In this document: piece by piece, positions 1 through 64,000 of the stretch | Position numbering within the stretch: the stretch's first letter is position 1 | Layout: every line of letters starts with the position of its first letter | Assembly (NCBI RefSeq): GCF_006912135.1 | Contig: NZ_VIRS01000003.1 | Span: 186,001-250,000, forward strand | Direction: 5' to 3' | Source of the DNA: Cryptosporangium phraense | GTDB taxonomy: Bacteria; Actinomycetota; Actinomycetes; Mycobacteriales; Cryptosporangiaceae | Length of the DNA stretch: 64,000 nucleotides | The notes under the pieces: generated by a model | Databases searched by the model: none | What the model saw: only the letters and a program-made list of their open reading frames with translations | Told to the model about the DNA's origin: nothing | Translations under genes and position numbers: made by a program

Positions 1-444
1 GGTCGCGGCCAGGAACGCGAACACCAGCAGGGTCGCGGCCGCGTTCGCGACGGCCGCGGTCAGGACGGCCGCCGTCAGCGGCGCGTACCGCCCGGTCGCG
101 GCCGACCCGACCAGCTCCAGCCGGCCGGTCTCCTCCTCCGTCCGGGTGTGGCGGACGACGGTCAACAGGCTCATCAACGCCACGAGGACGAATTCGGTCG
201 CGCCGATCTTCCACGCGGTCAGCCCGCCCAGCGTCACGCTGAACAGCGAGCCGTTGATCGCCTCCAGCGCCGGGTTGGCGAGGATCCCGCTGACGTCCCT
301 GATGTCGGCGTCGGTCGGGTAGAGCTGCATGTACTGGGCCGCGGTGCTCGCCGGGAGCACCGCCAGCACCAGCACCCAGATCGGCAGACGCACCCGGTCG
401 AGCCGCAGCGCCAGCCGCAGCAGCGCACCCGTTCCGGCGAACAT
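1..444 (-). CDS. ABC-2 type exporter permease, N-terminal part (runs off the window)
   Basis: Membrane subunit of a drug- or lipid-type ABC exporter; 148 residues are visible and the C-terminus lies beyond base 1. The reading begins [17 protein letters not shown], followed by a hydrophobic segment at about residues 18-36 and two more near 80-98 and 118-148, as expected for ABC-2 permeases. Its ATG (444-442) sits inside TGATG, overlapping the stop of the ATPase gene by one base, so the two should be translationally coupled and the proteins are almost certainly partners. The substrate cannot be deduced. Family assignment rests on the hydrophobic pattern plus the neighbouring ATPase. Confidence 0.85.
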   Translation of the reverse strand, partial: MFAGTGALLRLALRLDRVRLPIWVLVLAVLPASTAAQYMQLYPTDADIRDVSGILANPALEAINGSLFSVTLGGLTAWKIGATEFVLVALMSLLTVVRHTRTEEETGRLELVGSAATGRYAPLTAAVLTAAVANAAATLLVFAFLAAT

Positions 445-1334
445 CACGCGGCCGCGGTGTAGTGCGAGAGGAACAGCTCCTCCAGCGTGGGCGGACGCGA
501 CTCCAGCGAGCGGACGCCGATCGTCGTCAGGTGCACGAGTGCTTCGTCCAGCTGGGCGACGTCGACCGTGAACGTGACGCGGTTGTCGCGGACCTGCAGG
601 TCGTGGACGCCGGTCAGGCCGTCGAGGCCGGTCGGCGGACCGGCGAGCTCGGCCCGGATCGACGTACGGGTCAGGTGGCGCAGCTCGGTCAGCGTGCCGG
701 TCTCGACGGCCCGGCCCTCGCGGACGATCGTCACGCGGTCGCAGAGGGCCTCCACTTCGGACAGGATGTGGCTGGAGAGCAGCACGGTCCGCCCGTCCTC
801 GGCCACGAACTCTTCGACGACCGAACGGAAGACCTCCTCCATCAGCGGGTCGAGGCCGGACGTCGGCTCGTCGAGCAACAGCAGCTCGGCGTCGGACGCG
901 AACGCGGCGACCAGCGCGACCTTCTGCCGGTTGCCCTTCGAGTAGGCGCGGCCCTTCTTGCGCGGGTCGAGCTGGAAGCGTTCGAGCAGCTCGGTGCGGC
1001 GCTTGGGGTTGATGCCGCCGCGCAGCCGCCCGAGCAGGTCGATGATCTCGCCGCCGGAGAGGTTCGGCCACAGTGTGACGTCGCCGGGGACGTAGGCCAG
1101 CCGGCGGTGCAGGTCGGTGGCCTGCGACCAGGGGTCGCCGCCGAGCAGCGTCGCGGTGCCGCCGTCGGCGCGGGCCAGGCCGAGCAGGATGCGGATCGTC
1201 GTGGTCTTCCCGGCGCCGTTCGGGCCGAGGAAGCCGTGCACCTCGCCGGTGCGGACGGCCAGGTCGAGGCCGTTGAGCGCCCGGGTGGTGCCGAAGTTCT
1301 TGAGGAGACCGGACACGGCGATGGCGTCGGTCAT
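444..1334 (-). CDS. ABC transporter ATP-binding protein (drug-export type)
   Basis: Cytoplasmic ATPase of an ABC-2 exporter, 296 residues. Walker A GPNGAGKT is at residues 37-44 and Walker B LLLLDEP at 151-157, followed by the D-loop SGLD and an H-loop histidine in LLSSHILSE. The signature region is YSKGNRQK (131-138) instead of LSGGQ, a variant common in actinobacterial TetR-linked exporters. The gene lies 4 bases after the TetR gene and overlaps the permease start, so regulator, ATPase and permease form one operon, probably autoregulated through the palindrome at 1973-2000. Role in efflux is inferred; no substrate is indicated. Confidence 0.93.
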
Positions 1335-1338
1335 CGCA

Positions 1339-1962
1339 CTACTCCTTGCGATCGAGGGATTCGCGGGCCTGCCGGGCCAGCTCGGGGGTGATCAGCGCGT
1401 GCGAGTAGATGTCGAGCATCGCGAGTTCGAGCCGGTGCTCGGGGTCCGCGTAGATGTCGTCGACGCCGAGGAGCCGGCCGACGTGGTTCTGCAGCAGCGA
1501 GACGCCGAACACCATCGCGGTCCACGCGGCCGCCCGGGTGCCGACGTCGATCATCGGTTCGTCGTCGCGGAGCTTGTCGGACTCCTCGATCCAGGCCTCG
1601 GTGAGCTTGGCGACCTGGTCGAAGAGGGCGGCGATCGTGGGAGAGCCGTCGAGCAGCGCCCGCGAAAAGTAGCGCTGGAACGGCTGCATGGACTCCCGGC
1701 TCACCGCCGGGCTGAACGTGTGCTGCCCGGCCGCCTCGGCGACCTTCGCGTTCGCCTCGCGGATCTGGTCCAGCACGTGCGCGTCGACGGCGTCGCGCAG
1801 TTCCTCTTTGGAGCCGAAGTGGTGGCGGAGCAGCCCGGGGGAGACGCCGGCCTCGGCGGCGATGCTGCGGATCGTGGCCTTCTGGAACCCGACGTCGGCG
1901 AACTGGGCCAGCGCCGCGTCGCGGATGCGGGCGCGAGCGGTCAGGTCGTCGGGGTCGGGCAT
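1339..1962 (-). CDS. TetR family transcriptional regulator of the adjacent ABC exporter
   Basis: A 207-residue DNA-binding repressor. The helix-turn-helix is at about residues 28-51 ([20 protein letters not shown]), followed by the usual KEELRDAV helix; the C-terminal ligand domain is divergent as is normal for the family. The frame is open to an ATG at 1986, but I chose the ATG at 1962 because GGAGA lies 5 bases upstream of it and because the upstream ATG falls inside the inverted repeat that is the likely operator. It is the first gene of the exporter operon (4-base gap to the ATPase). Likely represses itself and the exporter until a ligand binds. Confidence 0.9.
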
Positions 1963-1972
1963 GAGCGTCTCC

Positions 1973-2000
1973 AGTCGGCTATACATCCGTGTAGCCGACT
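1973..2000. promoter_or_regulatory. TetR operator, long inverted repeat
   Basis: Arms AGTCGGCTATAC (1973-1984) and GTGTAGCCGACT (1989-2000) match at 11 of 12 positions around a 4-base centre. A weaker related repeat, CTATAC...GCATAG, follows at 2000-2015. It sits directly upstream of the SD and ATG (1962) of the TetR gene, where an autorepressor would bind. Binding by that TetR protein is inferred from position and symmetry. Confidence 0.8.
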
Positions 2001-2016
2001 ATACGCTTGCATAGCC

Positions 2017-2733
2017 CTAGGGATTCAAGAGGAACCGGGCCGGAATTTCACCGCCGCCGTGCACGGCCAGGTCGGCGCCGTTGACGTAGTTCGCCAGGTC
2101 CGAGCTCAGGTACAGGCAGGCGTTCGCGATGTCCTCCGGGTCGGCCAGGCGCCCGGCCGGGATCAGGCTCGTCGTCTGCTGCGTGTAGAGGTCGGCCTCG
2201 GTCCGGATGAGTCCGGCGGTGATGTGGTTGACCCGCACCGACGGTCCCCACTCGAGCGCGAGGGCCTTCGTCAGCGTCAGCAGGCCGGCCTTCGCGGCCG
2301 CGTACGCCGCCGTCCCCGGCTGCGGGTCCGAGGCCGAGACGCTTCCTATGTTGACGATGGAGCCGGTGGTCATCGCGGCGTTGGCGGCCTGGGCGAGATA
2401 GAACGGGGCCAGCAGGTTGAGCGCGACGATCTTCTCGACGAAGCGGGGCGAGACCGTGGCGGCGTCGGCGTCGGGGGAGCCGCCGGCGTTGTTGATCAGC
2501 ACGTCGAGGCGGCCGAAGCGGTCGACGGTGGCGTCCACCAGGGCCCGGCAGGCGTCCGGGTCGCGGACGTCGGTCCGGACGAAGTGGCCCGGCGGCGGGG
2601 TGGCCGGCTCGTTCCGGGCGCACACGACGACGTCGGCGCCGGCACGGGTGAACGTCTCGGCGATGACCTTGCCGACGCCCTTGGTGCCGCCGGTGACCAG
2701 CACGGTCGCCCCGGTGAAGTCCAGATTCGCCAT
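2017..2733 (-). CDS. SDR family NAD(P)-dependent oxidoreductase
   Basis: Short-chain dehydrogenase of 238 residues, normal for classical SDRs. The cofactor motif TGGTKGVG is at residues 14-21, NNAG at 81-84, a catalytic serine in the NIGSVSA strand near 131-133, and Y144xxxK148 in AAYAAAKAG. ADVVVCARN after strand 2 lacks an obvious acidic residue and carries an Arg, suggesting NADP(H), but this is weak. The substrate is unknown. It lies upstream of the TetR-ABC operon on the same strand with the operator between them, so it is probably a separate unit. Confidence 0.92.
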   Translation of the reverse strand: MANLDFTGATVLVTGGTKGVGKVIAETFTRAGADVVVCARNEPATPPPGHFVRTDVRDPDACRALVDATVDRFGRLDVLINNAGGSPDADAATVSPRFVEKIVALNLLAPFYLAQAANAAMTTGSIVNIGSVSASDPQPGTAAYAAAKAGLLTLTKALALEWGPSVRVNHITAGLIRTEADLYTQQTTSLIPAGRLADPEDIANACLYLSSDLANYVNGADLAVHGGGEIPARFLLNP

Positions 2734-2765
2734 TGCCGCAGGCTAGCGGCGCGTGCGCCGTCCGA

Positions 2766-3767
2766 CTAGGAAACGGCGTAGAGGCGCCGGGGGGACGCCG
2801 GATCCGGCGTCGCCGGTGTCGTGGCGGCCCGGGCGCGGCGCAGCGCGGCCTCCGCCTCGCGGACGAGCGCGGCGATCGACGTCTCGGGGGTGCCGGAGCC
2901 GGGGGCGTGGAGTGCGACGCCGATGGAGCCGCCGATCGTGAGCGGGTCGTCGTCGGTCTCGATCGGGGCGCGGAGCGCTTCGATCAAGCGGGTGGCGATC
3001 TCGGTCGCCTCGTCGGCGTCGTCGATGCCGGGCAGGACGACGCCGAACTCGTCGTCGCCCAGCCGGGCCACCGAGTCACCGGGGCGGGCCGCCGCGGTGA
3101 GCCGGTCGGCGACCGCGCACAGCACGTCGGCGTCCGGGTGGTCGCCGTCCACCGTGACCAGGATCAGCGCGGTCGGCGTGGTCGGCAGCACGGCGGCCAG
3201 GCGCTGGTGCATCAGCGCCCGGTTGGCCAGGCCGGTCACCGGGTCGTGGTGGGCCCGGTGCAGGAGTTCCTCGGTGAGCGCGAGGCCGGCCAGCGCGGTG
3301 GCGACCTGCGTGCTCCAGGCGGTGACCGCGGCTCGGACGTCGGGACCGAGCGGACGGTGGGCGGTGACGACCAGCGCCCCGACGTCCCGGCCGCCGGCCC
3401 GCAGCCGGACGATCAGCGCGCTGCCCCGACGCGGCGGGAGCGGCAGGATGTTCCGGAGCCGCTCGCAGTCGAGGCCCTCGAGGTAGACCGGTTCGCCGCC
3501 CCGGAGCGCCGTGGTCAGCGCGGCCGGCAGCGGCTCGAAGTCGAGGACCCGGCCGGGAGGTCCGCCGGCGACGACGTGGTGCCGGAGATCGTGGCCGAGC
3601 GCCAGCGTCACCGTGCCCGGGCCGCCGATCAGCGCGAGCGTGGTCTCGATCGCGGCCCGGTGGACGACGACGGGGTCGCTGCTCGCGGCGAGCCGGGCCG
3701 CACCGGCGGCGACCGCCTGCTCCCGGCCGAGCGCCTGCTGGGCCCGGCCCGTCTGGAGTGCACGCAT
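2766..3767 (-). CDS. GAF domain protein with a degenerate GGDEF domain
   Basis: A 333-residue cytoplasmic protein. Residues about 25-165 look like a GAF sensor and 175-320 like a GGDEF domain (HHDPVTGLANRALMHQRL at its start). The signature reads RLGDDEFGVV, so the second glycine is Asp. The preceding Mg/substrate segment (normally DxDxFKxxND..GH..GD) is shortened to VDGDHPDADVL, missing roughly ten residues. It is therefore probably inactive as a diguanylate cyclase and may act as a receptor or scaffold. The frame is open far upstream, but that part is antisense to the CitE-like gene; I take ATG 3767, preceded by GCGGGACGG. Confidence 0.8.
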   Translation of the reverse strand: MRALQTGRAQQALGREQAVAAGAARLAASSDPVVVHRAAIETTLALIGGPGTVTLALGHDLRHHVVAGGPPGRVLDFEPLPAALTTALRGGEPVYLEGLDCERLRNILPLPPRRGSALIVRLRAGGRDVGALVVTAHRPLGPDVRAAVTAWSTQVATALAGLALTEELLHRAHHDPVTGLANRALMHQRLAAVLPTTPTALILVTVDGDHPDADVLCAVADRLTAAARPGDSVARLGDDEFGVVLPGIDDADEATEIATRLIEALRAPIETDDDPLTIGGSIGVALHAPGSGTPETSIAALVREAEAALRRARAATTPATPDPASPRRLYAVS

Positions 3768-3826
3768 CCGCCGTCCCGCCGCCGAAGGAGAGGTCCGACG
3801 GGGTAATCGGTAGGGAACGGTGGTAA

Positions 3827-4627
3827 CTAAGGCTTTCCTGCTCGGCGGAGCAGGGCTTCGGCGTGTCGGAGGACCGGCGAGTCGACCATCCGGCCTTCGA
3901 AGCGGAACACGCCCCGCTCGCCCCGGGCGGCGTCCAGGACGCGGCGGGCCCAGTCGACCTCCTCGGCCGGCGGCGTGTACGCGGCCCGGATCACCGCCAC
4001 CTGCGACGGGTGGATCGCGACCGTTCCGTCGAAGCCGCTCGCGACCGCGTCCTCGGCCTCGGCCCGGAGGCCGTCGACGTCGGCGATGTCGAGGTGGACC
4101 GTGTCGAGCGCGAACCGGCCGTGGGCCTTCGCGACCAGCAGCGACGTGACCCGGGCGTGCCGGGCGACGTCCCGGAACGTGCCGTCCGGGCGCCGGGACG
4201 CGTTGCCGCCGAGCGACGCGACCAGGTCTTCCGGGCCCCACATCACGCCGACCGTGTTCTCGGCCGCGGCCAGGTCGTCCGCCGCGAGCACCCCGCGGGC
4301 CGACTCCAGCAGCACGATCACGTCGTACGGACGCAGGGCCAGCACCTCGGCGGTGGTCTCCGCCTTGGGCAGCATGACCCGCCGGTACGGGGTGGCGTGC
4401 AGGGCGCGGAGGTCGTCGGCCGGATCGCCCGAGTTGATCCGGACCACCGTGCGCTCCGGGTCGAGCGTCGTGTCCCGGAGCGCGCGCCGGGCCGCGTCCT
4501 TGTCGGCCGGGGCGACCGCGTCCTCCAGGTCGAGGATCACGACGTCGGCGGCCGCGGCGGCTTTCGCGTAACGGTCCGGGCGGTCGGCCGGGCAGAACAG
4601 CCAGGCGGGGCCGGGTGGAACCCACAT
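3827..4627 (-). CDS. HpcH/HpaI aldolase / citrate lyase beta-subunit (CitE-like) family protein
   Basis: A 266-residue TIM-barrel lyase related to CitE and malyl/citramalyl-CoA lyases. Family features are the start strand WLFCPADRPDRYAKA (9-23), DLEDAV (33-38), the CoA/substrate arginine in VVRINS (61-66), the metal glutamate in LLESARG (106-112) and the metal Asp in WGPEDL (130-135). ATG 4627 is set by GGAGG 8 bases upstream. Stand-alone CitE-like proteins in actinobacteria act on acyl-CoA or stereochemically related hydroxyacids; which substrate is used here is not determinable. The HxlR gene ends 17 bases upstream on the same strand, so the two may be co-transcribed. Confidence 0.9.
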   Translation of the reverse strand: MWVPPGPAWLFCPADRPDRYAKAAAAADVVILDLEDAVAPADKDAARRALRDTTLDPERTVVRINSGDPADDLRALHATPYRRVMLPKAETTAEVLALRPYDVIVLLESARGVLAADDLAAAENTVGVMWGPEDLVASLGGNASRRPDGTFRDVARHARVTSLLVAKAHGRFALDTVHLDIADVDGLRAEAEDAVASGFDGTVAIHPSQVAVIRAAYTPPAEEVDWARRVLDAARGERGVFRFEGRMVDSPVLRHAEALLRRAGKP

Positions 4628-4644
4628 GCGGTGTGCCTCCACGC

Positions 4645-5178
4645 TCAGGACGGGCTCAGCGGCTCCAGTATCCGGTGCGGCTCGCGCAGCGCGACGCTCA
4701 CCCGGTCGTCGCGGAGGTACTCCAGCCCCGGGCCCGGCTCCATCTGGGTCTCGCCCGGGGGGATCACCCGCTCGCAGGCCTCGCAGACGGTCGGCCCGGA
4801 GATCGTCCCGCCGCACCCGACGTGCCGGTACAGCCGGTTCGACGGCCCGACGTCGAGGTGGCGGGTGCCCCAGGCGGTGAGCTGGAACAGCGGCGGCCAG
4901 AGCTCGGCGCCCGCGTCGGTGAGCACGTACTCGTCGCGGGGTGGCGAGTCCTGGTACCGGCGCTTCTCCAGGATGCCGGCGGCGACGAGCGTCTCCAGGC
5001 GGTCGGAGAGCACGGCCCGGGGGACGTCGAGATGGACGAGGAAGTCGCCGAACCGGCGGACGCCGTAGAACGCGTCGCGCACGACGAGCAGCGTCCAGCG
5101 TTCGCCGAGGATCTCCAGCGTGCGGGCGAACGCGCAGTTCTGGCCCGCGTAGTCCTTTCCGAGTGCCACGTCGTTCAT
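4645..5178 (-). CDS. HxlR family transcriptional regulator with C-terminal zinc-ribbon-like tail
   Basis: A 177-residue winged-helix regulator. Residues about 14-105 carry the HxlR core (LGERWTLLVVRDAFYGVRRF, then the LSDRLETLVAAGIL recognition region). The tail at about 120-155 holds a Cys cluster (YRHVGCGG and CEAC), which could bind a metal. HxlR proteins commonly respond to electrophiles or quinones. The gene diverges from the MFS pump at 5259, with two GTTCA/TGAAC-type palindromes in the 80-base gap, so it very likely controls that pump and itself. The CitE-like gene lies just downstream. Confidence 0.92.
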   Translation of the reverse strand: MNDVALGKDYAGQNCAFARTLEILGERWTLLVVRDAFYGVRRFGDFLVHLDVPRAVLSDRLETLVAAGILEKRRYQDSPPRDEYVLTDAGAELWPPLFQLTAWGTRHLDVGPSNRLYRHVGCGGTISGPTVCEACERVIPPGETQMEPGPGLEYLRDDRVSVALREPHRILEPLSPS

Positions 5179-5194
5179 CCTAGCGGGTTGGTTC

Positions 5195-5237
5195 GTTCAC
5201 TGAACTGTGCTGCTCACTACGGTTCAATCATTGAACC
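5195..5237. promoter_or_regulatory. Twin palindromes between divergent HxlR and MFS genes
   Basis: Two related inverted repeats share a TTCA-TGAA core: GTTCA-C-TGAAC at 5195-5205 and GGTTCAA-TCA-TTGAACC (7-bp perfect arms) at 5221-5237. Their centres are 29 bases apart. They lie in the shared promoter region between the HxlR start (5178) and the MFS start (5259). Binding by HxlR is inferred from location and symmetry. Confidence 0.75.
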
Positions 5238-5258
5238 GAGTGCGGTACCGTGCCGGGC

Positions 5259-6629
5259 ATGACGACAACTCTGGAGGCGTCCGCGCCGGCCGTCGGCCGC
5301 CGGGAGCAGCTGATCCTGGCCGTGGTGTGCGCGGCGACGCTGCTCACGCTGGCCGACTACACCGCGCCGGCCGTCGTGGTGCCGACGCTCGCCGCCGACC
5401 TGCACGCGACGGCCACCGCGCAGGTCTGGATCCTCAACGGCATCACGTTCGGGCTGGCCGTGCTGCTGCTCACCGCGGGCAGCCTGGCCGACGACTTCGG
5501 CCGCCGCCGGGTGTTCGTCGGGGGTGTGGCCGGGCTCGCGGTCGCGATGGTCATCGGCGCGCTGGCCCCGTCGGCCTGGGTGTTCGTCGGGGCCCGGGTC
5601 GTCCAGGGCATCGCCGGGGCGGCGATCCTGGCCGCCGGCCTCGGGCTGGTGGCGAACGCGTTCCCGGCCGGGCCGCACCGGATCCGGGCCGCCGCGACCT
5701 GGGGCTCGATGATCGGGCTGGGCATCGCGACCGGCCCGTTGCTGCAGATCGCGGCCGAGCACACGGCCGGGTGGCGGTCGTTCTACTGGGTCGCCGGGGC
5801 GGTCGGGGTAGGGCTGGCGGTGGCCGGATGGCGGCTGCTGGAGGAGTCGCGGGCCGCGCGCGCCCGGCAGGTGGACTTCGCCGGAGTCGTGCTGCTCGGC
5901 GCCGGGCTCGTGTCGTTGCTGGTCGGGGCCACGAACGGCCGGACCGGGTGGCTGCGGCTGCCGACCGTGCTGCCGATCGTCGTCGCGGTGGTGCTGTTCG
6001 TCGGGTTCGCGCTGCGGGAGGCCCGCGCGGCCGAGCCGATGATCGACGTGACGCTCTTCCGCCGGGCGCCGTTCCTGCTGGCGACGTTGGGCGCGCTGGC
6101 GGCCGGGCTCGCGGTGATCGGCCCGATGACGTTCCTGCCGACCGCGCTGCAGCGGGGGAGCGGTTGGTCGGCCGCGGAGACCGCGCTGCTGGCGTTCGCC
6201 TGGGCCGGCACGATGTTCGTCGTCGGGCTGGCCGCCCGGCGGATGCGGGCCAGCGTCCACGGCGGCTGGGAGATCGGGATCGGGTTCGTGCTCTCGGCGG
6301 TGGGCGGCGCGCTGTCGCTGGCGTTCGTCGGGGACTCCTGGGGCCTGCTGTTCCCCGGGTTCGTCGTGGCCGGGCTCGGCGGCGGCCTGATCAACGCGAC
6401 GCTGCCCCGGCTGGCCGTGGGGACGGTGCCCCCGGAGCGCAGCGCGATGGGGTCGGGGGCGAACAACACGGCCCGGTACGTCGGGTCGTCGCTCGGGGTG
6501 GCGGTGACCGCGTCGCTGGCGCCGGCCAGCCCGGGTGAGGCGCTGACCGTCGGCATCGTGCTCTGCCTGGTGGCGGCCGTGGCGCTGGCGCCGCTGGCCG
6601 CCCGCTCGCGGGTGTTGGCCGTGGCCTAG
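5259..6629 (+). CDS. MFS drug efflux transporter (DHA2-like)
   Basis: A 456-residue multi-span inner-membrane antiporter. The N-terminal half shows the DHA-type start (hydrophobic helix, then VWILNGITFGLAVLLL) and the loop LADDFGRRRVFVGG, the MFS motif A. Motif C-like Gly-rich stretches follow in VVQGIAGAAILAAGLGLV. Length and about 12-14 hydrophobic segments fit an EmrB/QacA-like pump of reduced size. ATG 5259 is chosen; an in-frame GTG lies at 5250 and no clear SD precedes either. It diverges from the HxlR regulator and shares its operator region, suggesting a toxic-compound-inducible pump. Confidence 0.9.
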   Translation: MTTTLEASAPAVGRREQLILAVVCAATLLTLADYTAPAVVVPTLAADLHATATAQVWILNGITFGLAVLLLTAGSLADDFGRRRVFVGGVAGLAVAMVIGALAPSAWVFVGARVVQGIAGAAILAAGLGLVANAFPAGPHRIRAAATWGSMIGLGIATGPLLQIAAEHTAGWRSFYWVAGAVGVGLAVAGWRLLEESRAARARQVDFAGVVLLGAGLVSLLVGATNGRTGWLRLPTVLPIVVAVVLFVGFALREARAAEPMIDVTLFRRAPFLLATLGALAAGLAVIGPMTFLPTALQRGSGWSAAETALLAFAWAGTMFVVGLAARRMRASVHGGWEIGIGFVLSAVGGALSLAFVGDSWGLLFPGFVVAGLGGGLINATLPRLAVGTVPPERSAMGSGANNTARYVGSSLGVAVTASLAPASPGEALTVGIVLCLVAAVALAPLAARSRVLAVA

Positions 6630-6800
6630 CTAGGCGTTCTTCGCTCGGCGGGCGGCTCGTTCCTGCTCCACCCGGCGCTTCCAGGCCGCTCGGGCTTCGG
6701 GGCTGTGGCCCTGGATCGCGCCCGAGACGGTCGGAGGACCGAAGATCTGGAAGAGCCACTCGCCGAAGCGGCTGCGCGGGGCCGTGCGTTCGTTCGCCAT
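6630..6800 (-). CDS. Small basic hypothetical protein (56 aa)
   Basis: Unrecognised. It starts MANERTAPRSRFGEWLF, has a short hydrophobic/aromatic patch (FGEWLFQIFGPP, residues 12-23) and ends in a charged, probably helical tail (EARAAWKRRVEQERAARRAK). The frame is open upstream, but the extension would cover the operator region, so ATG 6800 is preferred. Its stop TAG abuts the stop of the MFS gene tail to tail with no spacing (6629/6630). It diverges from the OhrR-like gene at 6868 with tandem palindromes between, so it may be that regulator's target. The gene is supported by codon-position bias and position rather than by homology. Confidence 0.65.
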   Translation of the reverse strand: MANERTAPRSRFGEWLFQIFGPPTVSGAIQGHSPEARAAWKRRVEQERAARRAKNA

Positions 6801-6812
6801 GAGTAGAGTGTA

Positions 6813-6842
6813 GGCCAATGGTTGGCCCACCAAGGGTTGGTG
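6813..6842. promoter_or_regulatory. Two abutting 15-bp operators for the MarR/OhrR-like regulator
   Basis: GGCCAA-TGG-TTGGCC (6813-6827) is immediately followed by CACCAA-GGG-TTGGTG (6828-6842). Both have perfect 6-bp arms, a 3-base centre and the common core CCAA-N3-TTGG. They fill the gap between the 56-aa gene (start 6800) and the MarR gene (start 6868). Two dimers one and a half helical turns apart could bind and block both promoters. The protein-DNA pairing is inferred. Confidence 0.8.
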
Positions 6843-6867
6843 TGGCAAAGACGACCGAGGTGACAGA

Positions 6868-7320
6868 ATGCCGGTCATGGAAACGGAGGACCCCCTCGCG
6901 CTCGAGCGTCAGGTGTGCTTCGCGCTGGCCGTCGCGTCCCGCAGCGTGATCGCGGTCTACCGGCCGCTGCTCGAGCCGCTGGGCCTCACGCACCCCCAGT
7001 ACCTGGTGCTGCTCGCGCTCTGGCAGCAGTCGCCGCGCTCCGGCCGCGAACTCTCGGACGTGCTCCAGCTCGATCCCGGAACCCTGTCGCCGCTGCTCAA
7101 GCGGCTGGAGGCGGCCGGCTTCGTGCGCCGCGAACGCGACATCCGGGACGAGCGGATGCTCGCGGTCACGCTCACCGAGGCCGGGCTCGCCCTGCGCGAC
7201 GAGGCGCTGAAGATTCCGCCCGCGGTCGTCTCGCGGCTGGGCCTGGAAATCTCCGAATTGGAGCAACTGCACGCGTCGCTCACCCGGGTGATCGCGGCCG
7301 CCCGCCCGGCGGTGGATTAG
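6868..7320 (+). CDS. MarR family regulator, OhrR-like with a single N-terminal cysteine
   Basis: A 150-residue winged-helix repressor. The segment RQVCFALAVASRSV with LTHPQYLVLLALW resembles OhrR, whose peroxide-reactive cysteine lies in the same place; here it is C17 and the only cysteine, so it would be a one-Cys sensor. The wing and recognition helix are in LDPGTLSPLLKRLEAAGFVRRERD (about 70-93). The start ATG 6868 has GAGG 7 bases upstream. No ohr peroxidase gene is nearby; the divergent partner is the 56-aa gene. The twin operators at 6813-6842 do not look like the AT-rich OhrR box, so redox sensing is an inference. Confidence 0.9.
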   Translation: MPVMETEDPLALERQVCFALAVASRSVIAVYRPLLEPLGLTHPQYLVLLALWQQSPRSGRELSDVLQLDPGTLSPLLKRLEAAGFVRRERDIRDERMLAVTLTEAGLALRDEALKIPPAVVSRLGLEISELEQLHASLTRVIAAARPAVD

Positions 7321-7346
7321 AACCGCTCGATCGTGCGGGTCGGGGG

Positions 7347-8237
7347 TCAGACGCGGTCGGGCTCGGCCGCCACCTGATCCGCCACCGACTCCTCCGCGGG
7401 CACCGGGCGGGTGCGGCCGCCGCGGCTGGCGCTGGCCAGCAGCGCGACGCCGACCGCGGCCCCGACCGCACAGGCCAGCGCGAGGGCCGCGCCCGAATAC
7501 CCGCCGGTGACCCGGTCGCCGAGCAGCACGATCCCGACCACCGCGGCCACGACCGGGTTGGCGATCGTGCTCACCGCGAGCGGCGCACCGAGCCCGTTCC
7601 GGTACGAGTACTGGGTCAGCAGCAGCCCGGCGATCGTCAGCACCACGACCGCCAGCCCGGCGATCAGCACCAGCGGCGTCCAGATCGCCGCGAGACCGTC
7701 GTCGGTCAGCCGGACGGTGACCGTCTGACTGACCGCGGAGGAGATCCCGAACGCGATCCCGGCCGCGGCCGCGGTCCAGAGGACCGACCCGTGCAGCACC
7801 CGGCTGACGCCCTCCAGCGCGACGAGGACGGCCGCGACCGCGACGAGGACGAAGATCAACTGGGACAGCGTGAGCGGGACGCCGGTGCCGGCCGAGCCGA
7901 TCAGGAACACTAAGCCGAGCAGGCCGGCCAGCGTGAACGCGATGCCGTTCCACTCGGTCGCCGACACCCGGCGTCGCGCGGTGGCCGCGGCGAGCGGCAC
8001 GGCCATCGGCAGCGTCAGGATGCCGAGGGCCTGGATCAGTGAGAGCGGGCCGGCGCGCAGCGCGGCCAGGTGCAGCACGGCAGCGACGCCGTTGAGCGCG
8101 GTCGCGGCCCACCACAGGACGTTGCCCCCGAGCCGCCGCACCGGGAGCGTGGCCAGCCGTTCCTGCAGCACCGCCGCGGCGGCGTACGCCACGGACGACA
8201 GCAGCGCGAGCGCGATGCCGATCAGTACCGTGCTCAC
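7347..8237 (-). CDS. DMT superfamily (EamA-like) membrane transporter
   Basis: An inner-membrane protein of 296 residues with about ten hydrophobic segments in two repeats, as in DMT/EamA carriers. The first runs LIGIALALLSSVAYAAAAVLQ and the C-terminal half ends in VVAAVVGIVLLGDRVTGG, the usual last-repeat motif. The chosen start is GTG 8237, preceded by GGGGAG at 5 bases; the longer frame to 8306 would add a hydrophilic stretch unlike the family. The substrate is unknown. The TetR gene upstream on the same strand ends at 8367, with repeats between. Confidence 0.85.
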   Translation of the reverse strand: MSTVLIGIALALLSSVAYAAAAVLQERLATLPVRRLGGNVLWWAATALNGVAAVLHLAALRAGPLSLIQALGILTLPMAVPLAAATARRRVSATEWNGIAFTLAGLLGLVFLIGSAGTGVPLTLSQLIFVLVAVAAVLVALEGVSRVLHGSVLWTAAAAGIAFGISSAVSQTVTVRLTDDGLAAIWTPLVLIAGLAVVVLTIAGLLLTQYSYRNGLGAPLAVSTIANPVVAAVVGIVLLGDRVTGGYSGAALALACAVGAAVGVALLASASRGGRTRPVPAEESVADQVAAEPDRV

Positions 8238-8318
8238 GCTGCTCCCCGTCGTCTCTGTTACCGGGTCGTCCGGTGACAGCTCAGACGTTACGTGGGTGAG
8301 CCACACATCCGCGTGGTC

Positions 8319-8353
8319 CGACAGTCGTATGTGGCCATACTGCGACAGTCGTA
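8319..8353. promoter_or_regulatory. Direct repeat pair flanking a small inverted repeat upstream of the DMT gene
   Basis: CGACAGTCGTA occurs at 8319-8329 and again at 8343-8353 (24-base period). Each contains CGA-CAG-TCG symmetry, and between them GTATG-TGGC-CATAC (8327-8340) forms a 5-bp-arm inverted repeat. The set lies between the TetR stop (8367) and the DMT start (8237). It could be a regulator-binding array for the DMT promoter; no binder is proven. Confidence 0.45.
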
Positions 8354-8366
8354 GGCGTCCGCACGC

Positions 8367-9047
8367 TCAGTTGAGCGCGCGGGGACCACTGCCGGGGAGA
8401 GCGAGATCACAGTCGAGCGGCTCGGACTGCAGCCCGTCGAGCAGGATCGCCAGGTAGCGCTGCCAGAGCTCGGGCTCGACGTTCTCGGCGTACTCGTTCA
8501 GGTTGCTCATGACGAACTGCAGCGCGGGCAGGTCGGCCGGGCTCATCTGGCTCGGTACGACCTCGGACGCCCGGGCCCGCTCGACCAGCCGGTTGAGCGC
8601 CGGGAGCAGCCGGGCCTCGGCGGTGGCGGCGGCGCGCTCGCTGGTGGACTCGCCCTGGAGCAGCATCCGCAGCCCGGAGTTGCGCGACTGCACGCGGCCC
8701 GACTCGCTCAGGAAGTCGAGGAAGCCGAGGAGCGGGTCGGGGTGCTCGGTGGCGGTGTCGGCCGCGTCGGCCAGTTCGGTGAGGGCCTCGTCGAACAGCG
8801 ACTCGATCAGCCCGTCCCGGCTCGGGAACGCCCGCTGCACGGTCTGGACGCTGAGGCCGGCGAAGCTCGCGATGTCGGCCAGCGTCACGTCGAGCCCGTA
8901 GACCGCGAAGACCTCGCGGGCCGTCTCCAGGATGCGGGACCGGTCGCGGTCCGCCTCACGTCGCGTCTGACGCGCGGACGTCGCGGGGACGAGAGCGATC
9001 GGCTGCAGAGCGTAGGGGGCGGGGGAAACCGGAGGTGCTGTCTCCAT
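8367..9047 (-). CDS. TetR family transcriptional regulator
   Basis: A 226-residue regulator. After a proline-rich N-terminal extension (about 25 residues) comes the HTH region ILETAREVFAVYGLDVTLAD and LSVQTVQRAFPSRDGLIESL (about residues 39-85). The C-terminal domain (about 95-215) is the usual all-helical effector domain. It is encoded upstream of, and in the same direction as, the DMT carrier, so it may regulate it through the repeats at 8319-8353. The ligand is unknown. A 285-base gap upstream (9048-9332) separates it from the divergent nuclease-like gene; I see no clear palindrome there. Confidence 0.9.
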   Translation of the reverse strand: METAPPVSPAPYALQPIALVPATSARQTRREADRDRSRILETAREVFAVYGLDVTLADIASFAGLSVQTVQRAFPSRDGLIESLFDEALTELADAADTATEHPDPLLGFLDFLSESGRVQSRNSGLRMLLQGESTSERAAATAEARLLPALNRLVERARASEVVPSQMSPADLPALQFVMSNLNEYAENVEPELWQRYLAILLDGLQSEPLDCDLALPGSGPRALN

Positions 9048-9332
9048 GTGGAGATCGTACCTTCAATTCGTCGGGGCGGCCACGATGATGACCGCCGTTA
9101 CCAGGGACAACGGCTGACAGTAGAGGGGAGTGCCCGAGATCGACCACTGATTTCCGGGCGGGGGCTCTCCGTGTCAGCACTGAATTGTCGTCGATTCCCT
9201 TTGTCGGGGGCAGCGCGAGGCGCAGCATAGGGGCGAGCGGTCGCCGAACGACCAGTCGTCACCTTACCCGATCGGTTCTTTCGTAAAAAGCACTAGTCGC
9301 TGACGGAAACTCGACGTGAACGGAGTCGCCCG

Positions 9333-10586
9333 ATGAGCTACACGCTGCTCAAGGGTTCATTTGTCATTCGCTATTCGGACCTGCCCCGCCAGGGTCCGGA
9401 ACCCGACGGCGACACGGTGAAGTTCCTCCCCGACACGCCCGCTCTGGTGGAGACGCTGCCCCGCACGTCGGGCCAGGGCCCCGACCTGAACGCGCGCGGC
9501 ATCTCGGTCCGGCTCGAGGCCATCGACGCGCTGGAGACGCACTTCGCGTCCACGCACCAGGAGCTGGGCCTCGCCGAGTCGGCCCGGGACGCGCTGCTCG
9601 CGCTGCTGGGCTTCACCGGCGTCACGTTCTTCGCCGACCAGCCGAACAAGGTGCAGTCGGCCGACCAGGACTCGATCCGCGGGCACGTGCTCTCCAACGG
9701 CATCGACGCCAACGGCCGCCTGATCGGGTTCGTCTTCCCCGGTGACACCGGCTCGGTCGACGGCGCGGCGATCTTCCTCGACGACACCCAGGTCGACCAG
9801 TCGGCGAACGCCCGGCTGCTCGCGGACGGGCTGGTCTACCCGGCCTTCTACGCCTCGCTGCCGGCGTCGCTGCGGCTGCACCTGGCCGAGACGTCGCGGG
9901 CCGCGCGGGCGGCGAACAAGCCGATCTGGGCCGAGTCCACCGCCGACCCGGACGGCTCGGCCACCATCCCTGACCTGGCCACCCTCGAGACGCTGGCGAT
10001 CTGGCCGAAGGTGTTCCGGCGTCTGGTGCCGTACTTCGCGGCGGGCTTCACCGACTTCGACGGCCTGGACGCCTGGCTGCGCGCCGACCCGGTCAACCGC
10101 GACGACGAGCTGCTGCTGCTCGCGACGGCCGAGCGCAGCAACATGCACGACGTCATCAAGGCGTCGGGGACGCAGATCCAGCTGACGGTCTGGCCGGAAG
10201 ACTTCGTGATCAGCCCCGACCCGGCGCCGCCGGGCGTCCCGACCGGACCGCAGCAGAGCGTGCCCGGCGACGTGGTGATCATCGCCGCGCTGCCCGATCC
10301 GCTCGGCGCCGACCGGGGCAACGAGACCGTGACGCTGCTGAACGTCTCGTCGGCGGCGATGGGGCTCGACGGCTGGGGGCTGGTCGACGCGGCCGGCGGC
10401 CGGTACGAGCTGGCCGGTTCGCTCGGCGCCGGCGACGCGATCCGGGTGACGCTCAGCGGTGCGCTGCAACTGGGCAACTCCGGCGACACGATCACGCTGA
10501 TGGCGGCCAAGGGCACGATCGTGGACCAGGTCACGTACAAGGCCGACCAGGTCCGGCCCGGCCGCACGGTCTTCTTCGGTCGCTGA
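9333..10586 (+). CDS. Staphylococcal-nuclease-like domain protein with C-terminal lamin-tail domain
   Basis: A 417-residue protein. Residues about 8-205 look like a thermonuclease fold: PDGDTVKFLP (near 25-34) matches the Ca-binding Asp strand, and VRLEAIDALETHF (near 60-72) matches the VRLxGIDxPE active-site segment with its Arg, Asp and Glu. A later Arg in SIRGHVLS may be the second catalytic Arg. Residues about 305-417 look like a lamin-tail beta sandwich (ETVTLLNVSSAAMGLDGW, then GDTITLMAAKG and VDQVTYK). No signal peptide or membrane segment is evident. CGGAG lies 7 bases before ATG 9333. It is monocistronic, ended by the hairpin at 10600. The nuclease role is inferred from motifs only. 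Confidence 0.75.
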   Translation: MSYTLLKGSFVIRYSDLPRQGPEPDGDTVKFLPDTPALVETLPRTSGQGPDLNARGISVRLEAIDALETHFASTHQELGLAESARDALLALLGFTGVTFFADQPNKVQSADQDSIRGHVLSNGIDANGRLIGFVFPGDTGSVDGAAIFLDDTQVDQSANARLLADGLVYPAFYASLPASLRLHLAETSRAARAANKPIWAESTADPDGSATIPDLATLETLAIWPKVFRRLVPYFAAGFTDFDGLDAWLRADPVNRDDELLLLATAERSNMHDVIKASGTQIQLTVWPEDFVISPDPAPPGVPTGPQQSVPGDVVIIAALPDPLGADRGNETVTLLNVSSAAMGLDGWGLVDAAGGRYELAGSLGAGDAIRVTLSGALQLGNSGDTITLMAAKGTIVDQVTYKADQVRPGRTVFFGR

Positions 10587-10599
10587 CTGTATTCGACGG

Positions 10600-10640
10600 C
10601 CGTGGCGCGGTGTCCCCCACTACCGCGCCACGGTTTATTT
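10600..10640 (+). terminator. Rho-independent terminator after the nuclease-like gene
   Basis: CCGTGGCGCGGT (10600-10611) pairs perfectly with ACCGCGCCACGG (10622-10633) around a 10-base loop, followed by TTTATTT. It starts 13 bases after the stop codon of the nuclease-like gene. Confidence 0.9.
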
Positions 10641-10702
10641 CACCCGGTGCCGAAAGGTGGTTGACCCCCGTTCGGGGGCAGCATTTCCCGACCATTCTTT
10701 TC

Positions 10703-10747
10703 GGTCGTTGAACGACCGCAATTAATTGATGGGAATGCAATTCCCAT
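10703..10747. promoter_or_regulatory. Two different perfect palindromes upstream of the acyl-CoA ligase
   Basis: GGTCGTT-G-AACGACC (10703-10717, 7-bp arms) and ATGGGAAT-GCA-ATTCCCAT (10729-10747, 8-bp arms) lie about 130-175 bases before the ligase start, in a locally AT-rich stretch that contrasts with its surroundings. They look like binding sites for two regulators of the promoter of the gene at 10878. No adjacent regulator gene is present. Confidence 0.6.
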
Positions 10748-10877
10748 TCTGCTAGCACCTATTATTGCCGGAACCATCACGGGCGTGCCCAGAAGTCCGG
10801 ATCTGGTGGCGCGGGCGCGCCGGCAGTGACAGAGTCGCTACCGAGATCTGTGACGGCGGTCACCGCGGGAGGCAACG

Positions 10878-12518
10878 ATGCCGGTTTTACCGTCCTACGC
10901 CAACGGCCCGTCGACGGTGCCGCTGCTCGGCGACACGATCGGCGCGAACCTCGACCGCACGGCCGCGCGTGTCGGCGACCGCGAGGCGCTCGTCGAGTGC
11001 GCCACCGGCCGTCGTTTCACCTATCGCGAGCTGGTCGAGTCGGTGGACGCCTGCGCGCTCGGCCTGGACGCGCTGGGCGTCTCGCGTGGGGACCGCGTCG
11101 GGATCTGGGCGCCGAACTGCGCCGAGTGGGTGTTCGTGCAGTACGGCACGGCCAAGATCGGCGCGATCATGGTCAACATCAACCCGGCCTACCGGACGCA
11201 CGAGCTCGCGTACGTGCTGAAACAGGCCGGCATCTCGGTGCTGATCGCCGCCCCGGCGTTCAAGACCAGCGACTACCGGGCGATGGTCGCCGAGGTCGAG
11301 GACTCGTGCCCGTCGCTGACCAGGACGATCTTCCTGGGCGACCCGGAGTGGGACGCGCTGATGGCGGCCGGCCGGACCGCCGACCGGTCGCGGTTCCCCG
11401 ACGACCTCGACCCGGACGACCCGATCAACATCCAGTACACGTCGGGGACGACCGGCTTCCCGAAGGGCGCGACGCTCACCCACCACAACCTGCTCAACAA
11501 CGGGTTCTTCGTCGGCGAGGGCTGCGGCTACACCGAGGAGGACCGGGTCTGCATCCCGGTGCCGTACTACCACTGCTTCGGCATGGGCATGGGCAACCTC
11601 GGGGCGACGTCGCACGGCGCGACGATGGTGATCCCGGCGCCCGGGTTCGATCCGGCCCTGACGCTGGCCGCGGTCGAGGCCGAGCGGTGCACGTCGCTGT
11701 ACGGGGTGCCGACGATGTTCATCGCCGAGCTCGCGCTGCCGAACTTCGCCGACTACGACCTGTCGTCGCTGCGGACCGGCATCATGGCCGGGTCGCCGTG
11801 CCCGGTCGAGGTGATGAAGCGGGTCGTCGCCGAGATGGGGATGGCCGAGGTCACGATCTGCTACGGCATGACCGAGACGTCACCGGTCTCGACGCAGACC
11901 GGCGCCGACGACTCGCTGGACCGCCGGACGTCGACGGTCGGGCGGGTGCACCCGCATCTCGAGGTGAAGATCGTCGACCCGTCGACCGGGCGGGTCGTCC
12001 CGCGCGGGGAGACCGGCGAGTTCTGCACCCGGGGGTACTCGGTGATGCGCGGGTACTGGAACGAGCCGGAGAAGACCGCCGAGGTGCTCGACGAGGCCCG
12101 GTGGATGCACACGGGTGACCTGGCGACGATGGACGAGGAGGGCTACCTCAACATCGTCGGGCGGATCAAGGACATGGTGATCCGGGGTGGCGAGAACGTG
12201 TACCCGCGCGAGGTCGAGGAGTTCCTCTACACCCACCCCGACATCGTCGACGCCCAGGTGATCGGCGTGCCGGACGCCAAGTACGGCGAGGAGCTGATGG
12301 CCTGGGTGCGCCTGCGTGAGGGAGCGTCGCCGCTCACCGCCGAGACGCTACGCGCGTTCTGCACGGGCAAGCTGGCCCACTACAAGATCCCGCGGTACGT
12401 GAAGATCGTCGAGGGCTTCCCGATGACCGTGACCGGGAAGATCCGCAAGGTGGAGATGCGGGAGACCGCCGTCGAGGAACTGGGCCTGCAGTCCGAGGCG
12501 GCCACCCGCAACGCCTAG
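10878..12518 (+). CDS. AMP-binding acyl-CoA ligase (fatty-acid CoA synthetase family)
   Basis: A 546-residue adenylate-forming enzyme that would activate a carboxylic acid with ATP and CoA. The phosphate-binding loop [12 protein letters not shown] is near residues 184-195, [10 protein letters not shown] near 329-338, the hinge/adenylate Asp in [14 protein letters not shown] near 412-425, and the catalytic lysine in [10 protein letters not shown] near 518-527. Length and motifs match medium/long-chain acyl-CoA synthetases. GGGAGG lies 5 bases before ATG 10878. It appears to be a single-gene unit with palindromes upstream. Its stop overlaps that of the convergent ctaD gene within CTAG. Chain-length specificity is not predictable. 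Confidence 0.93.
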
Positions 12519-14230
12519 GAGCTGATCGTCGGTTGTTGTTGCTGGTCCACTTCGTGGCCCCAGGGGGCGAGGTGGGGGTAGGCGGCGTCGAAGGCCGGGC
12601 GCTCGGAGCGGATCCGGGGCAGCTTGACGAAGTTGTGCCGGGGCGGCGGGCAGGACGTCGCCCACTCCAGCGAGCCACCGAACCCCCAGGGGTCGTCCAC
12701 GGTCACGACCTCGCCGAGCTTGTACGACTTCCACAGGTTCCAGAGCATCGGCAGCGTCGAGAGGCCGAGGATGAACGCGCCGATCGTGGAGATCGTGTTC
12801 AGCGTCGTCCACCCGTCGGAGGCCAGGTAGTCGGCGTACCGCCGGGGCATGCCCTCGTTGCCCAGCCAGTGCTGCACCAGGAACGTCGTGTGGAAGCCGA
12901 TGAACGTCAGCCAGAAGTGCAGCTTGCCGAGGCGCTCGTCGAGCATCCGGCCGGTCATCTTCGGGAACCAGTAGTAGATGCCGCCGAACGCGGCGAACAC
13001 GATCGTGCCGAACAGCACGTAGTGGAAGTGCGCGACGACGAAGTACGTGTCGGAGACGTGGAAGTCCACCGGCGGGCTCGCGAGCAGAACACCGGTGAGA
13101 CCGCCGAACAGGAACGTCACCAGGAAGCCGACCGACCACAGCATCGGCGTCTCGAACGTGAGCTGGCCGCGCCACATCGTGCCGATCCAGTTGAAGAACT
13201 TGATCCCGGTCGGCACCGCGATCAGGTACGACAGGAAACTGAAGAACGGCAGCAGCACCGCACCGGTGACGAACATGTGGTGCGCCCACACGGTCATCGA
13301 CAGCGCCGCGATCCCCAGGGTCGCGCCGACCATGCCCTTGTAGCCGAACAGCGGTTTGCGGCTGAACGTCGGAATGATCTCGGTGATGATGCCGAAGAAC
13401 GGTAACGCGAGGATGTAGACCTCGGGATGGCCGAAGAACCAGAACAAATGCTGCCAGAGGATCGGGCCGCCGGTGGACGCGTCGTAGACGTGGGCGCCGA
13501 GATGTCGGTCGGCCAGCAGCGCGAGGAACGCGGCGGCCAGGATCGGGAACACCATCAGCACGAGCAGGCTCGTGACCAGCATGTTCCAGGTGAAGATCGG
13601 CATCCGGAACATCGTCATGCCGGGCGCGCGCATCGTGAGGATCGTCGTCACGATGTTGACCGCGCCGAGGATCGTACCGAGTCCGGAGAGGACAAAGCCG
13701 ACGATCCACAGGTCGGTGCCGGCGCCAGGGGAGTTGATCTCCGAGTTCAGGGGTGCGTAGGCGAACCAGCCGAAGTCGGCCGCGCCGCCCGGCGTGAGGA
13801 ACCCGCTGAGGACCATCAGGCCGCCCAGCGCGAACGCCCAGTAGGCGAACGCGTTCAGCCGGGGGAACGACACGTCGGGCGCGCCGATCTGGAGCGGCAC
13901 CAGGAAGTTCGCGAACGCGAAGCCGAGCGGGGTCCCGAACAGCAGCAGCATGATCGAGCCGTGCATGGTGAAGAGCTGGTTGTACTGCTCGTTGCTCAGG
14001 AACTGCAGACCGGGGCGGGCCAGCTCGGCCCGCATGAGCAGCGCCATGATGCCGGCCGCGGCGAAGAAGAAGAACGACGTGACCAGGTACATCAGGCCGA
14101 TCGTCTTGGCGTCGGTCTGGCGGATGAGCCAGGCCAGCCGGCTGCCCTTGATCGACTCGCGCACCGGCCAGGGCCGGGACACGATCGGCCCCGGCCGCAG
14201 TTCTGTAGGGCGCTCCGCTTCGGTGGTCAT
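12515..14230 (-). CDS. ctaD: Cytochrome c oxidase subunit I (aa3-type)
   Basis: Catalytic subunit of the heme-copper terminal oxidase, 571 residues, inner membrane. Diagnostic segments are present: a heme-ligand histidine in [12 protein letters not shown], the Cu-B/proton-channel segment [16 protein letters not shown] with its Glu, the His pair in VWAHHMF, K-channel residues in the following helix, and the heme ligands in [11 protein letters not shown]. The ATG at 14230 is preferred (AGGAG 8 bases upstream) over an in-frame GTG at 14263. No subunit II or III gene is adjacent, so it is a detached ctaD as often seen in actinobacteria. Its TAG overlaps the TAG of the convergent acyl-CoA ligase. 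Confidence 0.97.
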
Positions 14231-14310
14231 CTTCGACACTCCTGGGTTGGCCTCGCCGCTCACTGCACCTCACCACTTTCGCCCCGGCGGCGCCCGGAGT
14301 TCGGCGGATT

Positions 14311-15762
14311 TCAGAGCGCGAGGTGCGTCGGGTGGCCGTCCACAAAGGTCGCGGCCACCCGCAGGGCCCGCAGGTGCGTGGCGGCGGCCGCGGTGCCGCC
14401 CGCTACCGGCGCGAGGGGGTTCTCGTCCAGCAGGACGACGTCGGCCCGGCTGCCCACCTGCACGGTCGGTGCGCCGTCGACGCTCGCGGCCAGGGCCTGC
14501 GCGACGGTCAACGCCTCCGACGGGAGCCACGGCTCGCGGTCGTCGGCCGAGCGGTGGACCGCGGCCGCCATCGCCAGCCACGGGTCGAGCGGCGAGACCG
14601 GCGCGTCCGACCCCAGCGCGAGCGGCACCCCGGCGGCCAGCATCGACCCGAACGCGTAGCACCGGTCGGCGCGATCCGGCCAGATCCGCAGCGCCACGTC
14701 CCGGTCGTCGAGCAGGTGCGCGGGCTGCACCGACGCCCGCAGCCCGAGCCGGGCCATCCGGGCGAACTCGTCGAACCGGGCGAGCTGCACGTGCTCGATC
14801 CCACCGGACGCCCCGGTCGCCTCGAACGCGTCGAGCGCGGTCGTCAGCGCCGCGTCGCCGATCGCGTGCAGCGCCACGTCCAGCCCGGTCGCGGCCGCGC
14901 GCCCGAGCAACTCCACCAGCTCGGCGTACGAGAAGTTCTGGATCCCGAGCCGGCCGTCCGCGTACGGCTCGCAGCACCGCGCGGTCAGCGAGTTCAACGA
15001 ACCGTCCGAAATGATCTTGAGGGGCCCCATCGTCACGAGGCCGCCGAGTGGCGACCCGGTCCGCAGGCCCGCGGCGATCACGTCCTCGAGACCGTCGGCG
15101 TAGGTCGCGACCCGCACCCGCGTCCCGCCGAGCCCGGCCGCGACCCGGCGCGGCCACTCCCGGAACCCCGGCTCGAACTCCATGTCGCCGATGCCGACCA
15201 CGCCCAGCGCCGCCGCCGCGTCCAGGGCCGACCGGTAGGCCGCGTCGAGGTCGGCCGCGAGCAGTGCTTCCAGCCGCGGCACGAGCGCGAACCACTCGCT
15301 CTCGTCGATCACCCCGGGGCGCGGGGCCAGCCCCAGCCATTGCCAGGCCGCGCTGTTCAGCCAACCCGTGTGCACGTCGCCGCTGATCAGCACCACCGGC
15401 GTCCCCACGACGTCCAGATCGGCCGTGGTGGGCTGGGCCGGCCAGGTCGCGGACCGGAATCCGGCGCCGACCACGACGGCGCTCCCGGGCGCGTCCGTCA
15501 CGAGGCGGACGGCCTCCTCGACGTTCGTGGCCCCGCTGAGGTCGAGGCGCAGCCTCGCCTGCGCCCACTGGCGCAGGTGCACGTGCTGATCCCAGAGGCC
15601 GGGGATCAGCCACCGCCCGCCGGCCTCCACCACGAGTTCGTCGCCGTCCGGCGACAGGGACCCGACCTCGGCCACGCGTCCGTTGGTCATCCGGACGTCC
15701 ACCGGTCCGTCCGGCGCGGGTCCGCGTACGGGCACCAGGCGGACGTTCGACAGCAGCGTCAT
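14311..15762 (-). CDS. Amidohydrolase family metal-dependent hydrolase (YtcJ-like)
   Basis: A 483-residue amidohydrolase-superfamily enzyme. The N-terminal beta-sandwich leads into WLIPGLWDQHVHLRQWAQAR near residues 50-69, with the HxH metal motif. A YtcJ-like insert with SDGSLNSLTARCCEPYADG lies in the middle, the histidines ALHAIGDAAL follow, and the metal Asp is in ALGSDAPVSPLDPW. YtcJ-like enzymes hydrolyse amide or related bonds, but the natural substrate is generally unknown. The start overlaps the MarR stop by ATGA (15759-15762), so the MarR protein likely controls it. The ctaD gene downstream is 80 bases away. Confidence 0.9.
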   Translation of the reverse strand: MTLLSNVRLVPVRGPAPDGPVDVRMTNGRVAEVGSLSPDGDELVVEAGGRWLIPGLWDQHVHLRQWAQARLRLDLSGATNVEEAVRLVTDAPGSAVVVGAGFRSATWPAQPTTADLDVVGTPVVLISGDVHTGWLNSAAWQWLGLAPRPGVIDESEWFALVPRLEALLAADLDAAYRSALDAAAALGVVGIGDMEFEPGFREWPRRVAAGLGGTRVRVATYADGLEDVIAAGLRTGSPLGGLVTMGPLKIISDGSLNSLTARCCEPYADGRLGIQNFSYAELVELLGRAAATGLDVALHAIGDAALTTALDAFEATGASGGIEHVQLARFDEFARMARLGLRASVQPAHLLDDRDVALRIWPDRADRCYAFGSMLAAGVPLALGSDAPVSPLDPWLAMAAAVHRSADDREPWLPSEALTVAQALAASVDGAPTVQVGSRADVVLLDENPLAPVAGGTAAAATHLRALRVAATFVDGHPTHLAL

Positions 15763-16175
15763 GTGCGCAGGAGCGAGAGGATCCGGGCCAGTTCGGCCTG
15801 GTCGACGGGGGAGAGCGCGCCGAACATCCGGTCGCCCTCGGCCCGGCGGGCCCGCATGATCGCGGCCGCGACCTCGCGCCCCGAGTCGGTGACCGCGACC
15901 AGCGTGGCACGCCGGTCGCTCGGATCGGGCTGCCGTTCGACCAGCCCGCGCTGCTCGAGGCCGTCGACGACCTCGGTGGTGGAGCGGGGCGCGATGCGCA
16001 GGTGCTCGGAGAGCGCGGACAGCCGGATCGCGCCGTGACGCACGAGCACGCCGAGCGCGCGGAACTGGCCGGGCGTGATGTCCCAGGGCTCGAGCGCCTC
16101 TTTGGTGAAGTGCCGGAGCTGGCGGGCGACCGACCAGAAGGCCTCGGACAGGCTCTCGGCGGCGTCGTCGATCAC
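15759..16175 (-). CDS. MarR family transcriptional regulator
   Basis: A 138-residue winged-helix repressor. The start is taken at GTG 16175 (VIDDAAESLSEAFWSVARQL); the longer frame to 16232 would run through the operator. The wHTH is at about residues 38-95, with RIAPRSTTEVVDGLEQRGLV as recognition helix and DPSDRRATLVAVT as the wing. It is translationally coupled to the amidohydrolase and diverges from the ABC exporter at 16256, with a 21-bp palindrome between. The simplest model is one MarR protein controlling both the hydrolase and the exporter, a degrade-or-export response. Confidence 0.92.
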   Translation of the reverse strand: MIDDAAESLSEAFWSVARQLRHFTKEALEPWDITPGQFRALGVLVRHGAIRLSALSEHLRIAPRSTTEVVDGLEQRGLVERQPDPSDRRATLVAVTDSGREVAAAIMRARRAEGDRMFGALSPVDQAELARILSLLRT

Positions 16176-16211
16176 GGGGAATACCGTACCAGGGGGTTCT
16201 GTTGTTCCCTC

Positions 16212-16232
16212 ATGTTGAGGTAACCTCAGCAT
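16212..16232. promoter_or_regulatory. MarR operator between divergent MarR and ABC-exporter genes
   Basis: A 21-bp palindrome with core TGAGGT-A-ACCTCA is extended on both sides by ATG/CAT, so 9 of 10 positions per arm match. It lies 37 bases from the MarR start and 24 bases from the exporter start, a position from which one bound dimer could control both directions. Confidence 0.85.
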
Positions 16233-16255
16233 TAATCGAACCGAAGGGAACCCAC

Positions 16256-18037
16256 TTGGATACGCCTACTGGCCGCCGGAGCGGCCTCCGCAAACTGTCC
16301 GAGGCCGAGAAGGCCCAGGCCCGCAACGTCTCGTTGCGCCGCATCGTCTCCCTGTTCACCGCCCACCGCGGCCAGCTCGCCGTCGTCACCGCGATCATCG
16401 TGGCGTCGTCGGTGGTCTCGCTGGCCTCCCCGTTCCTGCTGCGCGAGGTCATCGACGTCGCGCTTCCCTCGCGGGACCTCCGCCTGCTGTCCTGGCTCGT
16501 GGTCGGCATGGTCGCCGTCGCCGCCGTGACGTCCGCGTTCGGCGTCGTCCAGACCTGGATCTCGACGACGGTCGGGCAGCAGGTCATGCACCGGCTGCGC
16601 ACCGACGTGTTCTCGCACCTGCAGCGGCAGTCGATCGGCTTCTTCACCCGGACGCGCACCGGCGAGGTGCAGTCCCGGATCACCAACGACATCGGCGGTA
16701 TGCAGACCGTCGTCACGTCGACCGCGACCTCGATCGCGTCGAACCTGACGACCGTGGTCGCGACCGTCGTCGCGATGGTCGCGCTGTCGTGGCGGCTCTC
16801 GCTGGTCTCGCTCGTCGTGCTGCCGCCGGCGATCTACCTGACCCGGCGGGTCGCGCGGATGCGTCAGGCGATCACCGCCCAGCGCCAGCGCGAGCTCGCC
16901 GACCTGAACGTGACGATCGAGGAGGGCCTCTCGGTCTCGGGCGCTCAGCTCGCCAAGACGATGGGCACCGGGTCGATGCTGGTGCGGCGCTTCTCGGAGT
17001 CGTCGTCCCGGCTGATCGACCTGGAGCTCCGGTCGGAGCTGGCCGGTCGCTGGCGGATGGCCACGATGAGCATCATCTTCGCCGCGATCCCCGCGGTGAT
17101 CTACCTGAGCGCCGGGCTGGCTCCGTCGATGACGATCGGAACGATCGTGGCGTTCACGACCCTGCAGGGCGCGCTGTTCCGGCCGCTGACCGCGCTGCTG
17201 AACACCGGGGTGTCGATCGCGGCGTCGCTGGCGCTGTTCGCCCGGATCTTCGAGTACCTGGATCTGCCGGTGGAGGTGGCCGACCCGGAGGCGCCGGTGG
17301 TGCTGTCCGACGTTGCCGGGCATCTGCGGTTCGAGGACGTGACGTTCACCTACCCGGGGAACGACGTCGCCGCGGTGGCCGGGGTGTCGCTGGACGTGCC
17401 CGCCGGCTCGACGCTGGCGCTGGTCGGAGCCACCGGATCGGGCAAGAGCACGCTGGCCTCGCTGATCGCCCGGCTCTACGACCCGTCGGCCGGGCGCATC
17501 ACGATCGACGGCGTCGACCTGCGGGATCTTCGGCTGACCGACCTCTCGTCGATCGTCGGCGTCGTCTCGCAGGAGACCTACCTGCTGCACACGACCGTGC
17601 GGGAGAACCTCCGCTACGCCAAGCCCGACGCGACCGACGCGGAGATCGAGGACGCGGCCCGGGCGGCGCAGATCCACGACCTGATCGTCGGGCTGCCGGA
17701 CGGGTACGACACGATGGTGGGGTCCCGGGGCTACCGGTTCTCCGGCGGTGAGAAGCAGCGGATCGCGATCGCCCGGACCCTGCTGCGGAACCCGCGGATC
17801 CTGGTGCTGGACGAGGCCACGAGCGCGCTCGACAACACGACCGAGCGGGCCGTGCAGCAGGCGTTCGACGCGCTGTCGGTCGGACGGACCACGGTGACGA
17901 TCGCGCACCGGCTCTCGACCGTGCGCAACGCGGACCGGATCGCGGTGGTGGACCACGGGCGGATCGTGGAGTCCGGGTCGCACGAGGACCTGGTGGCGGC
18001 CGAGGGCCGCTACGCGACGCTGGCGCTCGCGGCATGA
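16256..18037 (+). CDS. ABC exporter, fused transmembrane and ATPase domains
   Basis: A 593-residue half-transporter of the MsbA/LmrA type that would export lipophilic compounds as a homodimer. The N-terminal six-helix domain spans about residues 35-330. The ATPase domain has Walker A GATGSGKST near 391-399, Q-loop VVSQETYLL, signature RFSGGEKQR near 493-501, Walker B ILVLDEATSALD near 514-525 and H-loop TIAHRLSTV. The start is taken as TTG 16256, preceded by GAAGGGA; the frame continues upstream to another TTG at 16202, but that part covers the operator. MarR-controlled by position. A strong bidirectional terminator follows. Confidence 0.93.
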   Translation: MDTPTGRRSGLRKLSEAEKAQARNVSLRRIVSLFTAHRGQLAVVTAIIVASSVVSLASPFLLREVIDVALPSRDLRLLSWLVVGMVAVAAVTSAFGVVQTWISTTVGQQVMHRLRTDVFSHLQRQSIGFFTRTRTGEVQSRITNDIGGMQTVVTSTATSIASNLTTVVATVVAMVALSWRLSLVSLVVLPPAIYLTRRVARMRQAITAQRQRELADLNVTIEEGLSVSGAQLAKTMGTGSMLVRRFSESSSRLIDLELRSELAGRWRMATMSIIFAAIPAVIYLSAGLAPSMTIGTIVAFTTLQGALFRPLTALLNTGVSIAASLALFARIFEYLDLPVEVADPEAPVVLSDVAGHLRFEDVTFTYPGNDVAAVAGVSLDVPAGSTLALVGATGSGKSTLASLIARLYDPSAGRITIDGVDLRDLRLTDLSSIVGVVSQETYLLHTTVRENLRYAKPDATDAEIEDAARAAQIHDLIVGLPDGYDTMVGSRGYRFSGGEKQRIAIARTLLRNPRILVLDEATSALDNTTERAVQQAFDALSVGRTTVTIAHRLSTVRNADRIAVVDHGRIVESGSHEDLVAAEGRYATLALAA

Positions 18038-18056
18038 GGCCACCCGCAAAGAGACG

Positions 18057-18096
18057 AGAAATCGGGGTCATTCCAGCCGGGATGACCCCGATTTCT
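18057..18096. terminator. Bidirectional terminator between convergent ABC and MFS genes
   Basis: AGAAATCGGGGTCAT (18057-18071) pairs perfectly with ATGACCCCGATTTCT (18082-18096), giving 15-bp arms and a 10-base loop. A/T-rich arm ends provide a U-tract in both directions. The stop codon at 18037 is 20 bases before it and the convergent MFS stop (18099) abuts it. Confidence 0.92.
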
Positions 18097-18098
18097 TG

Positions 18099-19397
18099 TC
18101 AAGTGGGCTGTAGAGCGGTGCGGGTACGGGCCAGCGGGTCGAGTCGCAAGGCGTGGGCGCGTCCTCGCACCCGGTAGCGCCAGATCTGCACGGCGCCCAG
18201 CGCCCAGAGCACGTACTGGAACGACATCGCCCAGCGGAACGCGTCCGGGGTGTAGTCGGTGCCCCCGGCCGGGGTGCGCCAGTCGAGGATCGCGCCGATC
18301 GCGACGACCACGGTGAGGCTCGCGACGAAACCGGCCTGGTTGATGATGCCGGTGGCGCTGGCCAGCCGCTCGATCGGGTTCGACGTCCGGCCGAGGTCGA
18401 AGCCGATCATCGACCCCGGGCCGCCGAGCCCGATGATCATCACGAGCACGATCAGCACGCCGAGCGGCGCCCGGCCCGGCCAGGCGAGGACGACCGTCCA
18501 GGCGGTCGCGATCACGCCGACGATCGCCAGCGCCAGCGTCGAGCGCTGCCAGGGGTGGCGTCCGGTGAACCAGCCCATCGCCGGGCCGGCCGCGATCAGC
18601 GACACGACCATCAGCGTCAGCAGCACCGACGCGACGGTCGGGGACAGGCCCTCGCCCTTGACCAGGAACGGATAGCCCCAGAGCAGCGCGAACGCGTTCT
18701 GCGCGAACTGCGTCGTGAAGTGCACCCAGAAGCCGAGCCGGGTGCCGGGCTGCTGCCAGGACGTGGTGAGGCTCCGCTTGATCGCGGTGAGCGAGAGACG
18801 CGGGCCGCGGAGCGTCCGGGTGCCGGGCTGGTCGTGCAGGACGATCAGCGCGACCAGGGCCGCGACCAGGCCGAACGAGGCCGCGATCCCGTAGGCCGCG
18901 GTCCACCCCAGGTGACCGAGGGCCCAGGTCATCGGCACCGCGGCGACGATCGACCCGAGCTGCCCGACGACGCCGGTGAGCTGGGTGATCAGCGGGACGC
19001 GTCCGGGCGCGAACCAGGCGTTGACCAGGCGCAGCACGCAGATGAACGTCATCGCGTCGCCGATGCCGACGAACAGCCGGGCGACGAGCGCGGCGCTGTA
19101 CGAGTCGGCGACCGCGAAGCCGGCCTGGGCCAGCGTCAGGATCGCCGCGCCGGTCAGCAGGATCGACCGGGAGCCGAACCGGTCGACGAGCAGCCCCACC
19201 GGGATCTGCATGGCCGCGTAGACCGCGAGCTGCAGCATCGTGAACGTGGCGAGCTGGGCGGCGCTGATGTCGAAGCGCTCGGTGGCGACGAGGCCGGCCA
19301 CGGCGAGCGAGGAGCGGTGGAAGATGGCGACGAAGTAGGTGGCGAGTCCGACGGTCCAGACGATCCAGGCGCTGCGCACCGTCGCCGGGTAAGACAC
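18099..19397 (-). CDS. MFS transporter
   Basis: A 432-residue inner-membrane carrier with about 12 hydrophobic segments. It begins AWIVWTVGLATYFVAIFHRSS, and the first cytoplasmic loop LLVDRFGSRSILL (about residues 68-80) is MFS motif A. A shortened central loop separates the two halves, and the second half opens with an FWVHFTTQFAQNAFALLWG helix. GTG 19397 has GAAAGGA about 6 bases upstream. The substrate is unknown; no regulator or enzyme is clearly linked. It ends at the shared terminator and is 46 bases downstream of the PTS EIIC gene on the same strand, so it could be the last gene of that transcript. Confidence 0.88.
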   Translation of the reverse strand: MSYPATVRSAWIVWTVGLATYFVAIFHRSSLAVAGLVATERFDISAAQLATFTMLQLAVYAAMQIPVGLLVDRFGSRSILLTGAAILTLAQAGFAVADSYSAALVARLFVGIGDAMTFICVLRLVNAWFAPGRVPLITQLTGVVGQLGSIVAAVPMTWALGHLGWTAAYGIAASFGLVAALVALIVLHDQPGTRTLRGPRLSLTAIKRSLTTSWQQPGTRLGFWVHFTTQFAQNAFALLWGYPFLVKGEGLSPTVASVLLTLMVVSLIAAGPAMGWFTGRHPWQRSTLALAIVGVIATAWTVVLAWPGRAPLGVLIVLVMIIGLGGPGSMIGFDLGRTSNPIERLASATGIINQAGFVASLTVVVAIGAILDWRTPAGGTDYTPDAFRWAMSFQYVLWALGAVQIWRYRVRGRAHALRLDPLARTRTALQPT

Positions 19398-19443
19398 GGG
19401 AGTTCCTTTCGAGCTGAATCGATCCTTTACCAGGGTGCGCTGG

Positions 19444-20712
19444 TCAGACCGGGGTCTGGGGTGCGGCCCCGGTGTGATTGGCCACGCGTTTGGCGCGCGT
19501 CACAGTTTTCGAGCCCTTGGCGACGAGGACGGCGGCGGCCGTGACGAGCGTGCCGACCGTGACCGCGGTGACGAAGACCAGCAGGTGGCCGGCGGCGAAG
19601 AGCGCGAGCACGCCGCCGTGGGTGACGCCGAGCGTCGCGTGGCCGCCGAGCGCGACCGCGCCGGCCGTGGCCGAGCCGAGAACGGCGGCCGGGAGGACCC
19701 GGGCCGGGTCGGCGACCGCGTAGGGGATCGCGCCCTCGGTGACGAACAGCGCGCCGAGCGCCGAGGCGGCCGGGGCGTGCCGGCGTTCGGCCGGGGTGAA
19801 CAGGGACGGGCGGAGGCGGGTGGCCAGCGCGAGCGCGAGCGGGGCGCACATTCCGGCCGCCATGACCGCGGCCATGGCGCCGCCGGCCGTGCCTCCGGCG
19901 GCGATTGCGGCGGGGCCGCCGGTCGCGGCAGTGGTCGGGGCAGTGAGGGCGCCGGTGGTTACGGCGAGGTGCGGGCCGGCGGCGGCGGCCGGGGTGCTGA
20001 GCGCGGCGGTCGTCATCGGGGTCGTGAGGGCGGCCGGGCCGAGGAGCGCGCCGGCGGCGTAGGTGTAGGCGATCTTGTTGATCGGGCCGCCGAGGTCGCT
20101 CGCGATCATCGCGCCGAGGACCGCCCCGAGCCCGATCGCCGACGTCTGGCCGAGGCTGCCGAGCCCGCGTCCGAGCGCGGTGGTGACCACGGCCAGCGGC
20201 GGACCGACCGCGCCGAGCATCAGGCCGCCCGCGAGCAGGGTCGTGAGCAGCGGGGTGCCGACGATCGCCAGCGGGCCGCGCGTCCACCCGGGGGAGCGGA
20301 CCCGCTCGACGGCCGCGGTGACCAGGCGGGCGGCCAGGCCCGCGAGGACGCCGCCGAGGAGTCCGCCGAGGAAGCCGGTGCCGAGGGTGGCGGCGGCGAG
20401 GCCGGTGGTGAGGCCGGGCACCAGGCCGGGGCGTCCGGCGAGCGCGTACGCGACCGCGGCCGCGAGGACCGGGGCGAGCAGGCCGAACGCGAGCGTTCCG
20501 AGGTGGAACGCGAGAACGCCGAGGTGCTGCACCGGGCTGCCGGCCGGATCGTCGGCCGGCCCGGTGACCGCGTCGCCGGCGAGCAGCAGGCCCAGGGCCT
20601 GGAGGAAGCCGCCGGTCGCGACGAACGGGATCATGTAGCTCACGCCGACCAGGAGGGCCCGTCGGATCGGAGGGCGGGTCTCGGTGGGGGCGGGTGTGTC
20701 GAGGATGGTCAC
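19444..20712 (-). CDS. Lone fructose-type PTS EIIC membrane component
   Basis: A 422-residue polytopic permease resembling the IIC domain of fructose/mannitol-type PTS transporters. Hallmarks are GVSYMIPFVATGGFLQALG near residues 23-41, DLGGPINKIAY in the middle, and EGAIPYAVADP in the C-terminal third. No EIIA or EIIB domain is fused or encoded nearby, so phosphotransfer partners would have to come from elsewhere, or the protein acts as a facilitator. The start GTG 20712 has GGAGGGA 7 bases upstream and overlaps the MFS stop as GTGA. Ala/Gly/Pro-rich stretches (about 235-295) are unusual and look like expanded loops. Confidence 0.85.
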   Translation of the reverse strand: MTILDTPAPTETRPPIRRALLVGVSYMIPFVATGGFLQALGLLLAGDAVTGPADDPAGSPVQHLGVLAFHLGTLAFGLLAPVLAAAVAYALAGRPGLVPGLTTGLAAATLGTGFLGGLLGGVLAGLAARLVTAAVERVRSPGWTRGPLAIVGTPLLTTLLAGGLMLGAVGPPLAVVTTALGRGLGSLGQTSAIGLGAVLGAMIASDLGGPINKIAYTYAAGALLGPAALTTPMTTAALSTPAAAAGPHLAVTTGALTAPTTAATGGPAAIAAGGTAGGAMAAVMAAGMCAPLALALATRLRPSLFTPAERRHAPAASALGALFVTEGAIPYAVADPARVLPAAVLGSATAGAVALGGHATLGVTHGGVLALFAAGHLLVFVTAVTVGTLVTAAAVLVAKGSKTVTRAKRVANHTGAAPQTPV

Positions 20713-22205
20713 GCGGTCCCTCCGTAGGGATCGGGGACGAGGAATTCGAGTCCGGGGTGCGGCCGGATCGCGCCGCCGCGGCCGCTCGCCGACGCGTCGG
20801 CCGGCCCGCGGAGGGCGGCCGCGGCGGCGGCGCCGGCCGGGACGGGCCGGGCGAGCGGTCGGCCGACTCGAGCGCCGTCTGCGGACGCGCGCTCTGCGGA
20901 CGCGTGGTCGGTGGACGCGCGGTCGGTGGTGGCGTGGTCGGTGGGGTCGGTCAGGAGGGCCAGGTCGGCGACGGCGGTCGTCGTGGCGCGGCGGGCCCGG
21001 GCGCGGAGGGCGGCGGCGACCGTCGTCGAGTCCGGGAGCTCGACCGCGACGACCGCGGACAGCACGGTCGCGACGAGCGCCAGCGCGGTGATCGTCGAGA
21101 GCGCGGCCGGGAGGCCGGCGTGGGCGGCGAGGAACCCGATCGCGGGCGGGCCGCCGAGCAGACCGCTGTAGCCCACGGTCGAGGCCAGCGCGACGCCGCG
21201 CGGGCCGCCGAGGAGGCCGGCTCGTCCGATCACGAGCGGGAAGACGTTCGCCAGACCGAGTCCGACGAGGACGAAGCCGCCGATCGCGATCGGCACCGAG
21301 AGCGTGTAGGCGGCGGCGGTCGCGCCGATCGCGGCGGCGAGCGTACCGAGGATCAGGATGCGGGCGTCGCCGTAGCGGACGATCCAGCGGGCGCCGAGCG
21401 CGCGACCGCACCCCATCGCGAGGCAGAACGCCGCGTAGCCCGTGGCGGCCGTCGCCGGGTCGGCGCCGAGCGTCTCCCGCAGGTGCAGCGCACCCCAGTC
21501 CGACAGCGCGCCTTCCGCGAACGCCGTACACCCGGCCACCGCCCCGAGCACCACGATCAACGCCACCGCCCCCCGCCCCCCGCCCTCTGCACCCCTGACC
21601 CGGCCCCCGTCCGCGCGGCCCGGCGCGTCCGTGGGGGCGGCGGATCGGTCGGTGGCTCGTAGGGCGGGGGTGATCGTCGCCAGGGCGGCGGCTCCGATCG
21701 CGGCGACCGCGGCGAAGTGCAGCGGAACCGGCACCGCGCCGGCCAGGCCGCCGATCGCGGCTCCGGTCAGGCCCCCGAAACTGAAGCCCGCGTGCAACGC
21801 CGACATCACCGGCCTCGACCGGAGGCGTCCGAGGTGGACCCCCAGGCTGTTCGCGGCCACGTTGGCCGCCCCGGTCGCGGCCCCGAACAAGACCAGCGCC
21901 ACGCACAACCCCGTCACCGACGTGCACAGCCCCGGCGCGATCAGCGAACCCGCCGCCCCCGCCGACGCCAGCGCGGCGACCCGTCCGGCGCCGAACCGCG
22001 CACACCACCGGCCGGCCAGCACCATGCTGACCAGCGCCCCCAGCGACACGCAGAACAGCGCGGTGCCGAGCGCCGAGTGCGACGCCCCGACCCGCGCCGA
22101 GACGTCGGGAATCCGGGCGGCCCAGGTACCGAACACGGCCCCGTTGAGAAAGAACAACACCTGCGCGGACATGCGGGACCGCGCTGCCCCCACGACAGCG
22201 GTCAC
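20709..22205 (-). CDS. MFS transporter, YbjJ-like, with low-complexity tail
   Basis: A 498-residue carrier. The first helix LFFLNGAVFGTWAARIPDV is typical of the YbjJ/FucP-like group of MFS proteins. About 12 hydrophobic segments end near residue 400; the last 90 or so residues are a hydrophilic Ala/Asp/Ser/Thr-rich tail with a degenerate repeat (DHATTDRASTDHASAERAS). The start is taken as GTG 22205 with GGAAGG upstream; the frame is open to 22292 and an internal ATG (22172) is also possible. Overlaps the EIIC start by 4 bases, so the two membrane proteins are made together. Substrate unknown; sugar or sugar derivative is plausible from the partner. Confidence 0.85.
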   Translation of the reverse strand: MTAVVGAARSRMSAQVLFFLNGAVFGTWAARIPDVSARVGASHSALGTALFCVSLGALVSMVLAGRWCARFGAGRVAALASAGAAGSLIAPGLCTSVTGLCVALVLFGAATGAANVAANSLGVHLGRLRSRPVMSALHAGFSFGGLTGAAIGGLAGAVPVPLHFAAVAAIGAAALATITPALRATDRSAAPTDAPGRADGGRVRGAEGGGRGAVALIVVLGAVAGCTAFAEGALSDWGALHLRETLGADPATAATGYAAFCLAMGCGRALGARWIVRYGDARILILGTLAAAIGATAAAYTLSVPIAIGGFVLVGLGLANVFPLVIGRAGLLGGPRGVALASTVGYSGLLGGPPAIGFLAAHAGLPAALSTITALALVATVLSAVVAVELPDSTTVAAALRARARRATTTAVADLALLTDPTDHATTDRASTDHASAERASADGARVGRPLARPVPAGAAAAAALRGPADASASGRGGAIRPHPGLEFLVPDPYGGTA

Positions 22206-22401
22206 GGTGAATCGGCCCTTCCGGAAGAGAAGCTCGACGCCAGTGGCGGAGCGAAGAACCGGACCCCCACGTCCGGCTTCTGACTCGATCAAGAGTGCGG
22301 TCGGTGACTGCCGAGCGTCAAATCATTGCGCTGTGTACTGAGTCACGAGCGACCCCGGCGTGTCGCCCCCCGTTGCACCCGACCGGTGTTCACCTGAGTG
22401 A

Positions 22402-22677
22402 ATGGGGACAATTACCGTCAAACCGATGATCATCGGCATCGGCCCGCCGTCCAACGTCGAGACGACCAGCATCGACGACGCGGTCGTGGTCGGCCGCCCA
22501 CGCCGGGACACGCTCGTGATGCAGCACTACACCGCGCGCCTCGACGTCATGGTCGCCGACGTCCGGCGGGACGCACCGGAGGGCGACGACCGCTTCCACC
22601 TCGTCCACGAGCCCGAGGAGGTCGCGGCCGCGCCGGACGTCGCCCGCTGGCTCTCCACGCGCTATCCGTCCGGATGA
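22402..22677 (+). CDS. Hypothetical protein (91 aa)
   Basis: Unrecognised. Codons from residue 9 on (MIIGIGPPSNVETTS...) are strongly GC-biased at third positions, whereas the first eight are not, so the true start may be ATG 22426. The product is soluble and acidic, with no membrane segment and one possible beta-rich half (DAVVVGRPRRDTLVMQHYTARLD split by turns). It overlaps the 3' end of the convergent PfkB gene by 16 bases. No function can be proposed, and a chance frame is not excluded. Confidence 0.5.
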   Translation: MGTITVKPMIIGIGPPSNVETTSIDDAVVVGRPRRDTLVMQHYTARLDVMVADVRRDAPEGDDRFHLVHEPEEVAAAPDVARWLSTRYPSG

Positions 22678-23636
22678 CCCTCGACCTCAGCGTAAGACCG
22701 TAACTCGGCGAGCGTCGGTCCGGTCGCCGAGCCGGCGTGCTGCACCGCCAACGCGCCCGCCCGAACCGCGTCGACCAGCGCGTCCTCCACCGGCACCCCG
22801 GTGACCAGCCGGGCCAGCAGCACCGCCGTGTGCACGTCGCCGGCCCCGGTCGTGTCCACCGCGCGCACGACCGGCGCCGGCACCGCGAGCACCCGCCGGC
22901 CGAGCGACCCGCCGGTCGCCGCGCACCCGTGCCGCCCGGCCCGGAGCACGATCATCGCCCCGTCGGCCACCCCGGCCCGCCGGACGGCGTCCAGCAGGCC
23001 GACATCCAGCTCGTCGGAGCTGACGACCGACGGCGCGCCGGTCAGCATCCGGGCCTCACGCTGGTTGAGCGTCAGCAGATCGACGCTGGTCAGCGTGCGC
23101 GCCAGGCGGTCCGGAGGAACCTCGAGCACCATCGGCCCGGGGTCGAACGCGATGAGGACGCCGTCCGGCAGGCCGGGCAGCCAGTCGGCGAGCACCGGAC
23201 CGCTGCCCGGGTAGGCCAGGTCGTAGCCCGAGACGACGACCGCGTCACCGGCCCGGGGCGCGACGCCGCTGAGGTCGTCCGTCGTGAGCCCGGCCTCGAC
23301 CCCGGCCACCGTGACGAACGTGCGCTCGCCGCCCGGCTCGACCAGCACGACGCAGTAGCCCGAGTCGCCGACCGGCCGCGGGGCGATCGTCCAGGCGACG
23401 CCCTCCTCGGCCAGCGCGGCCCGGATGACGTCGCCGTAGCGGCCGGTGCCGTGCGGCGCCGCGTAGACGCACCGGACCCCCTGCCGCACCACGGCCGACG
23501 CGAGGTTGAAGCCACCGCCCGGGTTCGTGCGGGCCGCGGTGGCCAGGACGTCGCCGCCGCGCTCGGGGAGCGCGGGCACCGTGATCGCGAGGTCGACGAG
23601 GATGCTCTCCAGGGAGTACACCGTCGCGCCCGGCAC
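22662..23636 (-). CDS. PfkB/ribokinase family sugar kinase
   Basis: A 324-residue kinase that would phosphorylate a sugar or nucleoside. It has the N-terminal Gly-rich substrate motif (NPGGGFNLASAVVRQG, 39-54) and the C-terminal anion-hole/catalytic-base motif DTTGAGD at 261-267, followed by VH where most members have xF. NQREARML (191-198) is the family NxxE-like element. It does not look like IolC despite the inositol genes 2 kb away: the typical IolC N-terminus is absent and the gene is separated by an oppositely oriented cyclase. The substrate is unknown. It is divergent from the diguanylate cyclase gene. Confidence 0.88.
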   Translation of the reverse strand: MPGATVYSLESILVDLAITVPALPERGGDVLATAARTNPGGGFNLASAVVRQGVRCVYAAPHGTGRYGDVIRAALAEEGVAWTIAPRPVGDSGYCVVLVEPGGERTFVTVAGVEAGLTTDDLSGVAPRAGDAVVVSGYDLAYPGSGPVLADWLPGLPDGVLIAFDPGPMVLEVPPDRLARTLTSVDLLTLNQREARMLTGAPSVVSSDELDVGLLDAVRRAGVADGAMIVLRAGRHGCAATGGSLGRRVLAVPAPVVRAVDTTGAGDVHTAVLLARLVTGVPVEDALVDAVRAGALAVQHAGSATGPTLAELRSYAEVEGHPDG

Positions 23637-23710
23637 CCCTCCAACCTACCGACCAACTGCTCAGGTCAGGACGTCTCGACCCGATGGAACCGGCGGGTGG
23701 GGAGGTGTGT

Positions 23711-25240
23711 GTGCGCGATTCGCCCGCCGGCACCCGGCCCGGGCGCCTGCCGGTCGAGCGGAGCAGTGCCGTGCTGCTCGCGGTCCTGGTCGTGGCCGCG
23801 GGAGCGTATCTCGCCGGCGGCTACCCGGTGCGGCTCGGGCTGGTCGTCGGGGCTGACGCGCTGGGCGCGGTGGCGATCGTGGCCGGCGTGCGGCGGTTCC
23901 GGCCGGAGCGTCCGGCCCCCTGGCTGCTGATCGCGGCCGCGCAGATCTGCGGGGCGGTGGCCGACGCGGTCAACTACCTGGCCAGCGGCTACGGCTCGCC
24001 CTGGCCGTTCCCCGGCCCGCCGGACCTGTTCTACCTCGGCCGCTACCCGCTGATGTTCGTCGCGGTGCTGCTCTGGGCGCGCCGCGCGTCCGCGGGCCGG
24101 GCCTCGCTCGGCCGCGGGGCCGACGTCGCGGTGATCGACGTGGGGATCGTGGTCGTCGCGGCGGCGATGCTGTCGTGGATCTTCGTGATCTCCCCGCTGA
24201 CCGGCGGGACCACCGGCCTCGACGCGCTGATCGTGGTGACCGCCTACCCGGTCGGCGACCTGGTGCTGGTCGCGGTCGGGGTGCGGATGTACTTCGGCGG
24301 CGGGCAGGCGAGCCCGGCGCTGGGGCTGCTCGGCGGCTACCTCGGGCTCTGGCTGTTCGCCGACACGCTGTTCGACCTGACGACGCTCAACGGCACCTAC
24401 CGGCCGCTGCGGCTGCTCGAACTGGTCTGGGTCGGGGCGGCGATCCTGGTCTCCGCCGCGGCGCTGCACCCGTCGATGCGGACGGTCGGCACGCCCTCGC
24501 CGGACCGGCTGCAGGAGGGCTCGGCGCGGCGGCTGCTGCTGCTCGGCGGAGTCTCGCTGCTGGCTCCGGCGGCCGAGTTCGCCCAGTACGTGCGGGGTGA
24601 GCCGCTGCACGTGCCGCTGGTCACCGGGGTCTGCGCGACGCTGTTCGTGCTCGTGACGCTGCGGATGAACGTCCTGCTCACCGCGCAGCGCCGGTTGGCC
24701 ATCACCGACGCGCTGACCGGACTGCGCACCCGGCGGTTCTTCGAGGCCGCGCTGGCCCTGGAGTACGGACGGGCGGTCCGGAACGACAGCACGATCGGCG
24801 TGCTGCTGGCCGACGTCGACCACTTCAAGGACGTCAACGACCGGTACGGGCACAAGGCCGGTGACCTCGTGCTCCGCGAGGTCGCCGCGCGTCTGGCCGC
24901 CTGCACCCGGTCGGGGGACGTCGTGGCCCGGTACGGCGGGGAGGAGTTCGCGGTGCTGGTGCCGAACACCGACCGAGGTATGGCGTCCGCGCTGGCCGAG
25001 CGGCTCCGGCGTGCCGTCGCCGGCACCGCGTTCCCGGTCGGCGACGGGGTCGCGGTGCCGGTCACCGCATCGATCGGCGTCGCGCTGCTGCCCGCCCACG
25101 CGCGGACGCCGGACGAGCTCACGGTCCGGGCCGACCAGTGCCTCTACCGGGCCAAGAACGACGGCCGCAACCGGGTCGTGGTCGCCGACGACCTAGCGCG
25201 GTTCCAGCCGGACCAGAGTCCGCTCCCCGGTGCGCTCTGA
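23711..25240 (+). CDS. Membrane-bound diguanylate cyclase (GGDEF)
   Basis: Makes cyclic di-GMP from two GTP. About 509 residues: roughly nine or ten membrane segments (about residues 18-330) form a sensory module, followed by a GGDEF domain (about 340-495). The catalytic elements are complete: DVDHFKDVNDRYGHKAGD, then GGEEF. RSGD lies five residues before GGEEF, the position of the inhibitory I-site RxxD. The start is set at GTG 23711 by GGAGG 5 bases upstream; an in-frame ATG lies at 23684 without an SD. The 3' end overlaps the convergent iolG gene by 48 coding bases. Confidence 0.92.
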   Translation: MRDSPAGTRPGRLPVERSSAVLLAVLVVAAGAYLAGGYPVRLGLVVGADALGAVAIVAGVRRFRPERPAPWLLIAAAQICGAVADAVNYLASGYGSPWPFPGPPDLFYLGRYPLMFVAVLLWARRASAGRASLGRGADVAVIDVGIVVVAAAMLSWIFVISPLTGGTTGLDALIVVTAYPVGDLVLVAVGVRMYFGGGQASPALGLLGGYLGLWLFADTLFDLTTLNGTYRPLRLLELVWVGAAILVSAAALHPSMRTVGTPSPDRLQEGSARRLLLLGGVSLLAPAAEFAQYVRGEPLHVPLVTGVCATLFVLVTLRMNVLLTAQRRLAITDALTGLRTRRFFEAALALEYGRAVRNDSTIGVLLADVDHFKDVNDRYGHKAGDLVLREVAARLAACTRSGDVVARYGGEEFAVLVPNTDRGMASALAERLRRAVAGTAFPVGDGVAVPVTASIGVALLPAHARTPDELTVRADQCLYRAKNDGRNRVVVADDLARFQPDQSPLPGAL

Positions 25241-26164
25241 CTCCACCGCCGCCTCGCACACCGCCACCGCCGCGTACCCGTCCCAGACGCCGGGACCGCC
25301 GGCGCCCGCCACCCAGGCCTGCAGCTCGGCGTCGTAGGCGGGCCCGAAGCGCTCGAGGAAGTCGGCCGAGAGCGCACCGCCCCAGGCCCCACCGGCCCGA
25401 CGGGTCAGCAGACCCTGGTCGAGGCCGATCACCGCGCTGCCGCGTTCGGCGACCAGCTCGGTCCGCACCTCGTAGGCGACGCCCGTCCGCATGAACAGCT
25501 CGACGTCCACCAGCCGGCCCGACGCCGTCTCGAACAGCACGAGCATCGGGTCGCTGACGCCCGCCGGAGCCGCCGACGACGCCCGCGGCCGCACCACGGT
25601 CACCGCGACGATCTCCTCACCGAGCAGGAACCGGGTGACGTCGGCCTCGTGGACCAGCGAGTCGCGCAGCATCATCGTCGAGTCGAACGCCGGCCGCTGG
25701 GCCGGGTTCCGGTGGACGCAGTGCAGCAGCAGCGGCGCGCCGATCTCCCCGGACACCGCCAGCTCCCGGAGCGCCCGGTACTCGGTGTCGAACCGGCGCA
25801 TGAAGCCGACCTGGACCAGCTCCGAGCGAGGGGCCCGGACCAGCCGGTACGCCGACGCGCTCTCGGTCGTCAGCGGCTTCTCGCAGAGCACCGGCACGCC
25901 CCGGGCCAGACACGCCAACACCTGTTCCTCGTGGGCCGGCCCGGGGGAGGCCAGCACGACCGCGTCCACGTCGTCGGCCGCGATCGCCTCCCGAGCGTCG
26001 GTGGCCACCCGGGCGCCGACGGTCGCGGCCACCGCCGCGGCCCGCTCGGCCGAGGGGTCGGCTACCACCGTCACCCGGGCGCCCGCGGTCCGGAACGCCA
26101 GCGCGGTCGCGTGGTACGCGCCCATGATCCCGACGCCGACCACGGCCACCCGCAGGTCGGTCAC
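25193..26164 (-). CDS. iolG: Inositol 2-dehydrogenase-like Gfo/Idh/MocA oxidoreductase
   Basis: NAD-dependent oxidation of myo-inositol to scyllo-inosose is the expected reaction; 323 residues. The N-terminal Rossmann motif GVGIMG lies near residues 9-14 and CEKPL near 90-94. The inositol-dehydrogenase-like stretch VQVGFMRRFDTEYRALRE, then HCVHRNPAQRP and RDSLVHEADVTRFLLGEE, holds the catalytic His. GTG 26164 overlaps the iolD stop (GTGA), making it the last gene of the gntR-iolB-iolD-iolG operon. A related sugar dehydrogenase role remains possible. The 3' 48 bases are read in both directions because the cyclase gene ends inside it. Confidence 0.85.
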   Translation of the reverse strand: MTDLRVAVVGVGIMGAYHATALAFRTAGARVTVVADPSAERAAAVAATVGARVATDAREAIAADDVDAVVLASPGPAHEEQVLACLARGVPVLCEKPLTTESASAYRLVRAPRSELVQVGFMRRFDTEYRALRELAVSGEIGAPLLLHCVHRNPAQRPAFDSTMMLRDSLVHEADVTRFLLGEEIVAVTVVRPRASSAAPAGVSDPMLVLFETASGRLVDVELFMRTGVAYEVRTELVAERGSAVIGLDQGLLTRRAGGAWGGALSADFLERFGPAYDAELQAWVAGAGGPGVWDGYAAVAVCEAAVESERTGERTLVRLEPR

Positions 26165-28023
26165 AGGTACGGCCGCTGCGCGGCCTTGTGCGCCGCGTAG
26201 GTCGCGTAGGCCGCCCGGGTCGACTCCAGGTCGGACACCTCGCTCACCGGCACGTCCCACCACGACTCCGAGTCCGGCGCCCCGCCGGAGAACGGATCGG
26301 TCTCGACGTGGATGACGGTGCTGGTCGGGGACTTCCGGGCGACGCCGATCGCCTCGGCCAGCTCGTCGCGGGAGGCGGCCCGGATCACCGGCACCCCGAG
26401 GCTGGCCGCATTGGCCGCCAGGTCCACCGGGAGCAGGTCCCCGTCCAGCCGCCCGGACGTCGTCCGGTAGCGGTAGCGGGTGCCGAACCGCTGCGAGCCC
26501 AGCGACTCCGACAGCGCCCCGATCGACGCGAACCCGTAGTTCTGCACCAGCACGACGATGACCTTCAGCCCCTCCTGCAGGGCGGTGACCAGCTCGGTCG
26601 CCATCATCAGGTAGGAGCCGTCGCCGACCAGCACGAACACGTCCCGGTCGGGGCAGGCCAGGGCCACGCCGAGCCCGCCGGCGATCTCGTAGCCCATGCA
26701 CGAGTAGCCGTACTCGACGTGGTAGCCCTTCGGGTCCCGGGTCTGCCAGAGCTTGTGCAGGTCACCGGGCATCGAACCGGCCGCGCAGACCACGACGTCC
26801 CGGGGGTCGGAGAGGTCGTTCACCGCGCCGATCACCGCGCTCTGGGTCAATTCGTCCCCGGAGTGGTAGGCCCGGTCCACGGTCGCGGCCCAGGCCGCGT
26901 CCAGGTCCGCGTACTCCTCCCGGTAGGCGTCGGCCACCGAGTGGGAGGAGAGCAGCGGCGCCAGCGCCGCCAACGTCTCCCGCGCGTCCGCGCGGACGGC
27001 CAGGCCCGCGTGCTTCACCGCGTCGATCGCGGCCACGTTGACGTTCACGAAGCGGACGCCGTCGGCGGCGAACGCCGTGCGGCTGGCCGTCGTGAAGTCT
27101 GAGTACCGCGTCCCGACGCCGATCACCAGGTCGGCGTCGCGGGCGATCGCGTTGGCGGCGGTGGTGCCGGTGGAGCCGATCGCGCCCAGGCACTGGGGGT
27201 GGTCGAACGGGAGCGCACCCTTGCCGGCCTGGGTCAGGCCGACCGGGATGCCGGTCGCCTCCACGAACCGCGCCAGCTCCTCGGACGCCGCCGAGTAGCC
27301 GACACCGCCCCCGGCGACGATCAGCGGCCGCTGGGCGTTCCGGATCAGCGCGGCCGCCTCCTCCAGCACGGATCGCTCGGGCAGCGGGCGCGCGACCCGC
27401 CAGACCCTCCGCTCGAACAGCTCGTCCGGCCAGTCGTGCGCGGCCGCCTGGACGTCCTGGGGCAGGCAGATCGTCACCGCGCCGGTCTCGGCCGGGTCGG
27501 TGAGCACCCGCATGGCGGCCAGCAGCGCCGAGGGCAGCTGCTCCGGGCGCTGGACCCGGTCGAAGTACCGCGACACGGGCCGGAACGCGTCGTTGACCGT
27601 GACGTCGCCCGACCACGGCACCTCGAGCTCCTGCAGCAGCGGCGCGGCCGACCGGTCGGCGAACGTGTCGGCCGGCAGCAGCAGCACCGGCAGCCGGTTG
27701 ACGGTCGCCAGCGCGGCCCCGGTGATCATGTTCGTCGCGCCCGGGCCGATGCTCGTCGAGACCGCGTACGTCTGCAGCCGGTCCTTCATCCGGGCGTAGG
27801 CGACCGCGGTGTGCACCATCGCCTGCTCGTTGCGCCCGAGGACGTAGGGGATCTGCGCCGGGTCCTCGAGCTCGGCCTGCAGCAGGGCCTGGCCCAGGCC
27901 GGCCACGTTGCCGTGCCCGAAGATCCCGAGACAGCCCGCGATCAGGCGCTGCTGGACGCCGTCGCGCTCGGAGTACTGGGCGGCCAGGAACTTGACGGTG
28001 GCCTGGGCAACGGTGAGCCTCAT
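26161..28023 (-). CDS. iolD: 3D-(3,5/4)-trihydroxycyclohexane-1,2-dione acylhydrolase (ThDP enzyme)
   Basis: Opens the inositol ring at the diketone stage to give 5-deoxy-glucuronate. A 620-residue ThDP-dependent enzyme of the acetolactate-synthase fold: the N-terminal Pyr domain has GHGNVAGLG and the catalytic Glu in GRNEQAM, the middle domain spans about 200-350, and the C-terminal PP domain has GYEIAGGLGVALACP and GDGSYLMMATELVTA with the ThDP Mg motif. Length agrees with IolD. ATG 28023 overlaps the iolB stop (ATGA). The longer upstream frame is antisense noise over iolB. Sits between iolB and iolG. Confidence 0.94.
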   Translation of the reverse strand: MRLTVAQATVKFLAAQYSERDGVQQRLIAGCLGIFGHGNVAGLGQALLQAELEDPAQIPYVLGRNEQAMVHTAVAYARMKDRLQTYAVSTSIGPGATNMITGAALATVNRLPVLLLPADTFADRSAAPLLQELEVPWSGDVTVNDAFRPVSRYFDRVQRPEQLPSALLAAMRVLTDPAETGAVTICLPQDVQAAAHDWPDELFERRVWRVARPLPERSVLEEAAALIRNAQRPLIVAGGGVGYSAASEELARFVEATGIPVGLTQAGKGALPFDHPQCLGAIGSTGTTAANAIARDADLVIGVGTRYSDFTTASRTAFAADGVRFVNVNVAAIDAVKHAGLAVRADARETLAALAPLLSSHSVADAYREEYADLDAAWAATVDRAYHSGDELTQSAVIGAVNDLSDPRDVVVCAAGSMPGDLHKLWQTRDPKGYHVEYGYSCMGYEIAGGLGVALACPDRDVFVLVGDGSYLMMATELVTALQEGLKVIVVLVQNYGFASIGALSESLGSQRFGTRYRYRTTSGRLDGDLLPVDLAANAASLGVPVIRAASRDELAEAIGVARKSPTSTVIHVETDPFSGGAPDSESWWDVPVSEVSDLESTRAAYATYAAHKAAQRPYL

Positions 28024-28880
28024 CGCATCTCCTCTAGCCGCGGGTCGAGGGGCTGGGACGCCCAGGTGGCACGCACCCAGGCGTGGTCCGGATGGTCGGA
28101 GATCAGCCAGGCGCGCTCGGCGCCCGGACCGGCCATGACGTTCAGGTAGTACATGTCGAAACCGGGCGGGGCCATGCACGGGCCGTGCCACCCGTACGGC
28201 ACCAGTGCGATGTCCCGGTCGCGCACCTCGGCCAGCACGTCTATCGGGCCGCGGGCCGAGGAGCTCGTGCGGTGGTAGCCGAACCCGGGCTCGCCGGACG
28301 GCCCGGGCGCGATCTCGAAGTAGTAGATCTCCTCCAGTTCGGACTCGTCCGGGCCGGCCTCGTCGTGCTTGTGCGCGGGATAGCTCGACCAGTTGCCGGA
28401 CGGCGTCACGACCTCGCAGGCGATCAGCGCGCCGGTCTCGAACGCGCCGATCGTGCCGAAGTTGCGCACCAGCCGGCTGGCCGAGCCCGCACCACGCTGC
28501 TCGACCGGCACGTCGTCCGCCGGGCCGTACCGGAACGGCAACTCCCGGTCCGTCCGCGCCCCGCAGAGCGCGACGCGCGCCCCCGTCGCGTCCGCCTGGA
28601 GGACAGCCGTGACGCCGACCGGGAGATAGGCGAAGTCGCTCGGCCCGGCGAACACGTTCGCGCGCCCGGACAGGGCGAACGTGGTCTTCCCGACCGAGAC
28701 GGAGAGGCCGCCGGAGAGCGGGACCACCAGCATCTCCTCAGGGCCGGTAGCGATCTCCCGGGTCTCGCCCACGGTGAGGATCCTCAGCGAGGAGTAAGCC
28801 CAGCCGGCGGACTCCGGGGTGATCACCGCGTCGAACCCGTCGGCGGCGGCCGAGCCCGCGGGCCGGAACCAGTCGCTCAT
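28020..28880 (-). CDS. iolB: 5-deoxy-glucuronate isomerase
   Basis: Isomerises 5-deoxy-glucuronate to 2-deoxy-5-keto-gluconate in inositol catabolism. A bicupin of about 286 residues. The metal-binding region is recognisable as SSYPAHKHDE followed by ELEEIYYFEI (about residues 165-190), and the tail includes GWHGPCMAPPGFDMYYLNVM, both typical of IolB. Two adjacent ATG codons exist; the one at 28880 has better spacing to GGAG than 28883. It follows the GntR gene by 10 bases and overlaps iolD. Confidence 0.93.
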   Translation of the reverse strand: MSDWFRPAGSAAADGFDAVITPESAGWAYSSLRILTVGETREIATGPEEMLVVPLSGGLSVSVGKTTFALSGRANVFAGPSDFAYLPVGVTAVLQADATGARVALCGARTDRELPFRYGPADDVPVEQRGAGSASRLVRNFGTIGAFETGALIACEVVTPSGNWSSYPAHKHDEAGPDESELEEIYYFEIAPGPSGEPGFGYHRTSSSARGPIDVLAEVRDRDIALVPYGWHGPCMAPPGFDMYYLNVMAGPGAERAWLISDHPDHAWVRATWASQPLDPRLEEMR

Positions 28881-28890
28881 CATGTCTCCG

Positions 28891-29625
28891 TCATCGGTCG
28901 ACCAGCGTGGACTCGAACGCGTAGCGGTCGGGCCGGTAGGCGTGCGTGCCGTACTCGACCGCGCGGCCGGCGTCGTCGTAGGTCGTGCGGTCCATGGTCA
29001 GCACCGGCGCGCCCTCGACCTCGCCGAGCAGCCGGGCCTCGGCCGCGTCGGCGCGCCGGGCGCTGATCCGCTGCCGGGCGACCCGCATGACCACGCCGGC
29101 CCGGCGCATCGCCTGGTAGAGGCCGACCTCCCCGAGGTCGACAGCGGCCAGATCGACGACGTCGGTGGGCAGGTAGTTCGTCATGTGGGCGAGCGGGTCG
29201 GAGCCGACCGACCGGAGCCGCTCCAGGTACCAGGCCTGTTCGTGGTCGGACAGGCGCAGCTCGGCGCGCACGTGGTCGTCCGGCTCGACCAGTTCGAGCT
29301 TGAGCACGACCGTGCGAGGCTGCTGACCGGCCTTGGTCAGGTCGTCGAACAGGCTGGTCAGCTCCAGCGGGCGGTGCACCCGGCCCTGCACCACCTGGGT
29401 GCCGACGCCCCGCTTGCGGACCAGCAGTCCCTTGTCGACGAGCACCTGGATCGCCTGGCGCATCGTCGGCCGGGACAGCCCCAGGTCGGCGGCCATCGCG
29501 ACCTCGTTGCCGATGCGGTCACCGGCGCCGAGCGTGCCCGACAGGATCGCCTGTTCGAGTTGCTCGGCCACCTGGAAGTACAGCGGGACCGGGCTACTAC
29601 GGTCGAGCGTGATGGGGGGCTGCAT
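28891..29625 (-). CDS. GntR family (HutC/UTRA) regulator of the inositol genes
   Basis: A 244-residue repressor. The N-terminal winged helix (about residues 8-76) includes PLYFQVAEQLEQAILSGTL and LGLSRPTMRQAIQVLVDKG; the C-terminal UTRA ligand domain (about 95-240) ends RTTYDDAGRAVEYGTHAYRPD split by typical turns. AAGGAG lies 6 bases before ATG 29625. It heads the iolB-iolD-iolG operon and diverges from the sugar ABC importer, with a TGTCCGGACA palindrome between. It probably senses an inositol-pathway intermediate and controls both directions; the ligand is inferred from context. Confidence 0.92.
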   Translation of the reverse strand: MQPPITLDRSSPVPLYFQVAEQLEQAILSGTLGAGDRIGNEVAMAADLGLSRPTMRQAIQVLVDKGLLVRKRGVGTQVVQGRVHRPLELTSLFDDLTKAGQQPRTVVLKLELVEPDDHVRAELRLSDHEQAWYLERLRSVGSDPLAHMTNYLPTDVVDLAAVDLGEVGLYQAMRRAGVVMRVARQRISARRADAAEARLLGEVEGAPVLTMDRTTYDDAGRAVEYGTHAYRPDRYAFESTLVDR

Positions 29626-29648
29626 CAGGCGCTCCTTCGCGACCGGTT

Positions 29649-29699
29649 GTCAGTATGTCCGGACAAAATCTTGACAGCGCCAGTGGTGTCTACCACACT
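29649..29699. promoter_or_regulatory. GntR operator and promoter for the ABC importer
   Basis: The perfect palindrome TGTCCGGACA (29656-29665), in context ATGTCCGGACAA, is close to the HutC/GntR consensus. It is itself flanked by TGTCA (29650-29654) and TGACA (29672-29676). TTGACA at 29671-29676 is a good -35 for the plus-strand importer operon, with CACACT 17 bases later as a possible -10. A repressor on the palindrome would touch this -35. Confidence 0.75.
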
Positions 29700-29748
29700 C
29701 CTCCCCACGATCGACACCCCCAGAGCACTGCCCCACCAGGAGAACTCA

Positions 29749-30711
29749 ATGAAGAAGTTCGCCCTAGCCGGAGTGATCGTCGCGTTGTTCCTCGCGATGA
29801 CGGGCTGCAGCGGCACCGGCAAGGAGGAAGGGCCGTCCGACGCGGGCGACTTGGACCTGACATACGCGATCATCACCCACGGTGCGCCCGGCGACGCGTT
29901 CTGGGACCGGGTGAAGTCCGGGGCCGAGCGCGCGGGCAAGGACTACGGCGTCAAGGTCAACTACTCCTCCGACCCCGACCCGGCCAAGCAGTCGCAGCTC
30001 ATCGACGGGGCAGTCGCCGACAAGGTCGAGGGCATCATCGTCTCGATGGCGAACCCGGACGGCCTGGAGACGTCGGTCAAGAACGCGGTCGCCGCCGGCA
30101 TCCCGGTCGTCACGATCAACTCCGGCATCGACAAGTGGAAAGAGTTCGGCGCGATGACCCACATCGGGCAGAGCGAGGAGATCGCCGGTAACGCGGTCGG
30201 TGCCCGGCTCAAGACCGCGGGCTGGAAGAACGCGCTCTGCGTGATCCAGGAGGCGGGCAACGTCGGGCTCGAGGAGCGCTGCAAGGCGGTCACCGCGACG
30301 ATGGGCGGCAAGGTCACCAACCTGCAGGTCGACGGCACCGACGACAACGCCGTGCAGGCCACGATCACGTCCAAGCTGCAGGCCGACAAGACGATCGACG
30401 GCGTGCTGACGCTCGGCGGCCAGTACGCGATCGACGCGGTCAGCGCGGTCAAGGAGTCGGGCAGCTCGGCCAAGGTCGCCACGTTCGACCTCTCCGCCGA
30501 CGTCATCAACGACATCAAGGCGGGCACTATCGACTTCGCGGTCGACCAGCAGCCGTTCGTCCAGGGCTACGCCGCGGTCACCGCGCTGTACCTGAAGAGC
30601 ATCAACGGCAACGACCTGGGCGGCGGCCAGCCGGTCTACTCCGGCCCGGCGTTCGTCACCAAGGAGAACGCCGACGAGGTCGGGAAGTTCGCGGCCAAGG
30701 GAACGCGATGA
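29749..30711 (+). CDS. Sugar ABC transporter substrate-binding lipoprotein
   Basis: A 320-residue periplasmic-binding-type lipoprotein anchored outside the cell membrane. The signal peptide ends in a lipobox-like LAMTGC with Cys20. The mature part follows the ribose-binding (type I, Peripla_BP_4) fold: [41 protein letters not shown] (shown in parts) and [17 protein letters not shown] lies 6 bases before ATG 29749. It is the first gene of a three-gene importer divergent from the inositol operon, so myo-inositol or a related cyclitol is the likely ligand (inference). Its stop overlaps the permease start (ATGA). Confidence 0.93.
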
Positions 30712-31736
30712 CTACTGCTGTCGCGGACGAACGCCTCGCCTCCGGCGGGGCGTTCGCCCGGATTCTGCGCCGCCCGGAGGTCGGCGCGCTCGTCGCCGCG
30801 ATCGCCGTGTTCGTGTTCTTCGCGCTGGTCACCGACACGTTCGCGACCGCGTCGGGCGCGTCGACCTGGCTGCGGTCGGCGTCGACGATCGGCATCATGG
30901 CGGTCGCCGTCGCGCTGCTGATGATCGGCGGGGAGTTCGACCTCTCGGCCGGGGCGATGACCGGTTTCACCGGCCTGGCCGTCGGCGTCATGACGACGGA
31001 GTGGGGCCTGAACATCTGGGCCGCGATGCTCGTGTCGCTGATCCTGGCCCTGGCGGTCGGGTTCCTGAACGGGCTCCTGGTCATGCGCACCGGGCTGCCC
31101 AGCTTCATCGTGACGCTGGGGACGTTCTTCGTCCTGCAGGGCATCGACCTGGCCGCGGTGAAGGCGATCATCGGCCAGGTCGCGATCCAGGGCATGGCCA
31201 ACGTGCCGTTCTACTCGCAGCCGCACGGGGTGTTCGGATCTTCCCTGGATGTTGCCGGTGGCCTGGTCTACGCCTCGGTGTTCTGGTGGATCCTGGTGAC
31301 GGTCGTCGCCACCTGGGTGCTGCTGAAGACCCGGGTCGGGAACTGGATCTTCGCGGTCGGCGGGGCGCAGACGTCGGCCCGGCAGGTCGGCGTGCCGGTC
31401 GCCCGCACGAAGATCGGGCTGTTCATGACCAGCGCCGGGGCCGGCTGGCTGGTCGGCATGCTGCTGCTGTTCACGACGTCGACCGTGCAGTCGAACACCG
31501 GCGTCGGGCAGGAGTTCATCTACATCATCTGCGCGGTCGTCGGCGGGTGTCTGCTCACCGGCGGGTACGGGTCGGCGGTCGGGGCGGCGCTGGGCGCGCT
31601 GATCTACGGCATGACCAACCAGGGGATCGTCTACGCCGGCTGGGACAACAACTGGCTCAAGGCGTTCCTCGGCGTGATGCTGTTGGGTGCGGTTTTGTTG
31701 AACGAAGCGGTACGTCGGCGAGCGGAGCGGTCATGA
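30708..31736 (+). CDS. Sugar ABC transporter permease (RbsC-like)
   Basis: A 342-residue inner-membrane subunit of a ribose/inositol-type importer with about ten hydrophobic segments. The stretch [17 protein letters not shown] (near residues 84-100) is the conserved RbsC motif, and the mid-protein [18 protein letters not shown] is typical as well. Overlaps both neighbours by ATGA. One such gene would form a homodimer in the complex. The specificity follows the binding protein. Confidence 0.93.
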
Positions 31737-32560
31737 CTTCGTTGATCGAGGTCGAGGAGATCGGCAAGCGGTACGGCAACATCGTCGCGCTGGCCGACGT
31801 CAGCACGTCGGTGTCTCCCGGCGAGGTGACGTGCGTGCTCGGCGACAACGGCGCCGGCAAGTCGACGTTCATCAAGATCCTGGCCGGGGCGCACCCGCAC
31901 TCCTCCGGGCGGCTGGTCGTCGACGGCGAGGAGCGTCATTTCGCGTCACCGAGGGAAGCGTTGAGCCTCGGGATCGCCACCGTGTACCAGGACCTGGCCG
32001 TCGTGCCGCTGATGCCGGTCTGGCGCAACTTCTTCCTCGGGTCCGAGCCGACCCGGCGGTTCGGGCGCCTGGACGCGAAGTTCATGAAGGCGACGACGAA
32101 GTCCGAGCTGTCGGCGATGGGCATCGACCTGCGCGACGTCGACCAGCCGATCGGCACGCTGTCCGGCGGTGAGCGCCAGTGCGTGGCGATCGCGCGGGCG
32201 GTGTACTTCGGGGCCAGGGTGCTGATTCTCGACGAGCCGACGGCCGCGCTCGGCGTCAAGCAGTCCGGCGTCGTGCTGAAGTACATCGCGCGGGCCCGCG
32301 ACCGGGGGCTGGGCGTCGTCTTCATCACCCACAACCCGCACCACGCGTACCCGGTCGGGGACCGGTTCATGATCCTGCGGCGGGGCCGCAGCATGGGCGA
32401 CTTCCCGAAGAGCGAGCTGTCGCTCGACGAGCTGACCGGGATGATGGCCGGCGGGGCGGAGCTCGAGGCGCTCAGCCACGAGCTGGCGGCCGAGCTCGGG
32501 GGAGAGTCGGAGGTGGCGAAGACGCTCTCGTCGGAGGTGTCCGAGCTCAAGACGACCTGA
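31733..32560 (+). CDS. Sugar ABC transporter ATP-binding protein, single-domain
   Basis: A 275-residue ATPase energising the adjacent importer. Walker A GDNGAGKS is at residues 37-44, signature [14 protein letters not shown] near 145-158, Walker [13 protein letters not shown] near 166-177, with an H-loop in [10 protein letters not shown]. Classical RbsA is twice as long, with two ATPase domains; this single-domain form is the variant common in actinobacteria. After the signature, 85 residues include an extra acidic tail ([19 protein letters not shown]). It is the last gene of the importer operon; a 138-base gap with an operator follows. Confidence 0.93.
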
Positions 32561-32605
32561 GCCCGGGTCACTCCCGAAAGAGATTTGGGCAACTGTTGGC
32601 TCAAC

Positions 32606-32626
32606 TTATGGCACTGAGTGCCGTAA
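32606..32626. promoter_or_regulatory. Operator-like palindrome upstream of the MftD-family gene
   Basis: TTATGGCACT-G-AGTGCCGTAA has arms matching at 9 of 10 positions. It lies 73-93 bases before ATG 32699. It resembles TetR-type operators and the GGCACT core could be mistaken for CIRCE, but the 1-base centre rules CIRCE out. No regulator gene is adjacent. Confidence 0.7.
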
Positions 32627-32698
32627 TGGTCGTACGGTTACTCCATAACCCCCGGCGAGGTCAGCGATGCCTCGTCCACGACCGAGAGCCGAAGAGAC

Positions 32699-33880
32699 AT
32701 GGCGAGCACCAGGGATTGGTTCGAGACCGTCGCGGAAGCGCAGCGGCGGGCGAAGAAACGGCTGCCCAAGGCCGTCTACCTCGCGCTGTTAGGCGGCGCC
32801 GAGGCCGGCGCGACGATGGACGACAACGTCGGCGCGTTCCGCGAGCTGGGCTTCCGGCCGCGCATCGCCGACCTCCCGGCCGCCCGTGAGCTCTCGACCA
32901 CGGTCATGGGTCAGGAGATCCCGTTTCCGGTCGTGATCTCGCCGACCGGCGTCCAGGCCGTCGACCCGCAGGGCGAGGTCGGTGTGGCCAAGGCAGCGGC
33001 CCAATTAGGTACCGCGATGGGGTTGTCCTCGTTCGCCTCGAAGCCGATCGAAGAGGTCATCAAGGAGAACCCGAAGCTGTTCTTCCAGTCGTACTGGGTC
33101 GGCGACCGGGACGCGATGCTGGCCCGGGCCGAGCGCGCCCGTGCGGCCGGGGCCAAGGGCCTGATCGTGACGCTGGACTGGGTGTTCGACTCCCGGCGCG
33201 ACTGGGGCAGCCCGTTCATTCCGGAGCGGATCAACTTCGAGGCGGTCCGGAAGTACGCGTTCCCGGTCGCGTCCAAGCCGGGGTACCTGTACCGGTGGGT
33301 CAAGTCCGGGTCGCTGCCCGACCTGGGCGTGCCGAACCTCGTGCTGCCCGGCCAGGAGGTGCCGACGTTCTTCGGCGCCTACGGCCAGTGGATCCAGACC
33401 CCGGCGCCGACCTGGGAAGACCTGGCCTGGCTGCGCGAGCAGTGGGGCGGTCCGTTCATGATCAAGGGCATCACCCACCCGGACGACGCCCGCCGGGCCG
33501 TCGACATCGGCGCCACCGCACTCTCGGTCTCGAACCACGGCGGCAACAACCTCGACTCGACGCCGGCCACGATCCGGCTGCTCCCGGCGATCGCCGACGC
33601 GGTCGGGGACCAGATCGAGGTGCTGCTCGACGGCGGTATCCGGCGCGGTTCCGACGTCGTCAAGGCGCTGGCGCTCGGGGCCCGGGCCGTGATGATCGGC
33701 CGGGCGTACCTGTGGGGCATGGGCGCGAACGGCGAGAAGGGCGTCAACAACGTCCTGGTGATCATCCGCGACGGCATCTCGGAGACGCTCTATGGTCTCG
33801 GCAAGTCGTCGATCCACCAGCTCACGCCGGAAGACCTGATCATCCCGGCCGACTTCACCCGCTCGGCGAAGAAGGCCTGA
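32699..33880 (+). CDS. mftD: MftD-family FMN oxidoreductase (pre-mycofactocin synthase-like)
   Basis: A 393-residue FMN protein of the alpha-hydroxyacid oxidase superfamily. The N-terminus DWFETVAEAQRRAKKRLPK and the stretch MGLSSFASKPIEEV closely match the mycofactocin-system protein MftD, which oxidises the mycofactocin peptide core. SNHGGNNLD (near residues 278-286) replaces the SNHGGRQLD of lactate/glycolate oxidases, keeping His but losing Arg, as in MftD. FMN-phosphate motifs LLDGGIRRGSDVVKALALGA and IGRAYLWG are intact. None of mftA, B, C, E or F lies in this window, so it is either an orphan paralogue or a relocated mftD. A 2-hydroxyacid oxidase role is the alternative. Confidence 0.8.
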   Translation: MASTRDWFETVAEAQRRAKKRLPKAVYLALLGGAEAGATMDDNVGAFRELGFRPRIADLPAARELSTTVMGQEIPFPVVISPTGVQAVDPQGEVGVAKAAAQLGTAMGLSSFASKPIEEVIKENPKLFFQSYWVGDRDAMLARAERARAAGAKGLIVTLDWVFDSRRDWGSPFIPERINFEAVRKYAFPVASKPGYLYRWVKSGSLPDLGVPNLVLPGQEVPTFFGAYGQWIQTPAPTWEDLAWLREQWGGPFMIKGITHPDDARRAVDIGATALSVSNHGGNNLDSTPATIRLLPAIADAVGDQIEVLLDGGIRRGSDVVKALALGARAVMIGRAYLWGMGANGEKGVNNVLVIIRDGISETLYGLGKSSIHQLTPEDLIIPADFTRSAKKA

Positions 33881-33971
33881 GCCTCCCGGCGGTGGGGGTG
33901 GCTCGTCCACCCCCGCCGCGGTTGACCGGTCGTCCTATCCTGGCCACCCACGGTGATCAGGGAGGATGATC

Positions 33972-35957
33972 GTGACGACGGGGCGCCCGGGGGGTCCGCC
34001 GCCTTGGCGGTGGATGGTGGCCTACCTCCTGGCCGCGTTCGCGATCGGCGGGCCGGCGGCCGCGACCGACCCGCCGAACACCCGTCTGCTGTGGACGCTG
34101 CTGGTCGTCGCGTCGCTGCTCGGTGCGCTGGCCGCGACCGACGCGATGGACCGGGCGGTGCGCCGGCTCGTGCGCCTGGTCCGCGCGATCATGTCCCGCA
34201 ACCCCGACCCGCGCCCCCGTCCGCCCTGGTGGCTCCGGCTGCCCAGGCCGGTGCGGGCGATCGGCCTCCCGGCCGTCGTCCTCGTGCTGGCGCTGGTCAT
34301 CGGCGTCCTCGCGGTGCCGAAAGCTCGCGAGGGGGGCTACTACCTCATCCGGGGCTGCCAGCCGCCGCCGACGCTCCGGGTGCTCACCACACCGGAGAGC
34401 CTGGCCACCACGTCGGCGCTGGCCACCGAGTACGAGCGCGAGTCCGCCGCGGCGCACCACGGGTGCGCGAGCGCGGACGTCTACGTGTACGCGGCCGACC
34501 CGGCCGCGGCCCGCGACGCGCTGATCAACGGCTGGACCACCGAGAGCCTGCAGGAGGTCGGTCCCCGCCCCGAGGTCTGGATGCCCGATTCCACGGTGGA
34601 CGCCGGCCGGGTGGCTGAGCTGGGGAGGACCGCCGGAGCGTCCCCGGTCGAGAGCGCCCGCTCGATCGCGTCCACGCCGATCGTCCTGGCAGCCCCGGCC
34701 CAGGCCGCTCCGCAGGCCGACGAACCACGCACCTGGGCGCAACTCCTCCGGGACGCCGACGACGCCCGGCTGCCCGTCGTCCGTCCCCAACCGACGAGAT
34801 CGACGACGGGCGAGGTGGCCACCGAGCTGATCTACCGCAGCCTCTCCGAGGACGCGGAGGAGTACGACGCGACCGCGACCCGGGCGGTCGAGCGGCAGAT
34901 CGGGGACGCGCTCGACCGGGGCCGGTACACGCTCGGGAACGCGGACGCGGTGCTCTGCCGTCATCGGGACGCGAGCCAGGCCGGAACGGCCGTCGTCCTG
35001 ACCGAGCAGCAGCTGGTCCGGTACAACCAGGGCCGCCCGCACGGGGAGAACTGCCCGTCGGAGGACCCGGTCCAGGCCGACCGGCAGCTGGTGGCGGTCT
35101 ATCCCCGCGACACCGCGGGCCTCGACCATCCGCTGGTCCGGCTGCGCTGGCCCCGGACCACCGAGCGGCAGCGCGGCGCCACCCAGGCCTGGAGCGACTG
35201 GCTCGGCTCGGAGGCCGGCCGCCGGGCGCTGGTCTCGATCGGCTTACGGCCGCCGGTCGGCGGGGCCGGAACGACGCCGCTCACCGAGCCGCTCACCCCG
35301 CGCTGGGGCGTCCGGCCGGACGCGGTGTTCGACCGGGCCAGCCCGCCCTCGGCGGACGTCGACGCCGCGCTGGACGCGTACACGGCCGCGAGCCGTCCGG
35401 CGCGGACCCTCGTCCTGCTCGACTCGTCCGGCTCGATGGCCACCCGGGCAGGGCCGGGTACGCGCTTCGACGCGGCCCGCTCCGGGGTGCGGAGCGCGTT
35501 CGGCACGGTCGGGCCGCGTGACCAGGTCGGACTCTGGACGTTCCCGGCCGACCCGGGGACGACCCGGCCGCTGCTCGGCATCCGGGCCTGGCGAGCCGGC
35601 ACCGCCGGGCCGGCCGCCGACCGGGCGCTGAAGAAGATCCGCCCCGCCGACGGCACGCCGCTCTACCGGTCGATCGAGGCCGGCCTGGACGCGCTCGGGC
35701 GCCCGGCCGAGGGACAGGTGACGACGCTGATCGTGATCACCGACGGCGAGGACAGCGACCAGGGGACGCCACCGGACCCGCGGGTGCTCGCCGACCGGGC
35801 GTCCGCGGTGGGCGTGCGGATCTCGGTCGTCGCGCTGGGCGACGCGAGCTGCGCCGGGCCCGCGCTGTCGGTGCTGACCGGCGGGTCCGGCGGGGACTGC
35901 GAGAACGCGGACTCGCGGACGCTCGGCGGCGCGCTCGTCGATCTGCTGGAAACCTAG
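33972..35957 (+). CDS. Membrane protein with substrate-binding-like and C-terminal VWA domains
   Basis: About 661 residues. Three hydrophobic segments in the first 125 residues anchor it; a periplasmic-binding-protein-like region (about 135-440) begins LRVLTTPESLATTSALATEY and lies outside the cell. A von Willebrand A domain (about 475-660) follows with a complete MIDAS start (LVLLDSSGSM) and VITDGEDSD. GTG 33972 is 6 bases after GGGAGG; ATG 33966 is too close to that SD. It is followed 15 bases later by a second binding-protein-like gene. No ABC permease or ATPase accompanies them, so uptake is unlikely; surface binding or sensing is inferred. Confidence 0.85.
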   Translation: MTTGRPGGPPPWRWMVAYLLAAFAIGGPAAATDPPNTRLLWTLLVVASLLGALAATDAMDRAVRRLVRLVRAIMSRNPDPRPRPPWWLRLPRPVRAIGLPAVVLVLALVIGVLAVPKAREGGYYLIRGCQPPPTLRVLTTPESLATTSALATEYERESAAAHHGCASADVYVYAADPAAARDALINGWTTESLQEVGPRPEVWMPDSTVDAGRVAELGRTAGASPVESARSIASTPIVLAAPAQAAPQADEPRTWAQLLRDADDARLPVVRPQPTRSTTGEVATELIYRSLSEDAEEYDATATRAVERQIGDALDRGRYTLGNADAVLCRHRDASQAGTAVVLTEQQLVRYNQGRPHGENCPSEDPVQADRQLVAVYPRDTAGLDHPLVRLRWPRTTERQRGATQAWSDWLGSEAGRRALVSIGLRPPVGGAGTTPLTEPLTPRWGVRPDAVFDRASPPSADVDAALDAYTAASRPARTLVLLDSSGSMATRAGPGTRFDAARSGVRSAFGTVGPRDQVGLWTFPADPGTTRPLLGIRAWRAGTAGPAADRALKKIRPADGTPLYRSIEAGLDALGRPAEGQVTTLIVITDGEDSDQGTPPDPRVLADRASAVGVRISVVALGDASCAGPALSVLTGGSGGDCENADSRTLGGALVDLLET

Positions 35958-35972
35958 GAGGAGGCCGGAGCG

Positions 35973-37334
35973 ATGGGGACGGAGCACACGGGGCGGCCGA
36001 TGCCCGACGGGCCCTCGGGGACCGTCGCCTGGTGGCGGGCGATGAAGGCCTTCCCCGGCAACCACCAGCGATGGACCAGCTTCCTGGCCGGTGTGCTCGT
36101 CGGTGTGCTCGTCGTGGTCCTCGTCGGGTTCCTCCGCCCGCTCCTCAGCGACTCCTCCTGGGAGGACGGCGAACTCGTGCTGCTCAGCGGCAAGGACGAG
36201 AGCGCCGGCGGCCAGCGCCAGGAGCTGATCGAGGAGTGGAACCACCTGCACCCCGACCACCCGGCCCGGATCGAGGAGGTCACGAACATCGCCGACGCCC
36301 AGCACAGCGAGATGCTCGCGCGCGCCGGCGGTGACGGCGACCCGGTCGACGTCCTCAACCTGGACGTCGCCTGGATCCCGGAGTTCGCCGAGGGCGACCT
36401 GCTGCGGGAGTACCCGGAGAGCCGGGCCGACCGGGGCGCGTTCCTCGACGGTCCGCTCGAGACCTGCGAGTACGACGGCAAGCTGTGGGCGCTCCCGTTC
36501 AACACCGACGCCGCGCTGCTCTACCGGCGCAGCGACCTGGCGCCGCGGGTCCCGTCGTCGTGGACGTCGATGCTGGCCGCGATCGCGAACGTGCTCGAAG
36601 GCCGTCCGAAGCCGGGCACGGTGCCGGAGGCCGGGTTCGTCACCCAGCTCCAGGGCTACGAGGGGCTGACCGTCAACGCGCTGGAGGCCGTGTGGAGCGC
36701 CGGCGGCGAGATCGTCGACGACGACGGCGACGTGCACGTCGACTCGCGGCAGGCGCGCGACGGGTTGCGTCAGCTCGTCGACGGGGTCCATTCCGATCCG
36801 CGGCAGATCCTCCCCGCCTCGCTCGACTTCAGCGAACAGCCCAGCACGAGCGCGTTCCGGGCCGGCCGGGCGCTGTTCATGCGCAACTGGCCGCTGGCGT
36901 ACCGGACGCTCGACGTCCCGGCCGAGCCCGGCACCCGCCCGGTCGAGTTCGCGGTCTCGCCGCTGCCCTGGCCCAGCGTCCTCGGCGGGCAGAACCTCGC
37001 GGTGGCGAAGCGGAGCTCCCATCCCCGGGCGGCCGAGGCGCTGATCGAGTTCCTCACCAACGACCGGAGCCAGCAGCTGCTGTTCGAGCGGGGCGGGCTG
37101 GCCGCCACCCGCCGGGTCGTCTACGAGGACACCCGGATCAAACAGGTCTACCCGTACGCCGACGAACTGCTCAAGGCCATCGAACTGGCCCGCCTGCGAC
37201 CCCGCTCGCCGCACTACGCGCTGTTCAGCGAGGTGTTGCAGACCGAGGTGCACGCGATGCTGATCAGTGGCTCCGGGCCGCCGGCGGACCTCGGCGACCG
37301 GCTCCGGGCCGCGCTCCGCGGCAAACGCCGGTAA
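35973..37334 (+). CDS. Membrane-anchored extracellular solute-binding protein, family 1
   Basis: A 453-residue protein with one anchor at about residues 36-55 (FLAGVLVGVLVVVLVGFL) and an extracellular family-1 binding domain: GQRQELIEEWNHLHPDHPA, then VDVLNLDVAWIPEFAEGDLL and KLWALPFNTDAALLYRR, the typical binding-protein landmarks. There is no lipobox; the anchor is a signal-anchor helix after a 35-residue cytoplasmic start. AGGAGGAGG lies upstream of ATG 35973. The pair with the preceding VWA protein suggests both work together at the surface. Unlike ABC importers it has no permease neighbour. Confidence 0.88.
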   Translation: MGTEHTGRPMPDGPSGTVAWWRAMKAFPGNHQRWTSFLAGVLVGVLVVVLVGFLRPLLSDSSWEDGELVLLSGKDESAGGQRQELIEEWNHLHPDHPARIEEVTNIADAQHSEMLARAGGDGDPVDVLNLDVAWIPEFAEGDLLREYPESRADRGAFLDGPLETCEYDGKLWALPFNTDAALLYRRSDLAPRVPSSWTSMLAAIANVLEGRPKPGTVPEAGFVTQLQGYEGLTVNALEAVWSAGGEIVDDDGDVHVDSRQARDGLRQLVDGVHSDPRQILPASLDFSEQPSTSAFRAGRALFMRNWPLAYRTLDVPAEPGTRPVEFAVSPLPWPSVLGGQNLAVAKRSSHPRAAEALIEFLTNDRSQQLLFERGGLAATRRVVYEDTRIKQVYPYADELLKAIELARLRPRSPHYALFSEVLQTEVHAMLISGSGPPADLGDRLRAALRGKRR

Positions 37335-37502
37335 CCGTTCACCGCCTCGAACCGACCTTTCGCCGCCCGAACCCGGACGGAACGGGGTGGGTGACACGTC
37401 AATGAGGGAATGTCGCACAGCGAAACCATCTGGTGTGGCCCCGGCCACATCGGGCATACCATCGGCACCTCATAGACGCTCAGCCTCGCTGGGGAGGGCG
37501 CA

Positions 37503-38963
37503 TTGTCTGCTTTATCCTTCCTGGACCGGGAGCGCACGGTCGCGCCCGCCGGGTTCAACCGCTGGCTCATCCCACCGGCCGCGCTGGCCGTCCACCTCTG
37601 CATCGGGCAGGCCTACGCGACCAGCGTCTACAAGAACTCGCTGGTCGCGCACTTCGACGTCAGCCAGACCGCGATCGGGATCATCTTCAGCATCGCGATC
37701 GTCATGCTCGGCCTCTCGGCCGCGGTCGCCGGGACCTGGGTGGAGACGAACGGCCCGCGTAAGGCCATGTTCGTCTCGGCCTCGTTCTGGGCCGCGGGCT
37801 TCCTGGTCGGCGCGCTCGGTATCGGCACGTCGCAACTGTGGCTGGTGTATCTCGGGTACGGCGTTCTCGGGGGCATCGGGCTCGGCATCGGGTACATCTC
37901 GCCGGTCTCGACGCTGATCAAGTGGTTCCCCGACCGGCCCGGCCTGGCCACCGGCCTCGCGATCATGGGCTTCGGCGGTGGCGCGCTGATCGCCAGCCCG
38001 GCGTCGCGTCAGCTGATGGGGCTCTACGACTCGGGCTACGACTCGTCGAACGCGAAGTCGATCGCCGACGGGCACGCGCTGGTGCTGCTGTTCGTGACGC
38101 TGGGCATCGTCTACTTCCTGATCATGATGTTCGGCGTGTTCAACATCCGGGTGCCGCGGGACGGCTGGCGCCCGGACGGCTTCGACCCGTCGTCGGTGGC
38201 GGCCAAGCCGCTGGTCACGACCAGCAGCGTGTCGGCCGCGAACGCGATCAAGACGCCGTCGTTCTGGCTGCTCTGGGTGGTGCTGTTCTGCAACGTCACC
38301 GCGGGCATCGGGATCCTCGAGCAGGCCAGCCCGATGATCCAGGACTTCTTCCGGGACGGTGACACGTCGTCGGTCGCGGTCTCGGCGGCGGCCGGGTTCG
38401 TCGGCGTGCTGTCGCTGTTCAACATGGCCGGCCGGTTCGTCTGGTCGTCGACGTCCGACCTGGTCGGGCGGAAGCGGATCTACATGCTGTACCTCGGTGT
38501 GGGGATCGTGCTCTACGTGCTGCTGGCCACGGCCGGGAGCTCGGCGACCTGGCTGTTCGTGATCTTCGCCGGGTTCATCATCTCGTTCTACGGCGGCGGC
38601 TTCGCCACCGCTCCGGCCTACCTGCGTGACCTGTTCGGCACGTTCCAGGTCGGGGCCATCCACGGCCGGTTGCTGACCGCGTGGTCCGCGGCCGGCGTCG
38701 CCGGGCCGCTGATCATCAACGGCTTCCTGGACGCTCAGGGAGAGCCCGGTTCGCTGACCGCGTCGGCGTACCGGCCGGCGCTGTTCACGATGGTGGGGGT
38801 ACTGGCGGTGGGCTTCGTCGCCAACCTGCTGATCCGTCCGGTGGCGGAGAAGTACCACGAGCCGGCGGCTCCGACCGAGCCGACCGCGGACGCGGCAGCG
38901 GAGCCGGACGCGGAGCCCGCGCCGGTTGCGGAAACGACCGCGTCGAAGGAGGCCACGGCGTGA
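37503..38963 (+). CDS. OFA family MFS transporter (oxalate/formate or lactate type)
   Basis: A 486-residue carrier of the oxalate:formate antiporter family. Family features include the opening PPAALAVHLCIGQAYATSVY, the motif GYGVLGGIGLGIGYISPVS near residues 117-136, IKWFPDRPGLATGLAIMGFG near 140-159, and the second-half Arg motif WSSTSDLVGRKRIYML near 318-333. TTG 37503 is set by GGGGAGG 6 bases before it. An acidic Ala/Pro/Glu tail (about 450-486) follows the last helix. The small-subunit gene starts inside its stop. The natural anion is unknown. Confidence 0.92.
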   Translation: MSALSFLDRERTVAPAGFNRWLIPPAALAVHLCIGQAYATSVYKNSLVAHFDVSQTAIGIIFSIAIVMLGLSAAVAGTWVETNGPRKAMFVSASFWAAGFLVGALGIGTSQLWLVYLGYGVLGGIGLGIGYISPVSTLIKWFPDRPGLATGLAIMGFGGGALIASPASRQLMGLYDSGYDSSNAKSIADGHALVLLFVTLGIVYFLIMMFGVFNIRVPRDGWRPDGFDPSSVAAKPLVTTSSVSAANAIKTPSFWLLWVVLFCNVTAGIGILEQASPMIQDFFRDGDTSSVAVSAAAGFVGVLSLFNMAGRFVWSSTSDLVGRKRIYMLYLGVGIVLYVLLATAGSSATWLFVIFAGFIISFYGGGFATAPAYLRDLFGTFQVGAIHGRLLTAWSAAGVAGPLIINGFLDAQGEPGSLTASAYRPALFTMVGVLAVGFVANLLIRPVAEKYHEPAAPTEPTADAAAEPDAEPAPVAETTASKEATA

Positions 38964-39073
38964 ACGACAATGCCCAGACCGTCCGGCTGGTGATCTCCTG
39001 GCTGCTGGTCACCGTGCTGCTCGGCTACGGCGTCATCCAGACGCTGATCACCGCGGCCAAACTCTTCGAGTAG
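38960..39073 (+). CDS. MFS transporter small subunit (37 aa)
   Basis: Too short for most gene callers but well supported. GTG 38960 overlaps the carrier stop as GTGA and follows AAGGAGG at 7 bases. The product starts MNDNAQTVRLVISWLL and is essentially one membrane helix (about residues 8-32) with a short tail TAAKLFE. Single-helix proteins of this kind are found right after OFA-type carriers and are classed as transporter small subunits. A role in stabilising or tuning the carrier is inferred from that association. Confidence 0.85.
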   Translation: MNDNAQTVRLVISWLLVTVLLGYGVIQTLITAAKLFE

Positions 39074-39082
39074 TCGGCCTGC

Positions 39083-39134
39083 AGAACGCCTCTCCTCCCG
39101 CGTCTTACCGAGCACACAGGAGGAGAGGCGTTCT
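39083..39134 (+). terminator. Long hairpin after the OFA transporter pair
   Basis: AGAACGCCTCTCCTCC (39083-39098) pairs perfectly with GGAGGAGAGGCGTTCT (39119-39134), with 16-bp arms and a 20-base loop, 9 bases after the small-subunit stop. There is no downstream T run, so termination is not certain. The right arm carries the GGAGGAG that would serve the decayed gene at 39137, so it could also act as an RNA element. Confidence 0.65.
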
Positions 39135-39136
39135 TG

Positions 39137-39410
39137 ATGCAACACGAGTTCGGCTCGTACGTGGCCGCCGACGGCGCTGCGCTGCTGCGCTTCGCGTACG
39201 TCCTGACCGGCGACCACCACCAGCCCAGCGCCTACGTACGGAAGGCGCAGTCGCCGCGGCCACCGTGCTGCGATCGGACGACGACCGGACGCTACGGGTC
39301 ACCGAGAGCACGGGGGAGACACCGCCGGCCGCGCCGATCAGCGTCGGGTGGTTCCCGGCCGGTCTCGGGCGGTCGACGCGCCCGGCTCCGGCCCGGACGC
39401 GCGATCGGTC
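39137..39410 (+). pseudogene. Remnant of an ECF sigma factor fused to remains of its downstream partner
   Basis: The ATG at 39137 opens MQHEFGSYVAADGAALLR and continues FAYVLTGDHHQ, the start of SigE-type ECF sigma factors. It jumps directly to PSAYVRKAQ, which in intact homologues lies about 25 residues further on, so the core of region 2 is deleted. After that the frame loses meaning, while a different frame reads VLRSDDDRTLRVTE and then ISVGWFPAGL, like the membrane or secreted protein often encoded next to such sigma genes. The coordinates are approximate. Interpretation as a decayed sigma/partner pair is inference from these short matches. Confidence 0.55.
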
Positions 39411-39481
39411 GGGTGAAGGCGACCCTGGAGGCCGCGCCACCGCAGACGCCGGGCCCGCGCGACGACGCGTGCCGTGGCTGC

Positions 39482-40252
39482 CTAGCGGACGCCCTTGACC
39501 GCCCAGGCCCGGGCGGTCAGGTGGATCGGGCCCCGCGGTAACCGGGCCCGGACCGCGTCGCGCAGCGCGGCCCGGTCCGGCTCGTCCAGCGACGCCACGT
39601 ACGCCGGCGCCGGCCCCTGACCACCCAGGAACGGCCCCCAGAAGTCGTCGAAGTCCGCGAAGTCGGTCGCGACCTCGATCGCCCGGGTCCGCACGTCGCT
39701 GAAGCCGGTGGCGACCCAGAGGTCGGAGAGCGCGTCCGGGTGACAGATCGCGAACCGCGGACCCTCGTCGGCGGCGGCCGCGGCCGGGTCGAGCGCCGCC
39801 GCCGCATCCCAGAAGACCCGCATCATCTGCATGCCCTCGGCGTAGTCCCACACGTACGCGGCGACGGTGCCGCCCGGCGTGACGACCCGCCTCCACTCGG
39901 CCGCGGCGACCGCCGGTACCGGGACGAAGTTCAGCGTCAGGCCGCTGACCACCACGTCCACCGAGTGCGAAGGAAGCGGCAGGGCACGGGCGTCGCCCTG
40001 ACGGAACGTGGCCCGGCCCAGACGGGCCCGCGCGGTCGCGAGAAACCCCAGCGAGGGGTCGACCCCGACGACCGAGGCCGGCGCGGCGGCCTCGAGAACG
40101 GCCGCGGTCAGCGCGCCGGTGCCACAGCCGACGTCCAGCCAGCGACGGCCGGGCGGCAGAGCCAGCCACGCCACGAAGGACTCCGCGACGCGACGGCTCC
40201 ACCGTCCGACGTAGGCGTCGTAGGCGTTCCCGCTGGTCCAGACGTCGGCCAC
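39482..40252 (-). CDS. Class I SAM-dependent methyltransferase
   Basis: A 256-residue soluble methyltransferase. The SAM motif I WLDVGCGTGAL is at residues 38-48, motif II VVGVDPSLGFLATA near 60-73, and a post-motif FRQGDARALPLPSHSVDVVV (shown at its limit) near 80-100. The pattern is of the UbiE/Coq5-like methyltransferase_11 group; the acceptor is unknown. It follows pgi by 9 bases and may be co-transcribed with it. The convergent decayed sigma region overlaps its 3' end slightly. Confidence 0.9.
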   Translation of the reverse strand: MADVWTSGNAYDAYVGRWSRRVAESFVAWLALPPGRRWLDVGCGTGALTAAVLEAAAPASVVGVDPSLGFLATARARLGRATFRQGDARALPLPSHSVDVVVSGLTLNFVPVPAVAAAEWRRVVTPGGTVAAYVWDYAEGMQMMRVFWDAAAALDPAAAAADEGPRFAICHPDALSDLWVATGFSDVRTRAIEVATDFADFDDFWGPFLGGQGPAPAYVASLDEPDRAALRDAVRARLPRGPIHLTARAWAVKGVR

Positions 40253-40261
40253 GACGTCAGG

Positions 40262-41893
40262 CTAGGCGCCTCGGCGGGCCGCCCGGTATCGGCGGATCAG
40301 TGCGTTCGTCGACGAGTCGTGGGTGAGCTCGTCGTCCGACGAGAGCTCGGGCACGATCCGCTGCGCGAGCGCCTTGCCGAGCTCCACACCCCACTGGTCG
40401 AACGAGTTGATCTGCCAGATCGCCCCCTGGACGAACACCTTGTGCTCGTACAGCGCGACCAGCGCACCGAGCGTCCGCGGGGTGAGCTTCTCGACGACGA
40501 GCGTGGTCGAGGGGTGGTTGCCAGGGAAGGTCCGGTGCGGCACCAGCTCCGGCGCGACCCCCTCGGCCGCCACCTGCTCCGCGGTCTTGCCGAAGGCCAG
40601 CGCCTCGGCCTGGGCGAGCACGTTGGCGATCAGCAGGTCGTGCTGGTTGCCGAGCTCGTGCGCGGGGTGCAGGAACGCCAGGAAGTCGGCCGGGATCAGC
40701 GTCGTGCCCTGGTGGATCAGCTGGTAGTACGCGTGCTGACCGTTGGTGCCCGGGGTGCCCCAGACGATCGGGCCGGTCTGGTAGTCGACCGGCGTGCCGT
40801 CACGGCGGACCCGCTTGCCGTTCGACTCCATGTCGAGCTGCTGCAGGTAGTCGGTGAAGCGGGAGAGGTAGTGCGCGTAGGGGAGCACCGCGTGGCTCTG
40901 CGCGTTGAAGAACTCCCGGTACCAGAGCCCGAGCAGGCCCATGATCGCCGGCAGGTTGGACTCCAGCGGCGCGGTGCGGAAGTGCTCGTCGACCTCATGC
41001 ATGCCGTCGAGAAGCTCACGGAACCGGGAGGGGCCGATCGCCACCATCAGCGACAGGCCGATCGCCGAGTCGAACGAGTAGCGGCCGCCGACCCAGTCCC
41101 AGAACCCGAACGTGTTCGCCGGGTCGATGCCGAACTTCTCGACCTCGCCCAGGTTCGTGGAGACCGCGACGAAGTGCTTGGCGACGTCGGCGCCGTCGAG
41201 GTTGGAGGTCAGCCAGTCGCGCGCGGCGCGCGCGTTGGTCATCGTCTCCAGGGTCGTGAAGGTCTTCGACGCGACGATGAACAGCGTCTCGGCCGGGTCC
41301 AGGCCCTCGACGTTGGACGCGAGGTCGTCGCCGTCGACGTTGGAGACGAACCGGCAGGTGATCTGCGGGTCGGCGTAGGGCTTGAGGGCCTCGTAGGCCA
41401 TCCGCGGGCCGAGGTCGGACCCGCCGATGCCGATGTTCACGACCGTGCGGATCCGCTTCCCGGTGGACCCGACCCACTCGCCGCTGCGGACACGGTCGGA
41501 GAACGCGGCCATCCGGTCGAGCACCTCGTGCACCTGGGCGACGACGTTCTCCCCGTCGACGACGATCTCCGCGTCCCGCGGGGCGCGCAGGGCGACGTGC
41601 AGCACGGCCCGGTTCTCGGTCGTGTTGATCTTCTCGCCGCGGAACATCGCGTCCCGGTGGCCCTCGACGTCGGCCGCCCGGGCCAGCGCGAACAGCGCCG
41701 AGAGCGCGGGGTCGTCGACGCGGTGCTTCGAATAGTCGGCCACCAGGCCGGCGGCCTCGACGGTCATCGCGTCCGCCCGGTCGGCGTCGCTGGCGAACAG
41801 GTCGCGCAGGTGCGTGTCGCGCAGCCGATCGGCGTGCTCGCGGACGGCCGCCCACTCGGGCGTCGCGTCGATATCGACCGTCTTCGGGGACAT
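40262..41893 (-). CDS. pgi: Glucose-6-phosphate isomerase
   Basis: Interconverts glucose-6-P and fructose-6-P in glycolysis and gluconeogenesis. A 543-residue enzyme of standard length. The phosphate-binding motif [13 protein letters not shown] lies near 149-161 and [16 protein letters not shown] near 203-218. The PGI signature region [20 protein letters not shown] includes the catalytic His, preceded by MESNGKRV with the base Glu, and a C-terminal Lys lies in [15 protein letters not shown] lies 8 bases before ATG 41893; the frame extends to 41977 without support. It lies between the GGDEF-EAL gene and a methyltransferase on the same strand. Confidence 0.97.
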
Positions 41894-41933
41894 GGTCGTG
41901 CCCTCCCAGTGATCTGCTCGTTTCAGGCCAACG

Positions 41934-43757
41934 TTAGTCGTGCCCGCTCGGCGAAGACTTACCTGCGCTATTGCCAACGTAGGTCTTCACAAAGGGTTCA
42001 CCGGGGCTCAGAGCCTGCTGGGCCAGGGCCGCGTGGATCAGCTCCGGAGCGTCCGGGCGGCCGTGCAGCCAGCCCTGGTTCTCGTCGCAGCCGTGGTGGG
42101 CCAGGACTCTGGCCTGATACTCGTGCTCGACGCCTTCGGCCACGGTGGTGAGTCCGAGGGCGTGCGCCAGGCCGGTGATCGCGGCGATCAGCGGGGCGCC
42201 GGTGTCCTGCGGCTGGATCGTCATCACGAACGAGCGGTCGATCTTGAGGATGTCGGCCGGCAGGTGGTGCAGCCGGGACAGCGACGAGTACCCGGTGCCG
42301 AAGTCGTCGATCGCGATCCGGACGCCGTCGGCCCGCAGCCGGCGCAGCACGTCCAGCGCGACCTGCGAGTCGGCCTCCATCGTGCTCTCGGTGACCTCCA
42401 GGACCAGCCGGTTCGCCGGCAGCCCGGTGCGGATCAGCACGTCGACGACCTGCTGGTAGTAGTCCGGCTGGTGCAGCTCCCGGCCGGAGACGTTGACCGT
42501 GACCTTGGCCGCGACCGCCCGGGGCCAGGCCGCCGCCTCCCGGCACGCGGTCTCCAGCACCCAGTGGTCGAGCTTGGTGATGAACCCGGTGCTCTCGGCG
42601 ATCGGGATGAACTCGGCCGGGGAGACCGGCCCCTTGCCCGGGCGGGTCCAGCGCAGCAGCGCCTCGGCCCCGGCGACCAGCCCGGTCGTCGCATTGACGA
42701 TCGGCTGGTAGACGACCGTGAACTCGTTGTTGGCCAGCGCCGAACTGAGCAGCACCCAGCCCTCGCCTCCGGCGTCCCGGCTGAACGTCCGGCCACCGCC
42801 GCTGCTCTTGGCCTCGTAGAGCGCGAGCTCGGCCCGTCCGGCCAGGATCGAGGGCGTGTCGCCGGACTGCCAGGACGCCAGGCCGGCCGAGAAGTCGGGC
42901 TGGATCGTCCGGAACGCGTCCAGGGCCTTGGTGAGCTGGCCCGACGTGTGGCCGGACGCGATCACCGCGAACTCGTCGGCGCCGTGCCGGGCCATCGCCG
43001 CGTCCGGGCCGGCGTGGTCGAGCCAGTCCCGGGCGAACGACTGCAGCCACCGGTCGCCCTCCGCGCGTCCGCGTTGCTCGTTGACCGCGGCGAACCCGTC
43101 GAGGTCGATCATCGCGACGGTCAGCGGCCCGCCGCTGCGTTCGACGTCCACCAGGGCCTCGTGCAGGGTCCGGTCGAACCCGCGGCGGTTCGGCAGTCCG
43201 GTCAGCCCGTCGACGTCGGCTTCCGCCGCCGCCCGGACCAGCCATCCGGTGACGCCGGCGATCAGCAGGTTGAGGCCGATCAGCGTCGTGACGGCTCCCC
43301 AGGGGTACGCGTCGAACGCCAATTTGGACGTCAGTATCGAGGCGATGACCAGGCCTTCGATGACGCAGCCCGCGGTCCAGTCGAAGAAGAAGAACACGTA
43401 CATCGAGACGACGAGGTACAGGCAGCCGGCCAGCGTCGCCTCGAACTCGCCCCGGTGCATCCAGACGCCCAGGCCGACGAAGAACACCGTCCCGAGGTTG
43501 AGCCCGTAGAACACGCGCTGGCCGAACCGGCGGCCGAACAGGCCGACCAGCACGCCGGCCGCCATCGAGCCGCCGCCCAGCGCCATTGACGCGGGCTCGG
43601 TCTCGTACGGCACGGCGAGCAGCGGCATGAGCAGCCCGACGAGGCCACCGACCAGGTAGCAGGCGGCGGCGGTCGACGCCATGGCCGGGCCGGTGGCGAT
43701 GACCGACGGGCGCAGGCGACGCCGGGGGCGGCGGGCGGTCCGTAGCTCAGCGCTCAT
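41934..43757 (-). CDS. Membrane GGDEF-EAL protein, probable c-di-GMP phosphodiesterase
   Basis: A 607-residue protein: five or six hydrophobic segments (about residues 20-175), GGDEF (about 180-330) and EAL (about 345-590). The GGDEF signature is [10 protein letters not shown], with the second Gly changed to Ala, and GRAEGD replaces GHxxGD, so cyclase activity is doubtful. The EAL part keeps [32 protein letters not shown] and AEGVE, so c-di-GMP hydrolysis is likely, perhaps GTP-stimulated via the degenerate GGDEF. It ends 40 bases before pgi. The upstream 834 bases contain no convincing gene. Confidence 0.92.
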
Positions 43758-43889
43758 CCAACCTCCGGGACCTGCGTTCTAGACGCGGACCTTCCCAGCG
43801 TTCCCGGCCCCAGGAGCGGGACGGGTGCAGATCGGTTGCGCGACGGTTGCTGCTTTTGTGAGTAAGTATCCGGTTTCGCGGTTTGACGG

Positions 43890-43927
43890 CTTCCCGGGGT
43901 TCTGAGCCCGCCCAGAACCCCGGGAAG
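43890..43927. terminator. Perfect 15-bp hairpin between the membrane-protein operon and the GGDEF-EAL gene
   Basis: CTTCCCGGGGTTCTG (43890-43904) pairs perfectly with CAGAACCCCGGGAAG (43913-43927) around 8 bases. It would stop minus-strand transcripts arriving from the 44.6-54.9 kb gene run before the GGDEF-EAL gene, though it lies about 660 bases past the last stop codon and lacks a clear T run. Confidence 0.6.
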
Positions 43928-44591
43928 TCGGCAATCAGCGCGCGGATGTGGCGTGGCGCGGCGCGGCCAGCAGTGTCTTTCGTGGCGCGGGCGGCGCGGG
44001 TGTGGCGCGGCGCGGTGGCGAGCGGTGAGCGGGCGGAGGCGGCGCGGGGAGGTAGGCGTTGCAGTGGCGGAGGCGGCGTACGAACTCGGGGGCTGGGGAT
44101 CGGGTGCCGGACCCGCTGCGCCGGCGGGCGCTACCGCACGGCGTGACCTCGGCGGTGCGCGAGTATCCGGGGCCCGGGGGGCTCGGCCGGTGGCCGGCTC
44201 AGACGCGGTGCGTACCGCTTCGGTGGGCGGGACGTAGGTGACGTCGGCGATCGTGGTTCCGCTGGTGGCCGAGGCTGCCTTCGCGGAGGGCATCCCGTTG
44301 GAGCGCGAGCCATACGCCGCCGGGGGCGGGCCGCAGCCGCCGGGGGCGGGCCGCAGCCGCCGGGGCCGCAGCCGCCGGGGGCGGGCCGCCGGGGGCGAGC
44401 CGTCGGGGGCGAGCCGCCGGGGCGCGGCCGGTCGCCGGTGGCCGGTCGCCGGGGGTTCGGCCGGTGGACGGTCGGAGCGGGTACGCACCCGGGTGCGGTG
44501 GCACCCACCGAGGGTGGGGCGGTGTTCGCGGCGAGTTCTCCGGCCGCCGCCGGTGGGGGCGGGGGATCCGCGGCCTTGCGGGGACCCGGAC
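43928..44591. repeat. Gene-poor segment with G-rich tandem repeats
   Basis: I find no convincing gene here; all frames give Arg/Pro/Gly/Ala-rich strings without family features. At 44316-44430 there is a tandem array. A 20-base unit starting GCCGCCGGGGGCGGG occurs twice perfectly (44316-44335, 44336-44355), then shortened or mutated copies follow, each with a GGGG or GGGGG run. The plus strand could form G-quadruplex-like structures. A second set of GTGGCGCGGCGCGG-type near-repeats lies at about 43949-44020. Confidence 0.6.
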
Positions 44592-45920
44592 TTAGGCGGC
44601 CGCGGTCGCGGGCTCGAGCGAGCCGAGGTGCTCGGCGATCTCGTCGAGCGGGTCGCGACGGGTCCGAAGTCCGGGCGCGGAACCGGTCGGCCGCTCCGGG
44701 CCCCAGAGCGATCCCTCGCCGGGCGCGACCGCCCCGGCCGCACCCGCCCCGACGCGGGCCACGTTCGCTTCAGCCGCGCTGGTCACCACCGCACGCGCGC
44801 CGCCCGCGCCCGCGCCGGCCGCCACCGTGCCGGCCGCGCCCGTGCCGCCCGCGCCGCCCGCGCCCACGTTGGCCGCCACCGTGTCGGGCGCAGCTGAAGC
44901 CGCCGATTCCGAAGCCATGGCAGCGGGCGCCATCGCAGCGGGCGCTGCCACAGCAACCGCGGCCGGAGCGGCCGCAGCCGCCGGAGCGGCCGCCGCTTCC
45001 GCCGCGGCTCGGCGGCGGTTCCGGATCAGGCGGGTTGCGATCACGAACACGCCGGGAAGCGCCGCCACCAGCGCGAACAACCCATAAACCACCGCGATCG
45101 TCAGACCCTCCTGACTACCGAGCCCCATCGCCCCGAACGCCCAGGCACAGAACCCCTCCCGAGGCCCCCACCCCCCGACACTCAACGGCAACGCCATCAC
45201 GACCAGCGCCAGCACCATCAACGGCAGCAGCGACCCGATCGGCGCCGACGACCCGGCCGCCCGCGCGGCCAGCACGAACGTCCCCAGGTGCGCGGCCACG
45301 ATCACAGCCGACGAGAACCCGACCCAGAGCCAGTTCCGCCGCCCCAGCAGCCCCCGCCGGACGTCCCGTCCCACCGCGGACGCCTTCCGGCGCAGCCCGG
45401 GCCGGGACACGACCACCAGAGCCAGCACGACGACGACCCCACCGGCCACCGGGACGAACCCGGACGGCACGTGCCGCCAGACGAACAGCAACAGTGCCGG
45501 GTTCAGCAGCAGCACGGCCCCACCGATCGCGAACATCGCGACCTGGCCCGCGAACCGCTCCAGCACGACCGCCCGCACACCGCGTCCGACGTCGCCGTTC
45601 TCGCGGCCGTTGCTCACGGCCCGGTGGACGTCGCCGAGCATGCCGCCGGGCAGCGTCGCGTTGAGGAACAGCGACTGGTAGTAGTCGGCGACCGCGGTGC
45701 GCAGCGGCAGCTTGATGCCGAGCCCGCGGGCGGCCAGGCACCAGCGCCAGGCGCTGGCCACGGTGGCGAGCAGGCCGATGCCGAACGCGGCGAGCAGCGT
45801 CCACCCGTTGATGACCCGCAGGCCGTCGAGGAACGCGCTGGACCCCAGACGCCAGAGCAGCACCGCGAGGATGCCGACTCCGCCGAGCGTCTTGGCCCAG
45901 CCGAAAACCCGCTGCTTCAT
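44592..45920 (-). CDS. LPG-synthase-TM / UPF0104-like multi-span membrane protein
   Basis: A 442-residue protein with about eight hydrophobic segments in residues 10-325, resembling the flippase-like membrane domain of lysylphosphatidylglycerol synthase and AglD-type proteins. Family landmarks are LPLRTAVADYYQSLFLNATLPGG (in two parts), ERFAGQVAMF and ALPLSVGGWGPREGFCAW. The last 115 residues are a low-complexity Ala/Gly/Pro-rich cytoplasmic tail, possibly repeat-expanded. ATG 45920 overlaps the methyltransferase stop (ATGA). It is the final gene of the long minus-strand run, where a lipid-linked intermediate could be flipped or held; that role is inferred. Confidence 0.85.
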   Translation of the reverse strand: MKQRVFGWAKTLGGVGILAVLLWRLGSSAFLDGLRVINGWTLLAAFGIGLLATVASAWRWCLAARGLGIKLPLRTAVADYYQSLFLNATLPGGMLGDVHRAVSNGRENGDVGRGVRAVVLERFAGQVAMFAIGGAVLLLNPALLLFVWRHVPSGFVPVAGGVVVVLALVVVSRPGLRRKASAVGRDVRRGLLGRRNWLWVGFSSAVIVAAHLGTFVLAARAAGSSAPIGSLLPLMVLALVVMALPLSVGGWGPREGFCAWAFGAMGLGSQEGLTIAVVYGLFALVAALPGVFVIATRLIRNRRRAAAEAAAAPAAAAAPAAVAVAAPAAMAPAAMASESAASAAPDTVAANVGAGGAGGTGAAGTVAAGAGAGGARAVVTSAAEANVARVGAGAAGAVAPGEGSLWGPERPTGSAPGLRTRRDPLDEIAEHLGSLEPATAAA

Positions 45921-46783
45921 CGTTGCGCCCCGGAAGTGGAATCGTTCGCCCGGCGTGGCAGGGCGAGGAGGTCGGTGTGGTGGAGGATGACCCGGAGTTC
46001 GCCCGTGGCGAGGGCGTCCAGTCGCCGGGTCAGGTAGTCGGTCGCGTCGAGCGACGGGCGCTGGGCCGCGGCCGCCGCGACCCAGCCGCGGAGCCACTCG
46101 TCGATCAGCGCCGCGTGCGAGGAGTCGAGCCGCCACGGTGTGGAGGCGACGTGCACGGTGGCTCCGCGGGACGCGAAGGCCTGGGCCGCGTACTCGCCGG
46201 CGTCCGGCCCGAGCAGTTCCCGGCCCGGGACGTGGGACCGCAGGTGCGCGGCGAATCCGTCCGCGAACTCGGCGTCCGACTCGTCGGACGGAGTGAACTC
46301 GACGGCGCCGGTCACCGAGAGCGTGAGCAACGCCGGGCAGCCGGCCGACGAGCAGGCCGCCGCCAGGCGGTCGACCTCGTCGCGGCTGAGCAGGTCGAGC
46401 AGAGCCGAGGCGGTGACCAGCGACGTCGAGAGCAGGTCGCCGGAGGTGAGCTCGGTCAGGTCGGCGTGCCGGGTCATGACCGTCACCGCGGACCCGTCGG
46501 ACGCGGTCGTGGCCGCCTGGGAGGCCGCGAACGCGAGCAGGTCGGCGTCGTGGTCCTGGAGGATCCAGCGCTGCGGGCCGGGCAGCTGCGGCGCCAGCCA
46601 CCGCTGCATCGAGCCGGTCCCGGTCCCGAGGTCCCGGATCAACAGGTCGCCGCTCAGCCGGGGCCGCAGCAGTGAGAGCAGCGACTGCGAGCGGGCCGCC
46701 GCGTCGGCAGGCTCACGGAGCCCGAGCCACGACGAGGCGTAGCGCGGTGCGTCGGTGAGGGTCAACGGGTCTCCGGTGCTCAT
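45917..46783 (-). CDS. SAM-dependent methyltransferase-like protein
   Basis: A 288-residue soluble protein. LLIRDLGTGTGSMQRWLAP near residues 47-65 is a SAM motif I, WILQDHDADLLAFA is motif II with its acidic residue, and STSLVTASALLDLLSRDEVD gives the motif IV region. Overlaps both neighbours by 4 bases, so it is tightly coupled to the CDP-alcohol phosphatidyltransferase and the membrane protein. The acceptor is unknown; a lipid or glycan head group is possible from context. Confidence 0.85.
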   Translation of the reverse strand: MSTGDPLTLTDAPRYASSWLGLREPADAAARSQSLLSLLRPRLSGDLLIRDLGTGTGSMQRWLAPQLPGPQRWILQDHDADLLAFAASQAATTASDGSAVTVMTRHADLTELTSGDLLSTSLVTASALLDLLSRDEVDRLAAACSSAGCPALLTLSVTGAVEFTPSDESDAEFADGFAAHLRSHVPGRELLGPDAGEYAAQAFASRGATVHVASTPWRLDSSHAALIDEWLRGWVAAAAAQRPSLDATDYLTRRLDALATGELRVILHHTDLLALPRRANDSTSGAQR

Positions 46784-47550
46784 GAGTGCTGGCCTACCCC
46801 GATGAACGGCCGCGACGCGGAAGCGGTTCGAATCGAAACCGCGCGCCGCCGGTACAGGAACCGGATGTCCCGGCCGAACGACCAGCTGACGACCCCCAGC
46901 GACAACCCCACCAGCACCCCCGCGGCCGCCACCGGCAGCAGCCCGGACGCGGCCACCACCAGCACGAACCCCAGCGCCGCGGCGATCGCGCTGCGCGACT
47001 GCCGCCGGGGCAGGTCGCCCCGCAGCCACGGCAGCGCCCACCCGGCCACCACGTACGCGTACCGGAGCGCGCCGATCGCGATCACCCAGCCGCCCAGCGA
47101 CTGCGCCAGGTAGACCGTCAGCACCAGGGCCAGGATCGAGTCGACCTCACCGTCGAAACGCGCGCCCAGCGCCGTCGTGGTGCCGGTCCGGCGGGCCACC
47201 TGGCCGTCGATCCCGTCCATGAGCCAGGCCACGAACGCGACGCCCACCAGCGCGCCGACGTGCACCGAGGTCGTGAACGAGTCGGCCACCAGCGCGGTGA
47301 CCCCGCCGACCAGCGTGCAGCGGGCCAGCGTCACCGCGTTGGCCGGACCGAACGACTCCGCGCCCGACCGGTGCAGCGCGCCGGTGAGGAACACCCAGGT
47401 GGCGATCGAGAACGCGACGCCGGCCAGCCACCCGGTGGGGGCGAGCCCGACGGTGCCGGCCAGAACGCCGAGAACGCCGAACTGCGCGACCACTCCGAGG
47501 ACGGGCCCGAGAACCGGACCCGTCGTGCTGACTCGAACGTCGACCGTCAC
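46780..47550 (-). CDS. CDP-alcohol phosphatidyltransferase family protein
   Basis: Integral membrane enzyme that would transfer a phospho-alcohol moiety from a CDP-activated donor. A 256-residue protein with about six membrane segments. The full signature DG-x2-AR-x8-G-x3-D-x3-D is present in MDGIDGQVARRTGTTTALG continuing ARFDGEVD (near residues 110-136), so catalysis is expected. GTG 47550 lacks a strong SD. The HAD gene ends 85 bases upstream; the methyltransferase overlaps downstream. The alcohol acceptor is unknown and need not be a housekeeping one, because this gene sits inside a specialised cluster. Confidence 0.92.
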   Translation of the reverse strand: MTVDVRVSTTGPVLGPVLGVVAQFGVLGVLAGTVGLAPTGWLAGVAFSIATWVFLTGALHRSGAESFGPANAVTLARCTLVGGVTALVADSFTTSVHVGALVGVAFVAWLMDGIDGQVARRTGTTTALGARFDGEVDSILALVLTVYLAQSLGGWVIAIGALRYAYVVAGWALPWLRGDLPRRQSRSAIAAALGFVLVVAASGLLPVAAAGVLVGLSLGVVSWSFGRDIRFLYRRRAVSIRTASASRPFIGVGQHS

Positions 47551-47635
47551 TGATCCACCCGTTTCGCCCAGGCGCGACGTTGTGTCGCGCGCCGGGAAAC
47601 ACGGGGCTGCGCTCAGGAAGGTTCAGGGTTTCGCG

Positions 47636-48304
47636 TCAAACAAGCGACAGAACTTGAGAAAGCCCGCGCGGACCCGTCGCCGCCGGCCGGGGCAGCAGGA
47701 ACACGTGCATGCCGGCGGCGATCGCCCCGGAGTCGGTGAGCGGGTTGTCACCGACCATCAGACAGCGCGCCGGATCCACGTCGAGCTGCTCCGACGCGGC
47801 CAGGAACACCGGCACCGCCGGCTTGCACATCCCGTGCTGGAACGACATGACGACGCCGTCCACGTAGGCCATCACGCCGAGCGCGTCCAGGGCCGGACGC
47901 AGGTCGAAGCCGGTATCGCTGACGATCCCGATCTTCGTCCCGCGTTCGGCCAGCGCGCGCAGCGTCGGGACCGTGTCCTCGAACGCCTCCCAGGAGGCGG
48001 CGTCGATCGTCAGCGCGTAGAGCCGTTCGCTCAGGCCGGGCGCGAGCGTCTCGCACCCGGCCGCGGTGTAGAGCGCGGTCCACACGTCGTGGTGTTTCTC
48101 GGTGGACAGGTCCCGGCCCTTGGCCATCTCCTCGGCCGTGCTGCTGCGGTCGAGGACCCGCTTCCACACGTCGGCCACTTCGCCCGGGTCCAGCGGGGCC
48201 GCGCCCAGGTCGTCGGCTGCGCGGTGCAGCAGCGTCTCGCCGCTGCCGGACAGCCGGATCAGCGTGTCACCCGCGTCGAACAGGACTGCCTCGAACTGGC
48301 TCAC
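47636..48304 (-). CDS. HAD superfamily hydrolase
   Basis: A 222-residue phosphatase-like protein. Motif I is VLFDAGDTL with nucleophile Asp10, motif II is in GIVSDTGFD, the motif III Lys is in HGMCKP, and motif IV reads CLMVGDNPLTDSGAIAAGM. The cap domain lies at about residues 15-90. GTG 48304 overlaps the glycosyltransferase stop as GTGA. In this cluster it may dephosphorylate a biosynthetic intermediate. Confidence 0.92.
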   Translation of the reverse strand: MSQFEAVLFDAGDTLIRLSGSGETLLHRAADDLGAAPLDPGEVADVWKRVLDRSSTAEEMAKGRDLSTEKHHDVWTALYTAAGCETLAPGLSERLYALTIDAASWEAFEDTVPTLRALAERGTKIGIVSDTGFDLRPALDALGVMAYVDGVVMSFQHGMCKPAVPVFLAASEQLDVDPARCLMVGDNPLTDSGAIAAGMHVFLLPRPAATGPRGLSQVLSLV

Positions 48305-49371
48305 GTCCGCGTCTCCTCCACTACGGCCCGGATCTCAGTGAATAGCACGCGAGCGGTGTCGTCCCAGTTCGGAAAGGATTCCGATCGGGTCTTCGCCGCC
48401 GCGGCCATCTCCCGGCGACGCGGCTCGTTCTCGGCCAGCGTCCGCAGTGCGGAGGTGAGCCCCCGGACGTCGCCGGGCGGCACCGCGAACCCCTCGACGC
48501 CGTCCCGGGCCAGGTGGGGCAGGTTCCCCGCGTCCCAGCCGACGACCGGCAGCCCCTCGGCCATCGCCTCGCTGTACACGGTCCCGTACGGTTCGCGAAG
48601 GCTGGCCAGCGCGAACACGTCGGCCGACCGGTAGTACCCGACGACCTCGGCCGGGCTGACGAGCCCGTGCGTCTTCACCCGGCCGTCGAGGTCCGGCCGG
48701 GTCAGCCGGGCGCTGACCTTGGCCGCGTACTCCGGATCGACGTTCGGATCGCCCACCAGGTGCAGGGTCACCGCCTCCGGCGGCAGCTTCGCGACCGCCT
48801 CCAGCAGGTCGAGCAACCCCTTCCGCTCGACCCAGTTGCCGACCGAGAGCACCGCGATCCGCCGTCCCTGCCGCAGGTCGCCCTGCGGCGCGACCGGCGC
48901 GTCGGCCGGGTCGCGGCCGGGTGCCACGACCGTCAGCCGGTCCGCGGGCATTCCCGACGCGCGGAGGGTGTCCGCCAGGTCCTCGCTGGCGATCAACAAT
49001 TTGGACGCGTAGCGGTACGCGCGCCGATCAAGGACTTTTTGGACGTATTGCCGGACGCCCGCGTGGTCGATGCCGCCCGGAGGCTGGTGGAGCATGCCGA
49101 CGATCGGGGGGAGCCCCTTCGCCGGGAGCCACGGGCCGACGAACGCCGCCGCGATGCTGTCGAGCAGGATCGCGTCGGCGTCGCGCAGCCGGCCGAGCAG
49201 ACCGCGGCCGGCGGCGACCGACGCCGGGAACGACCGCTCCGGGACCGAGACGAAGTCGAGGCGGGCGTCGTTCGCGGCCGCCCGGTCGGCGACGCGCCGG
49301 TGGTAGAGGTACCCACCGGTCATCGTCGCCGGGTCGCCGAGGGTCAGCAGCGATACCTGTAGCGGGCTCAG
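48301..49371 (-). CDS. Glycosyltransferase family 4-like protein, probable CTG start
   Basis: A GT-B glycosyltransferase of about 356 residues. The C-terminal donor domain has VLSVGNWVERKGLLDLLEA, then ADVFALASLREPYGTVYSEA and MAEGLPVVGWDAGNLP, with the GT4 E-x7-E type arrangement. The first ATG (49323) falls after the essential first Rossmann strand; the frame stays meaningful upstream as LQVSLLTLGDPATMTGGYLY. The only start-like codon there is CTG 49371, overlapping the PTPS stop as CTGA, just as neighbours overlap by ATGA or GTGA. If CTG is not used, the product would start at 49323 with 340 residues. The donor and acceptor are unknown. Confidence 0.85.
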   Translation of the reverse strand: MSPLQVSLLTLGDPATMTGGYLYHRRVADRAAANDARLDFVSVPERSFPASVAAGRGLLGRLRDADAILLDSIAAAFVGPWLPAKGLPPIVGMLHQPPGGIDHAGVRQYVQKVLDRRAYRYASKLLIASEDLADTLRASGMPADRLTVVAPGRDPADAPVAPQGDLRQGRRIAVLSVGNWVERKGLLDLLEAVAKLPPEAVTLHLVGDPNVDPEYAAKVSARLTRPDLDGRVKTHGLVSPAEVVGYYRSADVFALASLREPYGTVYSEAMAEGLPVVGWDAGNLPHLARDGVEGFAVPPGDVRGLTSALRTLAENEPRRREMAAAAKTRSESFPNWDDTARVLFTEIRAVVEETRT

Positions 49372-49760
49372 GCGAGCACGCCCGAGTAGCCGCCGAACTC
49401 GCTCGCGTTCTCGTAGACGCGGACCGCGAGGTCGGCGCCGGGGGTCTTGATCGCGGCGCCGATCTTCCCGTGCACCCAGAACGCGAACGACTCGACGGTG
49501 ACCGCCTCGGTGCCCAGCTCCGGGGCGACGATCTCGTCCAGATCCGCGTCCTGGAGCCGCCCGGTGAGTTCTTCGAGCGCTCCGACCAGGACGTCCAGGT
49601 CGACGACCATGCCCTTGTCGTCGAGTTCCTCGCGGGACACCACCAGCGTCAGCCGGTAGTCGTGGGAGTGCCGTTCGCCTTCCGGCGGAGGCATGTCGGG
49701 CATGGTGTGGAATGCGCGGACCTCGCGCTCGGTGCCGGTTTGGTACATGCGTTCATTCAT
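49368..49760 (-). CDS. 6-pyruvoyl-tetrahydropterin synthase / QueD family homologue with Cys-to-Glu change
   Basis: A 130-residue T-fold protein. The zinc ligands are visible as FH (near 18-19) and HSHDY (near 32-36). The catalytic Cys found four residues before the first His of the HxH motif in PTPS and QueD is Glu here (EGERHSHD). Such a change is known in PTPS-III-type enzymes that make 6-hydroxymethyl-dihydropterin. The second half, VTVESFAFWVHGKI and AVRVYENASEFGGY, holds the conserved Glu near the C-terminus. The start at ATG 49760 overlaps the dehydrogenase stop; ATG 49748 is also possible. The function within the cluster is unknown. Confidence 0.85.
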   Translation of the reverse strand: MNERMYQTGTEREVRAFHTMPDMPPPEGERHSHDYRLTLVVSREELDDKGMVVDLDVLVGALEELTGRLQDADLDEIVAPELGTEAVTVESFAFWVHGKIGAAIKTPGADLAVRVYENASEFGGYSGVLA

Positions 49761-50721
49761 ACCGGAGGGCGGCGTGCAGCACTCCGGCGTCGCCGCGATC
49801 GAGGGTGGCATATGCCTCAGCCGCGTCCGGAAAAGCGAACTCGGTGGTGGCCAGGGCCTTCAGCGGGAGCACGTCGAGAAGGTCGCGGGCGGCCTCCCGG
49901 CGGCGGGCGTTGGTCCAGCGGCCCTGGGCCGCGTAGGGGATCGTCGAGACCTGGCTGCTGCGGATCGTCAGACGGCGCCGGTGGAAGTGCTCACCGAGGG
50001 GGAGCGCAACCGGCTTCGTGCCGTACCAGGACCCGACGAGCGCGGTGCCCTCGTGCGCGAGGAGCGAGAGGCCACCGGCCAGCGCGGCCGGGGCGCCGGA
50101 CGTCTCGACCAGCAGCGAGACGCCGGTCCCGACCCGCGCCGGAAGCTCGTCGGGGTGCGCGGTGCGCAGGCCGAGCGACTCGGCGAGCGCCCGGCGGGCC
50201 TCGCGCGGCTCGGCCGCGACGACCTGCGCGCCGGCCCGGGCGAGCAGCAGCGACGTGAGCAGCCCGATGGCGCCCAGGCCCAGCACGACGACCGGTTCCT
50301 CGAGGACCGGGCCGGCGTCCAGGCTGAGCTGGAGCGCGGTCTCGACCAGCGGGAACATCGTCCCGAGGCGCGGATCGAGGTGATCGGGGAGGACGACGAC
50401 GTCGTCGGCCGCGGCGCTGAACCGGTCCTGGTGCGGGTGGAACGCGAAGACGGTCTTCCCGGCCAGCGGGCCCTGTTCGACGACGCCGACGCAGCTGTAG
50501 CCGTACTGGAACGGGTAGCTGAACCCGCCGTCGGCCAGCGCGGACAGCGTCTCGTCGCGCTCGGTGTCGGGGTTCAGCTCCCCGCGGTAGGCGAGCAGTT
50601 CGGTGCCCGCGCTGATGCCGGAGAAGCGCGTCCGGACGAGGAGGTCCGCGGGCTCCGGATCCGGAACCGGACGGACCTCCACCTCGCGCGGGGCGGTGAA
50701 CCAGACGGCGTGTGTGCTCAT
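49753..50721 (-). CDS. MDR-type dehydrogenase without zinc ligands (BchC-like)
   Basis: A 322-residue medium-chain dehydrogenase. The NAD(P) motif VVVLGLGAIGLLTSLL is near residues 140-155. The N-terminal catalytic region reads SGISAGTELLAYRG, as in BchC-like proteins, with no zinc-binding Cys. The structural-zinc four-Cys lobe is missing too, so it is a short, probably zinc-independent member. Overlaps DUF4185-like upstream (ATGA) and the PTPS-like gene downstream. It probably reduces or oxidises an intermediate made with the PTPS-like protein. Confidence 0.88.
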   Translation of the reverse strand: MSTHAVWFTAPREVEVRPVPDPEPADLLVRTRFSGISAGTELLAYRGELNPDTERDETLSALADGGFSYPFQYGYSCVGVVEQGPLAGKTVFAFHPHQDRFSAAADDVVVLPDHLDPRLGTMFPLVETALQLSLDAGPVLEEPVVVLGLGAIGLLTSLLLARAGAQVVAAEPREARRALAESLGLRTAHPDELPARVGTGVSLLVETSGAPAALAGGLSLLAHEGTALVGSWYGTKPVALPLGEHFHRRRLTIRSSQVSTIPYAAQGRWTNARRREAARDLLDVLPLKALATTEFAFPDAAEAYATLDRGDAGVLHAALRYE

Positions 50722-51890
50722 GGCTCGAACGTAACTTTCGTCAGGCGGAGTTCACCGCTGTCGGCGTGGAAGTAGGTCAGGTACTGGGTGAGGCCGTCGT
50801 GTTCGGCGTACTCGGGGTGGGCGAACGCGGCGTAGTTCGGTCGGCGGCCGCTCGTCGTCAGGATCGGGAACGCGGCCGACCACGGGCCGGTGGGGGAGCC
50901 GCCGATCTGGGCCCGGATCGTGTCGTCGACGCCCGGCAGGTAGACGTTGAGCCAGCCCTCGAGGGCCGGGTCGTAGAACACGGTGTTGCCGGCCGAGCCG
51001 GCCCGGATCGTGCCGACGGCCCGGTCCGGGTTGGACGACCAGCCGGTGCCGGTCCAGAAGCGCCAGCGCAGCCGGTCGGTGATCCGGTCGAGCGGGGCCC
51101 GGGCCAGCCGGCAGACGGAGTCGCAGTCGCCGTACACGTAGACGTCGTCCCCGACGACGACCGCGGCGGCGGCGTAGGCGGCCGACGGCGGGAAGAACAT
51201 CGTCGGGTCGGGGCCCTCGATGCTCCGGACGTCCTGGCCGCGTTCGGCGGGCAACCGGCGGATCTCGCGCGTCCGCAGGTCGACGGCGAGGATGCCGGTG
51301 CCGAGCGCGCGCCCGAACGGGCCCGAGCACGGCGTTCCCTCCGCGCCGCTCCGGCAGAGCTTCGTGTAGAAGACGAGCAGCCGGGCCCGGTGCGGGTCGG
51401 CGATCACCGGTCCGGGCCAGAACGCGAACGAGGCCCCGCAGTAGACGTCGCCGGCGGGCGTGCAGCCGGTCGCGTGCCGCTGCTGGAACGCCGCTTCGGC
51501 CGGGGTGTGGCCGAACAGCGCGGCCGGGTCGCGTCCGCTCGTGCCGAAGACGTCGGAGCTGGTCAGCGTGATCCCGTCGGCGGCCCGCAGGTCGCGGGTG
51601 GACGCGGCCGAGTTCGACAGGAAGCCCTCCGGGTCGCGCAGCACGGTGTCGGCGAAGACCCAGGCCGACCGGTCGCCGTAGCGGGTGCTCTGGCCGTCGT
51701 CCCGGGCGACGACCCGCCCGTTCTGGGTGAGCGGGCCGAGGTCGGCCGCGTGCACGGACGGGATCGGCGGCACCGCGTCGCGGACGGTCTCGGCCCCCTC
51801 CGGCGTCCGGCGCACGACGCCGAAGCCCACGACGACGACGATCACGAGCGCGACCAGCACGGCGATGATGCGCCGCTCCGGTACCGCCAC
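50718..51890 (-). CDS. Secreted or anchored DUF4185-like beta-propeller protein
   Basis: A 390-residue protein with a signal-anchor at about residues 8-27 and an extracellular part that looks like a five-bladed propeller of the DUF4185 / glycosidase-like type: SAWVFADTVL near 75-84, SFAFWPGPVI, VFYTKLC, VYVYGDCDSVCRL and the C-terminal LTQYLTYFHADSGEL. Such proteins may bind or cleave glycans; no catalytic triad is certain. GTG 51890 follows GAGGGC. Overlaps the dehydrogenase start. The MFS gene ends 27 bases upstream, so they are likely one transcript. Confidence 0.75.
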   Translation of the reverse strand: MAVPERRIIAVLVALVIVVVVGFGVVRRTPEGAETVRDAVPPIPSVHAADLGPLTQNGRVVARDDGQSTRYGDRSAWVFADTVLRDPEGFLSNSAASTRDLRAADGITLTSSDVFGTSGRDPAALFGHTPAEAAFQQRHATGCTPAGDVYCGASFAFWPGPVIADPHRARLLVFYTKLCRSGAEGTPCSGPFGRALGTGILAVDLRTREIRRLPAERGQDVRSIEGPDPTMFFPPSAAYAAAAVVVGDDVYVYGDCDSVCRLARAPLDRITDRLRWRFWTGTGWSSNPDRAVGTIRAGSAGNTVFYDPALEGWLNVYLPGVDDTIRAQIGGSPTGPWSAAFPILTTSGRRPNYAAFAHPEYAEHDGLTQYLTYFHADSGELRLTKVTFEP

Positions 51891-51917
51891 GCCCTCAACG
51901 TACCGGCTGGTAGGTCC

Positions 51918-53144
51918 TCAGGCGGCGCTGCTCGAGTCGCAGGCCGTCTCGCCGAACCGGGCCGGGGCGGGCGTCGTCGTCGGCGTCGTCGCGATCGGTG
52001 CCGAACCGCGCGCGACGATCGTCCGCAGGAGCACGAGGCCGAGCACGGAGCAGCACGCGGCGGCCGCGAACGCGGCCCGGTAGCCGCCGAGGGCGGCGGC
52101 CTGACCGACGACCAGCCCACCGAGGCCGGTGGCGACGTCGAAGAACATCGTGAACGTGGACACGGCGGCGGCCTGCTCGGACTCCTTGACCCGGCTGATC
52201 GTCAGCGCCATCAGGCCGGGGTACTGGAACGCGATCCCGGCGCCGAGCGGCACGATGCCGACGTAGATCCAGACCTCGGACGGTGCCGCGGCGATGATCA
52301 CCAGCCCCAGCACGACCCCGATCGTGGCCAGCGTGCCGGCCCGGACGGCGCCGATCCGGTCGGGCAGCCCGCCGGCGAAGATCCGGGCCGCCAGCACGAC
52401 GACCGAATAGGCGAGGAACATCCACGACGGATTGCTGCCTCGCAACTCGTCGACGTAGAGCGGGATGTAGGCGTTGAACGCGACGACGCCGATGATGCCG
52501 AGGGCCAGCACCGCGCCGGGCCAGAGGGCCGCGGAGTGGAAGCGCGGAGCGCGTTCGCCGCGGGCCCGGTGGTTGGCGACCAGCAGCATCGGCAGCGTGC
52601 CGAGCAGTTGCAGCAGGCCGGCGACGACGAACGTCGGCCCGACGCCGAACGTGTCGTAGCAGGGCTGGCCGATCACCGGCCCCAGCCCGATGCCGAGGTA
52701 CGGCGCGACCGAGAAGTAGCTGGACGCCTTCGAGCGCTGCTCCGGCGGGGCGGTCGCCATCACCCGGGCGATGCAGGCGACGAACATCAGCGCCAGCGCC
52801 GCTCCCGACAGCAGCCGGAAGAGCAGCAGGACCGGCAGGTTCCCGGCCAGCGCGTAGGCCGCGGTCGAGACCGCACCGGCGACGCCGCCGATCAGGACCA
52901 GCGGCTGGAAGCCCAGGTTCTGGATGGCCCGGGCGGTGAACGGGCGGACCATCACCGCCGACACCGCCATGATCCCGACGACGACGCCGATCGCCAGGTC
53001 GCCGCCTCCCAGCGACTGCACGAAGTACGGCAGCACCGGCAGCGTCATGCCGAGGGAGAGAAACGCGCCGAGCGCGGCGACGAGGAGGAGGGCGAACTCC
53101 TTGGTGATCAGTCGGGCCGAGGACCGGTCACTCGGTGTCGCCAT
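51918..53144 (-). CDS. MFS transporter (DHA1-like)
   Basis: A 408-residue carrier with 12 predicted membrane segments. It starts EFALLLVAALGAFLSLGMTL and keeps the YFVQSLGGGDLAIG first loop; the second half has GLPDRIGAVRAGTLATIG as motif A. GGAGAG lies 8 bases before ATG 53144. It sits in the long minus-strand run, 27 bases upstream of the DUF4185-like gene and 88 bases after the secreted protein. Export of the pathway product is a possible role, but no substrate is indicated. Confidence 0.88.
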   Translation of the reverse strand: MATPSDRSSARLITKEFALLLVAALGAFLSLGMTLPVLPYFVQSLGGGDLAIGVVVGIMAVSAVMVRPFTARAIQNLGFQPLVLIGGVAGAVSTAAYALAGNLPVLLLFRLLSGAALALMFVACIARVMATAPPEQRSKASSYFSVAPYLGIGLGPVIGQPCYDTFGVGPTFVVAGLLQLLGTLPMLLVANHRARGERAPRFHSAALWPGAVLALGIIGVVAFNAYIPLYVDELRGSNPSWMFLAYSVVVLAARIFAGGLPDRIGAVRAGTLATIGVVLGLVIIAAAPSEVWIYVGIVPLGAGIAFQYPGLMALTISRVKESEQAAAVSTFTMFFDVATGLGGLVVGQAAALGGYRAAFAAAACCSVLGLVLLRTIVARGSAPIATTPTTTPAPARFGETACDSSSAA

Positions 53145-53232
53145 ACGAAGTCTCTCCGCCTCTCAAATCACGCGATGCCTCCCAAACCTTGTATCCGGGG
53201 CGCGGACTTCGCAGTGGACTCTGTGGTGCAGC

Positions 53233-54141
53233 TCACCTGATTGGGTGCGCGGTCCAACTACGCGGATCGCTGAGCATCCCGGCCGGGTGGGCGCTCGCGG
53301 CGATCCGGAGGCACTCGGCCCGCAGCGCGCCGACCGTGGACGACCGATCGTCGGCGGCCCGGCAGCGGATCCGGAGCTGGGTCTTCGGGTCGAGCGCGAA
53401 CGTGACCGTGCGTTCGTCGCCGATCAGGATCTCGCGGGCCGGGCGGCCACCCAGCGTGGTCGTGGGTGGGTCCGCGCGCTCCGGAATCGCCGAGACCTCG
53501 ATCTGCGCGTCCGGGTCGGTCGGCGAGGAGAACGTGACGCCCGCGGTGAGGTCGCCGAACCGGTCCCGGACGACGTCGGTGCGGAGCGTCACCAGGTCGC
53601 GCGGGCGGCTCGTCGTCAGGGGGAGCGCGACCGGGGTGCCGTCGCCGACCCGGACCGAGCGGGCGATCCGGGTGGCGGTGCCGAGCGGGTCGGACAGGCC
53701 GGAGATCTCGACCTGGGCCACGGCGCCGGGAGCCCACTCCCAGCGCAGGAAGTGCACCGCGCGGTCGGTGTACCAGCGGGAGGATTTCGCACCGATCGGT
53801 GGTCCGGGCTGGACGGTGGCGTCGGTGAAATACGCCGGCGGCGGCGCGCCCGGCGGGACGATCGAGACGAGGACGTCGCTGGTCGCGTGGCTCGCGTAGA
53901 GCTCCTCGAGTACCGGCGTCGTCGAGGAGCCGCGGGCGGTGAGCGTTTCCGGCAGCCAGCCGACGGTCAGCCGCGACCGCAGCGGGTCGAAGCTCTCCGG
54001 GGCGGCGGTGGCGGCGGCCGAGGCCGGGGTGGGATCGGGGACGTGTGCCTCGTCGTCGGCCCGGGGGCTCGGCTGCAGCAGGAGACCGAAGCCGGCCAGC
54101 AGGGCGGCCGAGACGCCGGTGATGATCAGTAGCCGCCGCAC
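53233..54141 (-). CDS. Anchored or secreted protein of unknown function (302 aa)
   Basis: Unrecognised. GTG 54141 opens an N-terminal membrane segment (LLIITGVSAALLAGFGLLL, about residues 4-22), then a Pro/Ala-rich linker to about 50, then an extracellular domain with two apparent repeats: one begins RLTVGWLPETLTARG and the other is around LRTDVVRDRFGDLTAGVTF. The VGWxPxx motif is also found in proteins encoded next to SigE-type ECF sigma factors, but no sigma gene is adjacent. Two Cys near the end could form a disulfide. It lies 12 bases after the PAP2 gene, so is probably co-transcribed with it. Confidence 0.8.
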   Translation of the reverse strand: MRRLLIITGVSAALLAGFGLLLQPSPRADDEAHVPDPTPASAAATAAPESFDPLRSRLTVGWLPETLTARGSSTTPVLEELYASHATSDVLVSIVPPGAPPPAYFTDATVQPGPPIGAKSSRWYTDRAVHFLRWEWAPGAVAQVEISGLSDPLGTATRIARSVRVGDGTPVALPLTTSRPRDLVTLRTDVVRDRFGDLTAGVTFSSPTDPDAQIEVSAIPERADPPTTTLGGRPAREILIGDERTVTFALDPKTQLRIRCRAADDRSSTVGALRAECLRIAASAHPAGMLSDPRSWTAHPIR

Positions 54142-54153
54142 GCCCGCCAGTGT

Positions 54154-54855
54154 TCAGGAAACGGCGAAACGCGCGCGGACCTCCCAGAGACGGGCGATCG
54201 CCAGGCCGGCGAACGCGACGAGAACGCCACCGACGACATCGAGGACCCAGTGGTGGCCGGTCACCAGCACGACGACGCCGGTCACGGCGGCGTGCAGCCA
54301 GCCCAGAGCGCGCGCCCACCAGCGGGCGGTGAGCGCGCTGACCGCCAGCGCGCACCAGACCGCCCAGCCGACGTGCATGCTCGGGAACGCGGCGTACGGG
54401 TTCTCGGCCCCGGAGATGACCGGGGCGTTCGTCAGGCCCTCGAGCAGCCGGGGCGGCGCGGACGGCCAGGCCCAGGAGATCGCGACGCCGATCAGGCTGG
54501 CCGCGACGAACGCGGAGCGGAAGCGGTAGTAGGCGGCCGGGTCGAACAGCACGAGCAGCCCGAAGACGACGAACGGGACCGCGAAGTGGCCGGTGACGTA
54601 GTAGGCATTGGCGATCGCGGTGCGGAGGGGGTCCTCGGCCCACCAGGTGCTGAGCAGGCGTTCGAGGCCGAAGTACTCGAGGGATCGGATCGTCTTGGCG
54701 TGCGCGTAGGCGGCCTCGGTGCGGTCGGCCGAGCCGAGGCCGACCGCCAGGTAGGCGCCGATCCCCAGGGCGATCAGGGCGAGTTCGGTCGCGATGACGC
54801 GCACCCACTGGCGTGGGGGTGCCGCCACCGCGGACGGGATCGTCGTGGTCGCCAC
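54154..54855 (-). CDS. PAP2 / Aur1-like membrane phosphatase
   Basis: A 233-residue integral membrane protein with about six segments. The acid-phosphatase motifs AAFPSMHVGWAVW (near 153-165) and TGHHWVLDVVGG (near 199-210) supply the two catalytic His and the Asp; the first motif is reduced (APPRLL), as in the inositol-phosphoceramide synthase-like (PAP2_3) group. It would hydrolyse a lipid phosphate or transfer a phospho-alcohol outside the membrane. GTG 54855 has AAGGAGG 7 bases upstream. It leads the 44.6-54.9 kb run of lipid and glycan-like enzymes. Confidence 0.9.
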   Translation of the reverse strand: MATTTIPSAVAAPPRQWVRVIATELALIALGIGAYLAVGLGSADRTEAAYAHAKTIRSLEYFGLERLLSTWWAEDPLRTAIANAYYVTGHFAVPFVVFGLLVLFDPAAYYRFRSAFVAASLIGVAISWAWPSAPPRLLEGLTNAPVISGAENPYAAFPSMHVGWAVWCALAVSALTARWWARALGWLHAAVTGVVVLVTGHHWVLDVVGGVLVAFAGLAIARLWEVRARFAVS

Positions 54856-54914
54856 TGGGTGCCCTCCTTCGCAGGTAGGGCGTGATCCCCCGGAAATCGA
54901 CGCACTACACCTGG

Positions 54915-56255
54915 TCAGGCGGGGGCGGGCACGTGACGCGGCGCACTGTTCTCCCGGGGTTTGCGGCCCAGGTCGGCGGTCGGGACGTGGGCGGTCTCGC
55001 GGCCGGACGCGGCGGCCACGGCCGAGACCACACAGAGGACGGCCAGGAAGATCGCGACCGGCAGCCAGCCGCCGCGTCCGTCGCCGGCCAGCGCGGCCCC
55101 GACGGTCGGGGCGAACCCGCCGATCGCGAACCCGAGCTGGGTCCCGATCGCCATGCCGGACAGCCGGACCCGGGTCGTGAACATCTCGCCGTAGAACGCC
55201 GGCCAGGTCGAGTTCGGCGCGCTGTAGACGACGCCCGAGAGCAGGATGCCGACCGCGAAGATCAGCGGCCAGTTGCCGTGTCCGATCGCCGAGAGGTACG
55301 CGAACATCAGCGCGGCCGAGCCGAGCGTGCCGCCGATCATGACCGGTTTGCGGCCGATCCGGTCGGCCAGCGTGGCCCAGAGGGGGATCGCGCCCAGCGC
55401 GACGACGTTGGCCAGCACGCCGACCCAGAGCAGCGTCGACTTCTCCAGCCCGACCGTGTCGGCGCCGAACGAGAGCGCGTAGACGCCGAAGATCGTGCTG
55501 ACGCTGGCCACCATCGCGACGAGCACGACCCGGATCACCGAGGCCCAGTGGTCGCGGAACAGCACGGCCAGCGGGGCCTTCGGGACCTGGTCCTTGGCCG
55601 CTTCCTGGACGAATTCCGGCGTCTCCTCCATCCGTCGCCGTATCAGGTACCCGACCGCCATGACGACGACGCTGAGCAGGAACGGGATGCGCCAGCCCCA
55701 GGTGAGCAGGCTGTCGTCGGGTAACGCGGCGACCGGGAGGAACACGGCCGTGGCGAGGATCTGGCCCATCTGGGTGCCGTTGAGCGTGAAGCTGGTGAAG
55801 AAGCCGCGGCGGTGCTCGGGGGCGTGTTCGAGCGTCATCGAGTTCGCGCTGGCCTGTTCGCCGGCTGCTGAGAAGCCCTGGGCCAGCCGCAGCGTGACCA
55901 GCAGGATCGGCGCGAGGACGCCGACCTGGCCGTACGTCGGCAGGCAGCCGACCAGGAACGTCGAGACGCCCATCAGGATCAGCGTCAGGACGAGGACGCG
56001 TTTGCGGCCGAACTTGTCGCCGACGTGGCCGAGGACGAACGCGCCGATCGGGCGGGCGGCGTAACCGACGCCGAACGTGGCGAGCGCGAGGAGCGTGCCG
56101 GTCGCCGGGTCGGAGTCGGCGAAGAACACCTTGTTGAAGACCAGGGCCGCGGCCGTGCCGTAGATGAAGAAGTCGTAGTACTCGAGCGCGCTGCCGATCC
56201 AGGCGGCGAGGGCGGCCTTGCGGGGCTGAGCGGTCGGAACGGGAGGTGCGGTCAC
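54915..56255 (-). CDS. MHS family MFS importer, likely shikimate/quinate or related acid
   Basis: A 446-residue metabolite:H+ symporter of the ShiA/KgtP/ProP group. Marks are ALEYYDFFIYGTAAALVFNK near residues 24-43, GHVGDKFGRKRVLVLTL near 75-91, and LRLAQGFSAAGEQASAN. GTG 56255 has AGGGAG 6 bases upstream; the frame extends to 56291. Its upstream region carries a 19-bp element (56309-56327) nearly identical to the one before the shikimate dehydrogenase gene, which ties it to that pathway. The two loci flank the same TetR gene. Substrate assignment is therefore from regulation plus family. Confidence 0.9.
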   Translation of the reverse strand: MTAPPVPTAQPRKAALAAWIGSALEYYDFFIYGTAAALVFNKVFFADSDPATGTLLALATFGVGYAARPIGAFVLGHVGDKFGRKRVLVLTLILMGVSTFLVGCLPTYGQVGVLAPILLVTLRLAQGFSAAGEQASANSMTLEHAPEHRRGFFTSFTLNGTQMGQILATAVFLPVAALPDDSLLTWGWRIPFLLSVVVMAVGYLIRRRMEETPEFVQEAAKDQVPKAPLAVLFRDHWASVIRVVLVAMVASVSTIFGVYALSFGADTVGLEKSTLLWVGVLANVVALGAIPLWATLADRIGRKPVMIGGTLGSAALMFAYLSAIGHGNWPLIFAVGILLSGVVYSAPNSTWPAFYGEMFTTRVRLSGMAIGTQLGFAIGGFAPTVGAALAGDGRGGWLPVAIFLAVLCVVSAVAAASGRETAHVPTADLGRKPRENSAPRHVPAPA

Positions 56256-56308
56256 GAGGGGCTCCCTGGGTGTATGCGGCGGTGCAGACACTGAGCAGCG
56301 GGTCGCGC

Positions 56309-56327
56309 TAATGAACCGTACGGTTAC
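56309..56327 (-). promoter_or_regulatory. Operator upstream of the MHS importer (shared TetR site)
   Basis: On the minus strand this reads GTAACCGTACGGTTCATTA, with a perfect 12-bp palindrome AACCGTACGGTT at its heart. It lies 54-72 bases before the GTG start at 56255 and matches the element at 57631-57649 in 16 of 19 bases. It is probably bound by the TetR protein encoded at 56923. Confidence 0.8.
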
Positions 56328-56334
56328 GTACCAG

Positions 56335-56922
56335 AGGGTGAGTTAGCGGCGGCGTCGTGTCAAGGGGCGCACCCCCGTTTCCAGCCCGCGCCGGACGCCG
56401 TCAGCGCCGCCGGTCGCGTCGGCAAGCCGGCCGACCGGATCGGCCACCGCAACGCCGCGCCCGCAACGGCGGCCCGCCGCCAGCGCCACGCAGTCGAGTG
56501 CGGGACCAACCTGATCACCGGTGATGGAGCAGCTAGAGCCGGTCTAGCGAAGCCGAGAGGCCTTCGTGTCCCCGCTGATGCGGTGCTAGCCCTGCGCGCA
56601 CGCCTGACCTCGGTCGGTTGGTGGAGGCCGGTCGCGCGGGTTTCCGACTACTTCCACGTGGCATGGCACACGGCCGACGTTGGGCCGACCCCTATGCGGT
56701 CGTCGGCGAAGCGCTAGGCGCGGCCGGGACACGAGATCGGCCCTCGCGCCCCCCGCAGGCCAGACCCGAACACCGCCGTCCCTGACCGCAGCGGTCACCG
56801 CTATCGGGGCCGGGCCCAGGCCGAACGCAACCGCGAAGCCACATCAGGCAAACCCCCGACCCCCGCTCCGCCGGCGGAGCCCGACCACCCACCCGGTCGA
56901 CGAACCTCCCCGAACAGCACGC
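56335..56922. other. Non-coding or decayed segment
   Basis: No convincing gene. Codon-position bias is weak compared with neighbours. One plus frame is open from about 56393 to 56716 and reads RQRHAVECGTNLITGDGAAR and later VGWWRPVARVSDYFHVAWHT; I recognise no family. Several stops interrupt other frames. It could be a decayed gene or an old insertion; no flanking repeats or target duplications were seen. Confidence 0.5.
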
Positions 56923-57591
56923 CTAAGCCCGGCCGACGTGGGCCGTCAGGTACTCGAGGACCAGGTCGCCGATCATGCGGCGGTGGTGCTCGGTGAGGGC
57001 GGGGTCGAGCATGTCGCGGCCGAAGATCGCCTCGAACGTGTACCGGTTCGCGGTCCGGAACACGCAGAACGCGCTGATGACCATGTGGACGTCGAGCGCG
57101 TCGACGTCGGCGCGGAACAGGCCGGCGGCGCGGCCCCGGTCGAGGATGCCGGACAGCACGTCGACGGCCGGGGCGGCCAGCCCGGCCAGCACCGGTGACG
57201 TGCGCAGGTGCTCGGCGTGGTGGACGTTCTCGATGCTCACCAGCCGGATGAACGCCGGGTGGGACTGGTGGTGGTCGAACGTCAGCTCGGCGAGCGCGCG
57301 CATGGCCCGGGCCGGGTCGAGATGGTCGACGTCGAGATCCTGCTCCAGGCGGCGGATGCCGGCGTAGGCCCGTTCGAGCACGGCGACGTAGAGGCCCTGC
57401 TTGGAACCGAAGTAGTAATAGATCATCCGCTTGGTGGTGCGGGTTCGGGCAGCGATCTCGTCGACCCGGCCGCCGGCGTAACCGCGGTCGGCGAACTCCT
57501 CGGTCGCAGCCTCCAGGATCTCGCCGCGCGTGCGTTCGGCGTCGCGCTGACGTTCCGGGGGCGCATCAGCGGCGGTCACGCATCCGACCAT
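56923..57591 (-). CDS. TetR family regulator of the quinate/shikimate genes
   Basis: A 222-residue repressor. The HTH is at about residues 25-65 (EFADRGYAGGRVDEIAART and TKRMIYYYFGSKQGLYVAVL); the C-terminal domain is of the TetR_C type with AELTFDHHQSHPAFIRLVS. The start is ATG 57591 with GGAAGAG upstream; GTG 57579 is an alternative. It diverges from the shikimate dehydrogenase operon, and a 19-bp element lies in the gap and again before the importer. It replaces the LysR regulator used for the corresponding genes in Corynebacterium. Ligand probably a pathway intermediate. Confidence 0.9.
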   Translation of the reverse strand: MVGCVTAADAPPERQRDAERTRGEILEAATEEFADRGYAGGRVDEIAARTRTTKRMIYYYFGSKQGLYVAVLERAYAGIRRLEQDLDVDHLDPARAMRALAELTFDHHQSHPAFIRLVSIENVHHAEHLRTSPVLAGLAAPAVDVLSGILDRGRAAGLFRADVDALDVHMVISAFCVFRTANRYTFEAIFGRDMLDPALTEHHRRMIGDLVLEYLTAHVGRA

Positions 57592-57630
57592 AGCGTTGGC
57601 TCTTCCTCTGGGCGTTTTCCTGCGGTACAA

Positions 57631-57649
57631 GTAACTATCCGGTTCATTA
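57631..57649 (+). promoter_or_regulatory. Operator upstream of the shikimate dehydrogenase operon
   Basis: GTAACTATCCGGTTCATTA differs from the importer element at only three central positions; its right half-site CGGTTCATTA is unchanged, while the left half is less symmetric. It lies 16-34 bases before GTG 57665 and 40-58 bases before the TetR start, so one site could control both directions. Confidence 0.8.
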
Positions 57650-57664
57650 TCTCGGAGGGTTCCC

Positions 57665-58543
57665 GTGGCGGTCCGCTCGCTCACCTCGCGCCGGCCGGTG
57701 CGCGTCGGCCTGATCGGGTCGGGGATCGGCCCGTCGCTCTCGCCCGCGCTGCACGAGCGGGAGGCGTCGCTGCTGGGGCTCGACTACACGTACCGGCGGC
57801 TCGACCTGGACGAGCTGGGCCGGGCGCCGTCGGACGTCGGGGGACTGGTGGCGGAGGCCCGACGCGCGGGGTTCCAGGGGCTGAACATCACGCACCCCTG
57901 CAAGCAGCTGGTGATTCCGTTCCTCGACGAATTGTCGGAGGCGGCGGGCAAGATCGGGGCGGTCAACACGGTGGTGTTCACCGCCGACGGGCGCTCGGTG
58001 GGGCACAACACGGACTGGTCGGGGTTCCGAGACGGGCTGGTTCGCGGGCTGCCGGACGTCCGAATGGGGGTGGTGGTGCTGCTGGGGGCGGGAGGCGCGG
58101 GCGCGGCCGCGGCCCACGCGCTGCGTGCGTTGGGCGTGGGGACCGTGCACGTGGTGGACGTCGATCTCGAGCGTGCGCGGTCGCTGGCCGACCGGCTGCA
58201 CACCGTGGCCCATCCGGTCGGCGAGCTCGCGGACGTGCTGGCCGGGGCCGACGGGCTGGTGCACGCGACCCCGGTCGGGATGGCCGAGCATCCGGGCCTG
58301 CCGCTGGCCGCGGAGCTGCTGCGGCCGGGGTTGTGGGTCGCCGAGATCGTGTACCGCCCGCTGGAGACCGAGTTACTGCGGGCCGCCCGGGCCGCCGGCT
58401 GCGCGGCGCTGGACGGCGGCGGAATGGCCGTGCACCAGGCCGCGGCGGCGATGCGCCTGTTCGCGGGCGTCGAGCCGGACGCCGACCGGATGGTGCGCCA
58501 CCTCCGCGAGCTGATCTCGGCGGAGGCCGGCCGTGCGCGCTGA
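57665..58543 (+). CDS. Shikimate/quinate dehydrogenase (catabolic AroE-type)
   Basis: Oxidises shikimate or quinate to the 3-dehydro compound with NAD(P). A 292-residue AroE-fold enzyme. The substrate serines are in GPSLSPALHE (near residues 22-31), the catalytic Lys in NITHPCKQ (near 77-84), the Asp in HNTDWSGF (near 117-124), and the Rossmann motif VLLGAGGAGAA near 138-148. GTG 57665 has GGAGG 6 bases upstream. The next gene overlaps by 11 bases and encodes the dehydratase acting on the product. The coupling and the operator argue for a catabolic rather than biosynthetic role. Confidence 0.92.
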   Translation: MAVRSLTSRRPVRVGLIGSGIGPSLSPALHEREASLLGLDYTYRRLDLDELGRAPSDVGGLVAEARRAGFQGLNITHPCKQLVIPFLDELSEAAGKIGAVNTVVFTADGRSVGHNTDWSGFRDGLVRGLPDVRMGVVVLLGAGGAGAAAAHALRALGVGTVHVVDVDLERARSLADRLHTVAHPVGELADVLAGADGLVHATPVGMAEHPGLPLAAELLRPGLWVAEIVYRPLETELLRAARAAGCAALDGGGMAVHQAAAAMRLFAGVEPDADRMVRHLRELISAEAGRAR

Positions 58544-60632
58544 CCTCGCGACCGTGTGTCTGTCCGGGACGCTCGAAGACAAGCTCGTCGCCGCAGCCGA
58601 GGCCGGCTTCGACGGGGTCGAGATCTTCGAGCCGGACCTGGTCGCGTCCTCGCTGCGCCCCGGCGACCTCCGGGTCCTCTGCCGCGACCTCGGCCTCTCG
58701 ATCGACCTCTACCAGCCGTTCCGCGATCTCGACTCCACCGATCCGGACCGGTTCGCGGCCAACCTCCGGCGGGCCGAGCGCAAGTTCGACGTGATGGAGT
58801 CGCTCGGGGTCGGCACCGTGCTGGTCTGCTCGTCGGTGTCCCCGGACGCGGTGACCGACCCCGACGAGCTGGCCGCGCAGCTCGCCGCGCTCGCTTCCCG
58901 CGCGGCCGCCCGCGGTCTGCGGATCGCCTTCGAGGCGCTCGCCTGGGGCACGTACGTCAATACCTACGAGCACTCCTGGGACGTCGTCCGGCGGGCCGAT
59001 CATCCGGCGCTCGGGCTGTGCCTGGACAGTTTCCACATCCTGTCGCGGGGTTCGGACCCGGCGCCGATCGCCCGGATACCGGCCGAGAAGCTGTTCTTCC
59101 TGCAGCTCGCGGATGCGCCGGTGCTGTCGATGGACGTGCTGCAGTGGAGCCGGCACCACCGGCTGTTCCCGGGCCAGGGCGCGTTCGACCTGCCCGGGTT
59201 CCTGCGGGCGGTGCTGGCCGCGGGGTACGCCGGGCCGTTGTCGCTGGAGGTCTTCAACGACGTCTTCCGGCAGGCCGACCCGGCCCGGACGGCGGTCGAC
59301 GCGCGTCGGTCGCTGCTCGCGCTGGAGGACGCGGTCTCGCCGGCCGCGGTTTCGCCGGCCGCGGCGCCGGCCGCGGTTTCGCGGGCCGCGGTTTCGCGGG
59401 CCGCGGTCTCGGCCGCGCCGACCGGGCCGGGGCCGGCGGCGGCAGGGCCGGTCGACCCGGCGCCGGCGTTGGCCGGGCACGCGTTCGTGGAGCTGCTGGC
59501 GTCGTCCTCGTCGGAGGCGGAGGAACTCGGGCGGGTGCTGGGGGCGCTGGGGTTCTCCCGGACCGGGCGGCACCGGTCGAAGCCGGTCGAGCGATGGGAG
59601 CAGGGCCGCGCCCGGGTCCTGCTGAACGCGGCCGACTCGGCTGCCGGCCCAGCCGCCGGCCGCGAAGCCGCCGGCCCTGCCGCCGGCCGTGAAGCCGTCG
59701 GCCGTGAAGCCGCCGGCCGCGAAGCCGACGGCGGGGGAGCGGTCGTCGGGGCGCTCGCGGTCGAGTCGGCGGACCCGCCGGCCGCGGCCCGGCGGGCCCA
59801 GCGCCTGCTCGCGCCGCTACTCCCCCGAGACCGGGGACCGTCCGAAGCCGACCTCGCCGCGGTAGCCGCCCCAGACGGCACGCCCCTCTTCTTCTGCCGC
59901 ACCGGCGCGACCGGCCCCGGAGCCTGGTCGGTCGACTTCGACCCCCTCGAACCGACGGCCAGCGCCCCCGCAGCCCCGGCCGCCACGTCGGCCGCGCCGG
60001 CCACCCCGGCCACCCCGGCGGCCGCCCCGGCCGCGCCGGCCGCCGGGCCGGGCGGGATCGGCGTCACGGGCATCGACCACGTCGGGCTCTCCGAGCCGTT
60101 CGACCGCTTCGACGAAGCGGCCCTCTTCCACCGCGCCGTCCTCGGCCTCACCCCACTCTCCACCGGCGAGTTCGCCGCCCCGTTCGGGCTGATCCGGGGC
60201 CGCGCCCTCACCGACCCGGCCCGCAGCGTCCGCATCGCGCTCACGGTCTCGCGCCTGAGGCGCGGCGACTGGGCCCCGGCCGTCGCCGAGCCGCAGTACG
60301 TCGCGTTCGCGGTCGACGACGTCATCGAGAGCGCCCGCCGGGCCCGCGCCGCGGGCGCGCCGCTCCTCGCGATCCCCGACAACTACTACGACGACCTCGA
60401 CGCCCGCCTCGACATCCCGCCGGACCGGCTGGCCGCCTACCGCGACCTCGGCATCCTGCACACCGAAGACACCGGCACCGGCGCGTATCTGCACGTCAGC
60501 ACCCCGCTGCTGGGGGGCAGGCTGTTCCTGGCGCTGGCCCAGCGGGTCGACGGCTACGACGGCTACGGCTGGGCCGACGCCCCGGTCCGGATGACCGCCC
60601 ACCGCCGCCACCGCCTTGTCCGGTCGGGGTGA
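58533..60632 (+). CDS. qsuB: 3-dehydroshikimate dehydratase fused to an HPPD-like domain
   Basis: Converts 3-dehydroshikimate to protocatechuate. A 699-residue fusion, longer than usual because of Ala-rich inserts. The TIM-barrel dehydratase domain (about 1-270) shows metal/active-site residues in IAFEALAWGTY, LGLCLDSFHIL and LSLEVFND. The C-terminal part (about 310-690) is like 4-hydroxyphenylpyruvate dioxygenase, but of the iron triad only the first His is kept (IDHVGL); the second is Tyr (PQYVAF) and the Glu strand reads LFLALAQRV. So dioxygenase activity is unlikely and the domain is probably structural or regulatory. It overlaps the dehydrogenase gene by 11 bases. Confidence 0.88.
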   Translation: MRADLATVCLSGTLEDKLVAAAEAGFDGVEIFEPDLVASSLRPGDLRVLCRDLGLSIDLYQPFRDLDSTDPDRFAANLRRAERKFDVMESLGVGTVLVCSSVSPDAVTDPDELAAQLAALASRAAARGLRIAFEALAWGTYVNTYEHSWDVVRRADHPALGLCLDSFHILSRGSDPAPIARIPAEKLFFLQLADAPVLSMDVLQWSRHHRLFPGQGAFDLPGFLRAVLAAGYAGPLSLEVFNDVFRQADPARTAVDARRSLLALEDAVSPAAVSPAAAPAAVSRAAVSRAAVSAAPTGPGPAAAGPVDPAPALAGHAFVELLASSSSEAEELGRVLGALGFSRTGRHRSKPVERWEQGRARVLLNAADSAAGPAAGREAAGPAAGREAVGREAAGREADGGGAVVGALAVESADPPAAARRAQRLLAPLLPRDRGPSEADLAAVAAPDGTPLFFCRTGATGPGAWSVDFDPLEPTASAPAAPAATSAAPATPATPAAAPAAPAAGPGGIGVTGIDHVGLSEPFDRFDEAALFHRAVLGLTPLSTGEFAAPFGLIRGRALTDPARSVRIALTVSRLRRGDWAPAVAEPQYVAFAVDDVIESARRARAAGAPLLAIPDNYYDDLDARLDIPPDRLAAYRDLGILHTEDTGTGAYLHVSTPLLGGRLFLALAQRVDGYDGYGWADAPVRMTAHRRHRLVRSG
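59336..60055 (+). repeat. Three Ala-rich low-complexity inserts within qsuB
   Basis: Tandem-repeat-like DNA expands qsuB at 59336-59420 (SPAAVSPAAAPAAVSRAAVS-type repeats), 59640-59740 (repeated AGREA units from GGCCGYGAAGCC) and about 59965-60055 (ATPATPAAAPAAPAA). They lie at the domain linker and in exposed loops of the HPPD-like half. The reading frame is kept throughout. Confidence 0.75.
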
Positions 60633-60650
60633 TCCCGGAAATACTCAGGC

Positions 60651-61040
60651 ATGAAGACGACCCGGACCGACGTCAGCGTCGACGACTTCCTCGCGTCGGT
60701 GCCCGACGAAAGCCGCCGCGCCGACGCGATCGCCGTCCGCGAGGTGATGCGCAAGGTCACCGGCGACCCCGGCGCGATGTGGGGCGAGAGCATCGTCGGG
60801 TTCGGCGAAGCAACGCTGCGCTACGCGACCGGCCGCGAGGTCGAGTGGTTCGTCGTCGGCTTCTCGCCCCGCAAGACGTCCACGACGCTGTATCTCGGCG
60901 AGGACTTCCCGGGCAAGCACGACCTGCTCACCGGCCTCGGCCCGCACACGACCGGCAAGGGCTGCGTCTACGTCAAACGTCTCGATGTACTCGATCCGGC
61001 CACGCTGGAGCGGCTCGTGGCGGCCGCGGTGACCCGGTGA
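60651..61040 (+). CDS. DUF1801 (YdhG-like) domain protein
   Basis: A 129-residue soluble protein. The DUF1801 pattern is clear: VDDFLASVPDESRRADA at 12-28, MWGESIVGFGEATLRYATG near 43-61, the Trp/Phe-rich EVEWFVVGFSPRK near 63-75 and KGCVYVKRLDVLD near 102-114. The biochemical function of the family is not established; an iron-chaperone-like fold is suggested. It is the first of three chained genes (GTGA overlap to the crotonase), suggesting a SigG-related stress unit. Confidence 0.9.
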   Translation: MKTTRTDVSVDDFLASVPDESRRADAIAVREVMRKVTGDPGAMWGESIVGFGEATLRYATGREVEWFVVGFSPRKTSTTLYLGEDFPGKHDLLTGLGPHTTGKGCVYVKRLDVLDPATLERLVAAAVTR

Positions 61041-61657
61041 CCGACCACTTCGACCTCGATCGGCAGGACGGCATCCTCACCGTCCGCACCCACACCGACG
61101 GCGGCCCGGCCCGCTGGTCCCGCGACCTGCTCGCCGCCTGGGTGCGCCTGCTCGGCGAGATCGCCGCCGACCGGACCACCGAGGTGCTGATCGTGACCGG
61201 CACCGGCGACGCCTGGCTCGGCGGCGTCGACGCGGCCTCGTTCGCCACCCCACCGAGCGCCTGGACCAGCGACGAGGTCGACGAGCAGTACTCCAACGGC
61301 GTGAAGCTGCTGGAGCGGATGATCGTCGACATCGACGTGCCGACGATCGGCGCGATCAACGGCCCCGGCTTCCGGCTCGAGCTGCCGCTCCTCTGCGACC
61401 TCACGCTCGCCACCCCGGACGTCCGGATCGGCGACGGCAACTTCACCGCCGGCTCCGCGCCCGGCGACGGCCTGTACCTGATCCTGCGCGAGCTCGTCGG
61501 CGTCAAACGCGCGACCGGGATCGTCTACACCGGAGCGACGCTCACAGCGGCCGAGGCCGAGGCGCTGGGCCTGATCGCCCGCGGCTGGCAGACCGCGATC
61601 CTTCCCGACCTGCGCCACGCCTACGCCCACCAGCTCCTCACGATGACCAGCCAGTGA
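61037..61657 (+). CDS. Short crotonase (enoyl-CoA hydratase/isomerase) family protein
   Basis: A 206-residue crotonase-fold protein, about 50 residues shorter than typical enoyl-CoA hydratases, missing the C-terminal helices. Oxyanion-hole segments are WLGGVDAASF near residues 57-66 and NGPGFRLELPLLCDL near 110-124. The usual catalytic Glu pair is not obvious. It may act on a non-CoA beta-dicarbonyl or be regulatory. GTG 61037 overlaps the DUF1801 stop and its own stop overlaps the sigma factor start. Confidence 0.85.
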   Translation: MTDHFDLDRQDGILTVRTHTDGGPARWSRDLLAAWVRLLGEIAADRTTEVLIVTGTGDAWLGGVDAASFATPPSAWTSDEVDEQYSNGVKLLERMIVDIDVPTIGAINGPGFRLELPLLCDLTLATPDVRIGDGNFTAGSAPGDGLYLILRELVGVKRATGIVYTGATLTAAEAEALGLIARGWQTAILPDLRHAYAHQLLTMTSQ

Positions 61658-62613
61658 TCGACGAAGACTCGTTCGGGGCGGCTTTCGAGACTCATCGGCG
61701 CGAGCTGCGGCTGCACTGCTACCGACTCCTCGGCTCCTACGCCGACGCCGAGGACCTCGTCCAGGAGACGTTCCTCCGGGCCTGGAAGGGCCTGGCCACG
61801 TTCGAGGGCCGCTCGTCGGTCCGCGCCTGGCTCTACCGGATCGCCACCAACGCCTGCCTCGACGCGCTGCCCACGCGTCCGTCCCGGGTCCTGCCGCACC
61901 ACCTGGCCGGGGCCACCGACCCGTCGGTCGGCCTCCCGCCGCGCACCGACCTCCCGTGGCTGCAGCCGTACCCCGACGAGGAGCTCCCGGAGACCGCCGC
62001 CGTCGACCGCGAGACGATCACGCTCGCGTTCCTGGCCGCACTCCAGTTCCTGCCGGCCCGGCAGCGCGCCGCGCTCGTCCTCCGCGACGTCCACGGCTGG
62101 CCCGCGTCCGCCACCGCCGAGGCGCTCGACCTGAGCGTCCCCGCGGTCAACAGCGCGCTGCAGCGCGCCCGCGCCACCCTCCGGCAGCATCTACCGGAAC
62201 GCCGGTCGGAGTGGCGCGCCACCCGGCCGGGCCCGGCCGAACAGCAACTGCTCAACCCCTATCTGGACGCCGTCCGGCGCGCCGATCCGGCCGCGGTCGC
62301 CGCGCTGCTGGCCGAAGACGTCCGGACGACGATGCCGCCCTGGCCGATGTGGTTCGAAGGGCGCGACCACGTCCGGCGGGCGCTCGCGTCGAGCTGGGAC
62401 CCGGACCTCCCCGGCTACGTGGGCGAGCTCGTCTCGGAACCGCGCGGGGTCAACGGCGGGATCGGGGTCGCGACCTGGGCACGCGCGCCCGGCGACGACC
62501 GGTTCCGCCCGTTCGCGATCGGCGCCTACCGGATCGAGGACGGGCTCATCGCCGAGATCACCGCGTTCCACGATCCGGCGCTGTTCGAAATATTCGGGAT
62601 GCGCGACCGATGA
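61654..62613 (+). CDS. SigG-type ECF sigma factor with C-terminal SnoaL-like domain
   Basis: A 319-residue RNA polymerase sigma subunit. Region 2 is near residues 12-75 (YRLLGSYADAEDLVQETFL and WLYRIATNACLD); region 4 near 130-185 has LPARQRAALVLRDVHGW and SVPAVNSALQRARATL. Residues about 205-310 form a SnoaL-like cone domain, as in SigG/SigJ-type ECFs that need no classical anti-sigma factor. No anti-sigma gene is visible. GTG 61654 overlaps the crotonase stop, so both are made together; one may modulate the other. Confidence 0.9.
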   Translation: MIDEDSFGAAFETHRRELRLHCYRLLGSYADAEDLVQETFLRAWKGLATFEGRSSVRAWLYRIATNACLDALPTRPSRVLPHHLAGATDPSVGLPPRTDLPWLQPYPDEELPETAAVDRETITLAFLAALQFLPARQRAALVLRDVHGWPASATAEALDLSVPAVNSALQRARATLRQHLPERRSEWRATRPGPAEQQLLNPYLDAVRRADPAAVAALLAEDVRTTMPPWPMWFEGRDHVRRALASSWDPDLPGYVGELVSEPRGVNGGIGVATWARAPGDDRFRPFAIGAYRIEDGLIAEITAFHDPALFEIFGMRDR

Positions 62614-62671
62614 GTTTCGCGCCGGTCTCCCGTCTCAACCGGGGTACGTACTCACCTGGAGGAGACGAACC

Positions 62672-63208
62672 ATGGCGAAAGTGCTCTACGGTGCCACGAT
62701 GTCGCTCGACGGCTTCATCGCCGGCCCGGACGGTGACATGTCCTGGCTGAAGGACCACCTCGGCCCGGACCCGGTGGCCGACGACCTGGTCGCGCACGTC
62801 GGCTCGGTGCTCGTCGGCGGCCGGTCGTACCGCGGTGACGACCCGAACGTGGGCACCGAGAAGGAGGGCCCGTTCGGCGGCGCCTGGCACGGCGAGCAGA
62901 TCGTCCTGACCCGTACGCCGGCCCCGGACCTGCCCGGCGTGACGTTCGTGAGCACTCTGAACACCGCACTCCACCAAGCCAGGGCCGCGGCCGGCGACCA
63001 GTACGTCTGCATCATCGGCGCCGACGTCGGCCGCCAGTGCCTCGACGCCGGCGAGGTCGACGAGGTGCTGGTGTTCGTCGCCCCGGTCCTGCTCGGCGAC
63101 GGGGTGCCGCTCTACCGGCACCTGGGCGGCGCGACCACCCGCCTGGAGTGCACGAACGTGCACACGACCCCACACGCGACGAGCCTCTGGTACCGCGTGC
63201 ACCGCTGA
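62672..63208 (+). CDS. Dihydrofolate reductase / RibD C-terminal family protein
   Basis: A 178-residue NADPH-binding fold protein. KVLYGATMSLDGFIAGPDGD at the N-terminus and VLVGGRSYRG near residues 49-58 are typical, as is QYVCIIGADVGRQCLDAGEVDE (in two parts) followed by VLVFVAPVLLGDGVPLY. Many such actinobacterial paralogues have no assigned substrate. GGAGGAG lies 7 bases before ATG 62672; it follows the sigma factor gene by 58 bases and may be under its control. Confidence 0.92.
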   Translation: MAKVLYGATMSLDGFIAGPDGDMSWLKDHLGPDPVADDLVAHVGSVLVGGRSYRGDDPNVGTEKEGPFGGAWHGEQIVLTRTPAPDLPGVTFVSTLNTALHQARAAAGDQYVCIIGADVGRQCLDAGEVDEVLVFVAPVLLGDGVPLYRHLGGATTRLECTNVHTTPHATSLWYRVHR

Positions 63209-63240
63209 CCGGCGGGTGGACGTGTCGCTGAGTTACTGAG

Positions 63241-63738
63241 TCAGCAGCGGACCTGGCCGTCGACGATCTTGAAGTAGGGGGAGGCGCCGAGGTCGCCGGT
63301 GAGTGGGCTGATCGCGTGCATCCACATCCGGAACACGCGCTCCAGCGCCTCGAACCGGTCCGCCGCCGCGTTCAGCTCGTCCACGCCCAGGTGTTTCAGC
63401 GTGGGCTGCTGCCGGGCCTCGAGGCCGAGATCCGGGTCGATTCGGGCGTAGCCGGTGAACCAGTCGCCGGGCGCCTGGGCCTCCCGGGTCGCGAAGGCCG
63501 CGGTGAGCTCGGTCTCCAGTGACTCCAGCAGCGCGTCGATGCGCAGGTCGTCCTTGTACTGCCGGGTGAGCGTGCTGAACGCCTTCAGCAGGTCGCCGTC
63601 CGGCACCGGCACGTCCTGGCGCGAGGCCATGACCTGGATCCGCCAGCGGAGCGCGTCGATCAGCGTCGCGTAGGCCAGCACGTACCGGCCGACCGCGCGG
63701 ACCTGGGCGTCGTCGGGGCTGTAGGACTGGTCAGTCAC
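63241..63738 (-). CDS. Hypothetical protein (165 aa)
   Basis: Unrecognised soluble, mostly helical protein. AVGRYVLAYATLIDALRWRI near residues 15-34 resembles a helix in small putative immunity-like or ligand-sensing proteins, but no family match is claimed. The tail has a lone Cys at the C-terminus. GTG 63738 overlaps the end of the next upstream gene by 8 bases, so the two are coupled. The convergent DHFR-like gene ends 32 bases away. Confidence 0.75.
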   Translation of the reverse strand: MTDQSYSPDDAQVRAVGRYVLAYATLIDALRWRIQVMASRQDVPVPDGDLLKAFSTLTRQYKDDLRIDALLESLETELTAAFATREAQAPGDWFTGYARIDPDLGLEARQQPTLKHLGVDELNAAADRFEALERVFRMWMHAISPLTGDLGASPYFKIVDGQVRC

Positions 63739-64000
63739 GGGGGCCTCCAGGCAGGTTCGCGTCCATCGCCACGAACGCCGCCCGGGCGCGGGCGGCGGCT
63801 TCGAGGACGAGCGGTTCGGTGTACGTCGTGCTGTGGTTCGCCTTGGCCACGCTGGCGACGATCGTCCAGGCCAGCCCGACCAGCAGGACGTCGTCGCCGC
63901 GCTCGATCTGCTCGGCCGACAGCCGCTGACGCAGGACCGGCACGATCCTGTCCTTGATGTTCCGGCCGACGGCCTCGCCGATGAACGCGTACTTCGCGGG
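63731..64000 (-). CDS. Hypothetical protein, 3' part (continues beyond the window)
   Basis: The frame is open to the window edge (KYAFIGEAVGRNIKDRIVP is readable before the first internal Met), so the true start is beyond base 64000. About 89 C-terminal residues are visible; they are helical and acidic, ending AFVAMDANLPGGPRD. Not recognised. Overlaps the next gene by 8 bases. Confidence 0.7.
   Translation of the reverse strand, partial: PAKYAFIGEAVGRNIKDRIVPVLRQRLSAEQIERGDDVLLVGLAWTIVASVAKANHSTTYTEPLVLEAAARARAAFVAMDANLPGGPRD

What the first reader, a model, noticed from the sequence alone, without database searches (positions are those of the whole stretch)
44592..54855. Eleven-gene one-direction run that looks like an undescribed membrane glycoconjugate pathway
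Seen: PAP2/Aur1-like phosphatase, secreted protein, MFS, DUF4185-like propeller, zinc-less MDR dehydrogenase, PTPS homologue, glycosyltransferase, HAD, CDP-alcohol phosphatidyltransferase with full signature, methyltransferase and LPG-synthase-like membrane protein, all on the minus strand. Seven of the ten junctions are stop-start overlaps of 4-8 bases or gaps under 30 bases. Known: PAP2/Aur1 and CDP-alcohol transferases act on phospholipid head groups; GT4 adds sugars; LPG-synthase TM domains relocate lipids. Inference: a pterin-like or other T-fold product, or a sugar made by the same set, is coupled to a lipid, methylated and moved across the membrane. I recognise no named pathway with this combination.
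Basis: partly seen in the sequence, partly recalled or inferred. Interest (0 to 1): 0.78.

Follow-up and report, generated by a model that had tools for sequence, protein, structure and literature searches.

The report
Undescribed pterin-like lipid pathway cluster
Most of these genes are a divergent version of a gene set kept together across many actinobacteria, which probably turns a GTP-derived (pterin- or pyrimidine-like) molecule into a sugar-decorated membrane compound that has not been identified.

Summary
In detail: eleven minus-strand genes, 7 of 10 junctions overlapping or under 30 bp. Conservation splits the run. The four upstream genes (PAP2, secreted, MFS, DUF4185) sit beside it only inside the genus: 3 of 3 genus loci, 0 of 31 loci outside. 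The seven downstream genes (MDR, PTPS-like, GT4, HAD, CDP-alcohol transferase, methyltransferase, flippase-like) are all found together again in Virgisporangium (L017); all but HAD have counterparts in a gene set recurring across actinobacteria. The methyltransferase occurs in 41 of 345 sampled class genomes; all 41 carry one of two PTPS types, 40 within 10 kb. By profile and fold the PTPS is nearest to SCO6650 of Streptomyces coelicolor, whose relatives sit with the same partners plus GTP cyclohydrolase II and/or RibD_C. Published work links 'PTPS-IV' to those two (PMC5445326); I found no paper on the membrane half. The window PTPS fits none of four published motifs. Best reading: a GTP-derived pyrimidine/pteridine polyol is glycosylated, methylated, lipid-linked and flipped. 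One pathway: about 0.9; this product: about 0.4.

The parts
49753..50721 (-). Zinc-less medium-chain dehydrogenase (MDR, BchC-like)
   Evidence: Pfam ADH_zinc_N 1.4e-10; NCBIfam bchC 77 bits, cut-off 291 not met; homologue near PTPS in 30 of 31 loci outside the genus; lack of zinc ligands judged from recalled motif
49368..49760 (-). PTPS/T-fold protein of a separate subgroup (ExxxHxHDYR; three histidines and Glu117 conserved)
   Evidence: Pfam PTPS 1.3e-14; T-fold model pLDDT 90.6; VIA-align best match 3d7j SCO6650 Z 16.8; motif in 16 of 16 aligned rows
48301..49323 (-). GT4 glycosyltransferase; true start probably upstream, near 49371
   Evidence: Pfam Glycos_transf_1 3.1e-27; at E 1e-60 in the same 2 of 345 class genomes as the window-type PTPS; start
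47636..48304 (-). HAD-family phosphatase
   Evidence: Pfam Hydrolase 1e-17; outside the genus found only in L017 and L018
46780..47550 (-). CDP-alcohol phosphatidyltransferase family membrane protein with complete signature
   Evidence: Pfam 2.3e-12; 46 of 49 class genomes with this subfamily also carry one of the two PTPS types
45917..46783 (-). Class I SAM methyltransferase, in the class sample found only with the two PTPS types
   Evidence: 41 of 41 genomes with it carry PTPS, 40 of 41 within 10 kb; fold
44592..45920 (-). LPG-synthase-TM (flippase-like) membrane protein with Ala-rich C-terminal tail
   Evidence: Pfam PF03706 4e-33; in 6 of 15 window-type and 14 of 16 SCO6650-type loci
50718..51890 (-). 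DUF4185 propeller: in the run, but not part of the conserved pathway
   Evidence: Pfam 5.7e-13; 0 of 31 loci outside the genus
51918..53144 (-). MFS transporter: in the run, genus-specific neighbour
   Evidence: Pfam 2.8e-35; 0 of 31 outside the genus
53233..54141 (-). Secreted/membrane protein, probable remnant of an anti-sigma-like gene; not part of the pathway
   Evidence: relatives L010-L012 have a longer version preceded by a sigma gene; 0 of 31 outside the genus
54154..54855 (-). PAP2-family phosphatase: in the run, genus-specific neighbour
   Evidence: Pfam PAP2_3 1.3e-34; 0 of 31 outside the genus

Best explanation
Window 44592-50721 (MDR, PTPS-like, GT4, HAD, CDP-alcohol transferase, methyltransferase, flippase-like) is a divergent form of one actinobacterial biosynthetic pathway, otherwise seen around SCO6650-type (PTPS-IV) genes. 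SHOWN: the genes recur together in rearranged orders in several families (HAD only in two loci outside the genus). Most related loci also carry GTP cyclohydrolase II and/or a RibD_C reductase; the Streptomyces-like locus L063 has a creatininase-family gene instead of RibD_C. INFERRED: GTP is opened to a 2-amino-pyrimidinone ribosyl (or, after reduction, ribityl) phosphate. The T-fold protein binds this 2-amino-pyrimidinone/pterin through its conserved glutamate and, with the MDR, modifies the ring or side chain. GT4 adds a sugar and the methyltransferase a methyl group. The CDP-alcohol transferase joins the polyol end to a lipid through a phosphodiester, possibly using the polyol phosphate as acceptor as PgsA-type enzymes do, with HAD removing the leftover phosphate. 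The LPG-type protein moves the lipid-linked product to the outer leaflet. In the window's genus the GTP cyclohydrolase is not in the cluster and would come from a stand-alone second copy or from RibBA elsewhere in the genome. Confidence is about 0.9 that the conserved genes are one pathway, 0.55 that the product is GTP-derived, and 0.4 for the whole scheme.
For: Same order in all 4 held genomes of the genus (window plus G001-G003; the G001 contig ends inside CDP). Methyltransferase model: 41 of 345 class genomes, all 41 with a PTPS of one of the two types, 40 within 10 kb, the largest of these distances 5,178 bp; by genus 16 of 16, Fisher P 9e-16. CDP model: 49 genomes, 46 with PTPS, 41 of these within 10 kb; by genus 21 of 23, P 1e-20. 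Window-type GT4 (E 1e-60) in exactly the 2 genomes that have window-type PTPS. GTP cyclohydrolase II-RibD_C gene in 14 of 15 window-type loci by similarity (Pfam checked on L017 and L022), and GTP cyclohydrolase II and/or RibD_C in 14 of 16 SCO6650-type loci (in L069 and L070 only the RibD_C part matches). PTPS profile and VIA-align nearest to SCO6650. CDP-alcohol transferase fused to a membrane sulfatase-like domain in L069. All 28 GTP cyclohydrolase sequences read keep the tyrosine of the normal enzyme (role of the residue recalled).
Against: No substrate or product is known. By similarity to the window HAD, HAD was found in only 2 of 15 window-type loci and in none of 16 SCO6650-type loci, although L072 has another HAD and L065 an inositol-phosphatase-family protein. 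CDP, LPG and methyltransferase are missing from 9, 9 and 13 of 15 window-type loci, several of which end early; in the SCO6650-type loci L071 and L072 none of the three was found. Seven PTPS genomes lack the methyltransferase, two lack the CDP model, three have the CDP model without either PTPS, and in five CDP is not within 10 kb. The window's genus lacks GTP cyclohydrolase II and RibD_C in the cluster; the second copy on C17 has no cluster gene around it. With one sequence instead of a profile, QueD and human PTPS rank above SCO6650, and Foldseek puts a QueD chain first by E-value. The window and SCO6650-type GT4s are only about 30% identical. The models A5 and A6 were built from cluster members. 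The membrane part could act on something else.
Confidence: 0.4

Rival explanations
1. Two modules side by side: MDR-PTPS-GT4-HAD makes a soluble pteridine or pyrimidine glycoside (like cyanobacterial pterin glucosides), while CDP-MT-LPG is a separate lipid or wall module that happens to travel with it.
For: An HAD-CDP gap of 77-96 bp is kept in the genus. Seven window-type loci keep MDR-PTPS with the window-type GT4, and in six of them no CDP, MT or LPG was found in the DNA held. Pterin glycosides are known in cyanobacteria and Chlorobium (PMC13259868 and PMC5683033, passages read).
Against: In the class sample the methyltransferase was never found without a PTPS (41 of 41) and the CDP model rarely (46 of 49 with PTPS). 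CDP lies on either strand and in different orders yet mostly stays close.
Confidence: 0.3
2. The set supplies the pyrimidine for a deazaflavin or flavin cofactor (F420-like or riboflavin-like), and the membrane genes are incidental.
For: GTP cyclohydrolase II and RibD_C are riboflavin/F420 precursor enzymes (recalled). PTPS-IV has been said to act in archaeal F420 synthesis, cited as unpublished (PMC5041015, passage read).
Against: No F420-specific gene was named among the neighbours I put through Pfam, which were a selection. F420 and flavins need no GT4, CDP-alcohol transferase or flippase (recalled). The window genome has another, longer GTP cyclohydrolase II frame elsewhere, taken to be RibBA.
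Confidence: 0.12
3. The T-fold protein and MDR no longer act on pterins; the pathway makes a sugar-phosphate or polyol glycolipid and GTP cyclohydrolase is a bystander.
For: The window PTPS lacks the Cys of the PTPS-I and -II motifs. GTP cyclohydrolase is absent from the genus cluster.
Against: Histidines 18, 31, 33 and Glu117 are invariant in 16 of 16 rows. GTP cyclohydrolase II and/or RibD_C recurs in 28 of 31 loci outside the genus.
Confidence: 0.15

Closest known systems
SCO6650 locus of Streptomyces coelicolor / PTPS-IV (FGPAQ) gene neighbourhood
   Same: Same kinds of partners: MDR, PTPS-type T-fold protein, GT4, methyltransferase, LPG-type protein, CDP-alcohol transferase; PTPS-IV neighbourhood with PF00925 and PF01872 already reported (PMC5445326, section 19 read).
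   Different: The window PTPS has ExxxHxHDYR instead of FGPAQ and keeps a histidine that the SCO6650 type lacks; window MDR 35-43% identical to theirs; another GT4 type, about 30% identical; no GTP cyclohydrolase, RibD_C or sulfatase-like gene in the genus cluster, and an HAD that their loci lack by similarity.
QueD (PTPS-I), biopterin PTPS (PTPS-II), folate PTPS-III
   Same: Same T-fold, Z about 12.6-14.9 for solved members.
   Different: None of the motifs CxxxHGH, CxxxxxHGH or ExxHGH (motifs from PMC5041015 and PMC5445326).
Cyanobacterial and Chlorobium pterin glycosides (pteridine glycosyltransferases)
   Same: A PTPS-family enzyme plus a glycosyltransferase acting on a pterin would work alike (inference).
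   Different: No CDP-alcohol or flippase genes are known there (recalled); no sequence link was tested.
PgsA / PIP synthase plus phosphatase (phospholipid head-group synthesis)
   Same: CDP-alcohol signature complete; HAD in the window run, and an inositol-phosphatase-type gene beside CDP in L065.
   Different: All six NCBIfam models listed are far below cut-off, best 23.7 bits against 180.
MprF/AglD-type LPG_synthase_TM proteins
   Same: Pfam PF03706 4e-33.
   Different: NCBIfam MprF 34 bits against cut-off 600; no aminoacyl-transferase domain was matched.

Membership tests
SCO6650-type (PTPS-IV) cluster | PTPS-IV signature FGPAQ | tested here: not met
   0 of 16 window-type rows; present in 46 of 46 SCO6650-type loci read (30 short and 16 long, some genomes twice)
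SCO6650-type (PTPS-IV) cluster | Partners MDR, GT4, methyltransferase, CDP-alcohol transferase, LPG-type protein adjacent | tested here: met
   all five in the window in one run; homologues beside SCO6650-type PTPS, not all five in every locus
SCO6650-type (PTPS-IV) cluster | GTP cyclohydrolase II and RibD_C in the neighbourhood | tested here: not met
   absent in the three genus loci and not seen in the window run; GTP cyclohydrolase II copies elsewhere in 4 of 4 held genus genomes
PTPS-I/QueD | CxxxHGH | tested here: not met
   0 of 16 rows; NCBIfam QueD 31 bits against 89
PTPS-II | CxxxxxHGH | tested here: not met
   no HGH in any of 16 rows
PTPS-III | ExxHGH | tested here: not met
   0 of 16 rows
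PTPS-V and PTPS-VI | their signature motifs | not tested
   motifs not given in the passages read; the source paper was not held
PTPS/T-fold superfamily | T-fold and Pfam PTPS | tested here: met
   Pfam 54.7 bits, cut-off 22.4; Z 16.8 to SCO6650, 126 residues, rmsd 2.1
CDP-alcohol phosphatidyltransferase | D-x2-D-G-x2-A-R-x8-G-x3-D-x3-D (recalled) | tested here: met
   D112, D115, G116, A119, R120, G129, D133, D137 invariant
BchC | NCBIfam equivalog score | tested here: not met
   77 bits against 291
Lipid-linked pteridine pathway (proposed) | product isolated | not testable with these tools
   needs metabolomics and lipidomics

The most novel reading that the evidence does not exclude
The cluster makes a new class of membrane lipid: a phospholipid whose head group is a GTP-derived, methylated and glycosylated pteridine or pyrimidine polyol, exported to the outer leaflet. 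It would be widespread in actinobacteria and, in Streptomyces, made in aerial hyphae and spores.
Probability: 0.3. Interest if true: 0.9.

Novelty: new variant of a known kind. Interest (0 to 1): 0.62.

Why it matters
SCO6650 has a solved structure (3d7j) but stands in the PDB list as an uncharacterized protein. The window shows that its gene set exists in a second form with a different PTPS, and that a methyltransferase and a CDP-alcohol transferase travel with both forms. This ties a likely GTP-derived precursor to membrane-lipid enzymes and gives a short list of genes whose removal in a tractable laboratory Streptomyces could reveal the product. In S. coelicolor, SCO6652 rises by log2 4.3 and 4.1 at the aerial and spore stages (PMC3610822, passages read). 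SCO6655 is listed, together with the other GTP cyclohydrolase SCO2687, among genes anticorrelated with predicted flux, most of which the authors say are stationary-phase induced (PMC2853524, passage read). By counting genes in a close relative, SCO6652 and SCO6655 would be the methyltransferase and the GTP cyclohydrolase of the cluster (inference from L063).

Tried and rejected
Eleven-gene unit: rejected, because the four upstream genes were found in 0 of 31 loci outside the genus at E 1e-5. Some of those loci are short, so absence is only within the DNA held.

GTP cyclohydrolase II of the window genome as a cluster gene: a second copy exists at C17 and in the three relatives. No window cluster protein matches the 16 kb around the C17 copy below E 0.1, and the ORFs there look unrelated. 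Of six cluster cyclohydrolases compared, five are closer to the RibBA-type copy and one (L068) to the C17 copy. Its role in this pathway is open.

Sulfatase-like partner: found in 3 of 4 genus genomes, outside the stretches held around the cluster, at 42-45% identity, and not in the window's genome; not used.

CDP genes away from a PTPS: of eight such genomes (five with PTPS not within 10 kb, three without PTPS) I looked at six. G263 and G062 had no other cluster gene near; G030 had the sulfatase-like gene; G291 had LPG and, some 5 kb on, a GT4; G108 had GT4, MT, LPG, RibD_C and sulfatase-like; G176 had homologues of the window's upstream MFS and TetR. G130 and G332 were not looked at.

FAPy route (SCO6655 reported to stop at a formyl intermediate; recalled, papers not held): the 28 cyclohydrolases read all keep Tyr, so I do not rely on it.

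Phylum sample: the methyltransferase was in 6 of 198 genomes, all of the same class.

Solved-structure searches for CDP, GT4, MDR and the sulfatase-like protein gave only motif-level or broad family hits, or none. The viral structure library, RNA searches and the phage, plasmid and E. coli collections were not used because nothing pointed there. Literature: searches listed no paper whose title or shown abstract describes this gene set as a whole; only open-licence PMC papers were searched, most listed papers were not opened, and the two Streptomyces papers on SCO6650 and SCO6655 were not available.

Full report
OBSERVATION. The window holds the eleven minus-strand genes named. Gaps between neighbours, in gene order, are 12, 88, 27, -4, -8, 44, -4, 85, -4, -4: 7 of 10 are overlaps or under 30 bp. 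The GT4 gene probably starts further upstream, because its frame codes VSLLTLGDPATM before ATG 49323 and relative L011 has an ATG there.

WHAT BELONGS TOGETHER. The three other held genomes of the genus keep the order MFS-PAP2-secreted-MFS-DUF4185-MDR-PTPS-GT4-HAD-CDP (the G001 contig ends inside CDP), and the two with longer contigs also keep MT and LPG, in L012 with MT broken at an ambiguous stretch. Synteny within a genus is weak evidence, so I looked further. A scan of named genomes with the PTPS alignment gave 15 loci from Geodermatophilaceae, Virgisporangium, a Nocardioidaceae MAG and other MAGs. One of these, L018, appears to be the same contig as that of genome G108 (same length and match positions). 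Of the 15, MDR is next to PTPS in 14, a gene like the GTP cyclohydrolase II-RibD_C fusion of L017 is near in 14 (Pfam checked on two), the window-type GT4 (53% or more) in 7, another GT4 type (52% or more to that of L022, which is itself one of them) in 5, CDP in 6, LPG in 6, MT in 2, HAD in 2. Several of these contigs end early. In L017 (Virgisporangium) all seven core genes are present, with CDP on the other strand.

THE SCO6650 LINK. A profile of five PTPS sequences finds SCO6650 (3d7j) as its best solved relative, E 2.5e-4, above QueD; with the single window sequence, PTPS and QueD chains rank above it, none significant. The predicted structure (pLDDT 90.6) has the T-fold. Foldseek ranks a QueD chain first by E-value with SCO6650 next, and VIA-align puts SCO6650 first with Z 16.8 over 126 residues, rmsd 2.1, against 14.9 for the next entry. 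Using the SCO6650 stretch, 46 of 345 genomes of the class have such a protein at E 1e-8; the window genome has none. I fetched 16 stretches from 15 of these 46 genomes. MDR is present in 16 of 16 (35-43% identical to the window's), a GT4 of the L022 type in 16, LPG in 14, CDP in 12, MT in 10, sulfatase-like in 7, GTP cyclohydrolase II and/or RibD_C in 14, the window-type HAD in none; in L071 and L072 none of CDP, MT and LPG was found. In L063, where the PTPS is 94% identical to the SCO6650 stretch, the order is PTPS, GT4, MT, LPG, creatininase (other strand), GTP cyclohydrolase II. This fits SCO6650 to SCO6655 by counting, which is an inference.

CO-OCCURRENCE. In the same 345-genome sample the methyltransferase model (E at most 1e-12) hits 41 genomes. 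All 41 carry SCO6650-type (46 genomes) or window-type PTPS (2 genomes); 40 of 41 have it within 10 kb, and 7 PTPS genomes lack it. The CDP model (E at most 1e-20) hits 49; 46 carry a PTPS, 41 of these within 10 kb, 3 have no PTPS, and 2 PTPS genomes lack it. Counting each genus once, the figures are 16 of 16 and 21 of 23 with Fisher P 9e-16 and 1e-20, treating genera as independent. The models were built from cluster members, but the thresholds are loose enough that close relatives elsewhere should show. The window-type GT4 (E 1e-60) is found in exactly the same 2 of 345 genomes as the window-type PTPS. In L069 the CDP-alcohol transferase is fused to a membrane sulfatase-like domain (the sulfatase match is 24.8 bits, just under Pfam's cut-off of 25). 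CDP genes found away from a PTPS were looked at in six of eight genomes: two had no other cluster gene near, one had only the sulfatase-like gene, one LPG and a GT4, one MT, LPG, RibD_C and sulfatase-like (G108), and one only homologues of the window's upstream MFS and TetR.

WHAT DOES NOT BELONG. PAP2, the secreted protein, MFS and DUF4185 were found in 0 of 31 loci outside the genus. The secreted protein corresponds to a longer anti-sigma-like protein in the three relatives, where a sigma-factor-like frame precedes it (family by eye); in the window only 12 bp separate it from PAP2, so the sigma gene is gone.

THE PTPS SUBGROUP. All 16 aligned window-type proteins, and the three genus relatives, carry ExxxHxHDYR; none of the 16 has HGH. 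All 46 SCO6650-type loci read carry FGPAQ. Published motifs are CxxxHGH (PTPS-I), CxxxxxHGH (II), ExxHGH (III) and FGPAQ (IV) (PMC5041015 passages; PMC5445326 section 19 read). The window type fits none of these; motifs of PTPS-V and -VI were not available to me. Histidines 18, 31, 33 and Glu117 are invariant in 16 of 16; these would be the zinc site and the pterin-binding glutamate (roles recalled).

MECHANISM. Shown: gene content, co-occurrence, folds. Inferred: a GTP cyclohydrolase II product (all 28 sequences read keep the usual tyrosine; role recalled) is reduced or hydrolysed, bound by the T-fold protein, altered by the MDR, glycosylated, methylated, tied to a lipid by the CDP-alcohol transferase and flipped by the LPG-type protein. 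In the genus the cyclohydrolase would have to come from outside the cluster.

WHAT IS KNOWN. PMC5445326 reported that PTPS-IV genes (561 sequences) neighbour PF00925 and PF01872; it called PF00925 GTP cyclohydrolase I/FolE2, while Pfam's own name is GTP_cyclohydro2. PMC5041015 says PTPS-IV acts in archaeal F420 synthesis, as unpublished. Neither text that I read names the CDP-alcohol, methyltransferase, GT4 or LPG genes; the supplementary figure was not seen. No paper describing the whole set was recognised in the listings of searches. In S. coelicolor, SCO6652 changes by log2 0.8, 4.3 and 4.1 at 24 h, 48 h (aerial) and 72 h (spores) (PMC3610822, passages), and SCO6655 is listed, as is SCO2687, with genes anticorrelated to predicted flux, most of them stationary-phase induced (PMC2853524, passage).

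VERDICT. Real, conserved, and only partly catalogued. I file it as a new variant of the uncharacterised SCO6650/PTPS-IV gene set; its PTPS is not a member of PTPS-I to -IV by motif.

Noticed in passing
L010:13600-14320, L011:4130-4760, L012:13700-14450; window 53233-54141: Genus relatives have a sigma-factor-like gene followed by an anti-sigma-like membrane protein; the window has lost the sigma gene and keeps only a shortened second gene.
   Followed up: partly
L069:1415-3754: CDP-alcohol transferase fused to a membrane sulfatase-like domain (LtaS/phosphoethanolamine-transferase-like by recall), 779 aa.
   Followed up: partly
window 58533-60632 with 56923-57684 and 54915-56291: TIM-barrel plus HPPD-domain protein (3-dehydroshikimate-dehydratase-like by recall) near a TetR regulator and an MFS transporter; likely a separate aromatic-acid module.
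   Followed up: no
L102 (G176:C8), about 9.1-9.7 kb and 13.6-15.8 kb: Homologues of the window's upstream MFS (65%) and TetR (59%) lie a few kb from a weak CDP match in a genome without either PTPS.
   Followed up: no
window 44592-45090: The LPG-type protein ends in a long Ala-rich low-complexity tail.
   Followed up: no
L099 (G108:C291) and L018 (G108:C170): Genome G108 has window-type MDR-PTPS-GT4-HAD on one contig and MT-LPG-RibD_C-sulfatase-CDP on another, beside the end of an L022-type GT4.
   Followed up: partly
L022:10423-11325 and similar in L016, L019, L023, L024, L026, L028, L030: An FkbM-type methyltransferase lies near window-type PTPS in several Geodermatophilaceae loci, directly after it in L022.
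   Followed up: no
PMC5445326 section 19: PF00925 is described there as GTP cyclohydrolase I/FolE2, but the Pfam name is GTP_cyclohydro2.
   Followed up: yes
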